From an uncultured Clostridia bacterium (GTDB lineage: Bacteria > Bacillota > Clostridia > Oscillospirales > Ruminococcaceae): a DNA stretch of 50,228 nt. Under the pieces are notes generated by a model. It was not told the origin of the DNA and did not search any database. It saw nothing but the letters and a program-made list of their open reading frames with translations. Position numbers and translations under genes: made by a program. Positions 1-50,228 of the stretch are shown piece after piece. Each line of letters opens with the position of its first letter. Position 1 is the first letter of the stretch. The stretch spans positions 1-50,228 of the forward strand of contig CAMZIK010000006.1 in the NCBI GenBank assembly GCA_947307175.1, read 5' to 3'.

Positions 1-2
1 GC

Positions 3-1826
3 GTCTACTCAAAGGATAAAAACGGAGAACTGACGCTGCTTCTCAATACAGGCAGCAGCGCAGTGTGCATATCTGAGCTTGAAGCTGAAACGGATTATAA
101 CTTCGTCGTTACAGGACAAACAGATTCCGGCGATGTAATGATCGGCAGCGCAAGCGTTAAAACAGCAGATAAGTGCGCAGACGAAAAGCTTGATAAGAAT
201 ATCTTAAAGCTTTCTGTCAAAGGGCTTGAAGCTGAGTCGGGCATCGACTCGGTAACGCTTGACTGGGAAAGCACAGACGGGATCATTTCCTATGATGTAT
301 ATGTAAAGAACGCAAAAGGCAAACTAAAGCTGCTCGAAAGCACCTACGAAAGCAGCGTGACACTCGGCGGTCTTGATTCAGGAACAGAATATACATTTGC
401 CGTAAAGGGCAGAGCAGTCTCAAAAACGACCAGAGCTTCCGAGATAACCGTATCTACTCAGCAGCCGCCGAAGGCAGCTGATGAGATAGAGAATATCAGT
501 ATCGAAGATATATCCGTCAAGCCCGACTATGATAATGTTCAGCTCAGCTGGGAAAAGGTCAAGGGCGTTGAGACCTATAATGTCTATATCGGAAATGACC
601 GTGAGGGCTATACCTTTGCAGCCTCCACCGATTCGGACACAGTCACCGTTGATGAGCTTGCCCCGGGTACCGAGTACAGCTTCCTTATCAGAGGACAGAC
701 AGGCGGAAGGTATACACAAAACAGCTATGCCGTAGCTTCAACGCTTGGGATAGAAAGCCTGAAAATAACAGGTCTGAATGCAGAGCCTGACTATGATAAG
801 GTAACTCTTTCGTGGAATGAGCAAAAAGGCGTTGATACATATAATATCTACGTCAGATGCAAAAACGGAACATTTGCCTTCAAGACCTATACACGCAGTA
901 CAAGCATAACCCTGACAGGTCTTGATATTCAGACTAAATATACTTATTGCATAAAAGGACAGGCAAACGGAAAATATACTCAGAGCAGCAAGATCACGTT
1001 CAGGACTCTCGGCGTTTCGGATCAGAAGATAGAAAACCTTAAAGCCGAAGCTACTGAGACCTCTGTAACGCTTAAATGGACAGCTCTGGACGGGGCTGAT
1101 TCCTACAATGTCTACATCAGACAGGCGGACGGAAAATATAAGTATCTTAAAAATGTCCGCAAAAACACAGCCGTCATCTCAGGACTTAAAAGTGCAACTT
1201 CCTATACTTTTGCCGTAAGAGCAAAGAAAAGCGGAAAGCTCACCGCCCTTTGCAGCGTAAAAGCGGCGACCCTCAGAACTGATGTTACCATCAAGTTTGA
1301 AAAGCTCAACCAGCTTGGCGGCAAGGGAAACAGCGGCAAGGTCAAAGCGACCTACGGCTGCGGCGGAACGAGCGTAACGATGCTGCTTAACGCCAAAGGT
1401 CTGAATCTCAACAAGGATACCGTACTCAGAAAGCAGTATACGAACGGCTGGTGTTCAGCGTTCTGTCCGATACCGTTCCCTTACGGCGCATCTAACTGGG
1501 GTTCGCTGATGTGCAATCTGGTCGATCTTGCAAAGTCCTACGGCTTCTCGCCGAAGGTTAATACCGCACCGACAGGCACAGACATCAAACGAGTTCTCAA
1601 CGGCAATAATCTCGTGCTTGTAGGTCTGCGCACAGCAAGCGGCGCATATCATTTCCAGATAATCTACGGTTATTATGTTCAGAACGGTGTAACTTATTTC
1701 AGAATGCACGACCCGTACGGAAACTATTGTGTCGACTGGACAGAAGCCTACCTGAAAAAGCGAATATATTCAGTCAATATGAAAGACTGGTATACCAAAC
1801 AGGTCCGTGGCATAATGTGGCTTTAG
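3..1826 (+). CDS. Secreted/surface protein fragment: several fibronectin type III domains followed by a C39-like cysteine peptidase domain (5' end outside window)
   Basis: Frame is open to the left window edge (VYSKDKNGELTLLLNTGSSAVC...). Repeated FN3 pattern (VTLxWxxxxGxxxYNVYI...YTFxVxGxxxGK...TL) at least four times. C-terminal YGCGGTSVTM...AYHFQIIYGYY...MHDPYG is typical of Peptidase_C39_2. Confidence 0.85.
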   Translation, partial: VYSKDKNGELTLLLNTGSSAVCISELEAETDYNFVVTGQTDSGDVMIGSASVKTADKCADEKLDKNILKLSVKGLEAESGIDSVTLDWESTDGIISYDVYVKNAKGKLKLLESTYESSVTLGGLDSGTEYTFAVKGRAVSKTTRASEITVSTQQPPKAADEIENISIEDISVKPDYDNVQLSWEKVKGVETYNVYIGNDREGYTFAASTDSDTVTVDELAPGTEYSFLIRGQTGGRYTQNSYAVASTLGIESLKITGLNAEPDYDKVTLSWNEQKGVDTYNIYVRCKNGTFAFKTYTRSTSITLTGLDIQTKYTYCIKGQANGKYTQSSKITFRTLGVSDQKIENLKAEATETSVTLKWTALDGADSYNVYIRQADGKYKYLKNVRKNTAVISGLKSATSYTFAVRAKKSGKLTALCSVKAATLRTDVTIKFEKLNQLGGKGNSGKVKATYGCGGTSVTMLLNAKGLNLNKDTVLRKQYTNGWCSAFCPIPFPYGASNWGSLMCNLVDLAKSYGFSPKVNTAPTGTDIKRVLNGNNLVLVGLRTASGAYHFQIIYGYYVQNGVTYFRMHDPYGNYCVDWTEAYLKKRIYSVNMKDWYTKQVRGIMWL

Positions 1827-1849
1827 AATATGCACATATTGAAAAAACA

Positions 1850-1888
1850 GAGACTGTTGCATTTTTATATGCAGCAGCCTCTTTTTCA
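1850..1888. terminator. Hairpin between convergent genes (AGAGaCTGtTGCAT...ATGCAgCAGcCTCT then TTTTT)
   Basis: 14-nt arms with two imperfect pairs, T-run follows; lies between convergent ORFs. Confidence 0.65.
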
Positions 1889-2608
1889 TTCGTGTTTGTT
1901 CAGATAATCATTTATGACCTTTTTGGCATCGCTCAACTTCACAGGCAGCCCGTGACCGCAGGCGAGCCATTTGGGGTCAAGTTCAAGTATCTTTTCAAGC
2001 GACTTTTTCATAGTTTTTACGTCAATAGCATATGGCGGTATCTCAGGCTCATAGAAAAGCGCCGTGAACGCATCGCCGCAGTAAAGGGTGTCTCCGCACA
2101 AAAGCGCAGTCATTCCTGGGGTGTGTCCGGGCAGGAACACAAATTCTCCGTCAAATCCGAGCTTTTCAAGCAGCCTGCTTCCTTCGCTCTTTATCGCAAC
2201 ATCCACCCTGTATTTCGGGCTTGGGAAAAGGCTTCCGGAAATATTGAGCTGAGCGCATTTCAATCGGTATTTATTCCGTGTTGGGCTCATCGGTCTGAAC
2301 CTGCTGCGCAGCGCGAAATCCTTTCGGTTCAAAAGCAGCTTTGCGCCGAAGACCTTTTTGAAATGCCGTGCGTTCCAGTCGTGGTCGGCGTGAGCATGCG
2401 TGATGAAAATATACTTGATATTATACCTCTTTGCCCATTTCTCAACAGCCCTGCGAACGTGGAAAAGCCCCGTGTCTATGAGCATATCTCCGTTCTTACC
2501 ACGCAGGATGTATATCGTTGTCCCACGAAACGAGTGATAAATAATGTCTCCGCATCTGCGGTCCTTGTCGGTGACTGGCGTGTATCTCTGTTTTCTTTCG
2601 AGCCTCAT
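1886..2608 (-). CDS. MBL-fold metallo-hydrolase
   Basis: HAHADHDW metal-binding motif, LPGHTPG, CGDxxxCGD, C-terminal CGHG. Confidence 0.9.
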   Translation of the reverse strand: MRLERKQRYTPVTDKDRRCGDIIYHSFRGTTIYILRGKNGDMLIDTGLFHVRRAVEKWAKRYNIKYIFITHAHADHDWNARHFKKVFGAKLLLNRKDFALRSRFRPMSPTRNKYRLKCAQLNISGSLFPSPKYRVDVAIKSEGSRLLEKLGFDGEFVFLPGHTPGMTALLCGDTLYCGDAFTALFYEPEIPPYAIDVKTMKKSLEKILELDPKWLACGHGLPVKLSDAKKVINDYLNKHE

Positions 2609-2652
2609 TTTTTCATCTCCTTGAGTCTGAGATCTGTATTGTTTACAGCTTT

Positions 2653-2687
2653 ATTATAGCACAGCTAAGATTAAGAAGTCTTTAAGA
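2653..2687 (-). promoter_or_regulatory. Promoter with CTTAA direct repeats (11-bp period) 17 nt upstream of a TATAAT -10
   Basis: Minus strand reads TCTTAAAGACTTCTTAATCTTAGCTGTGCTATAAT. Confidence 0.65.
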
Positions 2688-2719
2688 AAAGAGCTATATA
2701 AACGTGAAGTATCTAACCA

Positions 2720-2748
2720 AAAAGCCTCCCGTATTCTACAGGAGGCTT
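2720..2748 (-). terminator. Terminator of mscL (AAGCCTCC...GGAGGCTT + T run on minus strand)
   Basis: 8-bp perfect GC-rich stem directly downstream of the mscL stop, followed by TTTTT on minus strand. Confidence 0.75.
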
Positions 2749-2762
2749 TGCTTTGTTATGTA

Positions 2763-3200
2763 TTATTCTTCTTTGTTTTCGAGCTTCTCAACAGCTTCGT
2801 CTGTCTTACCGTTAGCAAGCAGGTCTCTGATCTCTGTGAGCAGAACGATCTGCGGATCCGGCTCGTCAGGTTCTTCTTCCTTCTTCTTGCGGAACCGGTT
2901 GATAGTCTTTATCAACAGGAATACGCAGAAAGCTGTGAGCAGGAATGTTACGATAGCTTCAATGAACAGACCATACATGATCTGGGCGTCGCCGACCTTG
3001 ATGCTGAGTCCTTTGAAGTTGACCTGACCGAGAATAAGTCCCAGAAGTGGAGTGAAGATATCCTCAACGAGTGATTTAACGATAGCTGTAAAAGCACCGC
3101 CGATGATGATACCAACAGCCATATCCAGAACACTGCCTCTGGAAATGAACTCCTTGAACTCCTTAATAAAGCCCTTCTTTTCCTTCTTTTCGTCAGCCAT
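2763..3200 (-). CDS. mscL: Large-conductance mechanosensitive channel MscL
   Basis: KEFISRGSVLDMAVGIIIGGAFTAIVKSLVEDIFTPLLG is diagnostic of MscL; GGGAGG RBS precedes ATGGCTGAC at 3200. Confidence 0.97.
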   Translation of the reverse strand: MADEKKEKKGFIKEFKEFISRGSVLDMAVGIIIGGAFTAIVKSLVEDIFTPLLGLILGQVNFKGLSIKVGDAQIMYGLFIEAIVTFLLTAFCVFLLIKTINRFRKKKEEEPDEPDPQIVLLTEIRDLLANGKTDEAVEKLENKEE

Positions 3201-3314
3201 ATTTTTCGACCTCCCAAACATATAATTTTGTACCTATATTATACATTCTTCGACTTTGATTGTAAAGAGTGTTCACACAAATTTTACATTTTAAAATCCA
3301 CGCTGTTACAAAGA

Positions 3315-3349
3315 AAACTGTCTCTGCGAAAGAAAAACAGAGACAGTTT
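3315..3349 (-). terminator. Perfect 12-bp-stem hairpin downstream of the alpha-galactosidase gene
   Basis: AAACTGTCTCTG...CAGAGACAGTTT with T-rich flanks. Confidence 0.7.
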
Positions 3350-3392
3350 ATTAAAGGGGTGTTAAAAAATGAAAAGGCTGTTTTAAGCGTTT

Positions 3393-5018
3393 TTATCGGC
3401 ACAGTTTAAGTGTTTTCTCCTTGCCGTCAAGCTGGTAGGTAACAAACACCGTGCCGCATTCAGTGAATGCGCCCGTGACCTTAGCATCTCTCAGTTTCAG
3501 AGCCTGAGAGAAAACTTCTATTGCCCACTCGCTGTAATCAGAGCAGTTGTCCGAAGTGAACAAAAGACCACCGCACAACGCATTGACAAAAGCAAGATTC
3601 TGTTTTTCCATCGCTGTGAGCTGAGTGTTCTCATCACGCAGCAGGAAAACATCAGGGTCGTTTAGGAAAGCTCTGCCCGAAAGCTGCCGCCTGAAAATAG
3701 TGTCCGCCATAGTATTCTTTGTCGAAGGCCTTTCGCTGTGCGTAAGTCGCATATGCGGCTTGTCGTTGAAATCAAGAGTCATGTCGCAGCCTATGCGGCA
3801 GAATTCCACCTTGCCGAAAGCGGATGCAAGAGGAACTCCGCAGCCGAGTATCATGCAGCCTTCAAGCTCTTTTCTCAAAAGATCCATAGCGTCCGTCATG
3901 ACTTCTCCACGGGTCTTGTCACGCCTTGGTATCATGCACGCTGCATACAGAAAGTCGAGCTTGAACAGCCTGAACCCAAGCTGCCTGTAATGTGCAAGCA
4001 CTTTTCTGATGTACTCACGCACCTGTCCGTTATAAATGTCCAGAGCATAAGCACCGCTCCAGTTTCCGCCTGCAAACACCGTCCTGCCTCTCCTGTCGCT
4101 GAGCAGCCAGTCAGGGTGTTCACGGTAAAGCTTCGAGTTTTTCTCGCAGACAAAAGGCGCAAGCCATATCCCTGCGGTCAGTCCCTTTGCGTTTATGCTC
4201 TTGACGATAGGCTCAAGACCGTTCGGAAACTTCTCACCGTCAACATCGAACCAGTCGCCCACAAAAGTCTCAAAGCCGTCGTCTATCTGAAAAACATCAG
4301 GCTTTGCAGGCATACTGTCCAGTCCTGCAAGGTCTGTTAGTATCTTCAGCTCATCTATATTCTGATAGTGGTCGTACCAGCTCGTGTAACCGAGCATTTT
4401 CGGCGTCTGCGGCTTTTCTATGCCCATATCTTCAAACCAGCGGTCAAAGACCTCGTCCTCGACTCCGTTGTATATGCAAACGTCAAGTGCCGTGTAACCG
4501 TCCTTTACGAGCCTGCCCGAGCAGTCCTTTGCAAAAGTGACCTCGTGCTTTCTCGTGTTGAATTTTATCACCGTAAAGCCCGTGTTTTCCGCAAGGCTCC
4601 CGAACAGCGTGTAACCTATGCCGTTTCTGATATAAGCATACGAGTATCCGTGATGAACGCTCCTGCTGTTTTTGCCGCGGTAGAAAAAGCTGTCTCCGTA
4701 CCTGTCAAGCCCGTATTTGTCCGTAACAGCAGACGGGAGATATTTAAGCGCCCTGTCAGCCTCATGTAAAGACCTTTCCGGGCTGTATGTCCAGCTCTGG
4801 TATCCGTTGAGGAATATCTGCTGTGCAGGCTCAAAAGTATATGACCTTGTATATTCAACGCTCAGCAGCCTGAACTTTGTCTTCGGTTCAAGCACCAGCT
4901 TTATTCTTTTGTCCGTGTTTATGACCTTAGCGCTGAAAAAAGCGCACTGTGCATTTGAAGCAAATCTGTAAGCGTGAATGCCGTCCTTGGCACGAAGCCT
5001 TATCTTAAAGCTGTTCAT
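3393..5018 (-). CDS. Alpha-galactosidase, glycoside hydrolase family 36-like
   Basis: PDVFQIDDGFETFVGDWF, GIWLAPFV, FRLFKLDFLYAA motifs typical of GH36/GH27-clan melibiases. Confidence 0.9.
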   Translation of the reverse strand: MNSFKIRLRAKDGIHAYRFASNAQCAFFSAKVINTDKRIKLVLEPKTKFRLLSVEYTRSYTFEPAQQIFLNGYQSWTYSPERSLHEADRALKYLPSAVTDKYGLDRYGDSFFYRGKNSRSVHHGYSYAYIRNGIGYTLFGSLAENTGFTVIKFNTRKHEVTFAKDCSGRLVKDGYTALDVCIYNGVEDEVFDRWFEDMGIEKPQTPKMLGYTSWYDHYQNIDELKILTDLAGLDSMPAKPDVFQIDDGFETFVGDWFDVDGEKFPNGLEPIVKSINAKGLTAGIWLAPFVCEKNSKLYREHPDWLLSDRRGRTVFAGGNWSGAYALDIYNGQVREYIRKVLAHYRQLGFRLFKLDFLYAACMIPRRDKTRGEVMTDAMDLLRKELEGCMILGCGVPLASAFGKVEFCRIGCDMTLDFNDKPHMRLTHSERPSTKNTMADTIFRRQLSGRAFLNDPDVFLLRDENTQLTAMEKQNLAFVNALCGGLLFTSDNCSDYSEWAIEVFSQALKLRDAKVTGAFTECGTVFVTYQLDGKEKTLKLCR

Positions 5019-5031
5019 TTAGCTTCTCCTT

Positions 5032-6360
5032 TCAGTCCTTTGCATTGACAGAGATCTTTTCCATTACCTTCTTTTCGTTGTAAAGCATAAGAAGCAGAGC
5101 GCCGACTGTGCAGCAGACAGCAGCAATTATCGCTGTTGCTCTGTAAGATGCTTTTGTGTCGGCAGCTGTTACCGAAGTGAATACCAGCAGCGAAACAGCC
5201 TGACCGAGCTTGAAAGCGAAAGTTCTTGCCGCAAAGAACATACCCTCACGCTTTTCACCTGTTTCGATAGCGTCAGCCTCCGAGATGTCCGCAACGATAG
5301 CCTGCGGAAGTATGCCCAGTATCGCCATCGGGATTCCTGCCAGAGCAGCTATGATGTATCCCCAGATGATACCCTCACCGCACATCGAGGTCAGCACGAA
5401 CACTCCCGTGTAGAAGAAAAATCCGAAGATCACAAGTACCTTTTTGCCTGTTTTCTGCGCAAGCTTGTTTACCGGCAGATAAAGCAGCAGGCTTGAAACA
5501 GTCATTATTACCGACAGCATGAATGTGTTTGAGTCCGATACGTTCATAAGCTTGGTAACGTAGAAAGCAAGTCCCGTCTGGAAAAGCGTCACCGCAAAGA
5601 AATAGATAACGTCAGAGTAAACGAAGCGTCTGAACTGACCGTTCTTGAACGTCTTGAACAGCGACTGCATCGAGTCTGTCTCGCTGGGCTTAACGTCGAT
5701 GTAATCGCTCTCCTTGATGAGAAAAGCAGGTATCATCATGCAAACCGCAGCGATAAGAGCCATAACGCCGATAGCTATCCTTATCGAGCCTGCCTTGCCT
5801 GCGAAAGAGAATAATCCCGCAACGTTGGGAACAAGATAGGAGATAGAAAGACCAAGTATATAGGTCAGAGAGATGTATGTCGAAACATTGACTCTGTTTT
5901 TCTGTGTGTTTCCAAGCTCAGGGATAAGAGCGTTGTAAGGTGTGCAGTAGGTCATGAACAGATAGAATAGCACCAGCCCTATGAACAGTATAACGTCATT
6001 TATAACCACCGACGTAAAAGAGGGAAGTATAAATATCAGCGCAGTAACAAGAGCAAACGGGATAGAAGCGACACGCATGAAAGGTATACGTCTGCCCTTT
6101 GGATTTTTCGACCTGTCCGACATACCTGCTATCATCGGGTCGGTGACTGCATCGAATATGCGTCCGAAAGCAGTGATAAGACCTATTATCGTAAGCCCTA
6201 AAAATACCGGGCCTTGCGTGATCTTTCCTGCAAGGATGCCGTCTCCCGTGTAGTAAAATACCAGCCAGTTGCTGATAAGCCCTGCCAGCAGGCTCCAGCC
6301 GAACTGACCCACGGCAAATATCCACAGCACTTTGTTGGTGATCGGTTTTTTCATACCCAT
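5032..6360 (-). CDS. MFS transporter, GPH (glycoside-pentoside-hexuronide):cation symporter family
   Basis: FGRIFDAVTDPMIAGMSDRSKNPKGRRIPFM is the GPH family signature; 12 hydrophobic segments. Confidence 0.93.
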   Translation of the reverse strand: MGMKKPITNKVLWIFAVGQFGWSLLAGLISNWLVFYYTGDGILAGKITQGPVFLGLTIIGLITAFGRIFDAVTDPMIAGMSDRSKNPKGRRIPFMRVASIPFALVTALIFILPSFTSVVINDVILFIGLVLFYLFMTYCTPYNALIPELGNTQKNRVNVSTYISLTYILGLSISYLVPNVAGLFSFAGKAGSIRIAIGVMALIAAVCMMIPAFLIKESDYIDVKPSETDSMQSLFKTFKNGQFRRFVYSDVIYFFAVTLFQTGLAFYVTKLMNVSDSNTFMLSVIMTVSSLLLYLPVNKLAQKTGKKVLVIFGFFFYTGVFVLTSMCGEGIIWGYIIAALAGIPMAILGILPQAIVADISEADAIETGEKREGMFFAARTFAFKLGQAVSLLVFTSVTAADTKASYRATAIIAAVCCTVGALLLMLYNEKKVMEKISVNAKD

Positions 6361-6373
6361 GCATCTCCTTTCC

Positions 6374-7021
6374 TTAACTGCGAGCCTTGATATAACTCAG
6401 AAAGATGTCTGTCATTATATCGACCTCGCTTGAATCTTCAAAGTCGTCCTGAGAGAGTATCTCGCCGGATATAAGCTTCTGCACCACAGCCATGAGAGCA
6501 TGGTTGCAGGTCAGATAGAATTTCTTTTTATCAACGTCTTTTCTTATGCTGCCGTCCTGTATGCCGCAGTCAAAGGCATCGCTGAAATATCTGTAAAGAG
6601 TAGTGATGATCTGCTCGTAGTCTGCAAGCTTGCTCGGTTCTACATTATTATTAAGACAGTAGGAATCAAACAGCGCCACGAATTTCACAAAATCCTTGTA
6701 CTTGTCGCAAAGCAGCTTGTAAACACCGAATATCCTTGAGACCTTTTCAAAACCGTTCAGATCATCAAATCCTTCGCTTTTGATCTCAGGAAGAATGTTC
6801 CCTATGACCTGCTCCCACATGCGTACAGCACAGGCGATAACGAGCTGTTCCTTTGTCTCAAAGTATCTGTAAAGCGAAGCAACGCCTATCTTCGCCTTGC
6901 GTGCAACATCTGTCATCTTAACGCTGTCTATCCCGTTTTCACGAAACAGTTCGCAAGCAGCATTTACAGCTGCTTCAATGTTGTTCTTTTTAAGCTGAGA
7001 AAGATATTTTTGATATTCCAC
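6374..7021 (-). CDS. TetR/AcrR family transcriptional regulator
   Basis: AACELFRENGIDSVKMTDVARKAKIGVASLYRYFETKEQLV HTH. Confidence 0.95.
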   Translation of the reverse strand: MEYQKYLSQLKKNNIEAAVNAACELFRENGIDSVKMTDVARKAKIGVASLYRYFETKEQLVIACAVRMWEQVIGNILPEIKSEGFDDLNGFEKVSRIFGVYKLLCDKYKDFVKFVALFDSYCLNNNVEPSKLADYEQIITTLYRYFSDAFDCGIQDGSIRKDVDKKKFYLTCNHALMAVVQKLISGEILSQDDFEDSSEVDIMTDIFLSYIKARS

Positions 7022-7058
7022 TTGACAATCACCTTTTTTCGTGTTATTATATGAATGG

Positions 7059-7096
7059 TGATAGACTAACTATCATATGATACTAAAAGTATCATA
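7059..7096. promoter_or_regulatory. Two adjacent inverted repeats (probable TetR operators) between tetR and the divergent gene
   Basis: TGATAGactaaCTATCA (7059-7075) and TATGATACTaaaAGTATCATA (7076-7096, 9-bp perfect arms). Confidence 0.7.
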
Positions 7097-7167
7097 CCAC
7101 ATTCATTATTGTTTGTCAACTGTAATATCATACAAAAAATACCCTCCGACTTTGACAAAAACAACGG

Positions 7168-8649
7168 ATGGAAGCTATGGAAAGGATGGTAAGAGATATG
7201 GATCGAACAAGTGTGATCTTCGGAAACAAAATGCCTGACAGCGTGATAAAAAAGGCTGAAAAGAGCAAGCGTGACTTTATCAGAAAATTCGGCGACGACA
7301 GCACCACACAGTATCACTTCGCCTCGAAAGAGAACGCCGTGATCGGCAAGTCTCTCGGCGTTCAGGAACTGTACCTCAGCGATAAAGACGAACTGACCCT
7401 GCCTGAAAATGCGGTCATCATCGGCAATATCCGTATGGGCTTCGGTCATTACCGCATTTCCATGGCAATGGCTTCAGCTGCGAGAAAACTGGGCTATGTT
7501 CCTTACTGGCTCGACCTGTGTTCGCTTGAAGGTACGACCTGCTCAAAGATAATCGCACATCAGAACGAGCTTTATTCCCTCGGTTCAAGGATCTCGCAGA
7601 AAAGCCGAGTGTTCAATAAACTCGTCTGGGAGCCTGTGAACTACGATATGTTCAAGCAGCTCTCGTATAATGCAGTCGATCAGAAAAACGCCGAGCTTAT
7701 GGCTAATGCGATAAAGAGCCTGCCCAAAGATGTCCCGTTCATCGCAACTCACGTCTGGCCCGCACAGGCGGCTGTCCACGCAGGCTTTAAAAATGTCGTG
7801 AACGCTATCCCTGACAACTGGCCCATGGCTCTGCACTACGCCGAGGGCAGTATTCATACCGTCCAGACTCCGTCCGCATATCTCGGATATAAAGCTCTGC
7901 GTGAAATGGCAAAGCGCAGACTCAGACCTATGCCCGACGGAACGCTTTTCGATGTCGGACATTACGTTGACGACGAGCTTACAGCCAATATCGACAGCGA
8001 CAACGCTGCCCGAATCAAACGCATAAAAGAAGGCAAGCCGAGAAGGTATCTTCTCACCGTAGGCGGAGCAGGCGCACAGGTAGACATCTTTGCGCGCGTG
8101 ATCGCAAGGCTGCTGCCAAAGATAAAACGGAACAAGGCTGCGCTGTTTGTAAATGTCGGCGACCATAAAAACGTCTGGGAACAGCTGAAACTGAAGCTTC
8201 CAAAACTGTCAGCCGCAAAAGAGCATTTCAACGATTTTGCCGAAACGGAAAGCTTCTGTGCAGATGCGATAGACGGCGATGTAACAGGTGTTCACGCATT
8301 CTGCAACGATGATATTTTCGCAGCCGTCTATTCAACGAACCTGCTGATGAGAGCAACCGATGTCCTCATCACAAAGCCCAGTGAGCTTTCGTTCTATCCC
8401 GTGCCGAAACTGATGATAAAGAGAGTCGGCGGGCACGAGCGCTGGGGAGCGATCAGAGCAGCCGAAGTCGGCGACGGAACGTATGAGTGCGACACTCTGC
8501 CGCAGATATATACCATGCTCGACCTGCTTCAGAATAATGATGAAGCTCTGCTGAATATGATAGAAAATATCGGCAGGAATAATAAAGCAGGGCTGTATGA
8601 CGGCGCATATAAGGTCGTCCAGCTTGCAACAGGCAATTATAATAAATAG
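7168..8649 (+). CDS. GT-B-fold glycosyltransferase-like protein of unknown function (MGDG-synthase/MurG-like N-terminal glycine motif); start codon uncertain (7168, 7177 or 7198)
   Basis: NIRMGFGHYRISMAMASAARKLGY N-terminal motif, C-terminal VLITKPSELSFYPVPKLMIKRVGGHE nucleotide-sugar-binding-like segment. Confidence 0.6.
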   Translation: MEAMERMVRDMDRTSVIFGNKMPDSVIKKAEKSKRDFIRKFGDDSTTQYHFASKENAVIGKSLGVQELYLSDKDELTLPENAVIIGNIRMGFGHYRISMAMASAARKLGYVPYWLDLCSLEGTTCSKIIAHQNELYSLGSRISQKSRVFNKLVWEPVNYDMFKQLSYNAVDQKNAELMANAIKSLPKDVPFIATHVWPAQAAVHAGFKNVVNAIPDNWPMALHYAEGSIHTVQTPSAYLGYKALREMAKRRLRPMPDGTLFDVGHYVDDELTANIDSDNAARIKRIKEGKPRRYLLTVGGAGAQVDIFARVIARLLPKIKRNKAALFVNVGDHKNVWEQLKLKLPKLSAAKEHFNDFAETESFCADAIDGDVTGVHAFCNDDIFAAVYSTNLLMRATDVLITKPSELSFYPVPKLMIKRVGGHERWGAIRAAEVGDGTYECDTLPQIYTMLDLLQNNDEALLNMIENIGRNNKAGLYDGAYKVVQLATGNYNK

Positions 8650-8675
8650 CTTACATCTCTCTCCCCCTATATAGC

Positions 8676-8710
8676 AAAAGAGCAGGACGATTTGTTCGTT
8701 CTGCTCTTTT
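8676..8710. terminator. Bidirectional terminator between convergent genes
   Basis: AAAAGAGCAGgACGA tttgt TCGTtCTGCTCTTTT. Confidence 0.85.
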
Positions 8711-8717
8711 GAATTTA

Positions 8718-9671
8718 TTATGCTTTTTTGTCAACGGTAGTTACATAAGTGTATTTATCTACATACTGAGATACAATATTCTTGAAACAGCTGTCAAGAT
8801 CTCTGTATCCTTTATATTTATAATTTATCATAATATCTCCAGTGAGAAAATCCATACGACCGTAATCGCTATATACCTCATTTTCGGACATAGTAAGCTC
8901 AGAGATCTTAAATGAACACTTTCCGTCAGGCTTTATCACAAGGTCTGGTATTGAGAATGCTGCGTAATAGTACTCCTTATAGTTGTTCCACTCGTCCTTT
9001 TGCTTTTCATTGGCGATACCGTTCATCGAGGTTTCGACCTTATATACAAGAGTAAGTTCGTTTACTGTCGAGTCACCAATATCAACGCCTTCCTTAGCCA
9101 TTAGGAAATAGTTGCCTAAAAATTCTTTCTTGACTATCTTATTCTTGTATTCCCATGTTGCTCCTTCTGCGGTCAGCATATCCTCAGCCTGCTTTTTTAA
9201 CTTGTCCATTACGTCCTCCGGAACATCTTCAAGCTTTGAAACATATTCGGCAACATCCTCGACTAAATATTCCCTTTGGGTTTGAGTGAAATTGTATACG
9301 TCTTCTTTGAGACAAGAAGCTGTGACAGTTACGATGTCGCCTTTTTTCAGATTCTCCGTTTTGTCTGCCTTGAATTCGCACACTGAGCTGCCGCCGTTCA
9401 TAAACTTGTTATTGTCGCTGAGGAGTATTGTTGCATATGGTGCTGTCCCCTCAAATGTCACGGACAGTGACTCGAACGGATCAACGTTCTGCACTTTTAT
9501 CTCCTGCGTAGATGAACTTTCGGTTTTGCTATTGGTAGCTGTCGTTGTCGTTATCTTCGCCTTTGATGAGCTTTCAGTCTTTTTGCTTTCAGTCTTTGAG
9601 CTGTCTTCGCACCCCGCCAGACACCCAGCACACAAGACTAATGCCAGAATCAAAGATAATATCCTTTTCAT
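8718..9671 (-). CDS. Putative lipoprotein of unknown function
   Basis: MKRILSLILALVLCAGCLAGCEDSS lipobox, Ser/Thr/Lys-rich linker, globular C-terminal part. Confidence 0.85.
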   Translation of the reverse strand: MKRILSLILALVLCAGCLAGCEDSSKTESKKTESSSKAKITTTTATNSKTESSSTQEIKVQNVDPFESLSVTFEGTAPYATILLSDNNKFMNGGSSVCEFKADKTENLKKGDIVTVTASCLKEDVYNFTQTQREYLVEDVAEYVSKLEDVPEDVMDKLKKQAEDMLTAEGATWEYKNKIVKKEFLGNYFLMAKEGVDIGDSTVNELTLVYKVETSMNGIANEKQKDEWNNYKEYYYAAFSIPDLVIKPDGKCSFKISELTMSENEVYSDYGRMDFLTGDIMINYKYKGYRDLDSCFKNIVSQYVDKYTYVTTVDKKA

Positions 9672-9764
9672 ACTATATTCCTCCTGAATTATGTATTTTT
9701 AGCAGATACATATTTGTGCTTTTTCCTCAAAAAATACAACAAACGATGTTTCACATGTGTAATA

Positions 9765-9813
9765 ATACCACAAATTATGTATTATTGCAATACAAATACA
9801 TCTTTTGTGGTAT
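9765..9813. promoter_or_regulatory. Large dyad in divergent promoter region of lipoprotein and XRE regulator
   Basis: ATACCACAAA (9765-9774) / TTTGTGGTAT (9804-9813) 10-bp perfect arms, inner TGTATT..AATACA; TATAAT at 9811-9816. Confidence 0.6.
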
Positions 9814-9851
9814 AATTTCGTTGGAATACACAAAAGGAGGCTTTGTATCTT

Positions 9852-10184
9852 ATGCAACATTATCAGCGTATCCGTGATCTTCGTGAGGACTGCGATCTGA
9901 CACAGCAGCAGCTTTGCGAGGAGCTGAAAATGCACAAAACCACCTATACAAATTACGAACAGGGCAAGCACAGCGTACCGCTGGATTTTGCCGTTACACT
10001 CGCAGATTATTACAAGGTAAGCCTTGACTATATAGCAGGGCGAACGAATTTCAAACAAGGCATCTCAAAGCCGACCCTCACAGATGAAGAGATATTACTG
10101 ATAAAAAATTTTCGCAGACTCACAGATCGTAATAAAGGAAAACAGGAACTGTTTATTCAGCAGTTGCTTGATTCACAGCAATAA
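9852..10184 (+). CDS. XRE-family helix-turn-helix transcriptional regulator
   Basis: RIRDLREDCDLTQQQLCEELKMHKTTYTNYEQGKHSVPLDFAVTLADYYKVSLDYIAGRT; AGGAGG at 9836-9841. Confidence 0.95.
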   Translation: MQHYQRIRDLREDCDLTQQQLCEELKMHKTTYTNYEQGKHSVPLDFAVTLADYYKVSLDYIAGRTNFKQGISKPTLTDEEILLIKNFRRLTDRNKGKQELFIQQLLDSQQ

Positions 10185-10187
10185 AAA

Positions 10188-10217
10188 ACACATCGGGGAA
10201 GACCGATGTGTTTTTTT
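10188..10217. terminator. Terminator between convergent XRE gene and C39-like gene
   Basis: ACACATCGG ggaaga CCGATGTGT followed by T7. Confidence 0.85.
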
Positions 10218-10218
10218 A

Positions 10219-10851
10219 TCAGTTGTTCGGGAACAAATATCCGCAAATAAACCTGCGGTCGTCGAGAAATTCCCGCATATCCTTGTAGGTGCGAGGCTTG
10301 GTGTCGCCGTTGTATCGGTTGAAAACGCTGACCTCACCGCTTTTCCTGTCCAGCGTGTAAGCCACCGTGTGAAGCCCCGATGAAAACTTGTTGATCGGGT
10401 GCTTGGAGTATGTGTTAACCCAGAAGCCGACTATGCCGAAAGGGGAGCGTGAAGCGTTGTCAAAAAAGTGCTGCCTGTCCGTGTAGTATTCGTAACCCGC
10501 ACCGTGAGCGTCAAAGAATTTCCGCAGCTTTTTCGGGTCTGAACCGAATACCGCCGAGTTCAGAAAATACATCAGCCTGTTCTCCTCAAATTCGCAGATC
10601 AGCTGTGCAAGATCCTGCGGCATGTGCAGAAGCTTCATCACGTTGTATACAGCGATTATCTCGCAGCCGCAGTGCGCCATATCGTATTTGCCGTACCTTG
10701 CTGAGCAGACAGGCTCTGTGCCCTGCCCGTTCAGGAATCCGCCGTCAAGCTTTCGGCAGACTGCGCAGTTGTGTTCAAAATTAGCAGTGCTTCGTGAACC
10801 GCTGCCTGCGGAAAAAACTTCCCATTTACCGAACACGCCTATCACTCCCAT
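10219..10851 (-). CDS. Putative C39-like (papain-fold) cysteine peptidase/peptidase-like protein without signal peptide
   Basis: HCGCEIIAVYNVMKLL (Cys helix), GLHTVAYTL (His), VFNRYNGD (Asn/Asp) arrangement. Promoter TTTACA-N17-TATACT on minus strand just upstream; a GTG start a few codons downstream with a better RBS (GGGAG) is possible. Confidence 0.55.
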   Translation of the reverse strand: MGVIGVFGKWEVFSAGSGSRSTANFEHNCAVCRKLDGGFLNGQGTEPVCSARYGKYDMAHCGCEIIAVYNVMKLLHMPQDLAQLICEFEENRLMYFLNSAVFGSDPKKLRKFFDAHGAGYEYYTDRQHFFDNASRSPFGIVGFWVNTYSKHPINKFSSGLHTVAYTLDRKSGEVSVFNRYNGDTKPRTYKDMREFLDDRRFICGYLFPNN

Positions 10852-10921
10852 AGCTGTTTGTCAACAAAAGTATAGCATAATCCGATTTGTTTGTAAAGAA
10901 GCAGAAAAATGATTTTTACAC

Positions 10922-10950
10922 TTGCAATATTAATAAAGATGTGATATAAT
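10922..10950 (+). promoter_or_regulatory. Sigma-A-type promoter
   Basis: TTGCAA-N17-TATAAT. Confidence 0.65.
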
Positions 10951-10994
10951 GTGACCAAGGTTTTATAATCAATATTAAAAGGAGTGTAGATCAT

Positions 10995-11567
10995 ATGAGT
11001 ATTTTTGACAACCTTAAAAACGCAGCAGCAGGCGGGATCTCAGGTGCAGTTTCAAACATGGGAAAGGAAACAGGACCCAAGACAATAACCTTTGCCGCTC
11101 TTCCTGAAAGCGTAGAGCAGATGAAGGCTCTGCCTCAGGCACAGCTCAAGTCTGTCTATGACACCGCCGCACTTACAGTATGCGCTCTTTGTGCATATGC
11201 AGCAGCACCTGACATCGGCATCGAGATGCTCAATTTCCTTAAAGGACCAAAGCCTCTTTCCGATTATGATAAGCAGTTTCTCCGTGATCGTATCAAGGGT
11301 AAGGAGTATAAGCCGTTCTCGTTCTTCCACGGCGCAACACCTGATAATGATTATACACCGTCCCAGCCTTATACCATCACAGTTGAGACGAATCCATACA
11401 CCTATCAGAACGAGGGCTATGCAAGAATGTTTATCAAGTCAGGCGGAGCAGATACTATCCGTTATCTTGACCTCAGAAAACAGGGTTCAACAGGTCAGTG
11501 GTTCCTGTGGGAGAATTATCTGCTTTCAGACATTCGTGAACCAAAGTCCGCAGACCCTTGGGCATAA
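10995..11567 (+). CDS. Conserved hypothetical protein (resembles DUF6935-type proteins; family name from memory)
   Basis: Good RBS (AGGAGTG), promoter, terminator; MSIFDNLKNAAAGGISGAVSN..., no signal peptide. Confidence 0.7.
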   Translation: MSIFDNLKNAAAGGISGAVSNMGKETGPKTITFAALPESVEQMKALPQAQLKSVYDTAALTVCALCAYAAAPDIGIEMLNFLKGPKPLSDYDKQFLRDRIKGKEYKPFSFFHGATPDNDYTPSQPYTITVETNPYTYQNEGYARMFIKSGGADTIRYLDLRKQGSTGQWFLWENYLLSDIREPKSADPWA

Positions 11568-11581
11568 GTATAAAAACATCA

Positions 11582-11614
11582 AAGCTCGCAGGCATAATTC
11601 CTGCGAGCTTTTTT
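11582..11614 (+). terminator. Rho-independent terminator
   Basis: AAGCTCGCAGG cataatt CCTGCGAGCTT TTTT. Confidence 0.9.
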
Positions 11615-11631
11615 CATCTGAATAATAAAAT

Positions 11632-12107
11632 ATAAATCAGAATTTACCGCGGCGGCGGCGCGCTTGTCCGTCGCATATTCGTTTGTGGTGACAGCGACCT
11701 TTGTGCTGCTCCGGGCTTTCACTTTGTTAAGGTGTAGAGTTCTTGTTTTTGGGGGCTTTCCGGTCATGCCCCAAACCGTTCGCAAGCGAACGCTTTACCC
11801 CTTCGGGTGCAAATCTTTTCATAAGATTAGGAATGAACAAAACTGTCCGCCAAATGACTTCGTAGGTCGCAAGTGGCGTAGCAGCGAGCCCAGTCGAACT
11901 GCGTCTTGCAGCATTATGCCGCCTGCACAGGATATTGAGTTGGTGGCGGCAAAAGATAGGTGAAGGGAAAAGGGATACTAAGGGGAAAACCGTAGGGAAG
12001 AAAAGTCCGCGCACCTACGCCGTAAGGCAAGGCTTCCTTGTCTTCCCTATAGGTTTTCCCCTTAGAAAAATCAAAGCGGAGCTTTGCTCCGCTAAATTCT
12101 GATTTAT
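11632..12107. repeat. Hairpin-rich non-coding interspersed element with 15-bp perfect terminal inverted repeats
   Basis: ATAAATCAGAATTTA (11632-11646) and its exact reverse complement TAAATTCTGATTTAT (12093-12107). Internal stems at 11748-11775, 11777-11792, 11978-12065, 12075-12093. Second partial copy at 50138-50228. Confidence 0.75.
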
Positions 12108-14524
12108 TCTACCACAAGTTCTCTTGTTTCTACTTTCTTTATCTTACGTGAAGCGATAAGAGCAAACACAAAGAATCCGACGATCAGCAGTGCCATAGGA
12201 ATGATTATATCAAGCGGTTTTGTTTCAAGGTCGAGGTAGCATATGCCTATCGCCCTGAGCAGCAGCTCCATCATTTTCTGTGTGCAAAGAGCTGAAAGAA
12301 CCACACCTATTATACCGCCGAGAAGTGCCACGAATGAAAATCTCATAGCAAACGAAAGCCTGAGCTTTGAAGATGTAAAGCCGACAGCCTTGTATATGCC
12401 GATGTCACGCCTTTCAAGAACAAATGCCTTTGTGCAGAGCAGCACCACAGCTATCAGCATGAATATGCCTGAGAAGCTGTAAATTATCCCTTTGAGCAGA
12501 TTTATCTCGCTTTCGTACATCTCATCGCCTTCGCTGTCGATGTCCCAGTAGCTGCACGAGCCTTTCTTTTCGCCCTTGTCATTTACAAGTGCCTTGTCTA
12601 TCTCGTCAGCTATCTGCTGAGCTTTGCTCTCGTCCTTGATAACGAAGCCTTCATAACCTATCCTGAAATCAGGATTAATTGTTTCAAATGCTTCGAAAGG
12701 TATCGCAAATACCATACCTGCATCGTTCGTGGACTGATAAATGCCCGAAACGATACATTCCAGCTCGCCCTTTCTGCCTGCGACAGTCACCTTGTCGCCT
12801 GTCTTCCAGCCGAACTCGTCGCTGACAAGCTGAGTGATGAGTATCTCGTTTTTCTGCCTTGGGTTTCTGCCCTTGATAACACCGCCGATGTATTCGGGAT
12901 ATTTGTATGCACGGCAGTATATCTTGTAGCCGTTTATAGAGCAGTAGCTGCCGTTGACAGCATATTTCTTTTCTACCGTGGTGTATTTTTCGATTATATC
13001 CACGGCAATCTTTTCAGCCTCATCTATGCTTAAAAGTTCTTCGCCTGCATAGTTGACGCTCATATCAAGCTGTGTTACCTCCATGCCCATCATTTCAAGG
13101 GCGTTGCGTGAGGTAACAAGACTTGCGATAAGATTTATCGACACCATGAAGAACATAAGCAGCGAGGAGATTATCAGCATACTGATGTAGCGGCGTTTTG
13201 CTGAGGTGAACTGTCTGATGCCGAGAGTGAGCGAGAGGAACTTTTTGCTCAATCCCATTTTCAGCCTGCTGTCAAAGTAGACCTCGTCCTTCTGTCCCGT
13301 GATAGCCTTTACAGGCGAGATCTTTGTGACCTTGTGAGTCTTGATGGTCATAACGAGCAGAGAAATGCCTATCAGTGCGATAATGATAATTATAGCTTTC
13401 AGAATGCTGACCCTGATCTCAACGGGAGTTCCTACGCTCTCAACGAACACATCAGCGATAACACCTGAAAGGAAGAACGCACCGATGATACCAAGTATAA
13501 CACCTATTATCATAGCCATGATATACTGCACTTCCATGATAAGCCTTATCTTGTGTGTGGTAAATCCCTGAGATTTGAGAATTCCGAGCTTTTTGCGGTC
13601 TATCTCTATCTCGCTTGAAATGCTGTGTCCCATAATGACCAGAGCTACCACGAACAGCATAATGATAAACGCAAGCACTATCTTTGAAAGTACATCGGAC
13701 AGCAGGGCAGAGTAGTTGACCGACTGCGCCTTTGTAAGAGTGCCTGCCGACAGGTCGTCCAGCTTTGTTGCGAGGTTCACATCTTTTTGGAACTGTGCGT
13801 CGCTGCCCTCATAGCTGTCTGCCTTGAATACATTGAACAGCTTGACCTCGATGCCTTCCTGAACAGCCTCGTCGTTTTTGTATTTCGGGTCTGCTTTTGT
13901 TTCTGCGGATATTTTTGAAAGCTCGTCAAAGTCCTCGTCGGAAATGAATACCTGCTTCCAGCCTATCTGCGATGAGCCGTTCTGCGGTTCCTGAACAAAA
14001 CCCTTTATCGTAAACTCATACTTTGCATAATAAAAGCAAGTCTCAAGCGTGTCTCCGACCTTGCAGTTCAGCCTTTCCTTACAGCCCAGAGGCAGATATA
14101 CTTCACCCTTTTCAAGTGCGGGAGTATTATCTTCAAGACCTGTAACATCGGAGTTTATCAGCCTGATGCCGTCGTGCAGCTTCATATAGAAATAGCTGTT
14201 GCCGTCGTTGGAATTGCCGACTCTGTTTGATGTATTGTTGTTGTACCAGTTTTCGAGCGCATCATAAACATCGAGCTTTTTGACGATGTCAAGGCTGCTC
14301 ACCTTGTCTTCAAGCTCAGGCTTGTAATAATTGATGGAAACAAGGCAGACTTCGGTAGGATCGCCTAAGTCTTTGAAGGAATCCTCAAGCGCCTTGTCCT
14401 TGCTGTCGAGAAAGTTGAAGATAGACAGCGACGACGAAATGATTATCGCCGTAAGCAGCATAACTGCGATGAATGCGCCTTTGCGCCTTTTGATGTTAGC
14501 CTTTACAAGTGTGAATATCTCCAT
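12104..14524 (-). CDS. ABC transporter permease, FtsX/MacB-type (duplicated FtsX domains)
   Basis: 806 aa, N-terminal TM, large extracytoplasmic domain, two FtsX-like TM triplets (IDRKKLGILKSQGFTTHKIRLIM; LERRDIGIYKAVGFTSSKLRLSF). Confidence 0.93.
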   Translation of the reverse strand: MEIFTLVKANIKRRKGAFIAVMLLTAIIISSSLSIFNFLDSKDKALEDSFKDLGDPTEVCLVSINYYKPELEDKVSSLDIVKKLDVYDALENWYNNNTSNRVGNSNDGNSYFYMKLHDGIRLINSDVTGLEDNTPALEKGEVYLPLGCKERLNCKVGDTLETCFYYAKYEFTIKGFVQEPQNGSSQIGWKQVFISDEDFDELSKISAETKADPKYKNDEAVQEGIEVKLFNVFKADSYEGSDAQFQKDVNLATKLDDLSAGTLTKAQSVNYSALLSDVLSKIVLAFIIMLFVVALVIMGHSISSEIEIDRKKLGILKSQGFTTHKIRLIMEVQYIMAMIIGVILGIIGAFFLSGVIADVFVESVGTPVEIRVSILKAIIIIIALIGISLLVMTIKTHKVTKISPVKAITGQKDEVYFDSRLKMGLSKKFLSLTLGIRQFTSAKRRYISMLIISSLLMFFMVSINLIASLVTSRNALEMMGMEVTQLDMSVNYAGEELLSIDEAEKIAVDIIEKYTTVEKKYAVNGSYCSINGYKIYCRAYKYPEYIGGVIKGRNPRQKNEILITQLVSDEFGWKTGDKVTVAGRKGELECIVSGIYQSTNDAGMVFAIPFEAFETINPDFRIGYEGFVIKDESKAQQIADEIDKALVNDKGEKKGSCSYWDIDSEGDEMYESEINLLKGIIYSFSGIFMLIAVVLLCTKAFVLERRDIGIYKAVGFTSSKLRLSFAMRFSFVALLGGIIGVVLSALCTQKMMELLLRAIGICYLDLETKPLDIIIPMALLIVGFFVFALIASRKIKKVETRELVVE

Positions 14525-14533
14525 GCTCTCACC

Positions 14534-15295
14534 TCACCATTCAAGTGATGTGAGCCATGCGTTTATCTGTGCTTCACGGCTCTTGATGTCTTCCTCTTTG
14601 TATGGAGGGAGAGGAAGGTCGCCGAGTATCTTTCCGTCTGAAAGATAAAGTATCCTGTTTGCTCTTGCAGCCGCACGCACGTCATGCGTTACCATAAGTA
14701 TGCTCTGACCGCTGCGGTTAAGTTCAGTAAGCAGATCAAGAACATCGCCCGTATTTTTTCTGTTCAGCGCTCCTGTCGGCTCGTCAGCAAATATCAGTTT
14801 CGGCTTGTTGATAACAGCCCTTGCGATAGCACATCTCTGCTGTTCACCGCCCGATACCTGTGAAGGCAGGTGAGTCTTGATGTGGGAAATGTTCATCTTT
14901 TCGAGCAGCTCGTCTACTCTTTTGTCTGTTTCCTTTGCGCTGACCGACTTGTTGAGATAGCCCGTAACAGCGACATTTTCAAAGATAGTCAGATTGCTTA
15001 CCAGATGCATCTGTTGGAAAACGAAACCGAAATCCGTGTGGCGAAGCTCTGCAAGCTTTTTCTCTTTGAGTTTTGCTATGTCCATATCTCCGTACATGAT
15101 GCTGCCGCTTGTCGCCCTGTCCATACCGCTGAGGGCATAAAGCAGGGTAGACTTGCCTGAGCCCGAAGCTCCCATTACTACCGTGAAATCGCCTTCAAAA
15201 AGCTCCATATCCACATTTGAGATTATGTGCAGCTGTCCGCCGTTGTGTGCAAAGCTCTTGCACAGTTCCTTTGCTGTAAGTATTGCTTTTTTCAT
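14534..15295 (-). CDS. ABC transporter ATP-binding protein (LolD/MacB/BceA type)
   Basis: Walker A GASGSGKST, signature VSGGEQQRCAIARA, Walker B LIFADEPTGALN. Confidence 0.97.
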   Translation of the reverse strand: MKKAILTAKELCKSFAHNGGQLHIISNVDMELFEGDFTVVMGASGSGKSTLLYALSGMDRATSGSIMYGDMDIAKLKEKKLAELRHTDFGFVFQQMHLVSNLTIFENVAVTGYLNKSVSAKETDKRVDELLEKMNISHIKTHLPSQVSGGEQQRCAIARAVINKPKLIFADEPTGALNRKNTGDVLDLLTELNRSGQSILMVTHDVRAAARANRILYLSDGKILGDLPLPPYKEEDIKSREAQINAWLTSLEW

Positions 15296-15338
15296 CTTTT
15301 GTCCTCCCAGGTTTCCTTTTGTTCTTTACTGTATCTAC

Positions 15339-15373
15339 ATCATACAGAAAAAGTTATTAAGAAATCCTTAAGA
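15339..15373 (-). promoter_or_regulatory. Promoter with CTTAA direct repeats (11-bp period) 17 nt upstream of TATGAT -10
   Basis: Minus strand TCTTAAGGATTTCTTAATAACTTTTTCTGTATGAT; same layout as 2653-2687. Confidence 0.65.
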
Positions 15374-16516
15374 TACCTGGGAAGGATTTTTTTCTTTCAG
15401 CGTCACCGTTACCTCAAGCCCGTTCCCCGTATTTCTCAGTAAAAGCTCTGCACCCATCTTGCTGCAAAGATACTTTACTATATACAGTCCCAGACCGCTT
15501 CCCGCAGCGCCTTTGTGACCCCTGTAAAACTTTTCAGTGACAAAAGCCATATCTTCGTCAGGGATTCCGCCGCCGTGGTCGGTGAATCTTACCGCAAGAG
15601 TCCTGTCCTTGTACTCTGCGGCAACATCAATATCAGTCTTTGCATATTTTCTTGCATTGGTTATGATGTTTTCAACTATCTGCTTTAGCCTGTCAGGGTC
15701 AGCAACAGTGATAAACTTCTTGTCAGGCTTTTCAAAATGTATCTCATTTCCCTGCGGATCAAGTTCGTCTATCGTTTCTTCGAGCAGTCTGCAGACCTCT
15801 GTGTCAACAGCCTTTATGTCCAGCATTTCAAGGTCGGACAGCGAGTGTATGAACAGGTCGTTTGTAAGCTTTGAGACCTCGTCGCACTTGCGCATGATAA
15901 CGTCAAGATACCTGTGTCTCTTTTCGGGGGAGTTGTCAAGGTAAGCATCAAGACCCTCTGCATAAGCACGTATAGATGCAACAGGAGTCTTTATGTCGTG
16001 GGAGAGCGTAGCGATGACCGTCTTGTTGTTTTCCACCGCCTGCTTTTCGCCTGCCCGTGCAGAGATTATCTCACGGCGCATACTGTCAAAAGCCCATGTG
16101 AACTTTCCGAAATAGTTCTTGCGCTCATATTGAAGCGGTATGTCAAAGTTTCCCGCTGCCAGCTCTCCCGCATATTTTTCAAGCTTAGCGAACGGGCGCA
16201 GTACCGCAAAATATGTGTATAAAGCATTCAGGAAAATGAACGTCGCAGCGATAAGGCATATCCATACTATGCTGTAATTCGCTTTTGTTTTGACATCAAG
16301 AGTGCGCAGCTGTTCCTCAAGGTCTGTGAGCAGTTCGTCAGCTTTCTGCGTGTCGCCCTGACGTATAACAGTCTGTATCTCATTGACCGAAACGATCTGA
16401 TCGTTTCGTGCCTCATCAAGATTAGTCTTGGAATTTATCATGTAAAACAATACTCCTGCCAGCGCGATCAGGATCGAGAACACAAGCGCCTGCGTAAAAA
16501 GTTTAGTCTTCATCAC
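15368..16516 (-). CDS. Sensor histidine kinase
   Basis: TLSHDIKTPVASIRAYAEG H-box, NIITNARKYAK N-box, GSGLGLYIVK G-box, two TM segments, HAMP. Confidence 0.96.
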   Translation of the reverse strand: MMKTKLFTQALVFSILIALAGVLFYMINSKTNLDEARNDQIVSVNEIQTVIRQGDTQKADELLTDLEEQLRTLDVKTKANYSIVWICLIAATFIFLNALYTYFAVLRPFAKLEKYAGELAAGNFDIPLQYERKNYFGKFTWAFDSMRREIISARAGEKQAVENNKTVIATLSHDIKTPVASIRAYAEGLDAYLDNSPEKRHRYLDVIMRKCDEVSKLTNDLFIHSLSDLEMLDIKAVDTEVCRLLEETIDELDPQGNEIHFEKPDKKFITVADPDRLKQIVENIITNARKYAKTDIDVAAEYKDRTLAVRFTDHGGGIPDEDMAFVTEKFYRGHKGAAGSGLGLYIVKYLCSKMGAELLLRNTGNGLEVTVTLKEKNPSQVS

Positions 16517-17199
16517 TTATCCTCCAGAATGTATCCTACTCCCCATACTGTCTTTATAAAACGGGGCTTCGCAGGTTCGCTTTCCAGCTTTTCTCTCAGC
16601 CAGCGGATATGTACCGTCAGTGTTGACGGCTCAACCATAGAAAACGCACCCCAGACTTCATTTATCAGCTTGTCCTTGGCGATCGCCTCATTTTTATGCT
16701 CGCAAAGATATGCAAGCAGATCAAATTCTTTCAGCGAAAGGTTTACCGCCTTGCCGTCACGTGTGACCGTCCTTGCAGTGATATTTACCGTAATGTTTCC
16801 GAAGCTGACTGTCTTTTCCTTGTCCGTGCTGCCGTATGTGCGCCTTATCAGCGCATTTATCCTTGAAAGCAGTTCCTTCATCGAATAAGGCTTTGGAAGA
16901 TAATCGTCGCCGCCTATGTCAAATCCGGTTATCCTGTCTGTCTCGCTGGTGCGTGCGCTTGCAAATATCACAGGAACATTTGAGACCTCTCTCAGCTGCC
17001 TGCAGACTTCAAAACCCGATGAATCGGGAAGATTGATGTCAAGCAGTATCAGATCAAAGCTGCTTTCCGACAGTATATCAAAGCCCTTTTCGCTGCTCTC
17101 TGCGCTTTTCACCTCAAAGCCTTTGCTTTCGAGCATATCGGTGATTATCATCGAAAGGTCACTATCATCATCTATTATCAGTATTTTTCTGTTTGCCAT
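16513..17199 (-). CDS. OmpR/PhoB-family response regulator
   Basis: KILIIDDDSDLSMIITDML receiver, LILLDINLPDSSG, C-terminal winged helix. Start at ATGGCAAAC (17199) preceded by GGGGGA RBS. Confidence 0.96.
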   Translation of the reverse strand: MANRKILIIDDDSDLSMIITDMLESKGFEVKSAESSEKGFDILSESSFDLILLDINLPDSSGFEVCRQLREVSNVPVIFASARTSETDRITGFDIGGDDYLPKPYSMKELLSRINALIRRTYGSTDKEKTVSFGNITVNITARTVTRDGKAVNLSLKEFDLLAYLCEHKNEAIAKDKLINEVWGAFSMVEPSTLTVHIRWLREKLESEPAKPRFIKTVWGVGYILEDK

Positions 17200-17324
17200 A
17201 GCAGTTCCCCCAAAAATTAAAGCTAACAATATACTATCACAAATCAAGGCTGAAATCAACAACAAGCCGCAAAAAAATGCTCCTCCAAGCTTCTTGCTCC
17301 TGTTTTTCTCGTCTCTGAAAGAAC

Positions 17325-17346
17325 AAATGTTTCACGTGAAACATTT
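17325..17346. promoter_or_regulatory. parS-like ParB (Spo0J) binding site
   Basis: TGTTTCACGTGAAACA (17328-17343) within a 22-bp perfect palindrome AAATGTTTCACGTGAAACATTT; matches the widely conserved bacterial parS consensus. Confidence 0.85.
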
Positions 17347-17410
17347 TGCAGAAAAAGTGCGCTTTAGAACTTCTTGTCTCTTGCCTCTGTTCTCTTGCTT
17401 CAAGAGGAAA

Positions 17411-17438
17411 AAGCCTGCACCGCTTTGGGTACAGGCTT
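17411..17438 (-). terminator. Terminator of lipoprotein gene
   Basis: AAGCCTGcACC...GGGTaCAGGCTT with T run on minus strand. Confidence 0.75.
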
Positions 17439-17459
17439 GGAAGGAATATTGGAGGTCTT

Positions 17460-19049
17460 TCATTTTTTGTTCTGGTCAAATATCTCCATCGCTTCGTTAT
17501 AGGCATCAATAGCTTTTGCTGCGTTTTCGTCCTCAACGGTCTTATCGTTGTCGCCTCTTGAGCGAAGCATAACGAACCTGCCGTCAACGACCGCATAGAG
17601 TGTTTCCTGTCCGTAGTCATACATCCTGTTCACCGTTGTGACCTTGGCATTGGGGTCAATTTTAGCGGCGTATTCAAGTCCTTCAGTGAGCTTGTCCGTA
17701 TCCGCTTTCTTCTTTTCGGGAGAGGCTGTCTGAGAATGTATGCCTATCTGCTCTGTGAGCCAGTCGGAAAACTCCCTTCTGCCGCTTCCTTCTATTGCAG
17801 AGAAATCAAAATGATACAGATCGCCTTTCTTGCTGACGTAACTGCCTTGGATATAAGTTCCCTCGGCGTAGTTCGTGCGGACATAGATAAATGCGATGTC
17901 ATTTGCTGTGAGCTTCTTTGAGCTGTCAGGAGTGTTCTTGCCGAAGTATTCTTCTTTCACTAAGTTTTTCGGCGTGCATATCTCTTTTTGGATAAGCTCG
18001 TCAAGCTTCTGCTTTTCATTTATGTCATTGTCAAGGTAATATGTCTTGCCGTCAGGAGTTTTCAGCACCAGAATGCTTTTTCCGCCCTGAAGCTGCGGTG
18101 CATCTGCAAGAATGCCTTCAGCAAGCGTATACTCTCCGCCTTCGCTGTTTTTCGCCGTGATGAACGGTGTGCCGCCGCCCTGAACTACCTGTGCGCCCTG
18201 GAGAGTTATCTCTTTTTGCCCGACGATCCTGCAAAGCTTCTCAAAAAGCTCCTTTCTGATATTGAAATCTTCTGCCGAGCCTTCATAGTAGTATCTTCTT
18301 TCAGCTTGCTCATCTGTCTTCTGAGCCTTTGCGCTGAATTCATAGCTTGTGATCCTGTAATTGCAAAAGTCGTCCTTCGTCGTCGGAGCAGGACTTATCT
18401 TGTCGCCGCCTGATTCACCGACGATGTTCTCCTGACGCATAACGCCCTTTTTGAGAAGCACCTCAAATTCCTGCTGGAGCTGATAGCCTGGCTGGAGGAT
18501 ATGCCACGAATTCGGTCCTTTCAGAACATAAACGTTTGCACCGCCGTCGTTGTCTCCGCTGACGAGCAAGCCGTCAGATACGGTGTATTTTGAGTAGAAA
18601 TCGTCTTTTCCGTCCTTTTTCAGCGTAAGGATAGCGCTCCCTCCGCCCTGAACGTCCTGATCGTCCTTTAACTGCACTTCGCTGTTCTTTATCAGCTCAC
18701 AAAGCATCTCATAGACACGCTTTTTGGTGCTTTCATCAATTATCTCACCGTTATATGTTGTGTGTACCTTTGTTTCTGTATCGTAGTCCTGCGCTTTTGC
18801 GAAAAACTTGAAATCTGTGTATTTCAGCAGTTCTGTCATTTCCTGCGCATCGGTCATCTCAAATGAGACAGGTACATGTTCAACAGTGCTGCTTGGGTCT
18901 GCGTTGCTGCTTGGATCTGAATTGCTGGTGTCAGGCTTCTGTGAGGCTGCTGAAATACTCGTACCTGCGCTGTTTTGTGAACTGTCCGAGCAGCCTGCCA
19001 TTGAAAGCACAAGGACTGCTGCAAATATTAAAGCTGCAATTCTTTTCAT
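17460..19049 (-). CDS. Putative lipoprotein with two copies of an N-terminal repeat domain
   Basis: MKRIAALIFAAVLVLSMAGCSDSS lipobox; QDVQGGGSAILTLKK and AQVVQGGGTPFITAKN mark two related domains. Confidence 0.85.
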   Translation of the reverse strand: MKRIAALIFAAVLVLSMAGCSDSSQNSAGTSISAASQKPDTSNSDPSSNADPSSTVEHVPVSFEMTDAQEMTELLKYTDFKFFAKAQDYDTETKVHTTYNGEIIDESTKKRVYEMLCELIKNSEVQLKDDQDVQGGGSAILTLKKDGKDDFYSKYTVSDGLLVSGDNDGGANVYVLKGPNSWHILQPGYQLQQEFEVLLKKGVMRQENIVGESGGDKISPAPTTKDDFCNYRITSYEFSAKAQKTDEQAERRYYYEGSAEDFNIRKELFEKLCRIVGQKEITLQGAQVVQGGGTPFITAKNSEGGEYTLAEGILADAPQLQGGKSILVLKTPDGKTYYLDNDINEKQKLDELIQKEICTPKNLVKEEYFGKNTPDSSKKLTANDIAFIYVRTNYAEGTYIQGSYVSKKGDLYHFDFSAIEGSGRREFSDWLTEQIGIHSQTASPEKKKADTDKLTEGLEYAAKIDPNAKVTTVNRMYDYGQETLYAVVDGRFVMLRSRGDNDKTVEDENAAKAIDAYNEAMEIFDQNKK

Positions 19050-19070
19050 AGCGATACTCCTTGTTTAGGG

Positions 19071-20294
19071 TCATTCTCCTGCTTCGGGCGCTACGGCGCT
19101 TGACATCAGGGATTCGTAGTATTCTATCGCCTTTTGTGCGTTGTCGTCATGTACGGTCTTATCCACATCGCCTTTTGACTGAAGCATTATCGGTTTGCCG
19201 TCAACGACAGCGTAGATCGTGTTCTGACCGTAATCACACATCTTGTGTTCTTCGGTGATCTCGGCGTCAGGGTCTACCTTTGAGGCGTAGGACAAAGCCT
19301 CTCTGAGCTTGTTGGTGTCCATTGTTTTTCCTTTTACTTCCACGCCGACTTTGTTGATATAATCGAGCACCAGCTGTTCAAAAGAAGTACTATTCTTTCT
19401 TTCCAACTTGAAATTTGTGCTTGAAAAATCAAAGCTGTACACGTTTCCAGCGGTGTCGATGCAACTGCCGTGCAGGCTGAATCCCCATGCGTAGTTGGAA
19501 CGTACGGACATAAAAGCTATCGGGTTTTCGGGCTTGACAAGCTGCTTTTTGTCGGGAGTGTCTCTGTCCTGCGGCATAACGGTCTTTACAAGGTTCTCCA
19601 TGGTCATAACGCCGTTTTGTAAAAGACATTCCAGAGTTCGTTTGTCCCCTATATCAGGACGGAAATAGTAGTATCTTGACTGAGGAGCTTTTAAAATATA
19701 TACCTCTTCGCCGCCTTCTTCCATCGGGTCCTGAACGAGCAAGCCTTTGCAGAGCTTGTACTCTCTTGAATCCTTGGTCTTCAAGGTGAGTATCACACTT
19801 GCGCCGCCCTGAACAGCCTGTTTGCCTTTTAGCGTCAGCTCGCTTTCCTTCAGTATCTTGCAAAAGGTCTTAAAGATGTAGTTCTTAGTCGAATCTTCGG
19901 TTATCTCGCCCTCGAAGTATCTGCGTATCTGCGTTGCGTTGTCGTAATCCTCAGCCTTTGAGAAAAAGCTTAGATCGGTATATTGCTGTTTGATAAGGTC
20001 TTCGATCTCTGTGGTCGCAGGTGTCAGCTTGTCGTCCTTGCTGCTGTCAGGATCTTTAGCGCTTGAGTCTTTTCCACTGTCAGAGTCTTTTCCGCTGCTT
20101 GGATCATCTTTGCCGCTGTCAGGATCACGTCTGTCGGTCAATATCCAGCGGCTGCTTGGGTCTGCATAGCTGCTGTCAGGTTTCTGCGGGACGGTTGAAA
20201 TATCATTTCCTGCTGTTCCTTCTGCGTTTTCCGAGCAGCCTGCCATTGAAAGCACTAAAGCTGCCGCAAGTATAAGAGCTGCGATTTTTTTCAT
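19071..20294 (-). CDS. Putative lipoprotein, paralogue of the adjacent gene with a single repeat domain and a D/S/G/K-rich linker
   Basis: MKKIAALILAAALVLSMAGCSEN lipobox; KQAVQGGASVILTLKT and C-terminal YDYGQ/CDYGQ...YAVVDG shared with 17460..19049. Confidence 0.85.
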   Translation of the reverse strand: MKKIAALILAAALVLSMAGCSENAEGTAGNDISTVPQKPDSSYADPSSRWILTDRRDPDSGKDDPSSGKDSDSGKDSSAKDPDSSKDDKLTPATTEIEDLIKQQYTDLSFFSKAEDYDNATQIRRYFEGEITEDSTKNYIFKTFCKILKESELTLKGKQAVQGGASVILTLKTKDSREYKLCKGLLVQDPMEEGGEEVYILKAPQSRYYYFRPDIGDKRTLECLLQNGVMTMENLVKTVMPQDRDTPDKKQLVKPENPIAFMSVRSNYAWGFSLHGSCIDTAGNVYSFDFSSTNFKLERKNSTSFEQLVLDYINKVGVEVKGKTMDTNKLREALSYASKVDPDAEITEEHKMCDYGQNTIYAVVDGKPIMLQSKGDVDKTVHDDNAQKAIEYYESLMSSAVAPEAGE

Positions 20295-20574
20295 AGCCGA
20301 TAACTCCTTTCAGATCACCATTTGAAATATATACGAACAGGCAAAATATTTTTATGGCGTTATTTTTCACAAATATCAAGCCTCCGTTTTGTGCATATCT
20401 CCCATAGATCAGCTGCACTTATCAGCCCGACTAACTAACCTCATCATACAGAATAACTGACCAAGCGGCATATGGCGAACGTTTCTGATAAAAAATGTGC
20501 CTGCGGAAAAGTGCGCAAATACGCAGTTTCTGCCGAATGATAAAGAATAATTCTGAAAAATATCAAAAAAGCAC

Positions 20575-20624
20575 TTGACAAATCATCATTTTTGTGTTAT
20601 GGTTAGTTACAGGAGTAATTAACC
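20575..20624 (+). promoter_or_regulatory. Promoter with overlapping GntR-type operator
   Basis: TTGACA (20575) -N17- TATGGT (20598); dyad GGTTAGTTAC agga GTAATTAACC (20601-20624), one mismatch. Confidence 0.6.
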
Positions 20625-20688
20625 AACAAACAAAACAGAGAAACAGCAGAGAACAAAAGAAAGCAGACAACGCAAAGGAGGATAGATA

Positions 20689-21048
20689 ATGCAGATAAAC
20701 TTTGAAAGCGAAAAGCCGATCTTCATACAGCTTGCGGATTGGCTAAGCGACAGTATAATTTCCGGAGCCATAAAAGAAGGGGAGCAGATACCGTCAACAA
20801 CAGAGATGTCGGTGCAGCTCAAAATAAACCCTGCAACAGCGCTCAAAGGCGTAAATATGCTGGTTGACAAGGGTATCATCTATAAGAAAAGGGGACTGGG
20901 TATGTTTGTATCGGACGGTGCAGTGGAAAAGCTCAGAAAAGAAAGACAGGCTGAGTTTTTCGGAGAATATATAAAGAAAATGCTTGACGAGGCTGCAAAG
21001 CTCGGACTGAGCAAGAAAGACATAATCGAGCTTATCGAAAGGGGATAA
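20689..21048 (+). CDS. GntR-family (YtrA-type) transcriptional regulator
   Basis: PIFIQLADWLSDSIISGAIKEGEQIPSTTEMSVQLKINPATALKGVNMLVDKGIIYKKRGLGMFV. Confidence 0.95.
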   Translation: MQINFESEKPIFIQLADWLSDSIISGAIKEGEQIPSTTEMSVQLKINPATALKGVNMLVDKGIIYKKRGLGMFVSDGAVEKLRKERQAEFFGEYIKKMLDEAAKLGLSKKDIIELIERG

Positions 21049-21052
21049 TAAA

Positions 21053-21898
21053 ATGAGAGGGATAGAGCTTAAAAATCTGACAAAATACTATAAAGACACA
21101 AAGGCGCTTGAAGACGTGTCGCTGACGATAGAATACGGAAAGATATACGGACTGCTCGGCAGGAACGGCGCAGGCAAATCCACAATGGTCAACCTCATAT
21201 CAAACCGCATTTTTCCGACTTCGGGAGAGATATACGTTGACGGCGAAATGTCGATAGAAAACGACACAGCGCTTCGCAAGATATTCACCATGAGCGAGCA
21301 TAACCTGCTGCCTGTTGACAAGAAGTTCAAGGACGCAGTTAAGCTGGTAAAGATGTTTTACCCTGAGCTTGACGAGGACTACGCCTTTGCTCTTGCGGAT
21401 AAGTTCGAGCTTGACGTGAAAAAGAAGCTTATGGGGCTTTCAACAGGCTATTCGAGCATAGCAAAGCTCATCATAGCGCTTGCATCAGGTGCTGACTACA
21501 TATTCTTTGACGAGCCTGTTCTCGGTCTTGATGCAAACCACAGAGACCTGTTCTACAAGGAGCTTATCGAGCGCTATGCCCAGACAGGCAGCACCTATAT
21601 CATCTCAACGCATCTTATCGACGAGTGTGCAAGCCTTATCGAGAAAGCTATCATAATAGATAAAGGAAAACTCATCGTTTCGAAAGATACCGAAAGGATA
21701 ATGTCGGATTCATATACCGTAACAGGAGCAGCCGAGCTTGTAGATAAGTACACGGCAGGAAAGACAGTGATAGGAAGCGACACTGTCGGCGGTATCAAAT
21801 CGGCATATGTAAAGGGCAAGCCAGAAAACGTTCCGCAGGGACTTGAAATATCCAAGGCAAGCCTGCAAAGCCTTTTCATTCAGATGACAAATGATTGA
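21053..21898 (+). CDS. ABC transporter ATP-binding protein
   Basis: GRNGAGKSTMVNL Walker A, LSTGYSSIAKLIIAL signature variant, YIFFDEPVLGLD Walker B. Confidence 0.96.
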   Translation: MRGIELKNLTKYYKDTKALEDVSLTIEYGKIYGLLGRNGAGKSTMVNLISNRIFPTSGEIYVDGEMSIENDTALRKIFTMSEHNLLPVDKKFKDAVKLVKMFYPELDEDYAFALADKFELDVKKKLMGLSTGYSSIAKLIIALASGADYIFFDEPVLGLDANHRDLFYKELIERYAQTGSTYIISTHLIDECASLIEKAIIIDKGKLIVSKDTERIMSDSYTVTGAAELVDKYTAGKTVIGSDTVGGIKSAYVKGKPENVPQGLEISKASLQSLFIQMTND

Positions 21899-21920
21899 GA
21901 ACAAAAGGGGATAGCATAAA

Positions 21921-22694
21921 ATGTATACAAAGAAACTGCTTCGTGCCACGTTGAACATCAAGGAGATACTGGTGATGGCGCTCATGCTTGCAGCTATTAT
22001 CGCTGTATTCACCTTTATCGAGTTTCAGGGCGCAAGGGGAGACATAGATGATATTATAGAGAAAAACAGCATAGTTACGCAGGAGGACCTTGACAAGATA
22101 AGCGTTTTATCGCCTGCGGCAGTGATAGCGGTCTTTTCGTCGCTGGCATTCGGTATGGCGTTCCTGACGCAGATGACCAATCTTTCGCTTCAGGTCAACG
22201 TCACAAGAAAGCATCTGTACAGGGCAATGCTTATTTTGCAGTCGATATGTGCTTCGATAATAACGCTCACGGTCATTCCCACCATGCTGGGAACAAACCT
22301 GCTGTTTTCAAAATTCTGCACGGGAGATTACGCAGGACTTGAGAGCAAGTTCAGAGATGCAGCGTTCAATACATGGGTATTTTCAAAGGATATGACGATC
22401 TCAAGCGGAATAGCCGAAGGGATACTTGTAATGCTGCTGGCAGTGTTTGTCTTTACGGTGATCGGAACACTGCTGGGAATGGTACTTACAAGGCTGAGAG
22501 GAGCAGCGCTCGCAGCGGTCTGCATAACAGGGTTTGCTATTGCGGTAGGGCTGCTGATAATGCTGATATTTTTACATACGAGGATCATTTCGATATCTGT
22601 GCTTGCAGGCGTGCTTATAATAATGCTCATCGCACAGCACAGGCTGATAAAAACGCAGTCGCTTGACGCAAGGACTGCAGTAAAGGTTGTTTGA
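21921..22694 (+). CDS. ABC-2-like membrane protein (permease subunit)
   Basis: About 6 hydrophobic segments, operonic with GntR/ABC. Confidence 0.7.
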   Translation: MYTKKLLRATLNIKEILVMALMLAAIIAVFTFIEFQGARGDIDDIIEKNSIVTQEDLDKISVLSPAAVIAVFSSLAFGMAFLTQMTNLSLQVNVTRKHLYRAMLILQSICASIITLTVIPTMLGTNLLFSKFCTGDYAGLESKFRDAAFNTWVFSKDMTISSGIAEGILVMLLAVFVFTVIGTLLGMVLTRLRGAALAAVCITGFAIAVGLLIMLIFLHTRIISISVLAGVLIIMLIAQHRLIKTQSLDARTAVKVV

Positions 22695-22711
22695 AGAGGA
22701 GGCGTGAGAAA

Positions 22712-23467
22712 ATGAAAAACGATCTTGTCCGTTATACTGTAAAAAAAGGAACAGTGCCAAATATGATCGTCACCGCAGTCGTTTCTGCTGTGATCGCTCT
22801 GGCTGTAATAATAATCGCAGCCATTTTCGGCGATGTTGACAAAGATGATAATACGATCCATAATATTACTACGGCATTTGTAATGTTCTGGGGATTCATA
22901 AGCTCTTTTGCGGTTTGCACCGCAAGCTTCAATTCGAGCATCTGTTTCAACCGTTCGAGAAAGTCTGCAATAAAAGCTGCATTCATATCATTGCTTATAA
23001 GTACGGTCGTATGCAGTGCGGTAAACCTCGGCATAGAAGCGGTGATAGCAGGCTTTTCAAAGACATTTGATTTCAATTATTCCTTTACGCCTCTGATAAA
23101 AGCTTTCGGCGTGCTTAAAGTGAATAATGATGTCGGCGGTCTGCTTCTTGCATACGGTTTCCATATGCTTCTCTACTACCTTGTAAGCGTAACGGGAATG
23201 CTCATCATGTGTGCCTGCATGAAGTTCGGAAAGTGGGCGTGGATAGGTTTCTGGGGAGTCTATATGCTGGCTTTCCTGCTCGGAAAATCTGTTGTCAAGG
23301 GCTTTAAAGAGTTTACTGTGAACGCTTTCGGAAGCGTCGGAATGACAGTGCTTTGCTTAGCGATAGTTCTGTCTGCGCTGTTCACCGTCCTGACGATACT
23401 TCTTATGAGAAAGACCGAGCTTAACAAAAAAACTCTCTTGTTCGGAAACGGATATAGGCGTGCTTGA
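22712..23467 (+). CDS. Membrane protein (second ABC permease-like subunit)
   Basis: About 6 hydrophobic segments; AGGAGG RBS upstream of ATG 22712; same operon. Confidence 0.7.
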   Translation: MKNDLVRYTVKKGTVPNMIVTAVVSAVIALAVIIIAAIFGDVDKDDNTIHNITTAFVMFWGFISSFAVCTASFNSSICFNRSRKSAIKAAFISLLISTVVCSAVNLGIEAVIAGFSKTFDFNYSFTPLIKAFGVLKVNNDVGGLLLAYGFHMLLYYLVSVTGMLIMCACMKFGKWAWIGFWGVYMLAFLLGKSVVKGFKEFTVNAFGSVGMTVLCLAIVLSALFTVLTILLMRKTELNKKTLLFGNGYRRA

Positions 23468-23475
23468 TACAAATA

Positions 23476-23519
23476 AAAAAACCGATGCCTGCGAAAAACA
23501 GACATCGGCTTGTTTTTTT
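23476..23519. terminator. Bidirectional terminator
   Basis: AAAAAACCGATGcCTG...CAGaCATCGGcTTGTTTTTTT. Confidence 0.85.
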
Positions 23520-23530
23520 ATAGATCATGC

Positions 23531-24541
23531 TTAGCCTTCTACACGGTTTCTTCCGCTGTCCTTTGCGATGAGCAGATTCTCGTCAGCAACGCTGATGTTC
23601 TCCTCAATGGACTTAGCACGGTTGTACAGGCAGCAGCCTGCGCTCATAGTAACCTTGATAGGCAGTACGCTTACGGTGATAGGGCTGTTTTTAACATCTT
23701 CCCTGATCTCGTTTGCAATCTTCTTGCATTCTTCCATATCTGTACCCGGCATAACCATAACGAACTCGTCTCCGCCCCAGCGGTAAACGCTGTCATGCTC
23801 ACGGCAGTGCTGTGCAAGGATACCAGCAACGTTCTGAAGAACTGCGTCGCCTGCCTTGTGACCGTAGTTGTCGTTGATCTTCTTGTATCTGTCAAGGTCG
23901 CAGATGAATACAGCAAACGGACTTGTCATCTTAGGATCGAGATATTCAGCATACTTGTGCATAAAGTCATGATACAGACCGTTGCGGTTCTTCAGACCTG
24001 TGAGCGAATCTATCTGAGAATCCTCAAAGAATGTCTCCGATTCAAGTGTGATACCGCAGATGAAAGCAGCCAGAGACAGCTTCTTTACGTCCTCAGCCTC
24101 ATCAAATCCATTCTCACCCATCTTGTTGATGATCTGGAATGCACCTATGTAATCACCGTTTATGTCCGCAACAGGCATAACGAGTATAGACATCGTGATA
24201 TAGCCTGTCTGCTTGTCTATCTCCGAGTTGAAATCGGGATCGCTGTACGGGTCGTTTGTGATGATGACTCTCTTTTCCTTGAGAGCCTTTCCAACGAGTC
24301 CTGCATCTTCAGGAATAACGATCCTGTTTACCTTTGTAGCCGAAGTTGTCCACAGCTCATGGTTGTCCTTGTCCCATTTCCAGAAGCTTGCTCTGTCAGC
24401 TCCTACAAGAGTTCTTCCAAGCTCTGTGAGCAGCGCAAAAGCCTCAGTATGTCCTTCGCTTCCTTTTGAACACATTGTAGCATAGAGCTTTTCACCTATG
24501 TCATACACTTCATTAAGCAGTTCTTCTTGATAATCCATCAT
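23531..24541 (-). CDS. GAF domain-containing diguanylate cyclase (GGDEF)
   Basis: N-terminal GAF-like (GLVGKALKEKRVIITNDPYSDPDFN); DSLTGLKNRNGLY, CDLDRYKKINDNYGHKAGDAVL, RWGGDEFVMVMPG. Confidence 0.95.
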   Translation of the reverse strand: MMDYQEELLNEVYDIGEKLYATMCSKGSEGHTEAFALLTELGRTLVGADRASFWKWDKDNHELWTTSATKVNRIVIPEDAGLVGKALKEKRVIITNDPYSDPDFNSEIDKQTGYITMSILVMPVADINGDYIGAFQIINKMGENGFDEAEDVKKLSLAAFICGITLESETFFEDSQIDSLTGLKNRNGLYHDFMHKYAEYLDPKMTSPFAVFICDLDRYKKINDNYGHKAGDAVLQNVAGILAQHCREHDSVYRWGGDEFVMVMPGTDMEECKKIANEIREDVKNSPITVSVLPIKVTMSAGCCLYNRAKSIEENISVADENLLIAKDSGRNRVEG

Positions 24542-24592
24542 TATAAATGACCTCCTGTTGTTTATGATATACGGCTGAGTCCAGCCGAGATC

Positions 24593-25318
24593 CTACTTGT
24601 TTCTGATATACAGCGGTGCAAGCTGTGCGCCGATCTGCTGAGCAGCCTGTTCAAGGGCTTCGTCGTCGTCAAGGTGCATAAAGTATACCTCTACGCCCTC
24701 TTGAACAATATTTTTGAACTGCGGTGCGAATTTTTCAATATAAAGATGCACAGGCGAATCAAAAGCAGAAACTTCTGTGTAAAGCAAACAACCTTTACAT
24801 ATGTACGGCATGAACGGTTCGAGAGTGTTGGTATCGCCCGTATATACGACTCTTTTGCCTTCGATGTCGAGTATCCAGCCGAAGCACCGCCCGTCAAGCT
24901 GTTGAGAATGACAGGTAGGTACAGCCGCCGTCAGCCAGCTGTAAAGCCCCTTCTCAAACGTCTTTATCTCATATCCGTCGCTGCTGCAGCCGTCAAGCCT
25001 GTCTGTGAGCAGGCGTATGTCCTGTGCGACCTCGTCGCTCGGCGCTATCACCACTACAGGAATGTGCAGTACAAAATAGCTGTAATGTATCAGCATGCCT
25101 ATACCACTTGTGTGATCCGAGTGAGTGTGCGTAACAAGTACCGTTATGCATGAGGCTTTACCGCCTGCAAGCTTATCTGCCCCGATATGACGCAGCTTGT
25201 GGAAAGCCGACAGCGGACAGTCAAGCAAGACCAGATTGCCGTCAAGAGCGAAAAAAGCGCAGTTGTTATCGGTGCGGAATGCCGAGCCTCTGCCTAAGAA
25301 TCTTAACAAATGCTTCAC
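24593..25318 (-). CDS. MBL-fold metallo-hydrolase (RNase Z/phosphodiesterase-like)
   Basis: VTHTHSDHTSGIGMLI, VVYTGDTNTL, YFMHLDDD. Confidence 0.88.
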   Translation of the reverse strand: MKHLLRFLGRGSAFRTDNNCAFFALDGNLVLLDCPLSAFHKLRHIGADKLAGGKASCITVLVTHTHSDHTSGIGMLIHYSYFVLHIPVVVIAPSDEVAQDIRLLTDRLDGCSSDGYEIKTFEKGLYSWLTAAVPTCHSQQLDGRCFGWILDIEGKRVVYTGDTNTLEPFMPYICKGCLLYTEVSAFDSPVHLYIEKFAPQFKNIVQEGVEVYFMHLDDDEALEQAAQQIGAQLAPLYIRNK

Positions 25319-25626
25319 CCCATTGTTAAAAATACCTTAAATCAATAATCAGTATATCACATCTTATACAATATTTCAATAGCTTTGTGCGATTTTTATT
25401 GCAGATTGTACGATTTTTGTTTTAACCGATTTGATCTTCCGCCTTATCCATATGCTCCTTTTGCCGTTTTACACCGTAATTTTATCACGCTTTCACGCAT
25501 TTCACATACTGTACTGTTATAGTATAATTTGAGAGAGCATATACACTGATGATTTTTATGTTAAAAATGTAAAAGAAAATCATATTGTACACAATCATCT
25601 TTGTGCATTTTTGTCAAATCTGCTTA

Positions 25627-25655
25627 TTGCCAAATCCACACTTTTATTGTATAAT
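25627..25655 (+). promoter_or_regulatory. Strong promoter upstream of the surface operon
   Basis: TTGCCA-N17-TATAAT, giving an 80-90 nt leader before ATG 25744. Confidence 0.7.
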
Positions 25656-25743
25656 ATAAGAGGGAAACTATGGTCTTTAGGGGGATACTGCACCCTTTTG
25701 ACGAAAAAGTCTCAAAATTTAACCAAAAAGAGAGGTGAGTGCG

Positions 25744-26865
25744 ATGAGCGAGAGAACGGTGAACGACAACAACAAATTGTGGGAGGCAGCTGAAAGAGCA
25801 GCAGAACAAGCTGTGCTTGATGCCAAAGCCGAAAGCACAGAAGAACGCCGCAAGCAGAAAAAGCGTGTGCTGAAGCTGAGCCTGCTGATGATATTCATCG
25901 CACTTATCATCGTGTTCGCATCTATCGCATGGTTCGCCATGAATAAAGCCGTAACAGCTGATACAATGGCGATCGAAGCGGCGGAGTCACCTTTCGAGAT
26001 AGCTGTAAAAGGCGACTCAGTCAGAATAGATGATGAGTTTAAATCAGCCGACAGCACATATGAGTACGGAAACGAACAAACCTACAGCAATGTGGATTAC
26101 CGTGAGACCGGCGGAATTGTGCAGAAGATAAAGATAAGATATAACCCGGGCGAAAATGATCCTACCGAGTTCGGTCCGGACAGCTCGGGACAGATAGACT
26201 TTTATGTCGTTCCAAAGCAGGACGGTACCCTTACAGTACGTATCGACCTTGATACCATAGGCTTCAGAGAGTTCGGCGAAGGAAACAACAAGGCCATAAA
26301 GCGCATCTCAGAGCTGACATCAGCCGATGTTCCCGATGCAGCTACACTTGCTTCATATCAGGAAGCTGAGAATTACCTCAAAGGACATATAATGTTCTTT
26401 GAAAATAAGGGTAATGCAGGCACCGCCGAATTGAATCAGTATTATTACAAAGACCCTATAACTTCCGGTTATTTGACCAAAACATTTGAGAATGCAAAAA
26501 AGAATGAACCCAAGACAGTGACAATATACTGGATGTGGACGAATACACTCGGACAGATAGCACTGAAGAACACTGCAAATCTGGTCAATGTCGAAAGGAA
26601 CGGTCTGCCGATCGTTGCAGACGTATCAGACTCCGCATCGGCAGAAGTACTCAGTGCATCGGACAAAGGCAAAGTCATACAGTATCTCAAGGACAATAAG
26701 ACTAAGATATTCAAGGACGTAACAGTAACAGATACACAGATAGATAATGCAAAAACAGAAGCGAATTTCAATTTGCTCAGCACAGGATATAACAATGCCG
26801 ATTTTGCTATCGGATCCTGTATAAGCTATTTCATGATCGACATAGCAGTCAGCAAAGCAGGCTGA
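25744..26865 (+). CDS. Membrane-anchored extracytoplasmic protein, TasA/SipW-substrate-like N-terminus
   Basis: Cytoplasmic charged N-terminus, single TM (VLKLSLLMIFIALIIVFASIAWFAMN), then beta-rich region; RBS AGAGGTGAG. Confidence 0.75.
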   Translation: MSERTVNDNNKLWEAAERAAEQAVLDAKAESTEERRKQKKRVLKLSLLMIFIALIIVFASIAWFAMNKAVTADTMAIEAAESPFEIAVKGDSVRIDDEFKSADSTYEYGNEQTYSNVDYRETGGIVQKIKIRYNPGENDPTEFGPDSSGQIDFYVVPKQDGTLTVRIDLDTIGFREFGEGNNKAIKRISELTSADVPDAATLASYQEAENYLKGHIMFFENKGNAGTAELNQYYYKDPITSGYLTKTFENAKKNEPKTVTIYWMWTNTLGQIALKNTANLVNVERNGLPIVADVSDSASAEVLSASDKGKVIQYLKDNKTKIFKDVTVTDTQIDNAKTEANFNLLSTGYNNADFAIGSCISYFMIDIAVSKAG

Positions 26866-26889
26866 AACTGATTAAGGAGCGTGGCAGAT

Positions 26890-27750
26890 ATGAAAAGAAT
26901 ATTCAGTAAATTTGATATGCTGCCAAAGAAAAATAAAATGGCACTGGTTTTAGCAGCTGTCATGACGTTTTCGCTTATTATAACCATTCCTGCATATGCC
27001 TGGTTCTATGAACAGCGAAAAGCTGCCGAAATGTATAAAGTCGAGTTCCCGAACGCCCTTTACCTCAATGCAGCGCACAGAGAAGACAGAATGTATTTCA
27101 ATATGAATGCGATAAGCAAGTACAAAATGGATCCTGTCACAGGAGGTCTCTATCACGACCAGGACGGAAAACTTGTGGCAGTGACCAGTCAGCAGTATGT
27201 ATTCTCTGTTTCGGGCAAGAACACTACAAAATATACCCTGCAGCTTGCGCATACCAATAACAACCAGTTCGAGTATACCATTTATCCCGCAACGGAATAT
27301 GCAGATAAAGATTCTGTCCCGGCAGGTACGTCAGAGGACAGGGTGGTAGAATATAAACTGAACGCAAACAGCCGTAACGAGAATGACCTCGGTTCTATCA
27401 ATAATGATACATACAACGCCGACGATGATACTACCGTAAAGTGCTATGTCCGTTCTGCAAGTCCTGTCAGCACATCTATAAGCCAGGGCTACCAGAACAA
27501 TACTTCGACCACACCGATGAAAGCAAGCAAAACAGGCAAGTTCTATAACGAGAATTACGGTTCAAAGACGAATGTTGATGATGACGACGTCGCTTCATAC
27601 TGGCGGTCAGATGATATTACCGTAGTATCAGATTCAAATAAAAAATTCTGCCATTATTATGTGCTGGAAGTAACATGGAATAACAGACCGACAAGCGGTA
27701 TCGAAAGCAAAGAGACCGATATGGTCTATATAACAGCAGACAGAAAGTAA
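26890..27750 (+). CDS. Membrane-anchored extracytoplasmic protein, related in layout to the previous gene
   Basis: MALVLAAVMTFSLIITIPAYAWFYEQRKAAEMYKVEFPNALYLNA; AAGGAG RBS. Confidence 0.75.
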   Translation: MKRIFSKFDMLPKKNKMALVLAAVMTFSLIITIPAYAWFYEQRKAAEMYKVEFPNALYLNAAHREDRMYFNMNAISKYKMDPVTGGLYHDQDGKLVAVTSQQYVFSVSGKNTTKYTLQLAHTNNNQFEYTIYPATEYADKDSVPAGTSEDRVVEYKLNANSRNENDLGSINNDTYNADDDTTVKCYVRSASPVSTSISQGYQNNTSTTPMKASKTGKFYNENYGSKTNVDDDDVASYWRSDDITVVSDSNKKFCHYYVLEVTWNNRPTSGIESKETDMVYITADRK

Positions 27751-27797
27751 AACCATTATCCCAAAAACAAAAACTAAAATGAAAGGAGCTGCTGGAT

Positions 27798-28895
27798 ATG
27801 AAAAAGAAAATATTTAAGTTCATAAAGAAGCAGTGGCTCCTTGTGTGGACACTTATCGTTTCGGCTGCTATGTTTGCAATGATCGCATCAGCAGAATATC
27901 CCGGAACAAATAACTATATGAAGAGAGTCGTTGTTTCTGACGATTCAACAGATATGATGTTCTCTTCCAACCTCCTGACATTTATAGAGAATGATAAGAT
28001 CGCTTATCAGCCGTATTATGTAAGGCAGCTTACTGATGATGATCTTGCAACTACCTATGACGTTGATGTATATGTCTGGAACTATGATATAAACGGCACA
28101 GGCGATTATTATAAGAAGAATATCAGCTATCAGCTGAATATAAAGGTCGTTGACAAGAACGGAGATACCGTGACGAGCCTTGGAAGCGGCAAAACTATAC
28201 AGATCGTTAAGAACGACAGCACTGTATTGAAAAGCTTCAACAGCTCCAGCAGTTCTTATGATTATACCCATAGCCCTAACGAGACTCTCGCTACGGGCGC
28301 AAGGTCACAAAATAAATATACTATCAAGTTCTCAAAGAACTGGGATCTTGAAAATGACAGCAATACCCGTGTACAGATAACTGCAACGCCTACATCGGAG
28401 TTCACAGATCTGAAAACGCTTGCTGCAGCAATAGGTCTTAAAGAGGAAAGAGCTGCCGATGTTGCAGGCTGGAAGTATTATATCAATGAGCAAAGACTCA
28501 ACTCCGCAGCTGCTCCGTCAGCTTATGATGCGTATAACCTCGTCCTTACAGGTACCGGAAGTTCAACGATAGTTATCGAATGGGATCCCACAAAGGTCGC
28601 AATAAATAAGGACTTATATGAACAGGGCGGTGCCTACTCCTTCTATTCCGGTGAGGTAACTTATTATGCCAGCGGCGCCGCAGGCGGAAGTTCGATCCCC
28701 GGCTGGGAAAAGCTCGTTATTGAAGCTGATTCATATTCACAATTAAAAGAATACAGAAACCGATACGATCTTCAGTTGTATAAGTTCAACGGCGAATTGA
28801 GCAGCGCTTGGGATTTCGTCGGCGCTTCACAGTCAGGCAACGTTTGTATAGTGATAAACGGTGCCGAAGATGCATTGACTGAATCAAACGATTGA
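27798..28895 (+). CDS. Membrane-anchored/secreted protein, third member of the set
   Basis: QWLLVWTLIVSAAMFAMIASAEYPGTNNYMKRVVVSDDSTDMMFSSNLLTF; AAAGGAG RBS. Confidence 0.75.
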   Translation: MKKKIFKFIKKQWLLVWTLIVSAAMFAMIASAEYPGTNNYMKRVVVSDDSTDMMFSSNLLTFIENDKIAYQPYYVRQLTDDDLATTYDVDVYVWNYDINGTGDYYKKNISYQLNIKVVDKNGDTVTSLGSGKTIQIVKNDSTVLKSFNSSSSSYDYTHSPNETLATGARSQNKYTIKFSKNWDLENDSNTRVQITATPTSEFTDLKTLAAAIGLKEERAADVAGWKYYINEQRLNSAAAPSAYDAYNLVLTGTGSSTIVIEWDPTKVAINKDLYEQGGAYSFYSGEVTYYASGAAGGSSIPGWEKLVIEADSYSQLKEYRNRYDLQLYKFNGELSSAWDFVGASQSGNVCIVINGAEDALTESND

Positions 28896-28963
28896 TACGT
28901 CTTATTTGGAAATGGAAAGGGAGATAAGGCATTCTTGGCTCAGACTTTAGGAGAATGATGCGT

Positions 28964-31900
28964 ATGAAAAAATACATCAGTAATTTTTTAAGAAAAAAGA
29001 CAGGCAAAAGGGTAGTCAGTGCGCTGACCGCTTTTGTCATGGTCTTCTGCGCTCTGCCGGCAGCTGAGATAGGTGAAAAATTAGGCAATCTGGACTTTAC
29101 CAGCATTTCGGTAAATGCTGCAGATGATGATACACCGCCCAGTGGTTATGCGTTTTTGCACAATCCTGCGGATAGCAATAAAATATCGCTGTCAATAAAA
29201 GATTTCTATGATTATGCTGATAGTTACAAAAAATATCCCGGTTATCATCAGAACGATGAGATAACAATAAAAACATCAAGCGGAACTACGCAGTATTATC
29301 AAAGAGAATTTGCAGGACTCGGAACAAGTACAAAACCTTTTGCAGGTAAGATCAACGTTGAAGCCAATAACCCTCTGGTTTTTAATCTTGATGCACCTCT
29401 GTTTAAATATGTTACGGATACCGCAGAACTGAACGGCACAACAGGAATAAGTATTGCCCGTTTTTACGGTCATGACATTCCGAGCGGTCAAACCATAAAA
29501 GATACTACTCCGCTTTTAGCTGAGAACGTTGTTAAGAAAAACGGAACAAAAGCAACTTGGACCGTTAACATAGTAAAACCATCAGCTACTGATGACGGTG
29601 AAAGCGGAACTCTGGAACCGTTTGGCGGCATGATTGGAACAATGGGCGCTGATGCTGAGCTTACGCTAAATGTTACAATGGATCAGCAAACAAATGATAC
29701 TGGCGCAATAGCATTGAAATCAAAGTCCAATCTTGGATTGGCTTGTGGATTGATCAAACAAAATGCGACCCTTAATTTCTCTATAGGAGCATCATCCGGC
29801 GGAACTATCAGGAACATCAGCAGCATAGAAACTTCTTCCGGTAATGTTGGTGGTCTTGTAGGTGAAATGGAATCCGGTTCAACTTTCAATTATACCGGAA
29901 GGAACATCCAGAATAATAGTACCAGTATTTCAACAGGAAATGAAGGATATTCCGGAGGCGTTGTAGGAAAGATAAACAAGGCTACAGTCGTTTTGCCGAG
30001 CAGTCCTGCTTATAGCATAGCACAGCTAATTTCAGGAAAAAAAGGAACAGGAACGATTTATGGCTATTATCAGCCTAAGTCAAATGAAACGAGTATTGAT
30101 CTTACCAAGTATAGTATAGATGATACTAAAACTGAAGTTAACGGTACCGGTCACATAGGCGGTTTATTTGGTGTGCTTGAATGTGATCATGATTTTGCTT
30201 TTACCACAGCTGCAACAATTAAATCCAAGCACAATGCCGGTGAGGCTTCGTCATATGGCGGACTTATCGGTAAGTATTCCAATACGCTGCTTTCAAATAC
30301 TCTATCTATTGGAGGCTTAACAACAAGTACAAATCTGAGTGGCGGAAAGGCGACATACTACGGCGGTGCCATAGGAATAATAGATGATACTAATGCGAGC
30401 TATGTAAAGTTTGACGGCTTTACGGTCAACAAGGCTTACAATGCAGATAGCTTGACATTTGGTGGACTCGTCGGAAAAGCGACAAAAGCATTTGTTGATG
30501 CTAATAATGTTACAATAAATGTCAATGGATCGTTTTCAGGTGGCGGTTTGGTCGGCGATCTCGGAAACGGTGTATTACGTTTGACTGGAACAACAAACCT
30601 TTCCGGAGCTAAATCATCAGAAACAACAAGCAATGGACACCTTTATGGTCAGATAGTTGGAAACAGAGACAGCGCTCTTGTTTTTGCAGAGACAGGTTGG
30701 GTCTTGAGAAGAAGCGCTGCAGTAGAGGCAGATGACATAGGTGCTTGGGGCGAAGTCCTTAGATTTGATTCAAAAGGCACTGATACAGAGACTGACGATG
30801 AAACGACCTATGATCTTACATATGAGCAGTTTGATGACAATACGGTTTTGACAGTCAATGAAACGACTCATGCGATCTCGATTTCTGATTCACCTTATAC
30901 CATAAGCGATACTGCCGATTTTGCTGCGACTGCATTAAATATACAGATAAGCAGCGGCAGTATAGTAACTTCAGGTTCAACATCGGATACCATTTCTCTG
31001 GAAGATGATATAGTTTTATCGGGTACAGGATTAACTGGCTTTACAAGGGATAATAATAAAGATAATAGCTTAACTGAATCTCATTGTGTGTTCAGCGGAA
31101 GCTTTAATGCATCAGGTCATACCATAACATTGGCGATCGGTGAACCTTATGGCTATAGAGGAGAAACGAATCTTTCAACAGCAGCCACAAGGTCCGATGG
31201 CGACGGCAGGATCTATAATCATCGCTATAATGGTTTGTTTGGTATATTGCAAGGCTCTGATGATACATCATTTGGTTCAATAGATGACAGCACGATTACC
31301 ATTAATGGAAAGTGTAGTGTTTCACCTAAAGCAAACAGCGTTTATGTTGGTTCTGTAGCTGGAGTGGCTACGAACAAAGTAAATATCTACTCTGTAAACG
31401 TTTCAACGACTTTTGATTATGGCGGTTCAAAAGATTTATATCTTGGCAGACTTGTTGGCGAGATCAATTCGCCTGTTGCCATAGAAGACGAAGAAACTCC
31501 GGAAGTAGAAATAGCTAATTGCGAGTTCTCGGGTGTTGTTTCGGGAACGAATAATAGCAGCGAAACTTGTATAGGCGGTGTTGCAGGCAAAATATACCAC
31601 ACTGCAAATGAACAGCAATACTGGAACCTTCAGAATCTGACTGTTAGCGGAACTGTTGAAAACAAAGCAACAAAAACACAACAGATAATTGGCGGATTAA
31701 TTGCCAAAATAGAGGGCTATTCTGCTTCCAGTGGATTCAACAGCAGAAAGCTGGTTCTCAATAATATTACTACCTCAGATCTTGAAATAAAAGGCGCAGC
31801 GGCTACCTCAATGGGTGGACTGCTTGGTTACTGCTGGCTGAACACTGATGTTGTTATCGGTGTAGTTGACGAAGATACTGGTGAAGTTGTCGAAGAAACC

Positions 31901-34900
31901 AGTGTAAATATTGATAGTGGCTCAAAAGTGACTGCATCTGGTGCAGTTAAGGATATGGCAGGTCTGGTGTACAATGCAACCGGTAAATGGTCAGTAAATG
32001 ATCTTAATATCAATGCTATTGAGATCGCAGCCAATACGCCAAGATCTTTCGGCATGATAGTCAACAAAGGCTGGTATTCCGCAAATACAAATTATAAAAC
32101 AGATGATAGTTCATCGGCAATATATCTTTTGCTGACTTCAACTGACTGCTATGAGATCTCATCTGCAACGATCGGTACGCTTTCGAGTGCTGCTGTATTT
32201 GATGAGCTGGTAGCGTATAGCGCTTATTACAGAGATGATGGCAATAATAGGCTTGCAACCGATGCCAGTGGTGATGAGTATATCCTCAAAAACGGTAACG
32301 GTGTAGTGTCGATACACATTGCTGCTGAACCTGAAGAAGAGGGTGATTCGCCTACTCTCGGTCTTGTTATGGAAGAAGGAAGTGAAAGTAATAGTTATAA
32401 GGCACAGACTTCACTTGGTGCAAAACCAAATCCCTGGACAAGATATTATTATGACCTTGATGTTATTACCAATCCTGAATATGGTTATTCTGGACAAAAT
32501 GCAGGAAAACTAATGCTTTGGGGACTGAACAAATATGCGCATCGAAGCATAAAGAATAATTTTTCAGATCCATTTACAAACAATAATATTAATGTAAATA
32601 ATGCGGATTATGACATGACAGGTTATAGCTGGTATCCTGTTGACGTTGATTTTTCTGTTGCTGTAAAAGGTAATTTCAAATTTGCAAACAAGGAATTTGA
32701 ATTGAGTGAAGCTGAAAATGCTGGTGATCACGATTCACAGAAATCATCTATTTCAACAGAGTATAATAACGTAGATTACAAAACGCAGCATTATCTTATG
32801 CACTGTGGTTTGTTCCGCAATGTTTACAGTGGAAAAACAGTAACGATAAATAGCAATATGAGATTAAGAGGAAATGTTGCGAAAACTGATAAGTATTGCG
32901 GAGTGCTTATTTGCGGTACAGTTGATGGCAGCTCGGATACCAATAAGGCTACGATCACCATTAATAATCTTGAATTACAGGGTGCATATATACATAATAT
33001 CGAAAATCTGACAGGGGCTTCTGTAACTTATGCGCCGCTGCTTATCAATAAGATCACAAAGTATACGAATCTGACAGTGAAAAATGTTAAGACAAGTACA
33101 ACCACTAATTATAGATATATAGATGATTCATGCATTCCGTATATAAATAGAGACGATGACAATTTCCCTAAAGCAGGAAGCAGTCTTATTGGTGAAGTAG
33201 GTTCATCAACTGCAAAGGGATTGAATCTTGTTTTTGAAACGATACAGCTTGACGGCAGAACGGCTGCTCTTGCAACAGGAAATAATACGCTTAATACAAA
33301 ATATAGAACAAACCGTACTATATTTACCAAAGCGACCCTGCTTGATAAATTTGAATTTGAATCAGGTTCAAAGGGCAAGTATACATACACCTGGACTGAT
33401 GACTGGGGTTCTAGTTCTCAGAAGAAAGTCACCTATGGTAAAGAAGTAGGTTATAAGACTGAGGGTGAGTTCCCGAATCAGGAGCGTAAATACTTTGAAG
33501 GCTCGACCGCAGATGCGGAAGAATATACAAACCCGGGAGTAAATAACGATACCGATGGAGAAGCTATTTCTACCATACTGAAGAATAGTTTCCTTCCGTA
33601 TGTAGCTACACCATATGATCCTAATGGCGACACTCATCAGCTCGAAGTAAACCACAGGACATCAAATGCAGAGGGCTGCGGCACATACAATGACCCATAT
33701 ATAATAAAGAAGGCTTCTGAGCTTCAGAATATTGCTCTGATCATTAATGGCGATGCATCAAACGGAACGAAGATCACTCTGCCAAATGAAACTGAAATGT
33801 CTACATTCTGGTGTGAAGATAAAACAGGAAAAAGTCATCATAAGGTTTTTGAATTTAACGGTACGAATTTCATTAATGGAGATACTACATTATCTTCCAC
33901 ACAAGTCAGAACATATCTGGCAAGGGCATACTATCAGATTGGCGATAATTTCACAATTGAAAGTACTATTAATTTTGGCGGTATAAGTAATTTTACATCA
34001 ATAGATAGCACAAACAACTTTGCAGTATTTAGAGGAGTTATTGACGGCGACGGATTTACTATAACAAACACGAGTTCATCTCCTCTGATCGTTAATAGTT
34101 ATGGCTGTGTTATTAAAGATCTTACAGTAAGTGTACAGAATTCAGCAGACATTTCATTAACTCAGAATAGTATAGCAGCTTTTCCAACATGTACGAGTTA
34201 TGGCGGACTTATAGCTAATATACTTGGCGGAGATAATATGCTTGACGGAGTTTCTGTTGATTACTCTCTAATGACGAAACTCATTAAAATAAATACTAGT
34301 AACAGTACGTATAATCAGCTTATACCTGTTGGTGGATATATTGGTGTTGTTGTTGATGGAGCAGTAATTTTTAAGAATATGTCCAGCAGCACACAGGGCC
34401 TTTCTACAATTCCGTCTGGTAAATTAAAGTATAATAATTCTAACTTAGCTCTTAACAATCAACAATACCTTTATGTCAATCCGATCATCGGCAGAGTAAT
34501 AAATGGTTATGCGGTGACCGAAAGCACAAGTTATAAAACATCAGAAAACGATGTTACTATGCATAATGGCAAGAAGAACTATTCTATCGCTGATATAACC
34601 AAGGACAACAATATCGCAATGCTTTCTACCGGAGCATATACGTCGATCGGAACATCATCATACAGTACTGACGTTAGTATCCCTAACGCACAGGCTTTGT
34701 TCGTTATGTCTCTGCTGACACAGAGCAGCACCACTGTCGGAACACCTGGTACAGGTGCACTTACACTTGGTACGAGCGGAAGCTATGACGGCTCGCTCAA
34801 AGTAAGGCGTCGAGCAGCTTACAGTGAAGTCGGAACAGATGCAGCAAATGACGATAAGCCCGCCGATTATAATGCAGCAATAGCAGATACTGCAACATCA

Positions 34901-37900
34901 GGTGTGCCGTATATAGTTGCAAATTATACAGGCGTTATTGAAAACACAACAAATTACGGTGTGCTTGCGCTGACAAATAATAATACTGTCTGCAATTTTA
35001 ATCTTGGCGGAACGAGCACGGAATGGATATTGCCTGATGGCTTCAGAGGTATTGGATGTATCGGATTTAAGAGGACTGATCTTACCAACAGAACTATCAG
35101 CCTGCATAAGTTCAATGGAAAGAATAATAATGGCGAAGGCGATGAAGTTACCATTACAATGAATATGTCGCTTCAGCATTATGAGGCAGTCTGGGATAAT
35201 TATTTGCCTGTTAACAACAGTCAGGGCGGTTTTGGTCTGTTTAATACATTACATCACAATAGATCTGATCAGGGAACCGTAGAAGATGAATATAAGATCA
35301 GTAATCTTAATATCACAGGTACAATTGATTACTTTGTTTTCTATCATGGTGCTAATACTGGTGTGATGGCATATAATAAGACAAACATTCCAAATGCTGC
35401 TTATTTGAATTGCGGCGGTATTGCTGGATATGCCGGTTTTGGCGGAAATGATAGTATTACTGTAGAAGATATAGGTGTTTCTGGTCTTACTGTTAATGGC
35501 TTTGAAACAGCAGGCGGTTTCTTTGGTAATCTCCAGCTTTCTAATAAAAATGCATCATATCATCAGGTATCTATATCAGATATTGATGCACAGGAGGCAT
35601 TTACTGTTCATAGTAAACGTTATGCAGGAGGAATAATCGGATACTTTAAACAAGGGAATCTGAGCATCAGTGATGTAAAAATATTATTGCCAACGGTGCT
35701 TAATGAATACGTCGGAAGTAGTATAACTGATTTTGATAATGGTGTTGGTGGATTAATAGGCTATTGTCAAAATGTTAACGGAAACAGTCCTATAGTATTA
35801 ACCGATATCCAGCTTGGTCAATTAAGCAGTAATGTTACATCACGAATAGGATATATTGATGGATACCCTTGCACATCTGCTACCACGGCAACTGTTGTTG
35901 CTGGTGGTATAATCGGAAGAAATAATACGTATAAAGGAAGTAATGATTACTCCTTAAAAATAGAAAATTGTAACGTTTATAATATCAGTATTTATGGTCA
36001 CAGAGTCGGTGGACTGATCGGAAGTGATGCCGCAGATAATAATACAAATACTCAGTCGAAAATACTTATTTATAACTCTAATGTTAAAAGTAATAATGAA
36101 TCTGAATTATATGGTTTATTTCCATCTAATTCTAATTCCAATAATTTAAAGCACAGAGCGTGTGGAGGCTTGATGGGTGGTTCAAAAGCTGCAAATGGAG
36201 TAGTGATAGATACTTGTTTAGTTGAAGGTTATACTTTACAAGGATATCAGGATACAGCTGGTATATGTGCCAATGCTGAAGGAGGAGCATTTGAAGTACA
36301 TAATTTTAGGATTAAGAATGTAAATATGCGTTCTGATTATTCAGCCTGTCTGTTTGGTTGGTTGCCTACGGCAGTTAAGGGCTATAATATTCTTTGTGAT
36401 AACATCCAATTCCAGGACAGGACAGGTGGCACAACGGAAAACACATCTGGTCAGCATGGTTATCTTATTTCTAAAAATAATGGCAATAATATTAAAATAG
36501 TTGGTCTTTCTTGTAAGAATACTACTCCTAAACCTGGTTATTTTATACCATCAAAATTTATAGGAGTCAATGATTATTCAGGCGGAAATAATTATATTAT
36601 TTTTGCAGATTATAATTATGCTGCTTCTGATAGCAATAAAACGTTTGCTAATGTAAATACTGGAGCAACTAATGTTACTGATTATGCAGGCGCTGTGGTT
36701 TCTGATAATAACCCATATGTAACATCAAGCCCTAAAATGTTTATCGGAAACAATCAGTTCCTGACTGGTGATGCCGTAAGCTCCACAGATTACAATAATT
36801 CCGCATTGAAGCAAATAATACTTGATAAGCAAGATCCTCAAAAGAGCTTAAACGGTGCTCAATCCTATGCGAAAGCTCCTGCTGTTGATACAAACTTGCT
36901 TAAAGATGTCACTGATAATTTTACGACATCAAAGGCTGAGTTCGGAACTGCTTTCTCTTATGATTTCCCGATGCTTAAAGTAGAAGATACAAATAAAACT
37001 AAGATAACAAATTATATCAACTACTATATCCAGAATCTTACTAACTCGCCATCTTCATTCACTTTCCATCAGGATAAAAAGACAGCTGATAACAAATCGT
37101 ATATTTATAAAGTAACTATGCACAAATGTACTTATTCTGATGGCGCGTTTACAGTCGGAGCAGACGGAACAGGATCATTGGAACGTACGAACACTGGATT
37201 CAAGATGGATCCGAATAAAATCGATAACAATGATCCGAACACCCCACAGTTTACACTTATGGATGTTAAGTTCCTTGATCCTTCAGACAATAGTAAAGTT
37301 GCATATCACCTTTATGTTCCTATCTATGTTAAAAAACTTATCCAGTATAAGTTCAGCGCAAAGCTGGCAAGTGGAACAAATTATTATGAAGGTGCATACA
37401 CAAACATTTCCGCTGGAAACACCTTGTTTGATAACCTCGGCAGCCCTGTTACAATGAGGCTTGAGTATACCTATGACCGAGAGACTCAGGATTGGGCTGA
37501 TGCGATAAACGGCGGAGAAAATGTGCTTACCGGATCAAACTTTTACAAGGAATTGCTGCTGTCAATGAATGAGAACGGCTGGGCTCCTAATTCGAGAATG
37601 GTGCTGGTCGATGCAAATAACAAAGATAAGCACTATTATATGGATGCAGCTATTACACAGGCGGATACAAATGGTGATTATCATATCGCATTTGAATCCT
37701 TTACCACCACAGGTACTGCACAAGGCACAGCATATTCTCCTGCACCGTTTAATGATTTGCTGACGATGTCTATAAGCACCGAAGGAGACTGTACATTGGT
37801 GACCACAAACAGTGCATCAGATGCTACCGTAAAAGTCGGTGATCAGTATTATAAACCTGCACCGGAGGATTATACAGGTACAAAGTACAAAGTTGTTGTT

Positions 37901-39358
37901 TCAGCTGTTCAGCCTGAAGTGTACTATCTTAGCTTCTTTACAAATAAGACCCAGGGCAGAGATAATATCTATCACTATGAGATAAAATCAGTTGAGCGAT
38001 TTGAGCAGCGTGGCACATCCGATACAGGATGGAAACCTAACAAGATCTTCAGAAACAATAATGATCCTGTCCATCTTATCATCGGAAATCTTTACACGAA
38101 CAACGATTTTGCAATATCAGTTACTCCGCAGATCGCTTCAACTAAAATGAGTAAGAACAATTCTGTGCATACTGTTACAATGACAGCCCACATAGGTCTG
38201 ACAGAAACAGCAAAAACAGCGCTGATAGCTAATAATCTGGAGCAGAATGAAAACTCTACCATCTATCAGACCTTCCTTATGAACTATAAAACAACGGAGC
38301 TTGTCGATAATCTTCCGGTAACAAGGATCGGAGTGGACAAATCAGCTATTTCATCAATAACGGTGACAAGCTATAAGATCTATCACGGAGCAACTGCTTC
38401 AGGTACCGGTACAACTGTTCCGTATTCTGACCCTGAAGATTTGATGACAACCAACTACATCGAGCTTAGAAACAATCAGAACCTCAATGAGTATCTGAGA
38501 GATTCAACAGAAGGTCATGACAATATGGCTACTATCCAGGTAACATTTGCAGTTGAGTATTCGGAAAAGAATCTTCCAAGACAGTTCCCTGAGAGGGGAG
38601 ATGAAATCGATACAAGAGTCGGCGCACAGGTCTTTGGCTATTCAAACATTTCTTCAACCGTTGAGAGCGGTGCTTACAGCGCAACATCTGAACCTGCCGA
38701 AGACGTTGACAATAATAATGACCCGGTAAGGTATTATACAAAGAGCTCTGCATCTGCAAGTCTGACATATAATGCCGAAAAGACAATGACCGATTCTAAC
38801 GGACAGTATAGTTCTCTTGGCATCAATCCGTTTGACGAAGGAACGAAGGATACCAATAAGGGCCATATCGACTCGACCGCAACTTACAGCTTCCTTGACA
38901 TTCAGAATCCGACCGATTACATCGAGTTCAATATTACTCTGACAAGTAAAAAGGACAACAATTACGGTACACCGCTTGACATCAGACAGTATTTCCAGAA
39001 CCTGACGATCAAAGCCGACAAGACTTCGTCCACACCTTTGTATACTCAGGGAACGGATACATCAACAACGAATGTCGTAGCATCTATGAGTTCAGACGGG
39101 ACCAGAATAACACTCAGAGCTAAAAAGGATTCTCTGAAAAAGGTAGCTGATAAGGTTTATTCGATTTACGTTTCGTTCGATGTCCTCACAGGAGACGACA
39201 ACGGTTTCGGAGATACTAAAGCATACTCCAATTACAAGGTAAACATCACAGCAGATATGTACAGCAGTCTCACTGATACGAGCACGCCTGATCAACAGCA
39301 TCACGCATCGGATCACATCATCTATACCAACTCCAAACTGCAGTACAAAATATTCTGA
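28964..39358 (+). CDS. Giant (about 3460 aa) secreted protein with GLUG-like beta-solenoid repeats
   Basis: Signal-peptide-like N-terminus (KRVVSALTAFVMVFCALPAAE...VNAADDD). Many GG(L/V/A)(V/I)G(K/E/D/Y) repeats (GGLVGE, GGVVGK, GGLIGK, GGAIGI, GGLVGK, GGLVGD, GGVAGK, GGLLGY, GGLIGY...) and an EGCGTYNDPYIIKKASELQNIA boundary motif. ATG 28964 better spaced from AGGAGA than ATG 28955. Confidence 0.85.
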   Translation: MKKYISNFLRKKTGKRVVSALTAFVMVFCALPAAEIGEKLGNLDFTSISVNAADDDTPPSGYAFLHNPADSNKISLSIKDFYDYADSYKKYPGYHQNDEITIKTSSGTTQYYQREFAGLGTSTKPFAGKINVEANNPLVFNLDAPLFKYVTDTAELNGTTGISIARFYGHDIPSGQTIKDTTPLLAENVVKKNGTKATWTVNIVKPSATDDGESGTLEPFGGMIGTMGADAELTLNVTMDQQTNDTGAIALKSKSNLGLACGLIKQNATLNFSIGASSGGTIRNISSIETSSGNVGGLVGEMESGSTFNYTGRNIQNNSTSISTGNEGYSGGVVGKINKATVVLPSSPAYSIAQLISGKKGTGTIYGYYQPKSNETSIDLTKYSIDDTKTEVNGTGHIGGLFGVLECDHDFAFTTAATIKSKHNAGEASSYGGLIGKYSNTLLSNTLSIGGLTTSTNLSGGKATYYGGAIGIIDDTNASYVKFDGFTVNKAYNADSLTFGGLVGKATKAFVDANNVTINVNGSFSGGGLVGDLGNGVLRLTGTTNLSGAKSSETTSNGHLYGQIVGNRDSALVFAETGWVLRRSAAVEADDIGAWGEVLRFDSKGTDTETDDETTYDLTYEQFDDNTVLTVNETTHAISISDSPYTISDTADFAATALNIQISSGSIVTSGSTSDTISLEDDIVLSGTGLTGFTRDNNKDNSLTESHCVFSGSFNASGHTITLAIGEPYGYRGETNLSTAATRSDGDGRIYNHRYNGLFGILQGSDDTSFGSIDDSTITINGKCSVSPKANSVYVGSVAGVATNKVNIYSVNVSTTFDYGGSKDLYLGRLVGEINSPVAIEDEETPEVEIANCEFSGVVSGTNNSSETCIGGVAGKIYHTANEQQYWNLQNLTVSGTVENKATKTQQIIGGLIAKIEGYSASSGFNSRKLVLNNITTSDLEIKGAAATSMGGLLGYCWLNTDVVIGVVDEDTGEVVEETSVNIDSGSKVTASGAVKDMAGLVYNATGKWSVNDLNINAIEIAANTPRSFGMIVNKGWYSANTNYKTDDSSSAIYLLLTSTDCYEISSATIGTLSSAAVFDELVAYSAYYRDDGNNRLATDASGDEYILKNGNGVVSIHIAAEPEEEGDSPTLGLVMEEGSESNSYKAQTSLGAKPNPWTRYYYDLDVITNPEYGYSGQNAGKLMLWGLNKYAHRSIKNNFSDPFTNNNINVNNADYDMTGYSWYPVDVDFSVAVKGNFKFANKEFELSEAENAGDHDSQKSSISTEYNNVDYKTQHYLMHCGLFRNVYSGKTVTINSNMRLRGNVAKTDKYCGVLICGTVDGSSDTNKATITINNLELQGAYIHNIENLTGASVTYAPLLINKITKYTNLTVKNVKTSTTTNYRYIDDSCIPYINRDDDNFPKAGSSLIGEVGSSTAKGLNLVFETIQLDGRTAALATGNNTLNTKYRTNRTIFTKATLLDKFEFESGSKGKYTYTWTDDWGSSSQKKVTYGKEVGYKTEGEFPNQERKYFEGSTADAEEYTNPGVNNDTDGEAISTILKNSFLPYVATPYDPNGDTHQLEVNHRTSNAEGCGTYNDPYIIKKASELQNIALIINGDASNGTKITLPNETEMSTFWCEDKTGKSHHKVFEFNGTNFINGDTTLSSTQVRTYLARAYYQIGDNFTIESTINFGGISNFTSIDSTNNFAVFRGVIDGDGFTITNTSSSPLIVNSYGCVIKDLTVSVQNSADISLTQNSIAAFPTCTSYGGLIANILGGDNMLDGVSVDYSLMTKLIKINTSNSTYNQLIPVGGYIGVVVDGAVIFKNMSSSTQGLSTIPSGKLKYNNSNLALNNQQYLYVNPIIGRVINGYAVTESTSYKTSENDVTMHNGKKNYSIADITKDNNIAMLSTGAYTSIGTSSYSTDVSIPNAQALFVMSLLTQSSTTVGTPGTGALTLGTSGSYDGSLKVRRRAAYSEVGTDAANDDKPADYNAAIADTATSGVPYIVANYTGVIENTTNYGVLALTNNNTVCNFNLGGTSTEWILPDGFRGIGCIGFKRTDLTNRTISLHKFNGKNNNGEGDEVTITMNMSLQHYEAVWDNYLPVNNSQGGFGLFNTLHHNRSDQGTVEDEYKISNLNITGTIDYFVFYHGANTGVMAYNKTNIPNAAYLNCGGIAGYAGFGGNDSITVEDIGVSGLTVNGFETAGGFFGNLQLSNKNASYHQVSISDIDAQEAFTVHSKRYAGGIIGYFKQGNLSISDVKILLPTVLNEYVGSSITDFDNGVGGLIGYCQNVNGNSPIVLTDIQLGQLSSNVTSRIGYIDGYPCTSATTATVVAGGIIGRNNTYKGSNDYSLKIENCNVYNISIYGHRVGGLIGSDAADNNTNTQSKILIYNSNVKSNNESELYGLFPSNSNSNNLKHRACGGLMGGSKAANGVVIDTCLVEGYTLQGYQDTAGICANAEGGAFEVHNFRIKNVNMRSDYSACLFGWLPTAVKGYNILCDNIQFQDRTGGTTENTSGQHGYLISKNNGNNIKIVGLSCKNTTPKPGYFIPSKFIGVNDYSGGNNYIIFADYNYAASDSNKTFANVNTGATNVTDYAGAVVSDNNPYVTSSPKMFIGNNQFLTGDAVSSTDYNNSALKQIILDKQDPQKSLNGAQSYAKAPAVDTNLLKDVTDNFTTSKAEFGTAFSYDFPMLKVEDTNKTKITNYINYYIQNLTNSPSSFTFHQDKKTADNKSYIYKVTMHKCTYSDGAFTVGADGTGSLERTNTGFKMDPNKIDNNDPNTPQFTLMDVKFLDPSDNSKVAYHLYVPIYVKKLIQYKFSAKLASGTNYYEGAYTNISAGNTLFDNLGSPVTMRLEYTYDRETQDWADAINGGENVLTGSNFYKELLLSMNENGWAPNSRMVLVDANNKDKHYYMDAAITQADTNGDYHIAFESFTTTGTAQGTAYSPAPFNDLLTMSISTEGDCTLVTTNSASDATVKVGDQYYKPAPEDYTGTKYKVVVSAVQPEVYYLSFFTNKTQGRDNIYHYEIKSVERFEQRGTSDTGWKPNKIFRNNNDPVHLIIGNLYTNNDFAISVTPQIASTKMSKNNSVHTVTMTAHIGLTETAKTALIANNLEQNENSTIYQTFLMNYKTTELVDNLPVTRIGVDKSAISSITVTSYKIYHGATASGTGTTVPYSDPEDLMTTNYIELRNNQNLNEYLRDSTEGHDNMATIQVTFAVEYSEKNLPRQFPERGDEIDTRVGAQVFGYSNISSTVESGAYSATSEPAEDVDNNNDPVRYYTKSSASASLTYNAEKTMTDSNGQYSSLGINPFDEGTKDTNKGHIDSTATYSFLDIQNPTDYIEFNITLTSKKDNNYGTPLDIRQYFQNLTIKADKTSSTPLYTQGTDTSTTNVVASMSSDGTRITLRAKKDSLKKVADKVYSIYVSFDVLTGDDNGFGDTKAYSNYKVNITADMYSSLTDTSTPDQQHHASDHIIYTNSKLQYKIF

Positions 39359-39370
39359 CCCAACCATTTA

Positions 39371-39398
39371 CAGAGCCGGTTTTCCGGCTCTGTTTTTT
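39371..39398 (+). terminator. Strong terminator after the giant gene
   Basis: CAGAGCCGG tttt CCGGCTCTG TTTTTT. Confidence 0.92.
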
Positions 39399-39508
39399 GT
39401 GCATTTTTTGATATAAAAACAGGGCAGAGAAAAGTGCAAAAATATGTGGAAAAACTTTCAGCAATCGTGAACTTTTTTTAGTCAAATTTCAAAGCTTTTT
39501 GGGGCTGA

Positions 39509-39537
39509 TTGACTATGCAGAAATAATGGTGTATAAT
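39509..39537 (+). promoter_or_regulatory. Sigma-A-type promoter
   Basis: TTGACT-N17-TATAAT. Confidence 0.75.
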
Positions 39538-39585
39538 GAAAGAAATATGGGGTCAATATTGGTGTAAAAAGGAGCGTTCAGTTTA

Positions 39586-42500
39586 ATGAAAAAAAGACTA
39601 TTATCGGCGCTGCTCGCAGTCTGCCTGATGTTCGGCTCGGCAGCAGCTCTGCCCGAAGGTTGTTTTGATTATGATTCGCAGATAACCGCAAGTGCGGATA
39701 CAAGCGGCGACTATACCTATACCGTGCTTTCTGATGACAGCGCAAAAATAACAAGATGCAGCGGAACAACACGCACATCTGCATCTGTGACAATACCGAG
39801 TGACCTTGGCGGACATAAGGTCACCACGCTTTCTGCTAATACTGCAGGCATTTTTACAATGCTTGGAGGCATGAAGAATACCTACATCAAAACGCTGACA
39901 CTGCCGACTACCGTTAAAACTATCGAGTCAAGTGCTTTAGCATCAATGCATGCTCTTACGACCGTAAATCTGAACGAAGGTCTTACAACTATTGCATCAA
40001 GTGCTTTTCTCAACGCCATATCACTCCAAAGCATAACCCTGCCTGCAAGTCTTACAAGCCTTTCAAACAACGCTTTTGAAGGCTGCACCGCACTTGCAAG
40101 CATCAACGTCAAGGACGGGAACAGTACATACTGTTCAATAGACGGAGTAGTCTATAACAAGGCAAAGACCCAGCTGGTGCTTTGTCCTCCCGGCGCAACG
40201 ACTATATCTATTCCAAGTACCATAACTTCTATCCCCGATAAAATGTTTTCAGGTGCTTCTAACCTTAAAAGCGTAACGCTCCCCGATAACCTTACTTCTA
40301 TCGGCAAGCAGGCTTTCTTCGGCTGCACATCTTTGAAAACCATTACCATTCCTAAAAATGTGACCTCTATCGGAGAGAAGGCTCTTGGTTATTATAAAGA
40401 CCCGAACTCTATTGACGTGCTTAAAGTCAGCGGCTTTACGATCAAAGGCTATAAAGGCTCTGCAGCAGAGACCTATGCAAAAGCTAACGGCTTCACCTTT
40501 GAAGCCATAGGCGAGAGCTGCTCACATACATACGGCAGCCCGACATGGACCTGGACACAGTCCTCAAGCACTTCCTATACCGCAAGCGCAACGTTCAAAT
40601 GCTCAAAATGCGGCGAAGTGTCTGCTGCTCAGAAAGCAAGCATAAGCACCGTCCAGACCAGCGCAACCTGCACCACTGCGGAAAAGTATGTCTATACCGC
40701 AAAGGTGACCTTCAACAGCCAGACTTATTCCGATACCAAGACCGTGACCAAAGGTTCAGCCCTCGGTCATGACTGGACAGATTATAAGACCACGACCGAA
40801 CCTACCTGTACCAAAGACGGCGTAAGCACAAGGAGCTGTAAAAGAACAGGCTGCAGCACCACGGAAACAAAATCGATAACCAAGCTCGGTCATGATTACA
40901 GCATAAAGGTCGTAGCTCCGACCTGTAAAGACCAGGGCTATACGCTTCATTCCTGCACACGCTGCACCGACAGCTATAAGGATACTTATACCGATAAAAC
41001 CAACGATCATAAGTGGAGCGACTGGAAAACCACCAAAGAGCCTACCGAAACGACCGAAGGCACAAAGGAAAGAAGCTGCTCTGTCTGCGGAAAGAAAGAG
41101 ACCGATACTATCCCCAAGAAGTCTCATACCCATAACTATACCACCAAGACCGTAGCTCCGACCTGTACCGCACAGGGCTATGTCCTACATACCTGCACAG
41201 GCTGCGGAGATACCTACAAGACTAACTATAAGGATCCTCTCGGACATTCATGGACAGACTGGCAGACCGTAGAAGCTGCCACCTGTACAGCCGACGGAAA
41301 AAAGACAAGGAAATGCCAGAGATCAGGCTGCAATGAAACTGAAACACAGATAATCACAAAGCTCGGACATAAATATTCTGCTTCCGTAGTAGCTCCTACC
41401 TGTACAACTGCGGGCTATACCCTGCATAAATGTACACGCTGCACCGACAGCTATAAGGACGAACACAAGGACGCTCTCGGTCATGACTATGTTGCAACCG
41501 TCGTAAAACCGACCTGTACCGCAAAGGGCTATACCCTGCATAAGTGTTCACGCTGCTCGGATAACTATAAGGATACTTATACAGATAAGGTCGATCATAA
41601 GTGGAGCGATTGGAAAGTCACCAAAAAGCCTACCGAAACGACCGAAGGCTCAAAGGAGAGAAGCTGCTCCGTCTGCGGAAAGAAAGAGACCGAGACTATC
41701 GCTAAAACGACCCATAAGCATACCTATACCACCAAGACCGTAGCACCGACTTGTACCGCAAAGGGCTACACTCTGCATACCTGCTCAGGCTGCGGTGATA
41801 CCTACGAGGATAACTATAAAGATCCTCTGGGACATTCTTTCGGCGATTGGAAAACGACCACCGAACCGACCTGTACAGCCGACGGAACAAAGACATGTAC
41901 CTGTAAGAGATCAGGCTGCAATGCAAAGAAAACAAAATCTGTTTCAAAGCTCGGTCACAGCTATACCACCAAGGTCGTAAAACCGACCTGTACCGCAAAG
42001 GGCTATACCCTTTATACCTGCATAAGATGCGGAGAAAGCTATAAGGAAAACTATACCGCTGCGACAGATCATACCTGGGGCGCATGGAAGACCACAAAGG
42101 CAGCTACCGAAAAGACCGAAGGCACAAAGGAAAGAAGCTGCACCGTCTGCGGAAAGAAACAGACCGCAACTATCCCTAAAAAGACTCATACCCATAGTTA
42201 TACCACCAAGACCGTAAAGCCGACCTGTGAAGCAAAGGGATATACGCTCCACGTCTGCAAGGGCTGCGGCGATACCTATGTAGATAACTATAAGTCAGCT
42301 CTCGGACATACCTGGGGCAAATGGAAAACCACTAAGGAGGCTACCGAGACCTCAACAGGTCAGAAGGAAAGATACTGCTCCGTCTGCAATAAGAAAGAAA
42401 CAGCAGTAATACCAATAAAGAAGCATACCCATACCTATACCACCAAGACCGTTGCTCCGACCTGCACCGCAAAGGGCTATAAACTTCATACCTGCAAGTG

Positions 42501-43821
42501 CGGATACAGCTATAAGGATAATTATAAAGCAGCTCTGGGTCATAAATGGTCATCATGGAAAACTACCAAAGCTGCTACCTGTACAGCAGCAGGTACAAAG
42601 ACAAGGACCTGCTCTGTGTGCAAGAAGACCGAGACAAAAACAGTCGCAAAGCTCGGACATAACTATAAAGCAACCGTCGTAAAACCGACCTGTACCGCAA
42701 AGGGCTATACCCTGCATAAGTGTTCACGCTGCTCAAAGAGCTATAAGGATACCTATAAAGCAGCCCTCGGACATAAGTGGTCATCGTGGAAAACAACTTC
42801 CTTTAACCTCAAAAACAATACCTCTGTGCAGCAGAGAAAATGTTCACGCTGCTCAAAGACATCAACGAGAACTATATCCAATGCCGTGACCCGTCTTGCA
42901 GGCGCAAACAGATATGAAACGGCTTCTATCATCTCCTCAAAGATGTATACCAAAGCCGATACCGTGATAATAGCAACAGGCATGACATATCACGATGCTC
43001 TCGTTGCCGTTCCGCTCGCAAGCGCTTATAACGCACCTCTGCTCCTTTCGACCGAAAAGCATATCACAGCTCAGACCGAAGCAGAAATAAAGCGCCTCAA
43101 AGCAAAGAATATCATCGTTATCAGCACAAGCGGCGCTATCGGCGCTAATGCAAAGGCAGAGCTGAAAGCCCTGAAACTCAATGTAACTTACATTGAAGGC
43201 AAGACCTGCTTTGAAACAGCTGCAAAAACAGCAAAGGCACTGCAGACAAAAACAAAGAAAGCACCACAGACCGTCTTCTTTGCTACCGACAGCGCCTATG
43301 CAGATGCACTTTCCGTAAGCCCTGTTGCAGCAATAAAGAATGCTCCTATCATCTATCTCAAAAATACAGGCAGCCTCGATAAAGCAACAGCTTCTTATCT
43401 GAAATCAGTGAAGGGAAGCGTAAAGAACGCTTATATCATCGGCGGCGACGGCGTAATAAGCAACGCTATGATGAAAAACGTCGCAAGCGCCCTCGGTCTT
43501 ACCGTCAATAAGACCGTACAGAGAGTCTGGGGCAATGACAGATATGCTACCTGCGTTGCAGTAAACAAAAAGTTCGCAAAGACCTTAAGCGGTGAGAACC
43601 TCTGTGTCGCAACAGGAATGGATTTCCCTGATGCCCTTGCAGGAGGCGTCCTCGCTGGAAATTATAAAGCTCCGCTGCTGCTTGTGAACGGCAAGCTCAA
43701 AACAGCAAAGCTCACCGATGAGCAGATAGCCTATATCAAAGAAAAAAGCTCGCCTCGCATCACCGTCTTCGGCGGCGTTGGCGCAGTTTCCGACGACTAT
43801 ATCAAACTTATCACTGGCTGA
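39586..43821 (+). CDS. Surface protein: BspA-like leucine-rich repeats (LRR_5), tandem Cys-containing repeats, three C-terminal cell-wall-binding type 2 (CWB2) repeats
   Basis: LTLPTTVKTIESSALASMHALTTVNL...; repeated PTCTAKGYTLHTCxxCGxSYKDxYKxxLGH; C-terminal VTRLAGANRYETA...DALVAVPLA, VFFATDSAYADALSVSP, QRVWGNDRYATCVAVNK. Confidence 0.93.
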   Translation: MKKRLLSALLAVCLMFGSAAALPEGCFDYDSQITASADTSGDYTYTVLSDDSAKITRCSGTTRTSASVTIPSDLGGHKVTTLSANTAGIFTMLGGMKNTYIKTLTLPTTVKTIESSALASMHALTTVNLNEGLTTIASSAFLNAISLQSITLPASLTSLSNNAFEGCTALASINVKDGNSTYCSIDGVVYNKAKTQLVLCPPGATTISIPSTITSIPDKMFSGASNLKSVTLPDNLTSIGKQAFFGCTSLKTITIPKNVTSIGEKALGYYKDPNSIDVLKVSGFTIKGYKGSAAETYAKANGFTFEAIGESCSHTYGSPTWTWTQSSSTSYTASATFKCSKCGEVSAAQKASISTVQTSATCTTAEKYVYTAKVTFNSQTYSDTKTVTKGSALGHDWTDYKTTTEPTCTKDGVSTRSCKRTGCSTTETKSITKLGHDYSIKVVAPTCKDQGYTLHSCTRCTDSYKDTYTDKTNDHKWSDWKTTKEPTETTEGTKERSCSVCGKKETDTIPKKSHTHNYTTKTVAPTCTAQGYVLHTCTGCGDTYKTNYKDPLGHSWTDWQTVEAATCTADGKKTRKCQRSGCNETETQIITKLGHKYSASVVAPTCTTAGYTLHKCTRCTDSYKDEHKDALGHDYVATVVKPTCTAKGYTLHKCSRCSDNYKDTYTDKVDHKWSDWKVTKKPTETTEGSKERSCSVCGKKETETIAKTTHKHTYTTKTVAPTCTAKGYTLHTCSGCGDTYEDNYKDPLGHSFGDWKTTTEPTCTADGTKTCTCKRSGCNAKKTKSVSKLGHSYTTKVVKPTCTAKGYTLYTCIRCGESYKENYTAATDHTWGAWKTTKAATEKTEGTKERSCTVCGKKQTATIPKKTHTHSYTTKTVKPTCEAKGYTLHVCKGCGDTYVDNYKSALGHTWGKWKTTKEATETSTGQKERYCSVCNKKETAVIPIKKHTHTYTTKTVAPTCTAKGYKLHTCKCGYSYKDNYKAALGHKWSSWKTTKAATCTAAGTKTRTCSVCKKTETKTVAKLGHNYKATVVKPTCTAKGYTLHKCSRCSKSYKDTYKAALGHKWSSWKTTSFNLKNNTSVQQRKCSRCSKTSTRTISNAVTRLAGANRYETASIISSKMYTKADTVIIATGMTYHDALVAVPLASAYNAPLLLSTEKHITAQTEAEIKRLKAKNIIVISTSGAIGANAKAELKALKLNVTYIEGKTCFETAAKTAKALQTKTKKAPQTVFFATDSAYADALSVSPVAAIKNAPIIYLKNTGSLDKATASYLKSVKGSVKNAYIIGGDGVISNAMMKNVASALGLTVNKTVQRVWGNDRYATCVAVNKKFAKTLSGENLCVATGMDFPDALAGGVLAGNYKAPLLLVNGKLKTAKLTDEQIAYIKEKSSPRITVFGGVGAVSDDYIKLITG
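40745..42890 (+). repeat. Tandem repeat region encoding alternating ~40-aa Cys (CxxC-type) units
   Basis: A units (YTTKxVxPTCTAKGYTLHTCxxCGxxYKDxY) alternate with B units (WxxWKTTxxxTCTADGxKxRxCxxxGC) or Cys-depleted B' units (WKTTKEPTETTEGTKERSCSVCGKKET). Confidence 0.9.
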
Positions 43822-43827
43822 AAACAT

Positions 43828-43863
43828 AAGCTCCATTCCGCAATAGCGGCGTGGAGCTTTTTG
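43828..43863 (+). terminator. Terminator
   Basis: AAGCTCCA ttCCGCaataGCGGcg TGGAGCTT TTTG. Confidence 0.8.
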
Positions 43864-43891
43864 TTGACATTTGGGCTGTTTGTGGTATAAT
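43864..43891 (+). promoter_or_regulatory. Promoter of rubrerythrin gene
   Basis: TTGACA-N16-TATAAT. Confidence 0.75.
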
Positions 43892-43937
43892 AATATCAGG
43901 CACAGTAGCCTGATCTCATATCAAGGAGGAATAAAAA

Positions 43938-44486
43938 ATGGCAGATGTAAAAACAAAATATTCAGGAACACAAACAGAGAAAAACCTTCAGGCAGCCTTC
44001 GCAGGCGAGTCTCAGGCAAGAAACAAGTATACATACTTTGCTTCAAAAGCAAAGAAGGAAGGCTATGAGCAGATCGCAGCTCTTTTCCTTAAAACAGCTG
44101 ACAATGAGAAAGAACACGCAAAAATGTGGTTCAAGGAGCTTAGCGGCATAGGCTCGACCGCCGAGAACCTTGCAGCAGCTGCCGATGGCGAAAACTACGA
44201 GTGGACAGATATGTATGAGGATTTCGCAAAGACAGCCGAAGCAGAGGGCTTCCCTGAGCTTGCAGAAAAGTTCAGAGGCGTAGCTGCTATCGAAAAGCAC
44301 CACGAGGAAAGATACCGTGCGCTGCTAAAAAATGTCGAGATGCAGGAAGTCTTCAAAAAGAGCGAGGTCAAAGTTTGGGAGTGCCGCAACTGCGGTCATA
44401 TCGTAGTCGGAACAAATGCACCTGATGTCTGCCCCGTATGCGCCCACCCACAGTCCTATTTCGAGGTAAACGCAGAGAATTATTGA
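43938..44486 (+). CDS. rbr: Rubrerythrin
   Basis: [44 protein letters not shown] diiron domain; [28 protein letters not shown] rubredoxin-like domain; AAGGAGG RBS. Confidence 0.98.
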
Positions 44487-44550
44487 TCTATAATCAGAGG
44501 TATTCTTTGATCGGATATAGGCTGTAATGCCATGAAAGGAGTTTGTTGTC

Positions 44551-44850
44551 ATGGGACTCAGATTCAGAAAAAGCATTAATCTCGGAGGCGGTCTGAAACT
44601 AAATATCGGCACCAAGAGCGCAAGCATCTCAGCCGGTACAAAAGGCGTGCGCAAAACTATAAGCACCACCGGCAGAGAGACCACGACCGTTAGTATCCCC
44701 GGAACAGGGCTTTCGTATGTGGATACCAAGAAAACTTCGCTCGGCGGGCTTTTCGGCAGCAGCAAAAAGACCACAGCCAAAAAGACAGCTGCAAAAAAGA
44801 CCACAACACGAAAAACTTCCACAACAAGAAAAAATACTACAAAGAAATAA
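44551..44850 (+). CDS. DUF4236 domain-containing protein with Lys/Thr-rich C-terminal tail
   Basis: MGLRFRKSINLGGGLKLNIGTKSASISAGTKGVRKTISTTGRETTTVSIPGTGLSYV; tail KKTTAKKTAAKKTTTRKTSTTRKNTTKK. Confidence 0.88.
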   Translation: MGLRFRKSINLGGGLKLNIGTKSASISAGTKGVRKTISTTGRETTTVSIPGTGLSYVDTKKTSLGGLFGSSKKTTAKKTAAKKTTTRKTSTTRKNTTKK

Positions 44851-44851
44851 C

Positions 44852-44895
44852 AAGAGCCGGCATTTGCAGTTTTGCAAGTGTCGGCTTTCTGTTTT
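44852..44895 (+). terminator. Terminator
   Basis: AGAGCCGgCATTTGCA gtt TGCAAgTGtCGGCTTT. Confidence 0.7.
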
Positions 44896-44975
44896 ATCGG
44901 TAAGCTTTGAGTGTCGCTTTGGGCATCCTCTTGGTGCATTATTGAGGATAGTTCTTCTGAATAAGTGTTTCCTTT

Positions 44976-45222
44976 GGACTTTCTTCGAGTCCTCATACTA
45001 ATTTTCAGCCAATAGGGACTTTATATCCCTATTGGCTGAAAATCAATTAGAGGTTTCTGAAAAGGGGTTAACCGCCCTTATGGGCGGTTGCGAGAATATC
45101 CAAAGGATATTCTCGGAGGGGAACAGAGTAACCGTTACCACGGTTACTCTCAAAAACGGCGCAGCCGTTTTTAGCTTCAATCCAAAAGGGTTTCCCCCAA
45201 TAATACTCCCAAAGGATTTCCC
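44976..45222. repeat. Array of six consecutive hairpins (non-coding, interspersed-element-like)
   Basis: Stems at 44976-44992, 45001-45043 (18-bp perfect), 45070-45089, 45091-45115 (11-bp), 45125-45150 (11-bp), 45152-45172 (9-bp). Confidence 0.8.
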
Positions 45223-45226
45223 ATAG

Positions 45227-46117
45227 CTACATTCCGAGCTTGACTGTTACGATAAAGTCTTCGCCCTGGAGTGTGGCACTTATCGTGCCGCCGAGTATCT
45301 CGATGAACTGTTTAGCGATAGCCATACCAAGACCTGTGCTTCCTGCGGTGCGAGAAGCGTCGGTGGTGTAGAACTCATCGAAAACATGGCTCGGGTCGAG
45401 GTTCTTGTCGAGCGTGTTGTTCTTGAACGTAACTATTCTCTCATGCGCATTGACATCAATAAAAAGCGTCTCTCTGCCGTGCTTCATAGCGTTGTTTGTC
45501 AGGTTGTCAAACACACGCATCAGCATATCCTTGTTTGAAAGGATAGGCACGTTAGATTTGTCGCAGTTAAGCTCAATGCGCCTGCCTCTGTCGTTGTAGT
45601 CGTCGTAGTAGTGCGATACCGACTCCTCGATAACGCCGATAAGATTTAGCTGTGAAAGCTCAGGCTGTTTGCCTTCGGAAATGACCTTGTAGAACTCAAA
45701 GAACTGCTCAATAAGCTCTTCAAGCCTGCAAAGCTTTCTCTCCGTCGTCTCAAGCTCTCTCGCACGTTCAGCCTCGTCCGTGTTTTCATACTGAGCAAGC
45801 CTTACATATCCAAGCGCAGACGTCAGAGGCGTGCGAAGATCGTGAGAGATGTTTGTCATCATCTGTTCAAGGTCGTGGCTTTTGCGGTTGTAGATTATCC
45901 GTTCATCACGTATCATCTTCAGCAGCGAGTTTATCTCGTTTATAAGCGCACTGTCTGCAAGCCCTAACTCCTGGTTTACAAGATTGTTCGTGTCCTCTTC
46001 CTTTATCCTCTGTATCTGTTCGACAGTGTTCATGCTGCCGATCTTGACCTGTATCAGAATGATAATTAGAATAAAGGACAGTACACCAAGCAGTATCACT
46101 GCAATAAGCATATGCAC
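45227..46117 (-). CDS. Sensor histidine kinase
   Basis: MMTNISHDLRTPLTSALGYVRLAQ, DNLTNNAMKHG, GSTGLGMAIAKQF. Confidence 0.96.
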   Translation of the reverse strand: MHMLIAVILLGVLSFILIIILIQVKIGSMNTVEQIQRIKEEDTNNLVNQELGLADSALINEINSLLKMIRDERIIYNRKSHDLEQMMTNISHDLRTPLTSALGYVRLAQYENTDEAERARELETTERKLCRLEELIEQFFEFYKVISEGKQPELSQLNLIGVIEESVSHYYDDYNDRGRRIELNCDKSNVPILSNKDMLMRVFDNLTNNAMKHGRETLFIDVNAHERIVTFKNNTLDKNLDPSHVFDEFYTTDASRTAGSTGLGMAIAKQFIEILGGTISATLQGEDFIVTVKLGM

Positions 46118-46645
46118 TCACTCCCTTAAAATGATTTTTTCCTCAGCCCTTTTCCTGCTGAAAACTATCCGCAGGACTATAACGCCTATCGGGAACAGAA
46201 GCAGCAGCGGCAGCCATATAAGCGCCAGCGGCGTACCCCATATTTTCATCGCCTTGGGTCTTTGGGTAATGATACAGTAAGTCCACACCGTAAAGTATAT
46301 CGAAATAATGATGTTCTGGGCATCAATGACGAACAGCACAAACTGCTGCATAACGCTGTGGCCTTTTTCTGTGACCTTTTTGCTCGGCTTGACACGCCTT
46401 ACAAATATGCCGCATAAGCTCAATAGCCCGATAAGACCAAATCCCGCAACGAACGGATATATCCCGAATATCTTGTTGTCGATAACGTCGAAAATGCTTT
46501 CCGTGAATGTTTCGTTCGGCCCGAAATGAATACCCATTTTGTCGGGCAGGCTGTCGTATCTGATGATGAACCATACCAGCCCTATCGCAAGCGGCACAAG
46601 ACATAATGCGAGTATAATAAGATGCGTCCTTTTTAATGCTTTCAT
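46118..46645 (-). CDS. DUF1648 domain-containing membrane protein (SdpI-like)
   Basis: IRYDSLPDKMGIHFGPN motif of DUF1648; 4-5 TM segments. Confidence 0.8.
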   Translation of the reverse strand: MKALKRTHLIILALCLVPLAIGLVWFIIRYDSLPDKMGIHFGPNETFTESIFDVIDNKIFGIYPFVAGFGLIGLLSLCGIFVRRVKPSKKVTEKGHSVMQQFVLFVIDAQNIIISIYFTVWTYCIITQRPKAMKIWGTPLALIWLPLLLLFPIGVIVLRIVFSRKRAEEKIILRE

Positions 46646-46665
46646 TTTCTCCCCCTAAGTTCAGG

Positions 46666-47442
46666 TCATTCTTTTATAGTTTCCGTGCAGTTGAAAAGCT
46701 TTATTCCTGCTATGAATGCAGCAGCAGCGATAATAATACTTATCAGAGCGACCATAAGATGAAAACTCGTGCTGCGTGAAGCTGCGATGTACTGATAAAG
46801 GTTTGTGAAATCATAGTTCACAAGGTATCTTTCCGCAAAGCCTCTTGTCTTTTTTATCTCCAGGAAAATACCGATAGTTATCGTGCAGACAGACGGAACA
46901 AGTATTATGATCGTGTTGAATATCGCAGGCTTCCTTATCAGGAAAGCCATCAGCACGAATACCGAAATGACCGCAATGAAAGTCGGCAGCTGCCATAAGA
47001 GTACCGAAAACACCTCTGCGGCAGGTGTTGCCTTGTCTGAGCCGTAAACCAGTCTGCGCACCAGATAATAAGCCGTATTTCCCAGGAAGAAATAAAATAT
47101 GCTGACGATCTGTACGGCAATAAACTTGAATACATAATATTTTGTCTTTGTCGTTACCGATGAAAGCGTGTTTTTTATTGTCCCGTTGCTGAAATCTGTA
47201 AGCAGTATGATCGACACAGGGAAGATCATCAGAAAATAGTAGTTTGCGTTGCAGCCTATCATTCTCATGTCTGTCTTGAATGTCTCGTCGAAATACCTTG
47301 ACGGGTCATATCCTGCGCTTATGACTGCAAAGCTGTCCGTGAAGATAGCACTTGCATATAAAACAAACATTACCGCAAGACAGATATACGTTCCCTTTGA
47401 TCTGACCAGACGGTACAGATCAGCCTTTGCCATGTTTAGCAT
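46666..47442 (-). CDS. ABC-2-type transporter permease
   Basis: ADLYRLVRSKGTYICLAVMFVLY; FSNGTIKNTLSSVTTKTKYYVFKFIA; six TM segments. Confidence 0.85.
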   Translation of the reverse strand: MLNMAKADLYRLVRSKGTYICLAVMFVLYASAIFTDSFAVISAGYDPSRYFDETFKTDMRMIGCNANYYFLMIFPVSIILLTDFSNGTIKNTLSSVTTKTKYYVFKFIAVQIVSIFYFFLGNTAYYLVRRLVYGSDKATPAAEVFSVLLWQLPTFIAVISVFVLMAFLIRKPAIFNTIIILVPSVCTITIGIFLEIKKTRGFAERYLVNYDFTNLYQYIAASRSTSFHLMVALISIIIAAAAFIAGIKLFNCTETIKE

Positions 47443-47455
47443 GATCCATACCTCC

Positions 47456-48367
47456 TTAATTAGAACTTATAAGCTTCTTGAAGTAGTCCTCAAGGCTCAG
47501 TCCCGATTCAAATATCGCACCCACACCAACGCCGTTCTCTACCAGCGTTTTGGTTATACGAATAGGATCTATCCCTGTCTGAGTGATCTTGACTTCTTCT
47601 CTGTCCGAAACCTGATATTCCGTGATGCCAAGCTTATCTTCCAGCAGCGTTACCGCCCTGTTCACATCGTCTGTGCGAAGGACAGTGCAAAGGCTGCACT
47701 CTGCATCAAGCTCATCTTTTGTAATATCCTTTATGACCTTGCCTTTGTCTATTATCAGGAATCTGTTCGCAATAGCGTAAAGCTCCGAAAGGATATGGCT
47801 TGAGATCATCAGCGTGACTTCTTTTTCACGGTTGAGCCTGAAGAAAGTGTCTCTCAGCTCGCTCACAGCGATAGGGTCAATGCCGTTGATCGGCTCATCG
47901 AGTATTACCAGGTCAGGATTGTCCAGCATCGCAAAAGCAATTCCCAGCCTCTGCTTCATACCCATCGAGAACTCCTTGAATTTCTTTTTGCCCGTGTCCG
48001 TCAGCGCAATAGTCTCAAGCACTCTGTCTATCTGAGACAGATCCGTGATACCTTTTTGTATGCAGTAGTATCTGAGGTTCTGCTTTGCAGTCATGTTCCT
48101 GAAAAACGCAGGTTCTTCAATAAGGCAGCCTATCCGCCGTCTCTGCTTGCGAAGGTCATCACCCGTCTTTGAAAAGACCGAGTATTCTCCGCTCGTGCTG
48201 GAAGAAAGCCCCGAAAGTATCTTCAGAAGCGTGGTCTTTCCTGCGCCATTTCTGCCGATAAGCCCGAAAATATCACCCTTGTATACTGTGATGTTGACGT
48301 TGTCCAGCGCAGTCATGCCGTTATATTTTTTTGTAAGATTATTAGCAGTAAGAATAGTTTCGTGCAT
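47456..48367 (-). CDS. ABC transporter ATP-binding protein
   Basis: GRNGAGKTTLLKIL, FSMGMKQRLGIAFAML, LVILDEPINGIDP. Confidence 0.96.
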   Translation of the reverse strand: MHETILTANNLTKKYNGMTALDNVNITVYKGDIFGLIGRNGAGKTTLLKILSGLSSSTSGEYSVFSKTGDDLRKQRRRIGCLIEEPAFFRNMTAKQNLRYYCIQKGITDLSQIDRVLETIALTDTGKKKFKEFSMGMKQRLGIAFAMLDNPDLVILDEPINGIDPIAVSELRDTFFRLNREKEVTLMISSHILSELYAIANRFLIIDKGKVIKDITKDELDAECSLCTVLRTDDVNRAVTLLEDKLGITEYQVSDREEVKITQTGIDPIRITKTLVENGVGVGAIFESGLSLEDYFKKLISSN

Positions 48368-48394
48368 ATAGTCTTCTCCCTTGTTCGTTTCCTT

Positions 48395-48456
48395 ATTTCA
48401 GATAATATCAGAAATATCTGAAATAACACTTAAAACAAGTCTTAATTTTTGCTTAA
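48395..48456 (-). promoter_or_regulatory. Putative RR-controlled regulatory region upstream of ABC operon
   Basis: Three CTTAA motifs on + strand at 48429, 48441, 48452 (12/11-bp periodicity) plus a 10-bp-arm dyad ATTTCAGATA..TATCTGAAAT (48395-48424). Confidence 0.5.
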
Positions 48457-48457
48457 A

Positions 48458-49141
48458 TTATTTTTTCAGCCTGTATCCGATGCCCCATACAGTCTCGATG
48501 TACTCAGTATCAGGGTCGCATTCCTTGAGCTTTTTGCGCAGCTTGCTTATGTGAACGTTGAGCGTGTTGTCGTCCGCCGAGTTCTCATAGTCCCATACCG
48601 TGTCGTAGATCATGCTCTTCGTGCAGGTCCTGTTGTGGTTCTTGACCAGCAGCTCCAGCAGCAGGAATTCATGCTTTGAAAGATCCAGAGCTGTCTCGTT
48701 GCATGAAGCGTGGAAATTATCAGGGTCAAGCGTTATCTTCTTGTATGTCAGCACCCTCGAAGCAGGCTTTGCAGCATCGCCCGACGAAGTCCTCAGCCTT
48801 ACCGTTATTCTTGCAATAAGCTCATCGTTGTCAAACGGCTTTGTGATGTAGTCGTCAGCTCCCAGCGAGAACAGATCGACTTTTTTCGAGGTGTCATGTA
48901 TAGCGCTCATAACTATGATAGGGACGTTCTTTTTCTTTTTCAGTTCGCCTATTATCTCATCTCCGCTGCGCCCCGGAAGCATAAGATCCAGCAGTATCAG
49001 ATCGATGCTGTCACCGTGTACAAGCACACCTTCCGTGCCCGAAAAGGCGGAAACGGTCTGGAAACCGTTTGTCCGCAAAAGCGTGCGAAGCATAGAGTTT
49101 ATCTCGTTGTCGTCCTCTATGATAAGAATAGTCTTTGACAT
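48458..49141 (-). CDS. OmpR/PhoB-family response regulator
   Basis: TILIIEDDNEINSMLRTLLRTNG, LILLDLMLPGRSG, VSKLRKKL..WGIGYRL; GGAGGG RBS before ATGTCAAAG. Confidence 0.96.
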   Translation of the reverse strand: MSKTILIIEDDNEINSMLRTLLRTNGFQTVSAFSGTEGVLVHGDSIDLILLDLMLPGRSGDEIIGELKKKKNVPIIVMSAIHDTSKKVDLFSLGADDYITKPFDNDELIARITVRLRTSSGDAAKPASRVLTYKKITLDPDNFHASCNETALDLSKHEFLLLELLVKNHNRTCTKSMIYDTVWDYENSADDNTLNVHISKLRKKLKECDPDTEYIETVWGIGYRLKK

Positions 49142-49237
49142 AGCTTTATCCCTCCACATATACCGAGTATTCTTAAAACGATTATAGCATATTTTTTACC
49201 GTTTTTCAACGCCTTGACAAAAATCTTTTTCCTCGTA

Positions 49238-49266
49238 TTGCAACATAAGCAGAAATATGATATAAT
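49238..49266 (+). promoter_or_regulatory. Sigma-A-type promoter of bcp
   Basis: TTGCAA-N17-TATAAT. Confidence 0.65.
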
Positions 49267-49302
49267 GTATCTGTACAAAATAATCATAAAGGAGGAAAAA
49301 CA

Positions 49303-49761
49303 ATGCTCGAAGCAGGAAACAAAGCTCCCGATTTCACCCTGCCTGATAAGGACGGAAGGGAAGTGTCGCTGAGCGATCTTAAAGGCAAAAAAGTCGTTCT
49401 CTATTTTTACCCCAGGGATAATACTCCGGGCTGTTCAAGACAGGCGTGCGCCTTTGCCGCAGCATATAATGACTTCAAAAAGCTTGATGTTCAGGTCATC
49501 GGCGTCAGCAAGGACAGCATAGCCTCGCACGTAAAATTTGCAGAAAAGTATTCTCTGCCTTTTGTTTTGCTTTCAGATACCGAAAGAAAAGCAATAGAAG
49601 CCTACGGCGTCTGGCAGGAGAAAAAGAACTACGGAAAAGTCTCAATGGGCGTAGTCAGAACAACGTTCATTATCGACGAAAACGGCAATATCGAAAAGGT
49701 GATGCCAAAGGTCAAACCCGATACCAATGCAGCAGAAATACTCAGCTATCTTAAAGGCTGA
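49303..49761 (+). CDS. bcp: Thioredoxin-dependent thiol peroxidase (Bcp/PrxQ peroxiredoxin)
   Basis: [52 protein letters not shown]. Confidence 0.96.
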
Positions 49762-49782
49762 AAAGTTTAAGGAGGAAAAACA

Positions 49783-50124
49783 ATGCCATTTATCAATGTC
49801 AAAACAAACGTACCTGCACCGCAGGAAAAAAAGGAGAGCATCAAATCAGCTCTCGGAAAAGCTATCACAGCGATCCCTGGAAAGTCTGAAGGCTGGCTCA
49901 TGGTCGGAATGGAAGCCGAGTATGACCTCTGGTTCAAAGGAAGTGACGATCCTGCAGCAATGGTAGAGGTAAGCGTCTATGGCGGCGCCTCAGCCAGCGC
50001 ATACAGTAACCTTACAGCCAAAGTTACCGATATACTCAATAGCGAGCTGGGAATCTCACCCGACCGTATCTATGTCAAGTATTTTGAAACATCGAACTGG
50101 GGCTGGAACGGTTCAAACTTCTGA
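49783..50124 (+). CDS. MIF (macrophage migration inhibitory factor)/phenylpyruvate tautomerase-like protein
   Basis: MPFINVKTNVPAP with N-terminal Pro after Met; C-terminal ISPDRIYVKYFETSNWGWNGSNF resembles MIF ...NVGWNNSTF. Confidence 0.9.
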   Translation: MPFINVKTNVPAPQEKKESIKSALGKAITAIPGKSEGWLMVGMEAEYDLWFKGSDDPAAMVEVSVYGGASASAYSNLTAKVTDILNSELGISPDRIYVKYFETSNWGWNGSNF

Positions 50125-50137
50125 TAGAATCAAAAGA

Positions 50138-50228
50138 ATAAATCAGAATTTAGCGGAGCGAAGCTCCGCTTGATTGGGGGCTTTCCGATCGCCCCCAAAC
50201 CCCTTCGGGATCACATCTAATAAATTGA
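50138..50228 (+). repeat. Second (window-truncated) copy of the interspersed hairpin element
   Basis: ATAAATCAGAATTTA identical to the 11632 element end; AGCGGAGCgaaGCTCCGCT; TTGGGGGCtttccgatcGCCCCCAA; CCCCTTCGGG in the same order as 11632-11820. Confidence 0.75.

Follow-up and report, generated by a model that had tools for sequence, protein, structure and literature searches.

A conserved four-gene surface-protein unit of Ruminococcus-like gut bacteria and the CoCoPALM-like cluster that tracks it

In the TasA systems of Bacillus, namely tapA-sipW-tasA in B. subtilis and sipW-tasA, CalY and CapP in B. cereus (PMC10151520, PMC13082335), proteins with an N-terminal signal anchor and a beta-sandwich exterior are combined with a SipW-family peptidase, independently of sortase. 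Clostridial SipW-dependent surface polymers, likewise formed without sortase, are represented by sipW-bsaABCRSD of Clostridium perfringens, which the available text of PMC7395162 presents as a small operon with a pilin-like protein (BsaA), its own two-component system and no giant protein. Giant GLUG/beta-solenoid adhesins are known separately. CoCoPALM, which combines an NxD McrB-like GTPase carrying an N-terminal transmembrane (TM) segment with a McrC-like DUF2357 protein and signal peptidases, was named in eLife RP94800 with no further analysis in the text available.

Here we describe a four-gene unit in a 50,228-nucleotide stretch of DNA (hereafter the window) whose host is a Ruminococcus-like gut bacterium. 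The three small proteins of the unit share signal anchors, beta-sandwich exteriors, the link to a SipW-family peptidase and sortase independence with the Bacillus systems, but have no sequence-family or fold match to them (folds for ORF1 and ORF3, among the matches listed); the unit also differs in having three obligate, different subunits plus a giant, and in having GTPase and DUF2357 partners, with its peptidases outside the operon. With the C. perfringens operon, compared by description only, the unit has the SipW link and sortase independence in common; the small operon size, BsaA, the two-component system and the lack of a giant set that operon apart. The giant resembles solenoid adhesins in being secreted, in its size (2.8–3.9 kaa among relatives) and in its GGLxG-type motifs, arranged in two blocks, but differs from them in its fixed set of three partner genes, its C-terminal motif and the lack of a Pfam match. 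The partner cluster has the CoCoPALM components; the four-gene unit is unmentioned in the available main text of eLife RP94800, and a search of the literature on SipW and TasA in Ruminococcus found nothing on it. Genomes, contigs and loci are denoted by G, C and L numbers.

Layout and conservation of the four-gene unit

The preliminary description had proposed a promoter followed by four co-directional genes and a terminator, and the ORFs, their spacing (gaps of about 15–60 bp), the promoter-like site and the terminator were all recovered (Table 1). The terminator is the strongest on the + strand of the region, and a terminator scan of the region found none comparable between the four genes, in agreement with the earlier statement that no strong terminator lies inside the unit. 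Promoter-like sites were not enriched across the region (47 versus 43 ± 6 in shuffles) and a second site with an 11/12 match lies at 25501–25528; the assigned promoter, supported by its position and unproven, is for these reasons only plausible. ORF1 starts at the ATG at 25744, with GAGAGGTGAG upstream and an alternative GTG at 25735. In the giant, AGGAG precedes the ATG at 28955 by just 2 nt, which favours the ATG at 28958 or 28964 as its start. Searches of Pfam and NCBIfam gave no match for ORF1–4, and Rfam gave none for a riboswitch (c-di-GMP or other) before ORF1.

Table 1. Positions of the unit, its expression signals and its flanks in the window
Feature	Coordinates	Strand	Description
Left flank: GntR regulator, ABC ATPase, two permeases	20689..23467	+	Orthologous site of 7 species; GntR and ATPase 84–93% identical, permeases 32–56%
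Conserved "expression site"	25554..26003	+	Upstream ~190 bp plus first ~85 ORF1 codons (cytosolic tail, TM, AWF motif); DNA identity to sister species
Promoter-like TTGCCA-N17-TATAAT	25627..25655	+	11/12 match
ORF1	25744..26865	+	373 aa; cytosolic tail, one TM (47–65) ending AWF, mixed beta-sandwich ectodomain; profile family A1, 25 members
ORF2	26890..27750	+	286 aa (289 if GTG at 26881); short tail, TM (17–35) ending AYAWF, ectodomain; profile family A2, 24 members, W38 invariant
ORF3	27798..28895	+	365 aa; short tail, TM (14–32) ending ASAEY, all-beta sandwich ectodomain; profile family A3, 25 members
ORF4 (giant)	28955..39358	+	~3467 aa, secreted; signal peptide, two GGLxG blocks (224–958, 1750–2408), C-terminal YTNSK motif
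Intrinsic terminator	39370..39393	+	10 bp stem, 7 G-C, T-run
Right flank: rubrerythrin-like gene	43938..44486	+	95–97% identical in G125, G128, G123 and in the unit-free G132 site

Each of the three small proteins has exactly one hydrophobic segment near its N-terminus, as had been proposed, and the aromatic motif at the end of this segment (A-W-F or A-x-Y) is kept within each family. The cytosolic tail of ORF1, of ~45 residues, is conserved. The beta-rich exterior claimed earlier holds for ORF3, for which AlphaFold2 gave all-beta Ig-like sandwiches (pLDDT 82), whereas ORF1 was modelled as a mixed beta-sandwich with helices (pLDDT 85). Among the best 50 PDB matches listed for each model, ORF1 had none at E ≤ 0.001 and ORF3 only generic Ig-like ones (TM-score of the query ≤ 0.25), and neither model had a convincing solved structural relative among them. 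Full-length homology among ORF1, ORF2 and ORF3 was rejected, as hhalign aligned the TM-end motif only.

The giant carries a signal peptide that looks cleavable, and it contains 20 GGLxG motifs, compared with a mean of 0.9 and a maximum of 5 in 500 shuffles, and its relatives contain 17–22; the solenoid character suggested in the preliminary description was thus borne out as far as these repeats go. The window's giant and two of its relatives had no match in Pfam, the GLUG repeat included. The motif [YW]TN[AS][KR] was found in the last ~20 residues of 23 of the 25 giants that are complete at the 3' end, and the other two (G135 and one G141 copy) are frame-split, the downstream piece of each ending in YTNAK. 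Retention of this motif at the extreme C-terminus while the remaining sequence of the giant diverges suggests that it may serve in docking. LPXTG, already reported as not visible along with sortase, was absent from ORF1–3 and from the last 60 residues of every giant checked, and sortase anchoring of the unit was rejected.

The order ORF1-ORF2-ORF3-giant recurs in >20 loci from several genera and two orders. It was found on one strand within the genus, in other genera of the family (G114, G071, G112), in other families of the order (G149, where ORF2 was not called, G188, G189 and G415) and in a member of another order (G681); the sole rearranged locus, in G135, has a frame-split giant placed before ORF2–3. 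Of 100 relatives sampled, 24 contained relatives of ORF1, and these almost all belong to the same genus; profile searches recovered ORF3 in 19/29 genomes of the genus, in 6/295 of the order sample and, in the class sample, in G681. The distances of ORF1–3 co-vary (Mantel r 0.72–0.85, p ≤ 0.0006). The preliminary description had made its proposal depend on homologues of the four genes co-occurring in other genomes, which they do, in the same order, and the existence of a genuine conserved unit, previously undescribed, is supported. N-terminal-only matches to ORF1 in G129 were considered as leader cassettes and rejected, being contig ends. One genome, G141, has four units altogether, among them a near-identical duplicated pair (L049, L073) in which the giant of one copy is frame-split.

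The CoCoPALM-like partner cluster

The small proteins had been called TasA/SipW-like, which the searches did not uphold. Neither PF12389 (TasA/camelysin) nor TIGR04088 (the SipW-cognate signal peptide) had a match in the genome at E ≤ 10, with B. subtilis controls positive for both; PF12389 had none among ORF1–4, and no TasA-type fold appeared among the best 50 PDB matches listed for the ORF1 and ORF3 models. Membership in TasA was rejected on these two families, the profiles and the fold matches listed, and the resemblance to TasA/SipW-type proteins is limited to a TM segment ending in A-W-F or A-x-Y. G146 (L079), which belongs to the genus but lacks the unit, has a classical SipW gene followed by two proteins with GGTFAYLTD and GGTMAFLTD signals, so that the classical SipW system is separate from the unit.

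The earlier statement that no SipW peptidase is visible applies to the window alone: elsewhere in the genome, contigs C50 and C180 encode two peptidases of the SipW type. Both exceed the TIGR02228 cut-off, match the SipW model NF046067 at E = 3e-35 and 5e-24 (below its 190-bit cut-off) and look intact, with S, H and D motifs present. The anchoring route, previously left unexplained, is partly resolved by these peptidases, which lie in a cluster that tracks the unit. This cluster encodes, in order, an AWF protein, an EAL-domain protein, a TM protein, SipW1, a McrB-like GTPase, a DUF2357 protein, SipW2 and a small TM protein. The GTPase has a structural match to McrB (E = 0.005), the Walker A sequence GISGTGKT, a GTANNDD motif and a TM near its N-terminus, and belongs to the membrane-bound McrB-like proteins of the NxD branch. 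The DUF2357 protein matches PF09823 over cut-off (E = 6e-7), and its alignment consensus contains a long E/R/K-rich, helical-looking region. In L070, L071, L072, L074, L078 and L080 the DUF2357 protein and SipW2 form one ORF of ~985–1007 aa, so that the partner of the GTPase and the peptidase are linked. With SipW1 and SipW2 as its associated signal peptidases, the cluster matches the CoCoPALM class as outlined in eLife RP94800, and differs from that outline in including two SipW-type peptidases and an apparently degenerate EAL protein. The latter (L021:16666-17451) is possibly non-catalytic, since the sequences seen have apparently degenerate forms of its canonical motifs, EAL and DDFG.

In the window's genome, the unit and the cluster lie on different contigs. 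The first ~140 bp of C180 (L022:1-140, G000:C180) have 65% GC and an RseP-like end, followed by the GTPase, and the overlap with the C50 end has several mismatches; this end of C180 is probably chimeric, so that continuity of the cluster in this genome is only inferred.

Across genomes, the cluster is present almost genus-wide, and the DUF2357 protein occurred in 29/295 genomes of the order, including 6/6 with ORF3 (hypergeometric 5.5e-7, or 3.6e-5 by genus, both values being optimistic given relatedness). The unit-bearing G114, G071, G112 and G681 carry the cluster too, G122, G133 and G139 are without both, and G130 (70% complete), with ORF1–3 and no cluster detected, is the one exception. 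Unit and cluster were found near each other on one contig in 11 genomes (G114, G112, G071, G134, G140, G135, G124, G145, G121, G141 and G681), and in two of these, G112 and G135, they are directly adjacent and point the same way. Some genomes have the cluster but not the unit, namely G126, G143 and G129 and 23/29 of the cluster-bearing genomes of the order; the cluster can therefore have the unit as one client at most. The ORF distances correlate weakly with those of the cluster's GTPase (r 0.18–0.33), and hhalign of ORF1 against the cluster's AWF protein gave 96.7% over the TM-end AWF stretch only. As a separate observation, a sortase gene, matched by Pfam in G071, and genes for pilin-like proteins were seen at L016:4993-7056 (G071) and L082 (G129), either separating the unit from the SipW cluster or flanking them.

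Proposed assembly of the unit's products

The unit appears to be a new, exchangeable system for display at the cell surface, and it tracks a barely described export and pilus-assembly cluster. We consider it an even call whether the small proteins form an anchored platform that is matured by the CoCoPALM SipW peptidases and docks the giant by its C-terminal strand. The gene order and its conservation, the association with the cluster, the C-terminal motif and the hypervariability are observed; the processing, the assembly of the platform, the docking and a role in adhesion are what we infer. The four genes would act as one exchangeable surface-display cassette, the small proteins entering the membrane through a SipW-type signal anchor and being cut or matured by the SipW-family peptidases of the cluster, a step that its membrane GTPase and DUF2357 partner could possibly coordinate. 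Once mature, their beta-sandwich domains would build a platform or short filament at the membrane. The giant, exported separately through its ordinary signal peptide, would be held by the platform via the conserved terminal strand, its long solenoid reaching outward as an adhesin or recognition surface.

Given the lack of any match to the model for SipW-cognate signal peptides, the peptidase acting on ORF1–3 may be other than SipW. It is conceivable, if rather unlikely, that these proteins are never cleaved and act as membrane-anchored chaperones or tethers for the giant during export, while the SipW cluster serves a different filament built from its own AWF protein. The missing TIGR04088 match would fit, as would the conserved tail of ORF1, which is odd for a discarded signal peptide, and the cluster has candidate substrates of its own in the AWF and TM proteins; the strong co-occurrence and the adjacency of unit and cluster argue against it, as does the AWF at the TM end, common to ORF1 and the cluster's AWF protein in that stretch. 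We regard as very improbable a strict TasA/CalY-type biofilm fibre system with the giant as an accessory. SipW-family peptidases in the genome, single N-terminal TMs and beta-rich exteriors all speak for one, and sipW-bsaABCRSD is, in the available text of PMC7395162, a diverged TasA-like system in Clostridia, but with working controls neither PF12389 nor TIGR04088 matched anywhere in the genome, no TasA match emerged by profile or among the fold matches listed, and the classical arrangement in the unit-free G146 marks it as a separate thing. An unlikely reading of the platform-and-giant cassette itself, that it is mainly a recognition or identity factor (a receptor for mating, kin or phage) diversified by exchange instead of a gut-surface adhesin, draws on the chromosomal site described below: there, unit proteins mostly 25–43% identical stand beside flanks at 84–97%, and an ICE-like element breaks up one resident copy while apparently carrying another. 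However, adhesin loci under immune or substrate selection yield the same pattern, and the interruption was seen at one locus only.

A hypervariable site and a mosaic unit

The unit occupies a hypervariable locus at which it is frequently swapped. The orthologous site holds a unit in G136, G128, G123 and G125 (split in G125), whose proteins are mostly 25–43% identical to those of the window, compared with 84–93% for GntR and the ATPase and 96–97% for rubrerythrin (unseen in G136, where the contig ends). G132 has no unit at this site and carries it on a different contig. Hypervariable surface loci usually signal selection by hosts, phages or neighbours.

Within the window the unit is a mosaic, its promoter and anchor being local and the rest foreign. 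The DNA of the expression site is 76–77% identical over 425–447 bp to L008, L009, L010, L037 and L035 of sister species, and residues 1–80 of ORF1, with the ~190 bp upstream, are sister-species-like (69–89%). For residues 81–373 of ORF1 and for ORF2–4, the nearest counterparts are those of G114, a member of another genus (56, 58, 66 and 65%), while the GTPase of the window's genome is 94% identical to that of the sisters and 79% to that of G114.

In G125, ORF1 is split at the F-A-S-I codons, just before AWF (L036:8223-8564 and L051:1950-2882). The left half lies mid-contig on C5 and adjoins the GntR-ABC flank, the right half lies on C27 and adjoins the LRR/CWB2 and rubrerythrin flank, and the halves, joined computationally, give one open ORF1. 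Beside the left junction are serine recombinase genes, one a confirmed large serine recombinase, followed by conjugation-like genes and, within the element, by an intact second unit (C5 17052-31300; L035:2053-16301). The arrangement suggests an integrative conjugative element that has inserted into the resident cassette and has an intact unit of its own on board, as judged from one genome whose contigs do not close.

More broadly, and tentatively, CoCoPALM could be a GTPase-driven, SipW-coupled machine for Gram-positive surface assembly, with the cassette as one exchangeable class of cargo, swapped at a fixed chromosomal site and also through conjugative elements, which would inactivate the resident copy at its anchor codons and supply one themselves. 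CoCoPALM, only named in the text so far available, would gain a specific candidate for its cargo and a function open to testing, and this cargo would link McrBC-type GTPases to surface assembly instead of restriction. The place of the unit in a hypervariable locus, which is new in this follow-up, reveals a highly variable locus for giant surface proteins in bacteria common in gut and rumen, where cassettes may be replaced through mobile elements. Directly after the unit, the window encodes BspA-type LRR and three CWB2 domains for cell-wall binding (39586-43821), which are found in the same place in G125 and are absent in G128 and G123.
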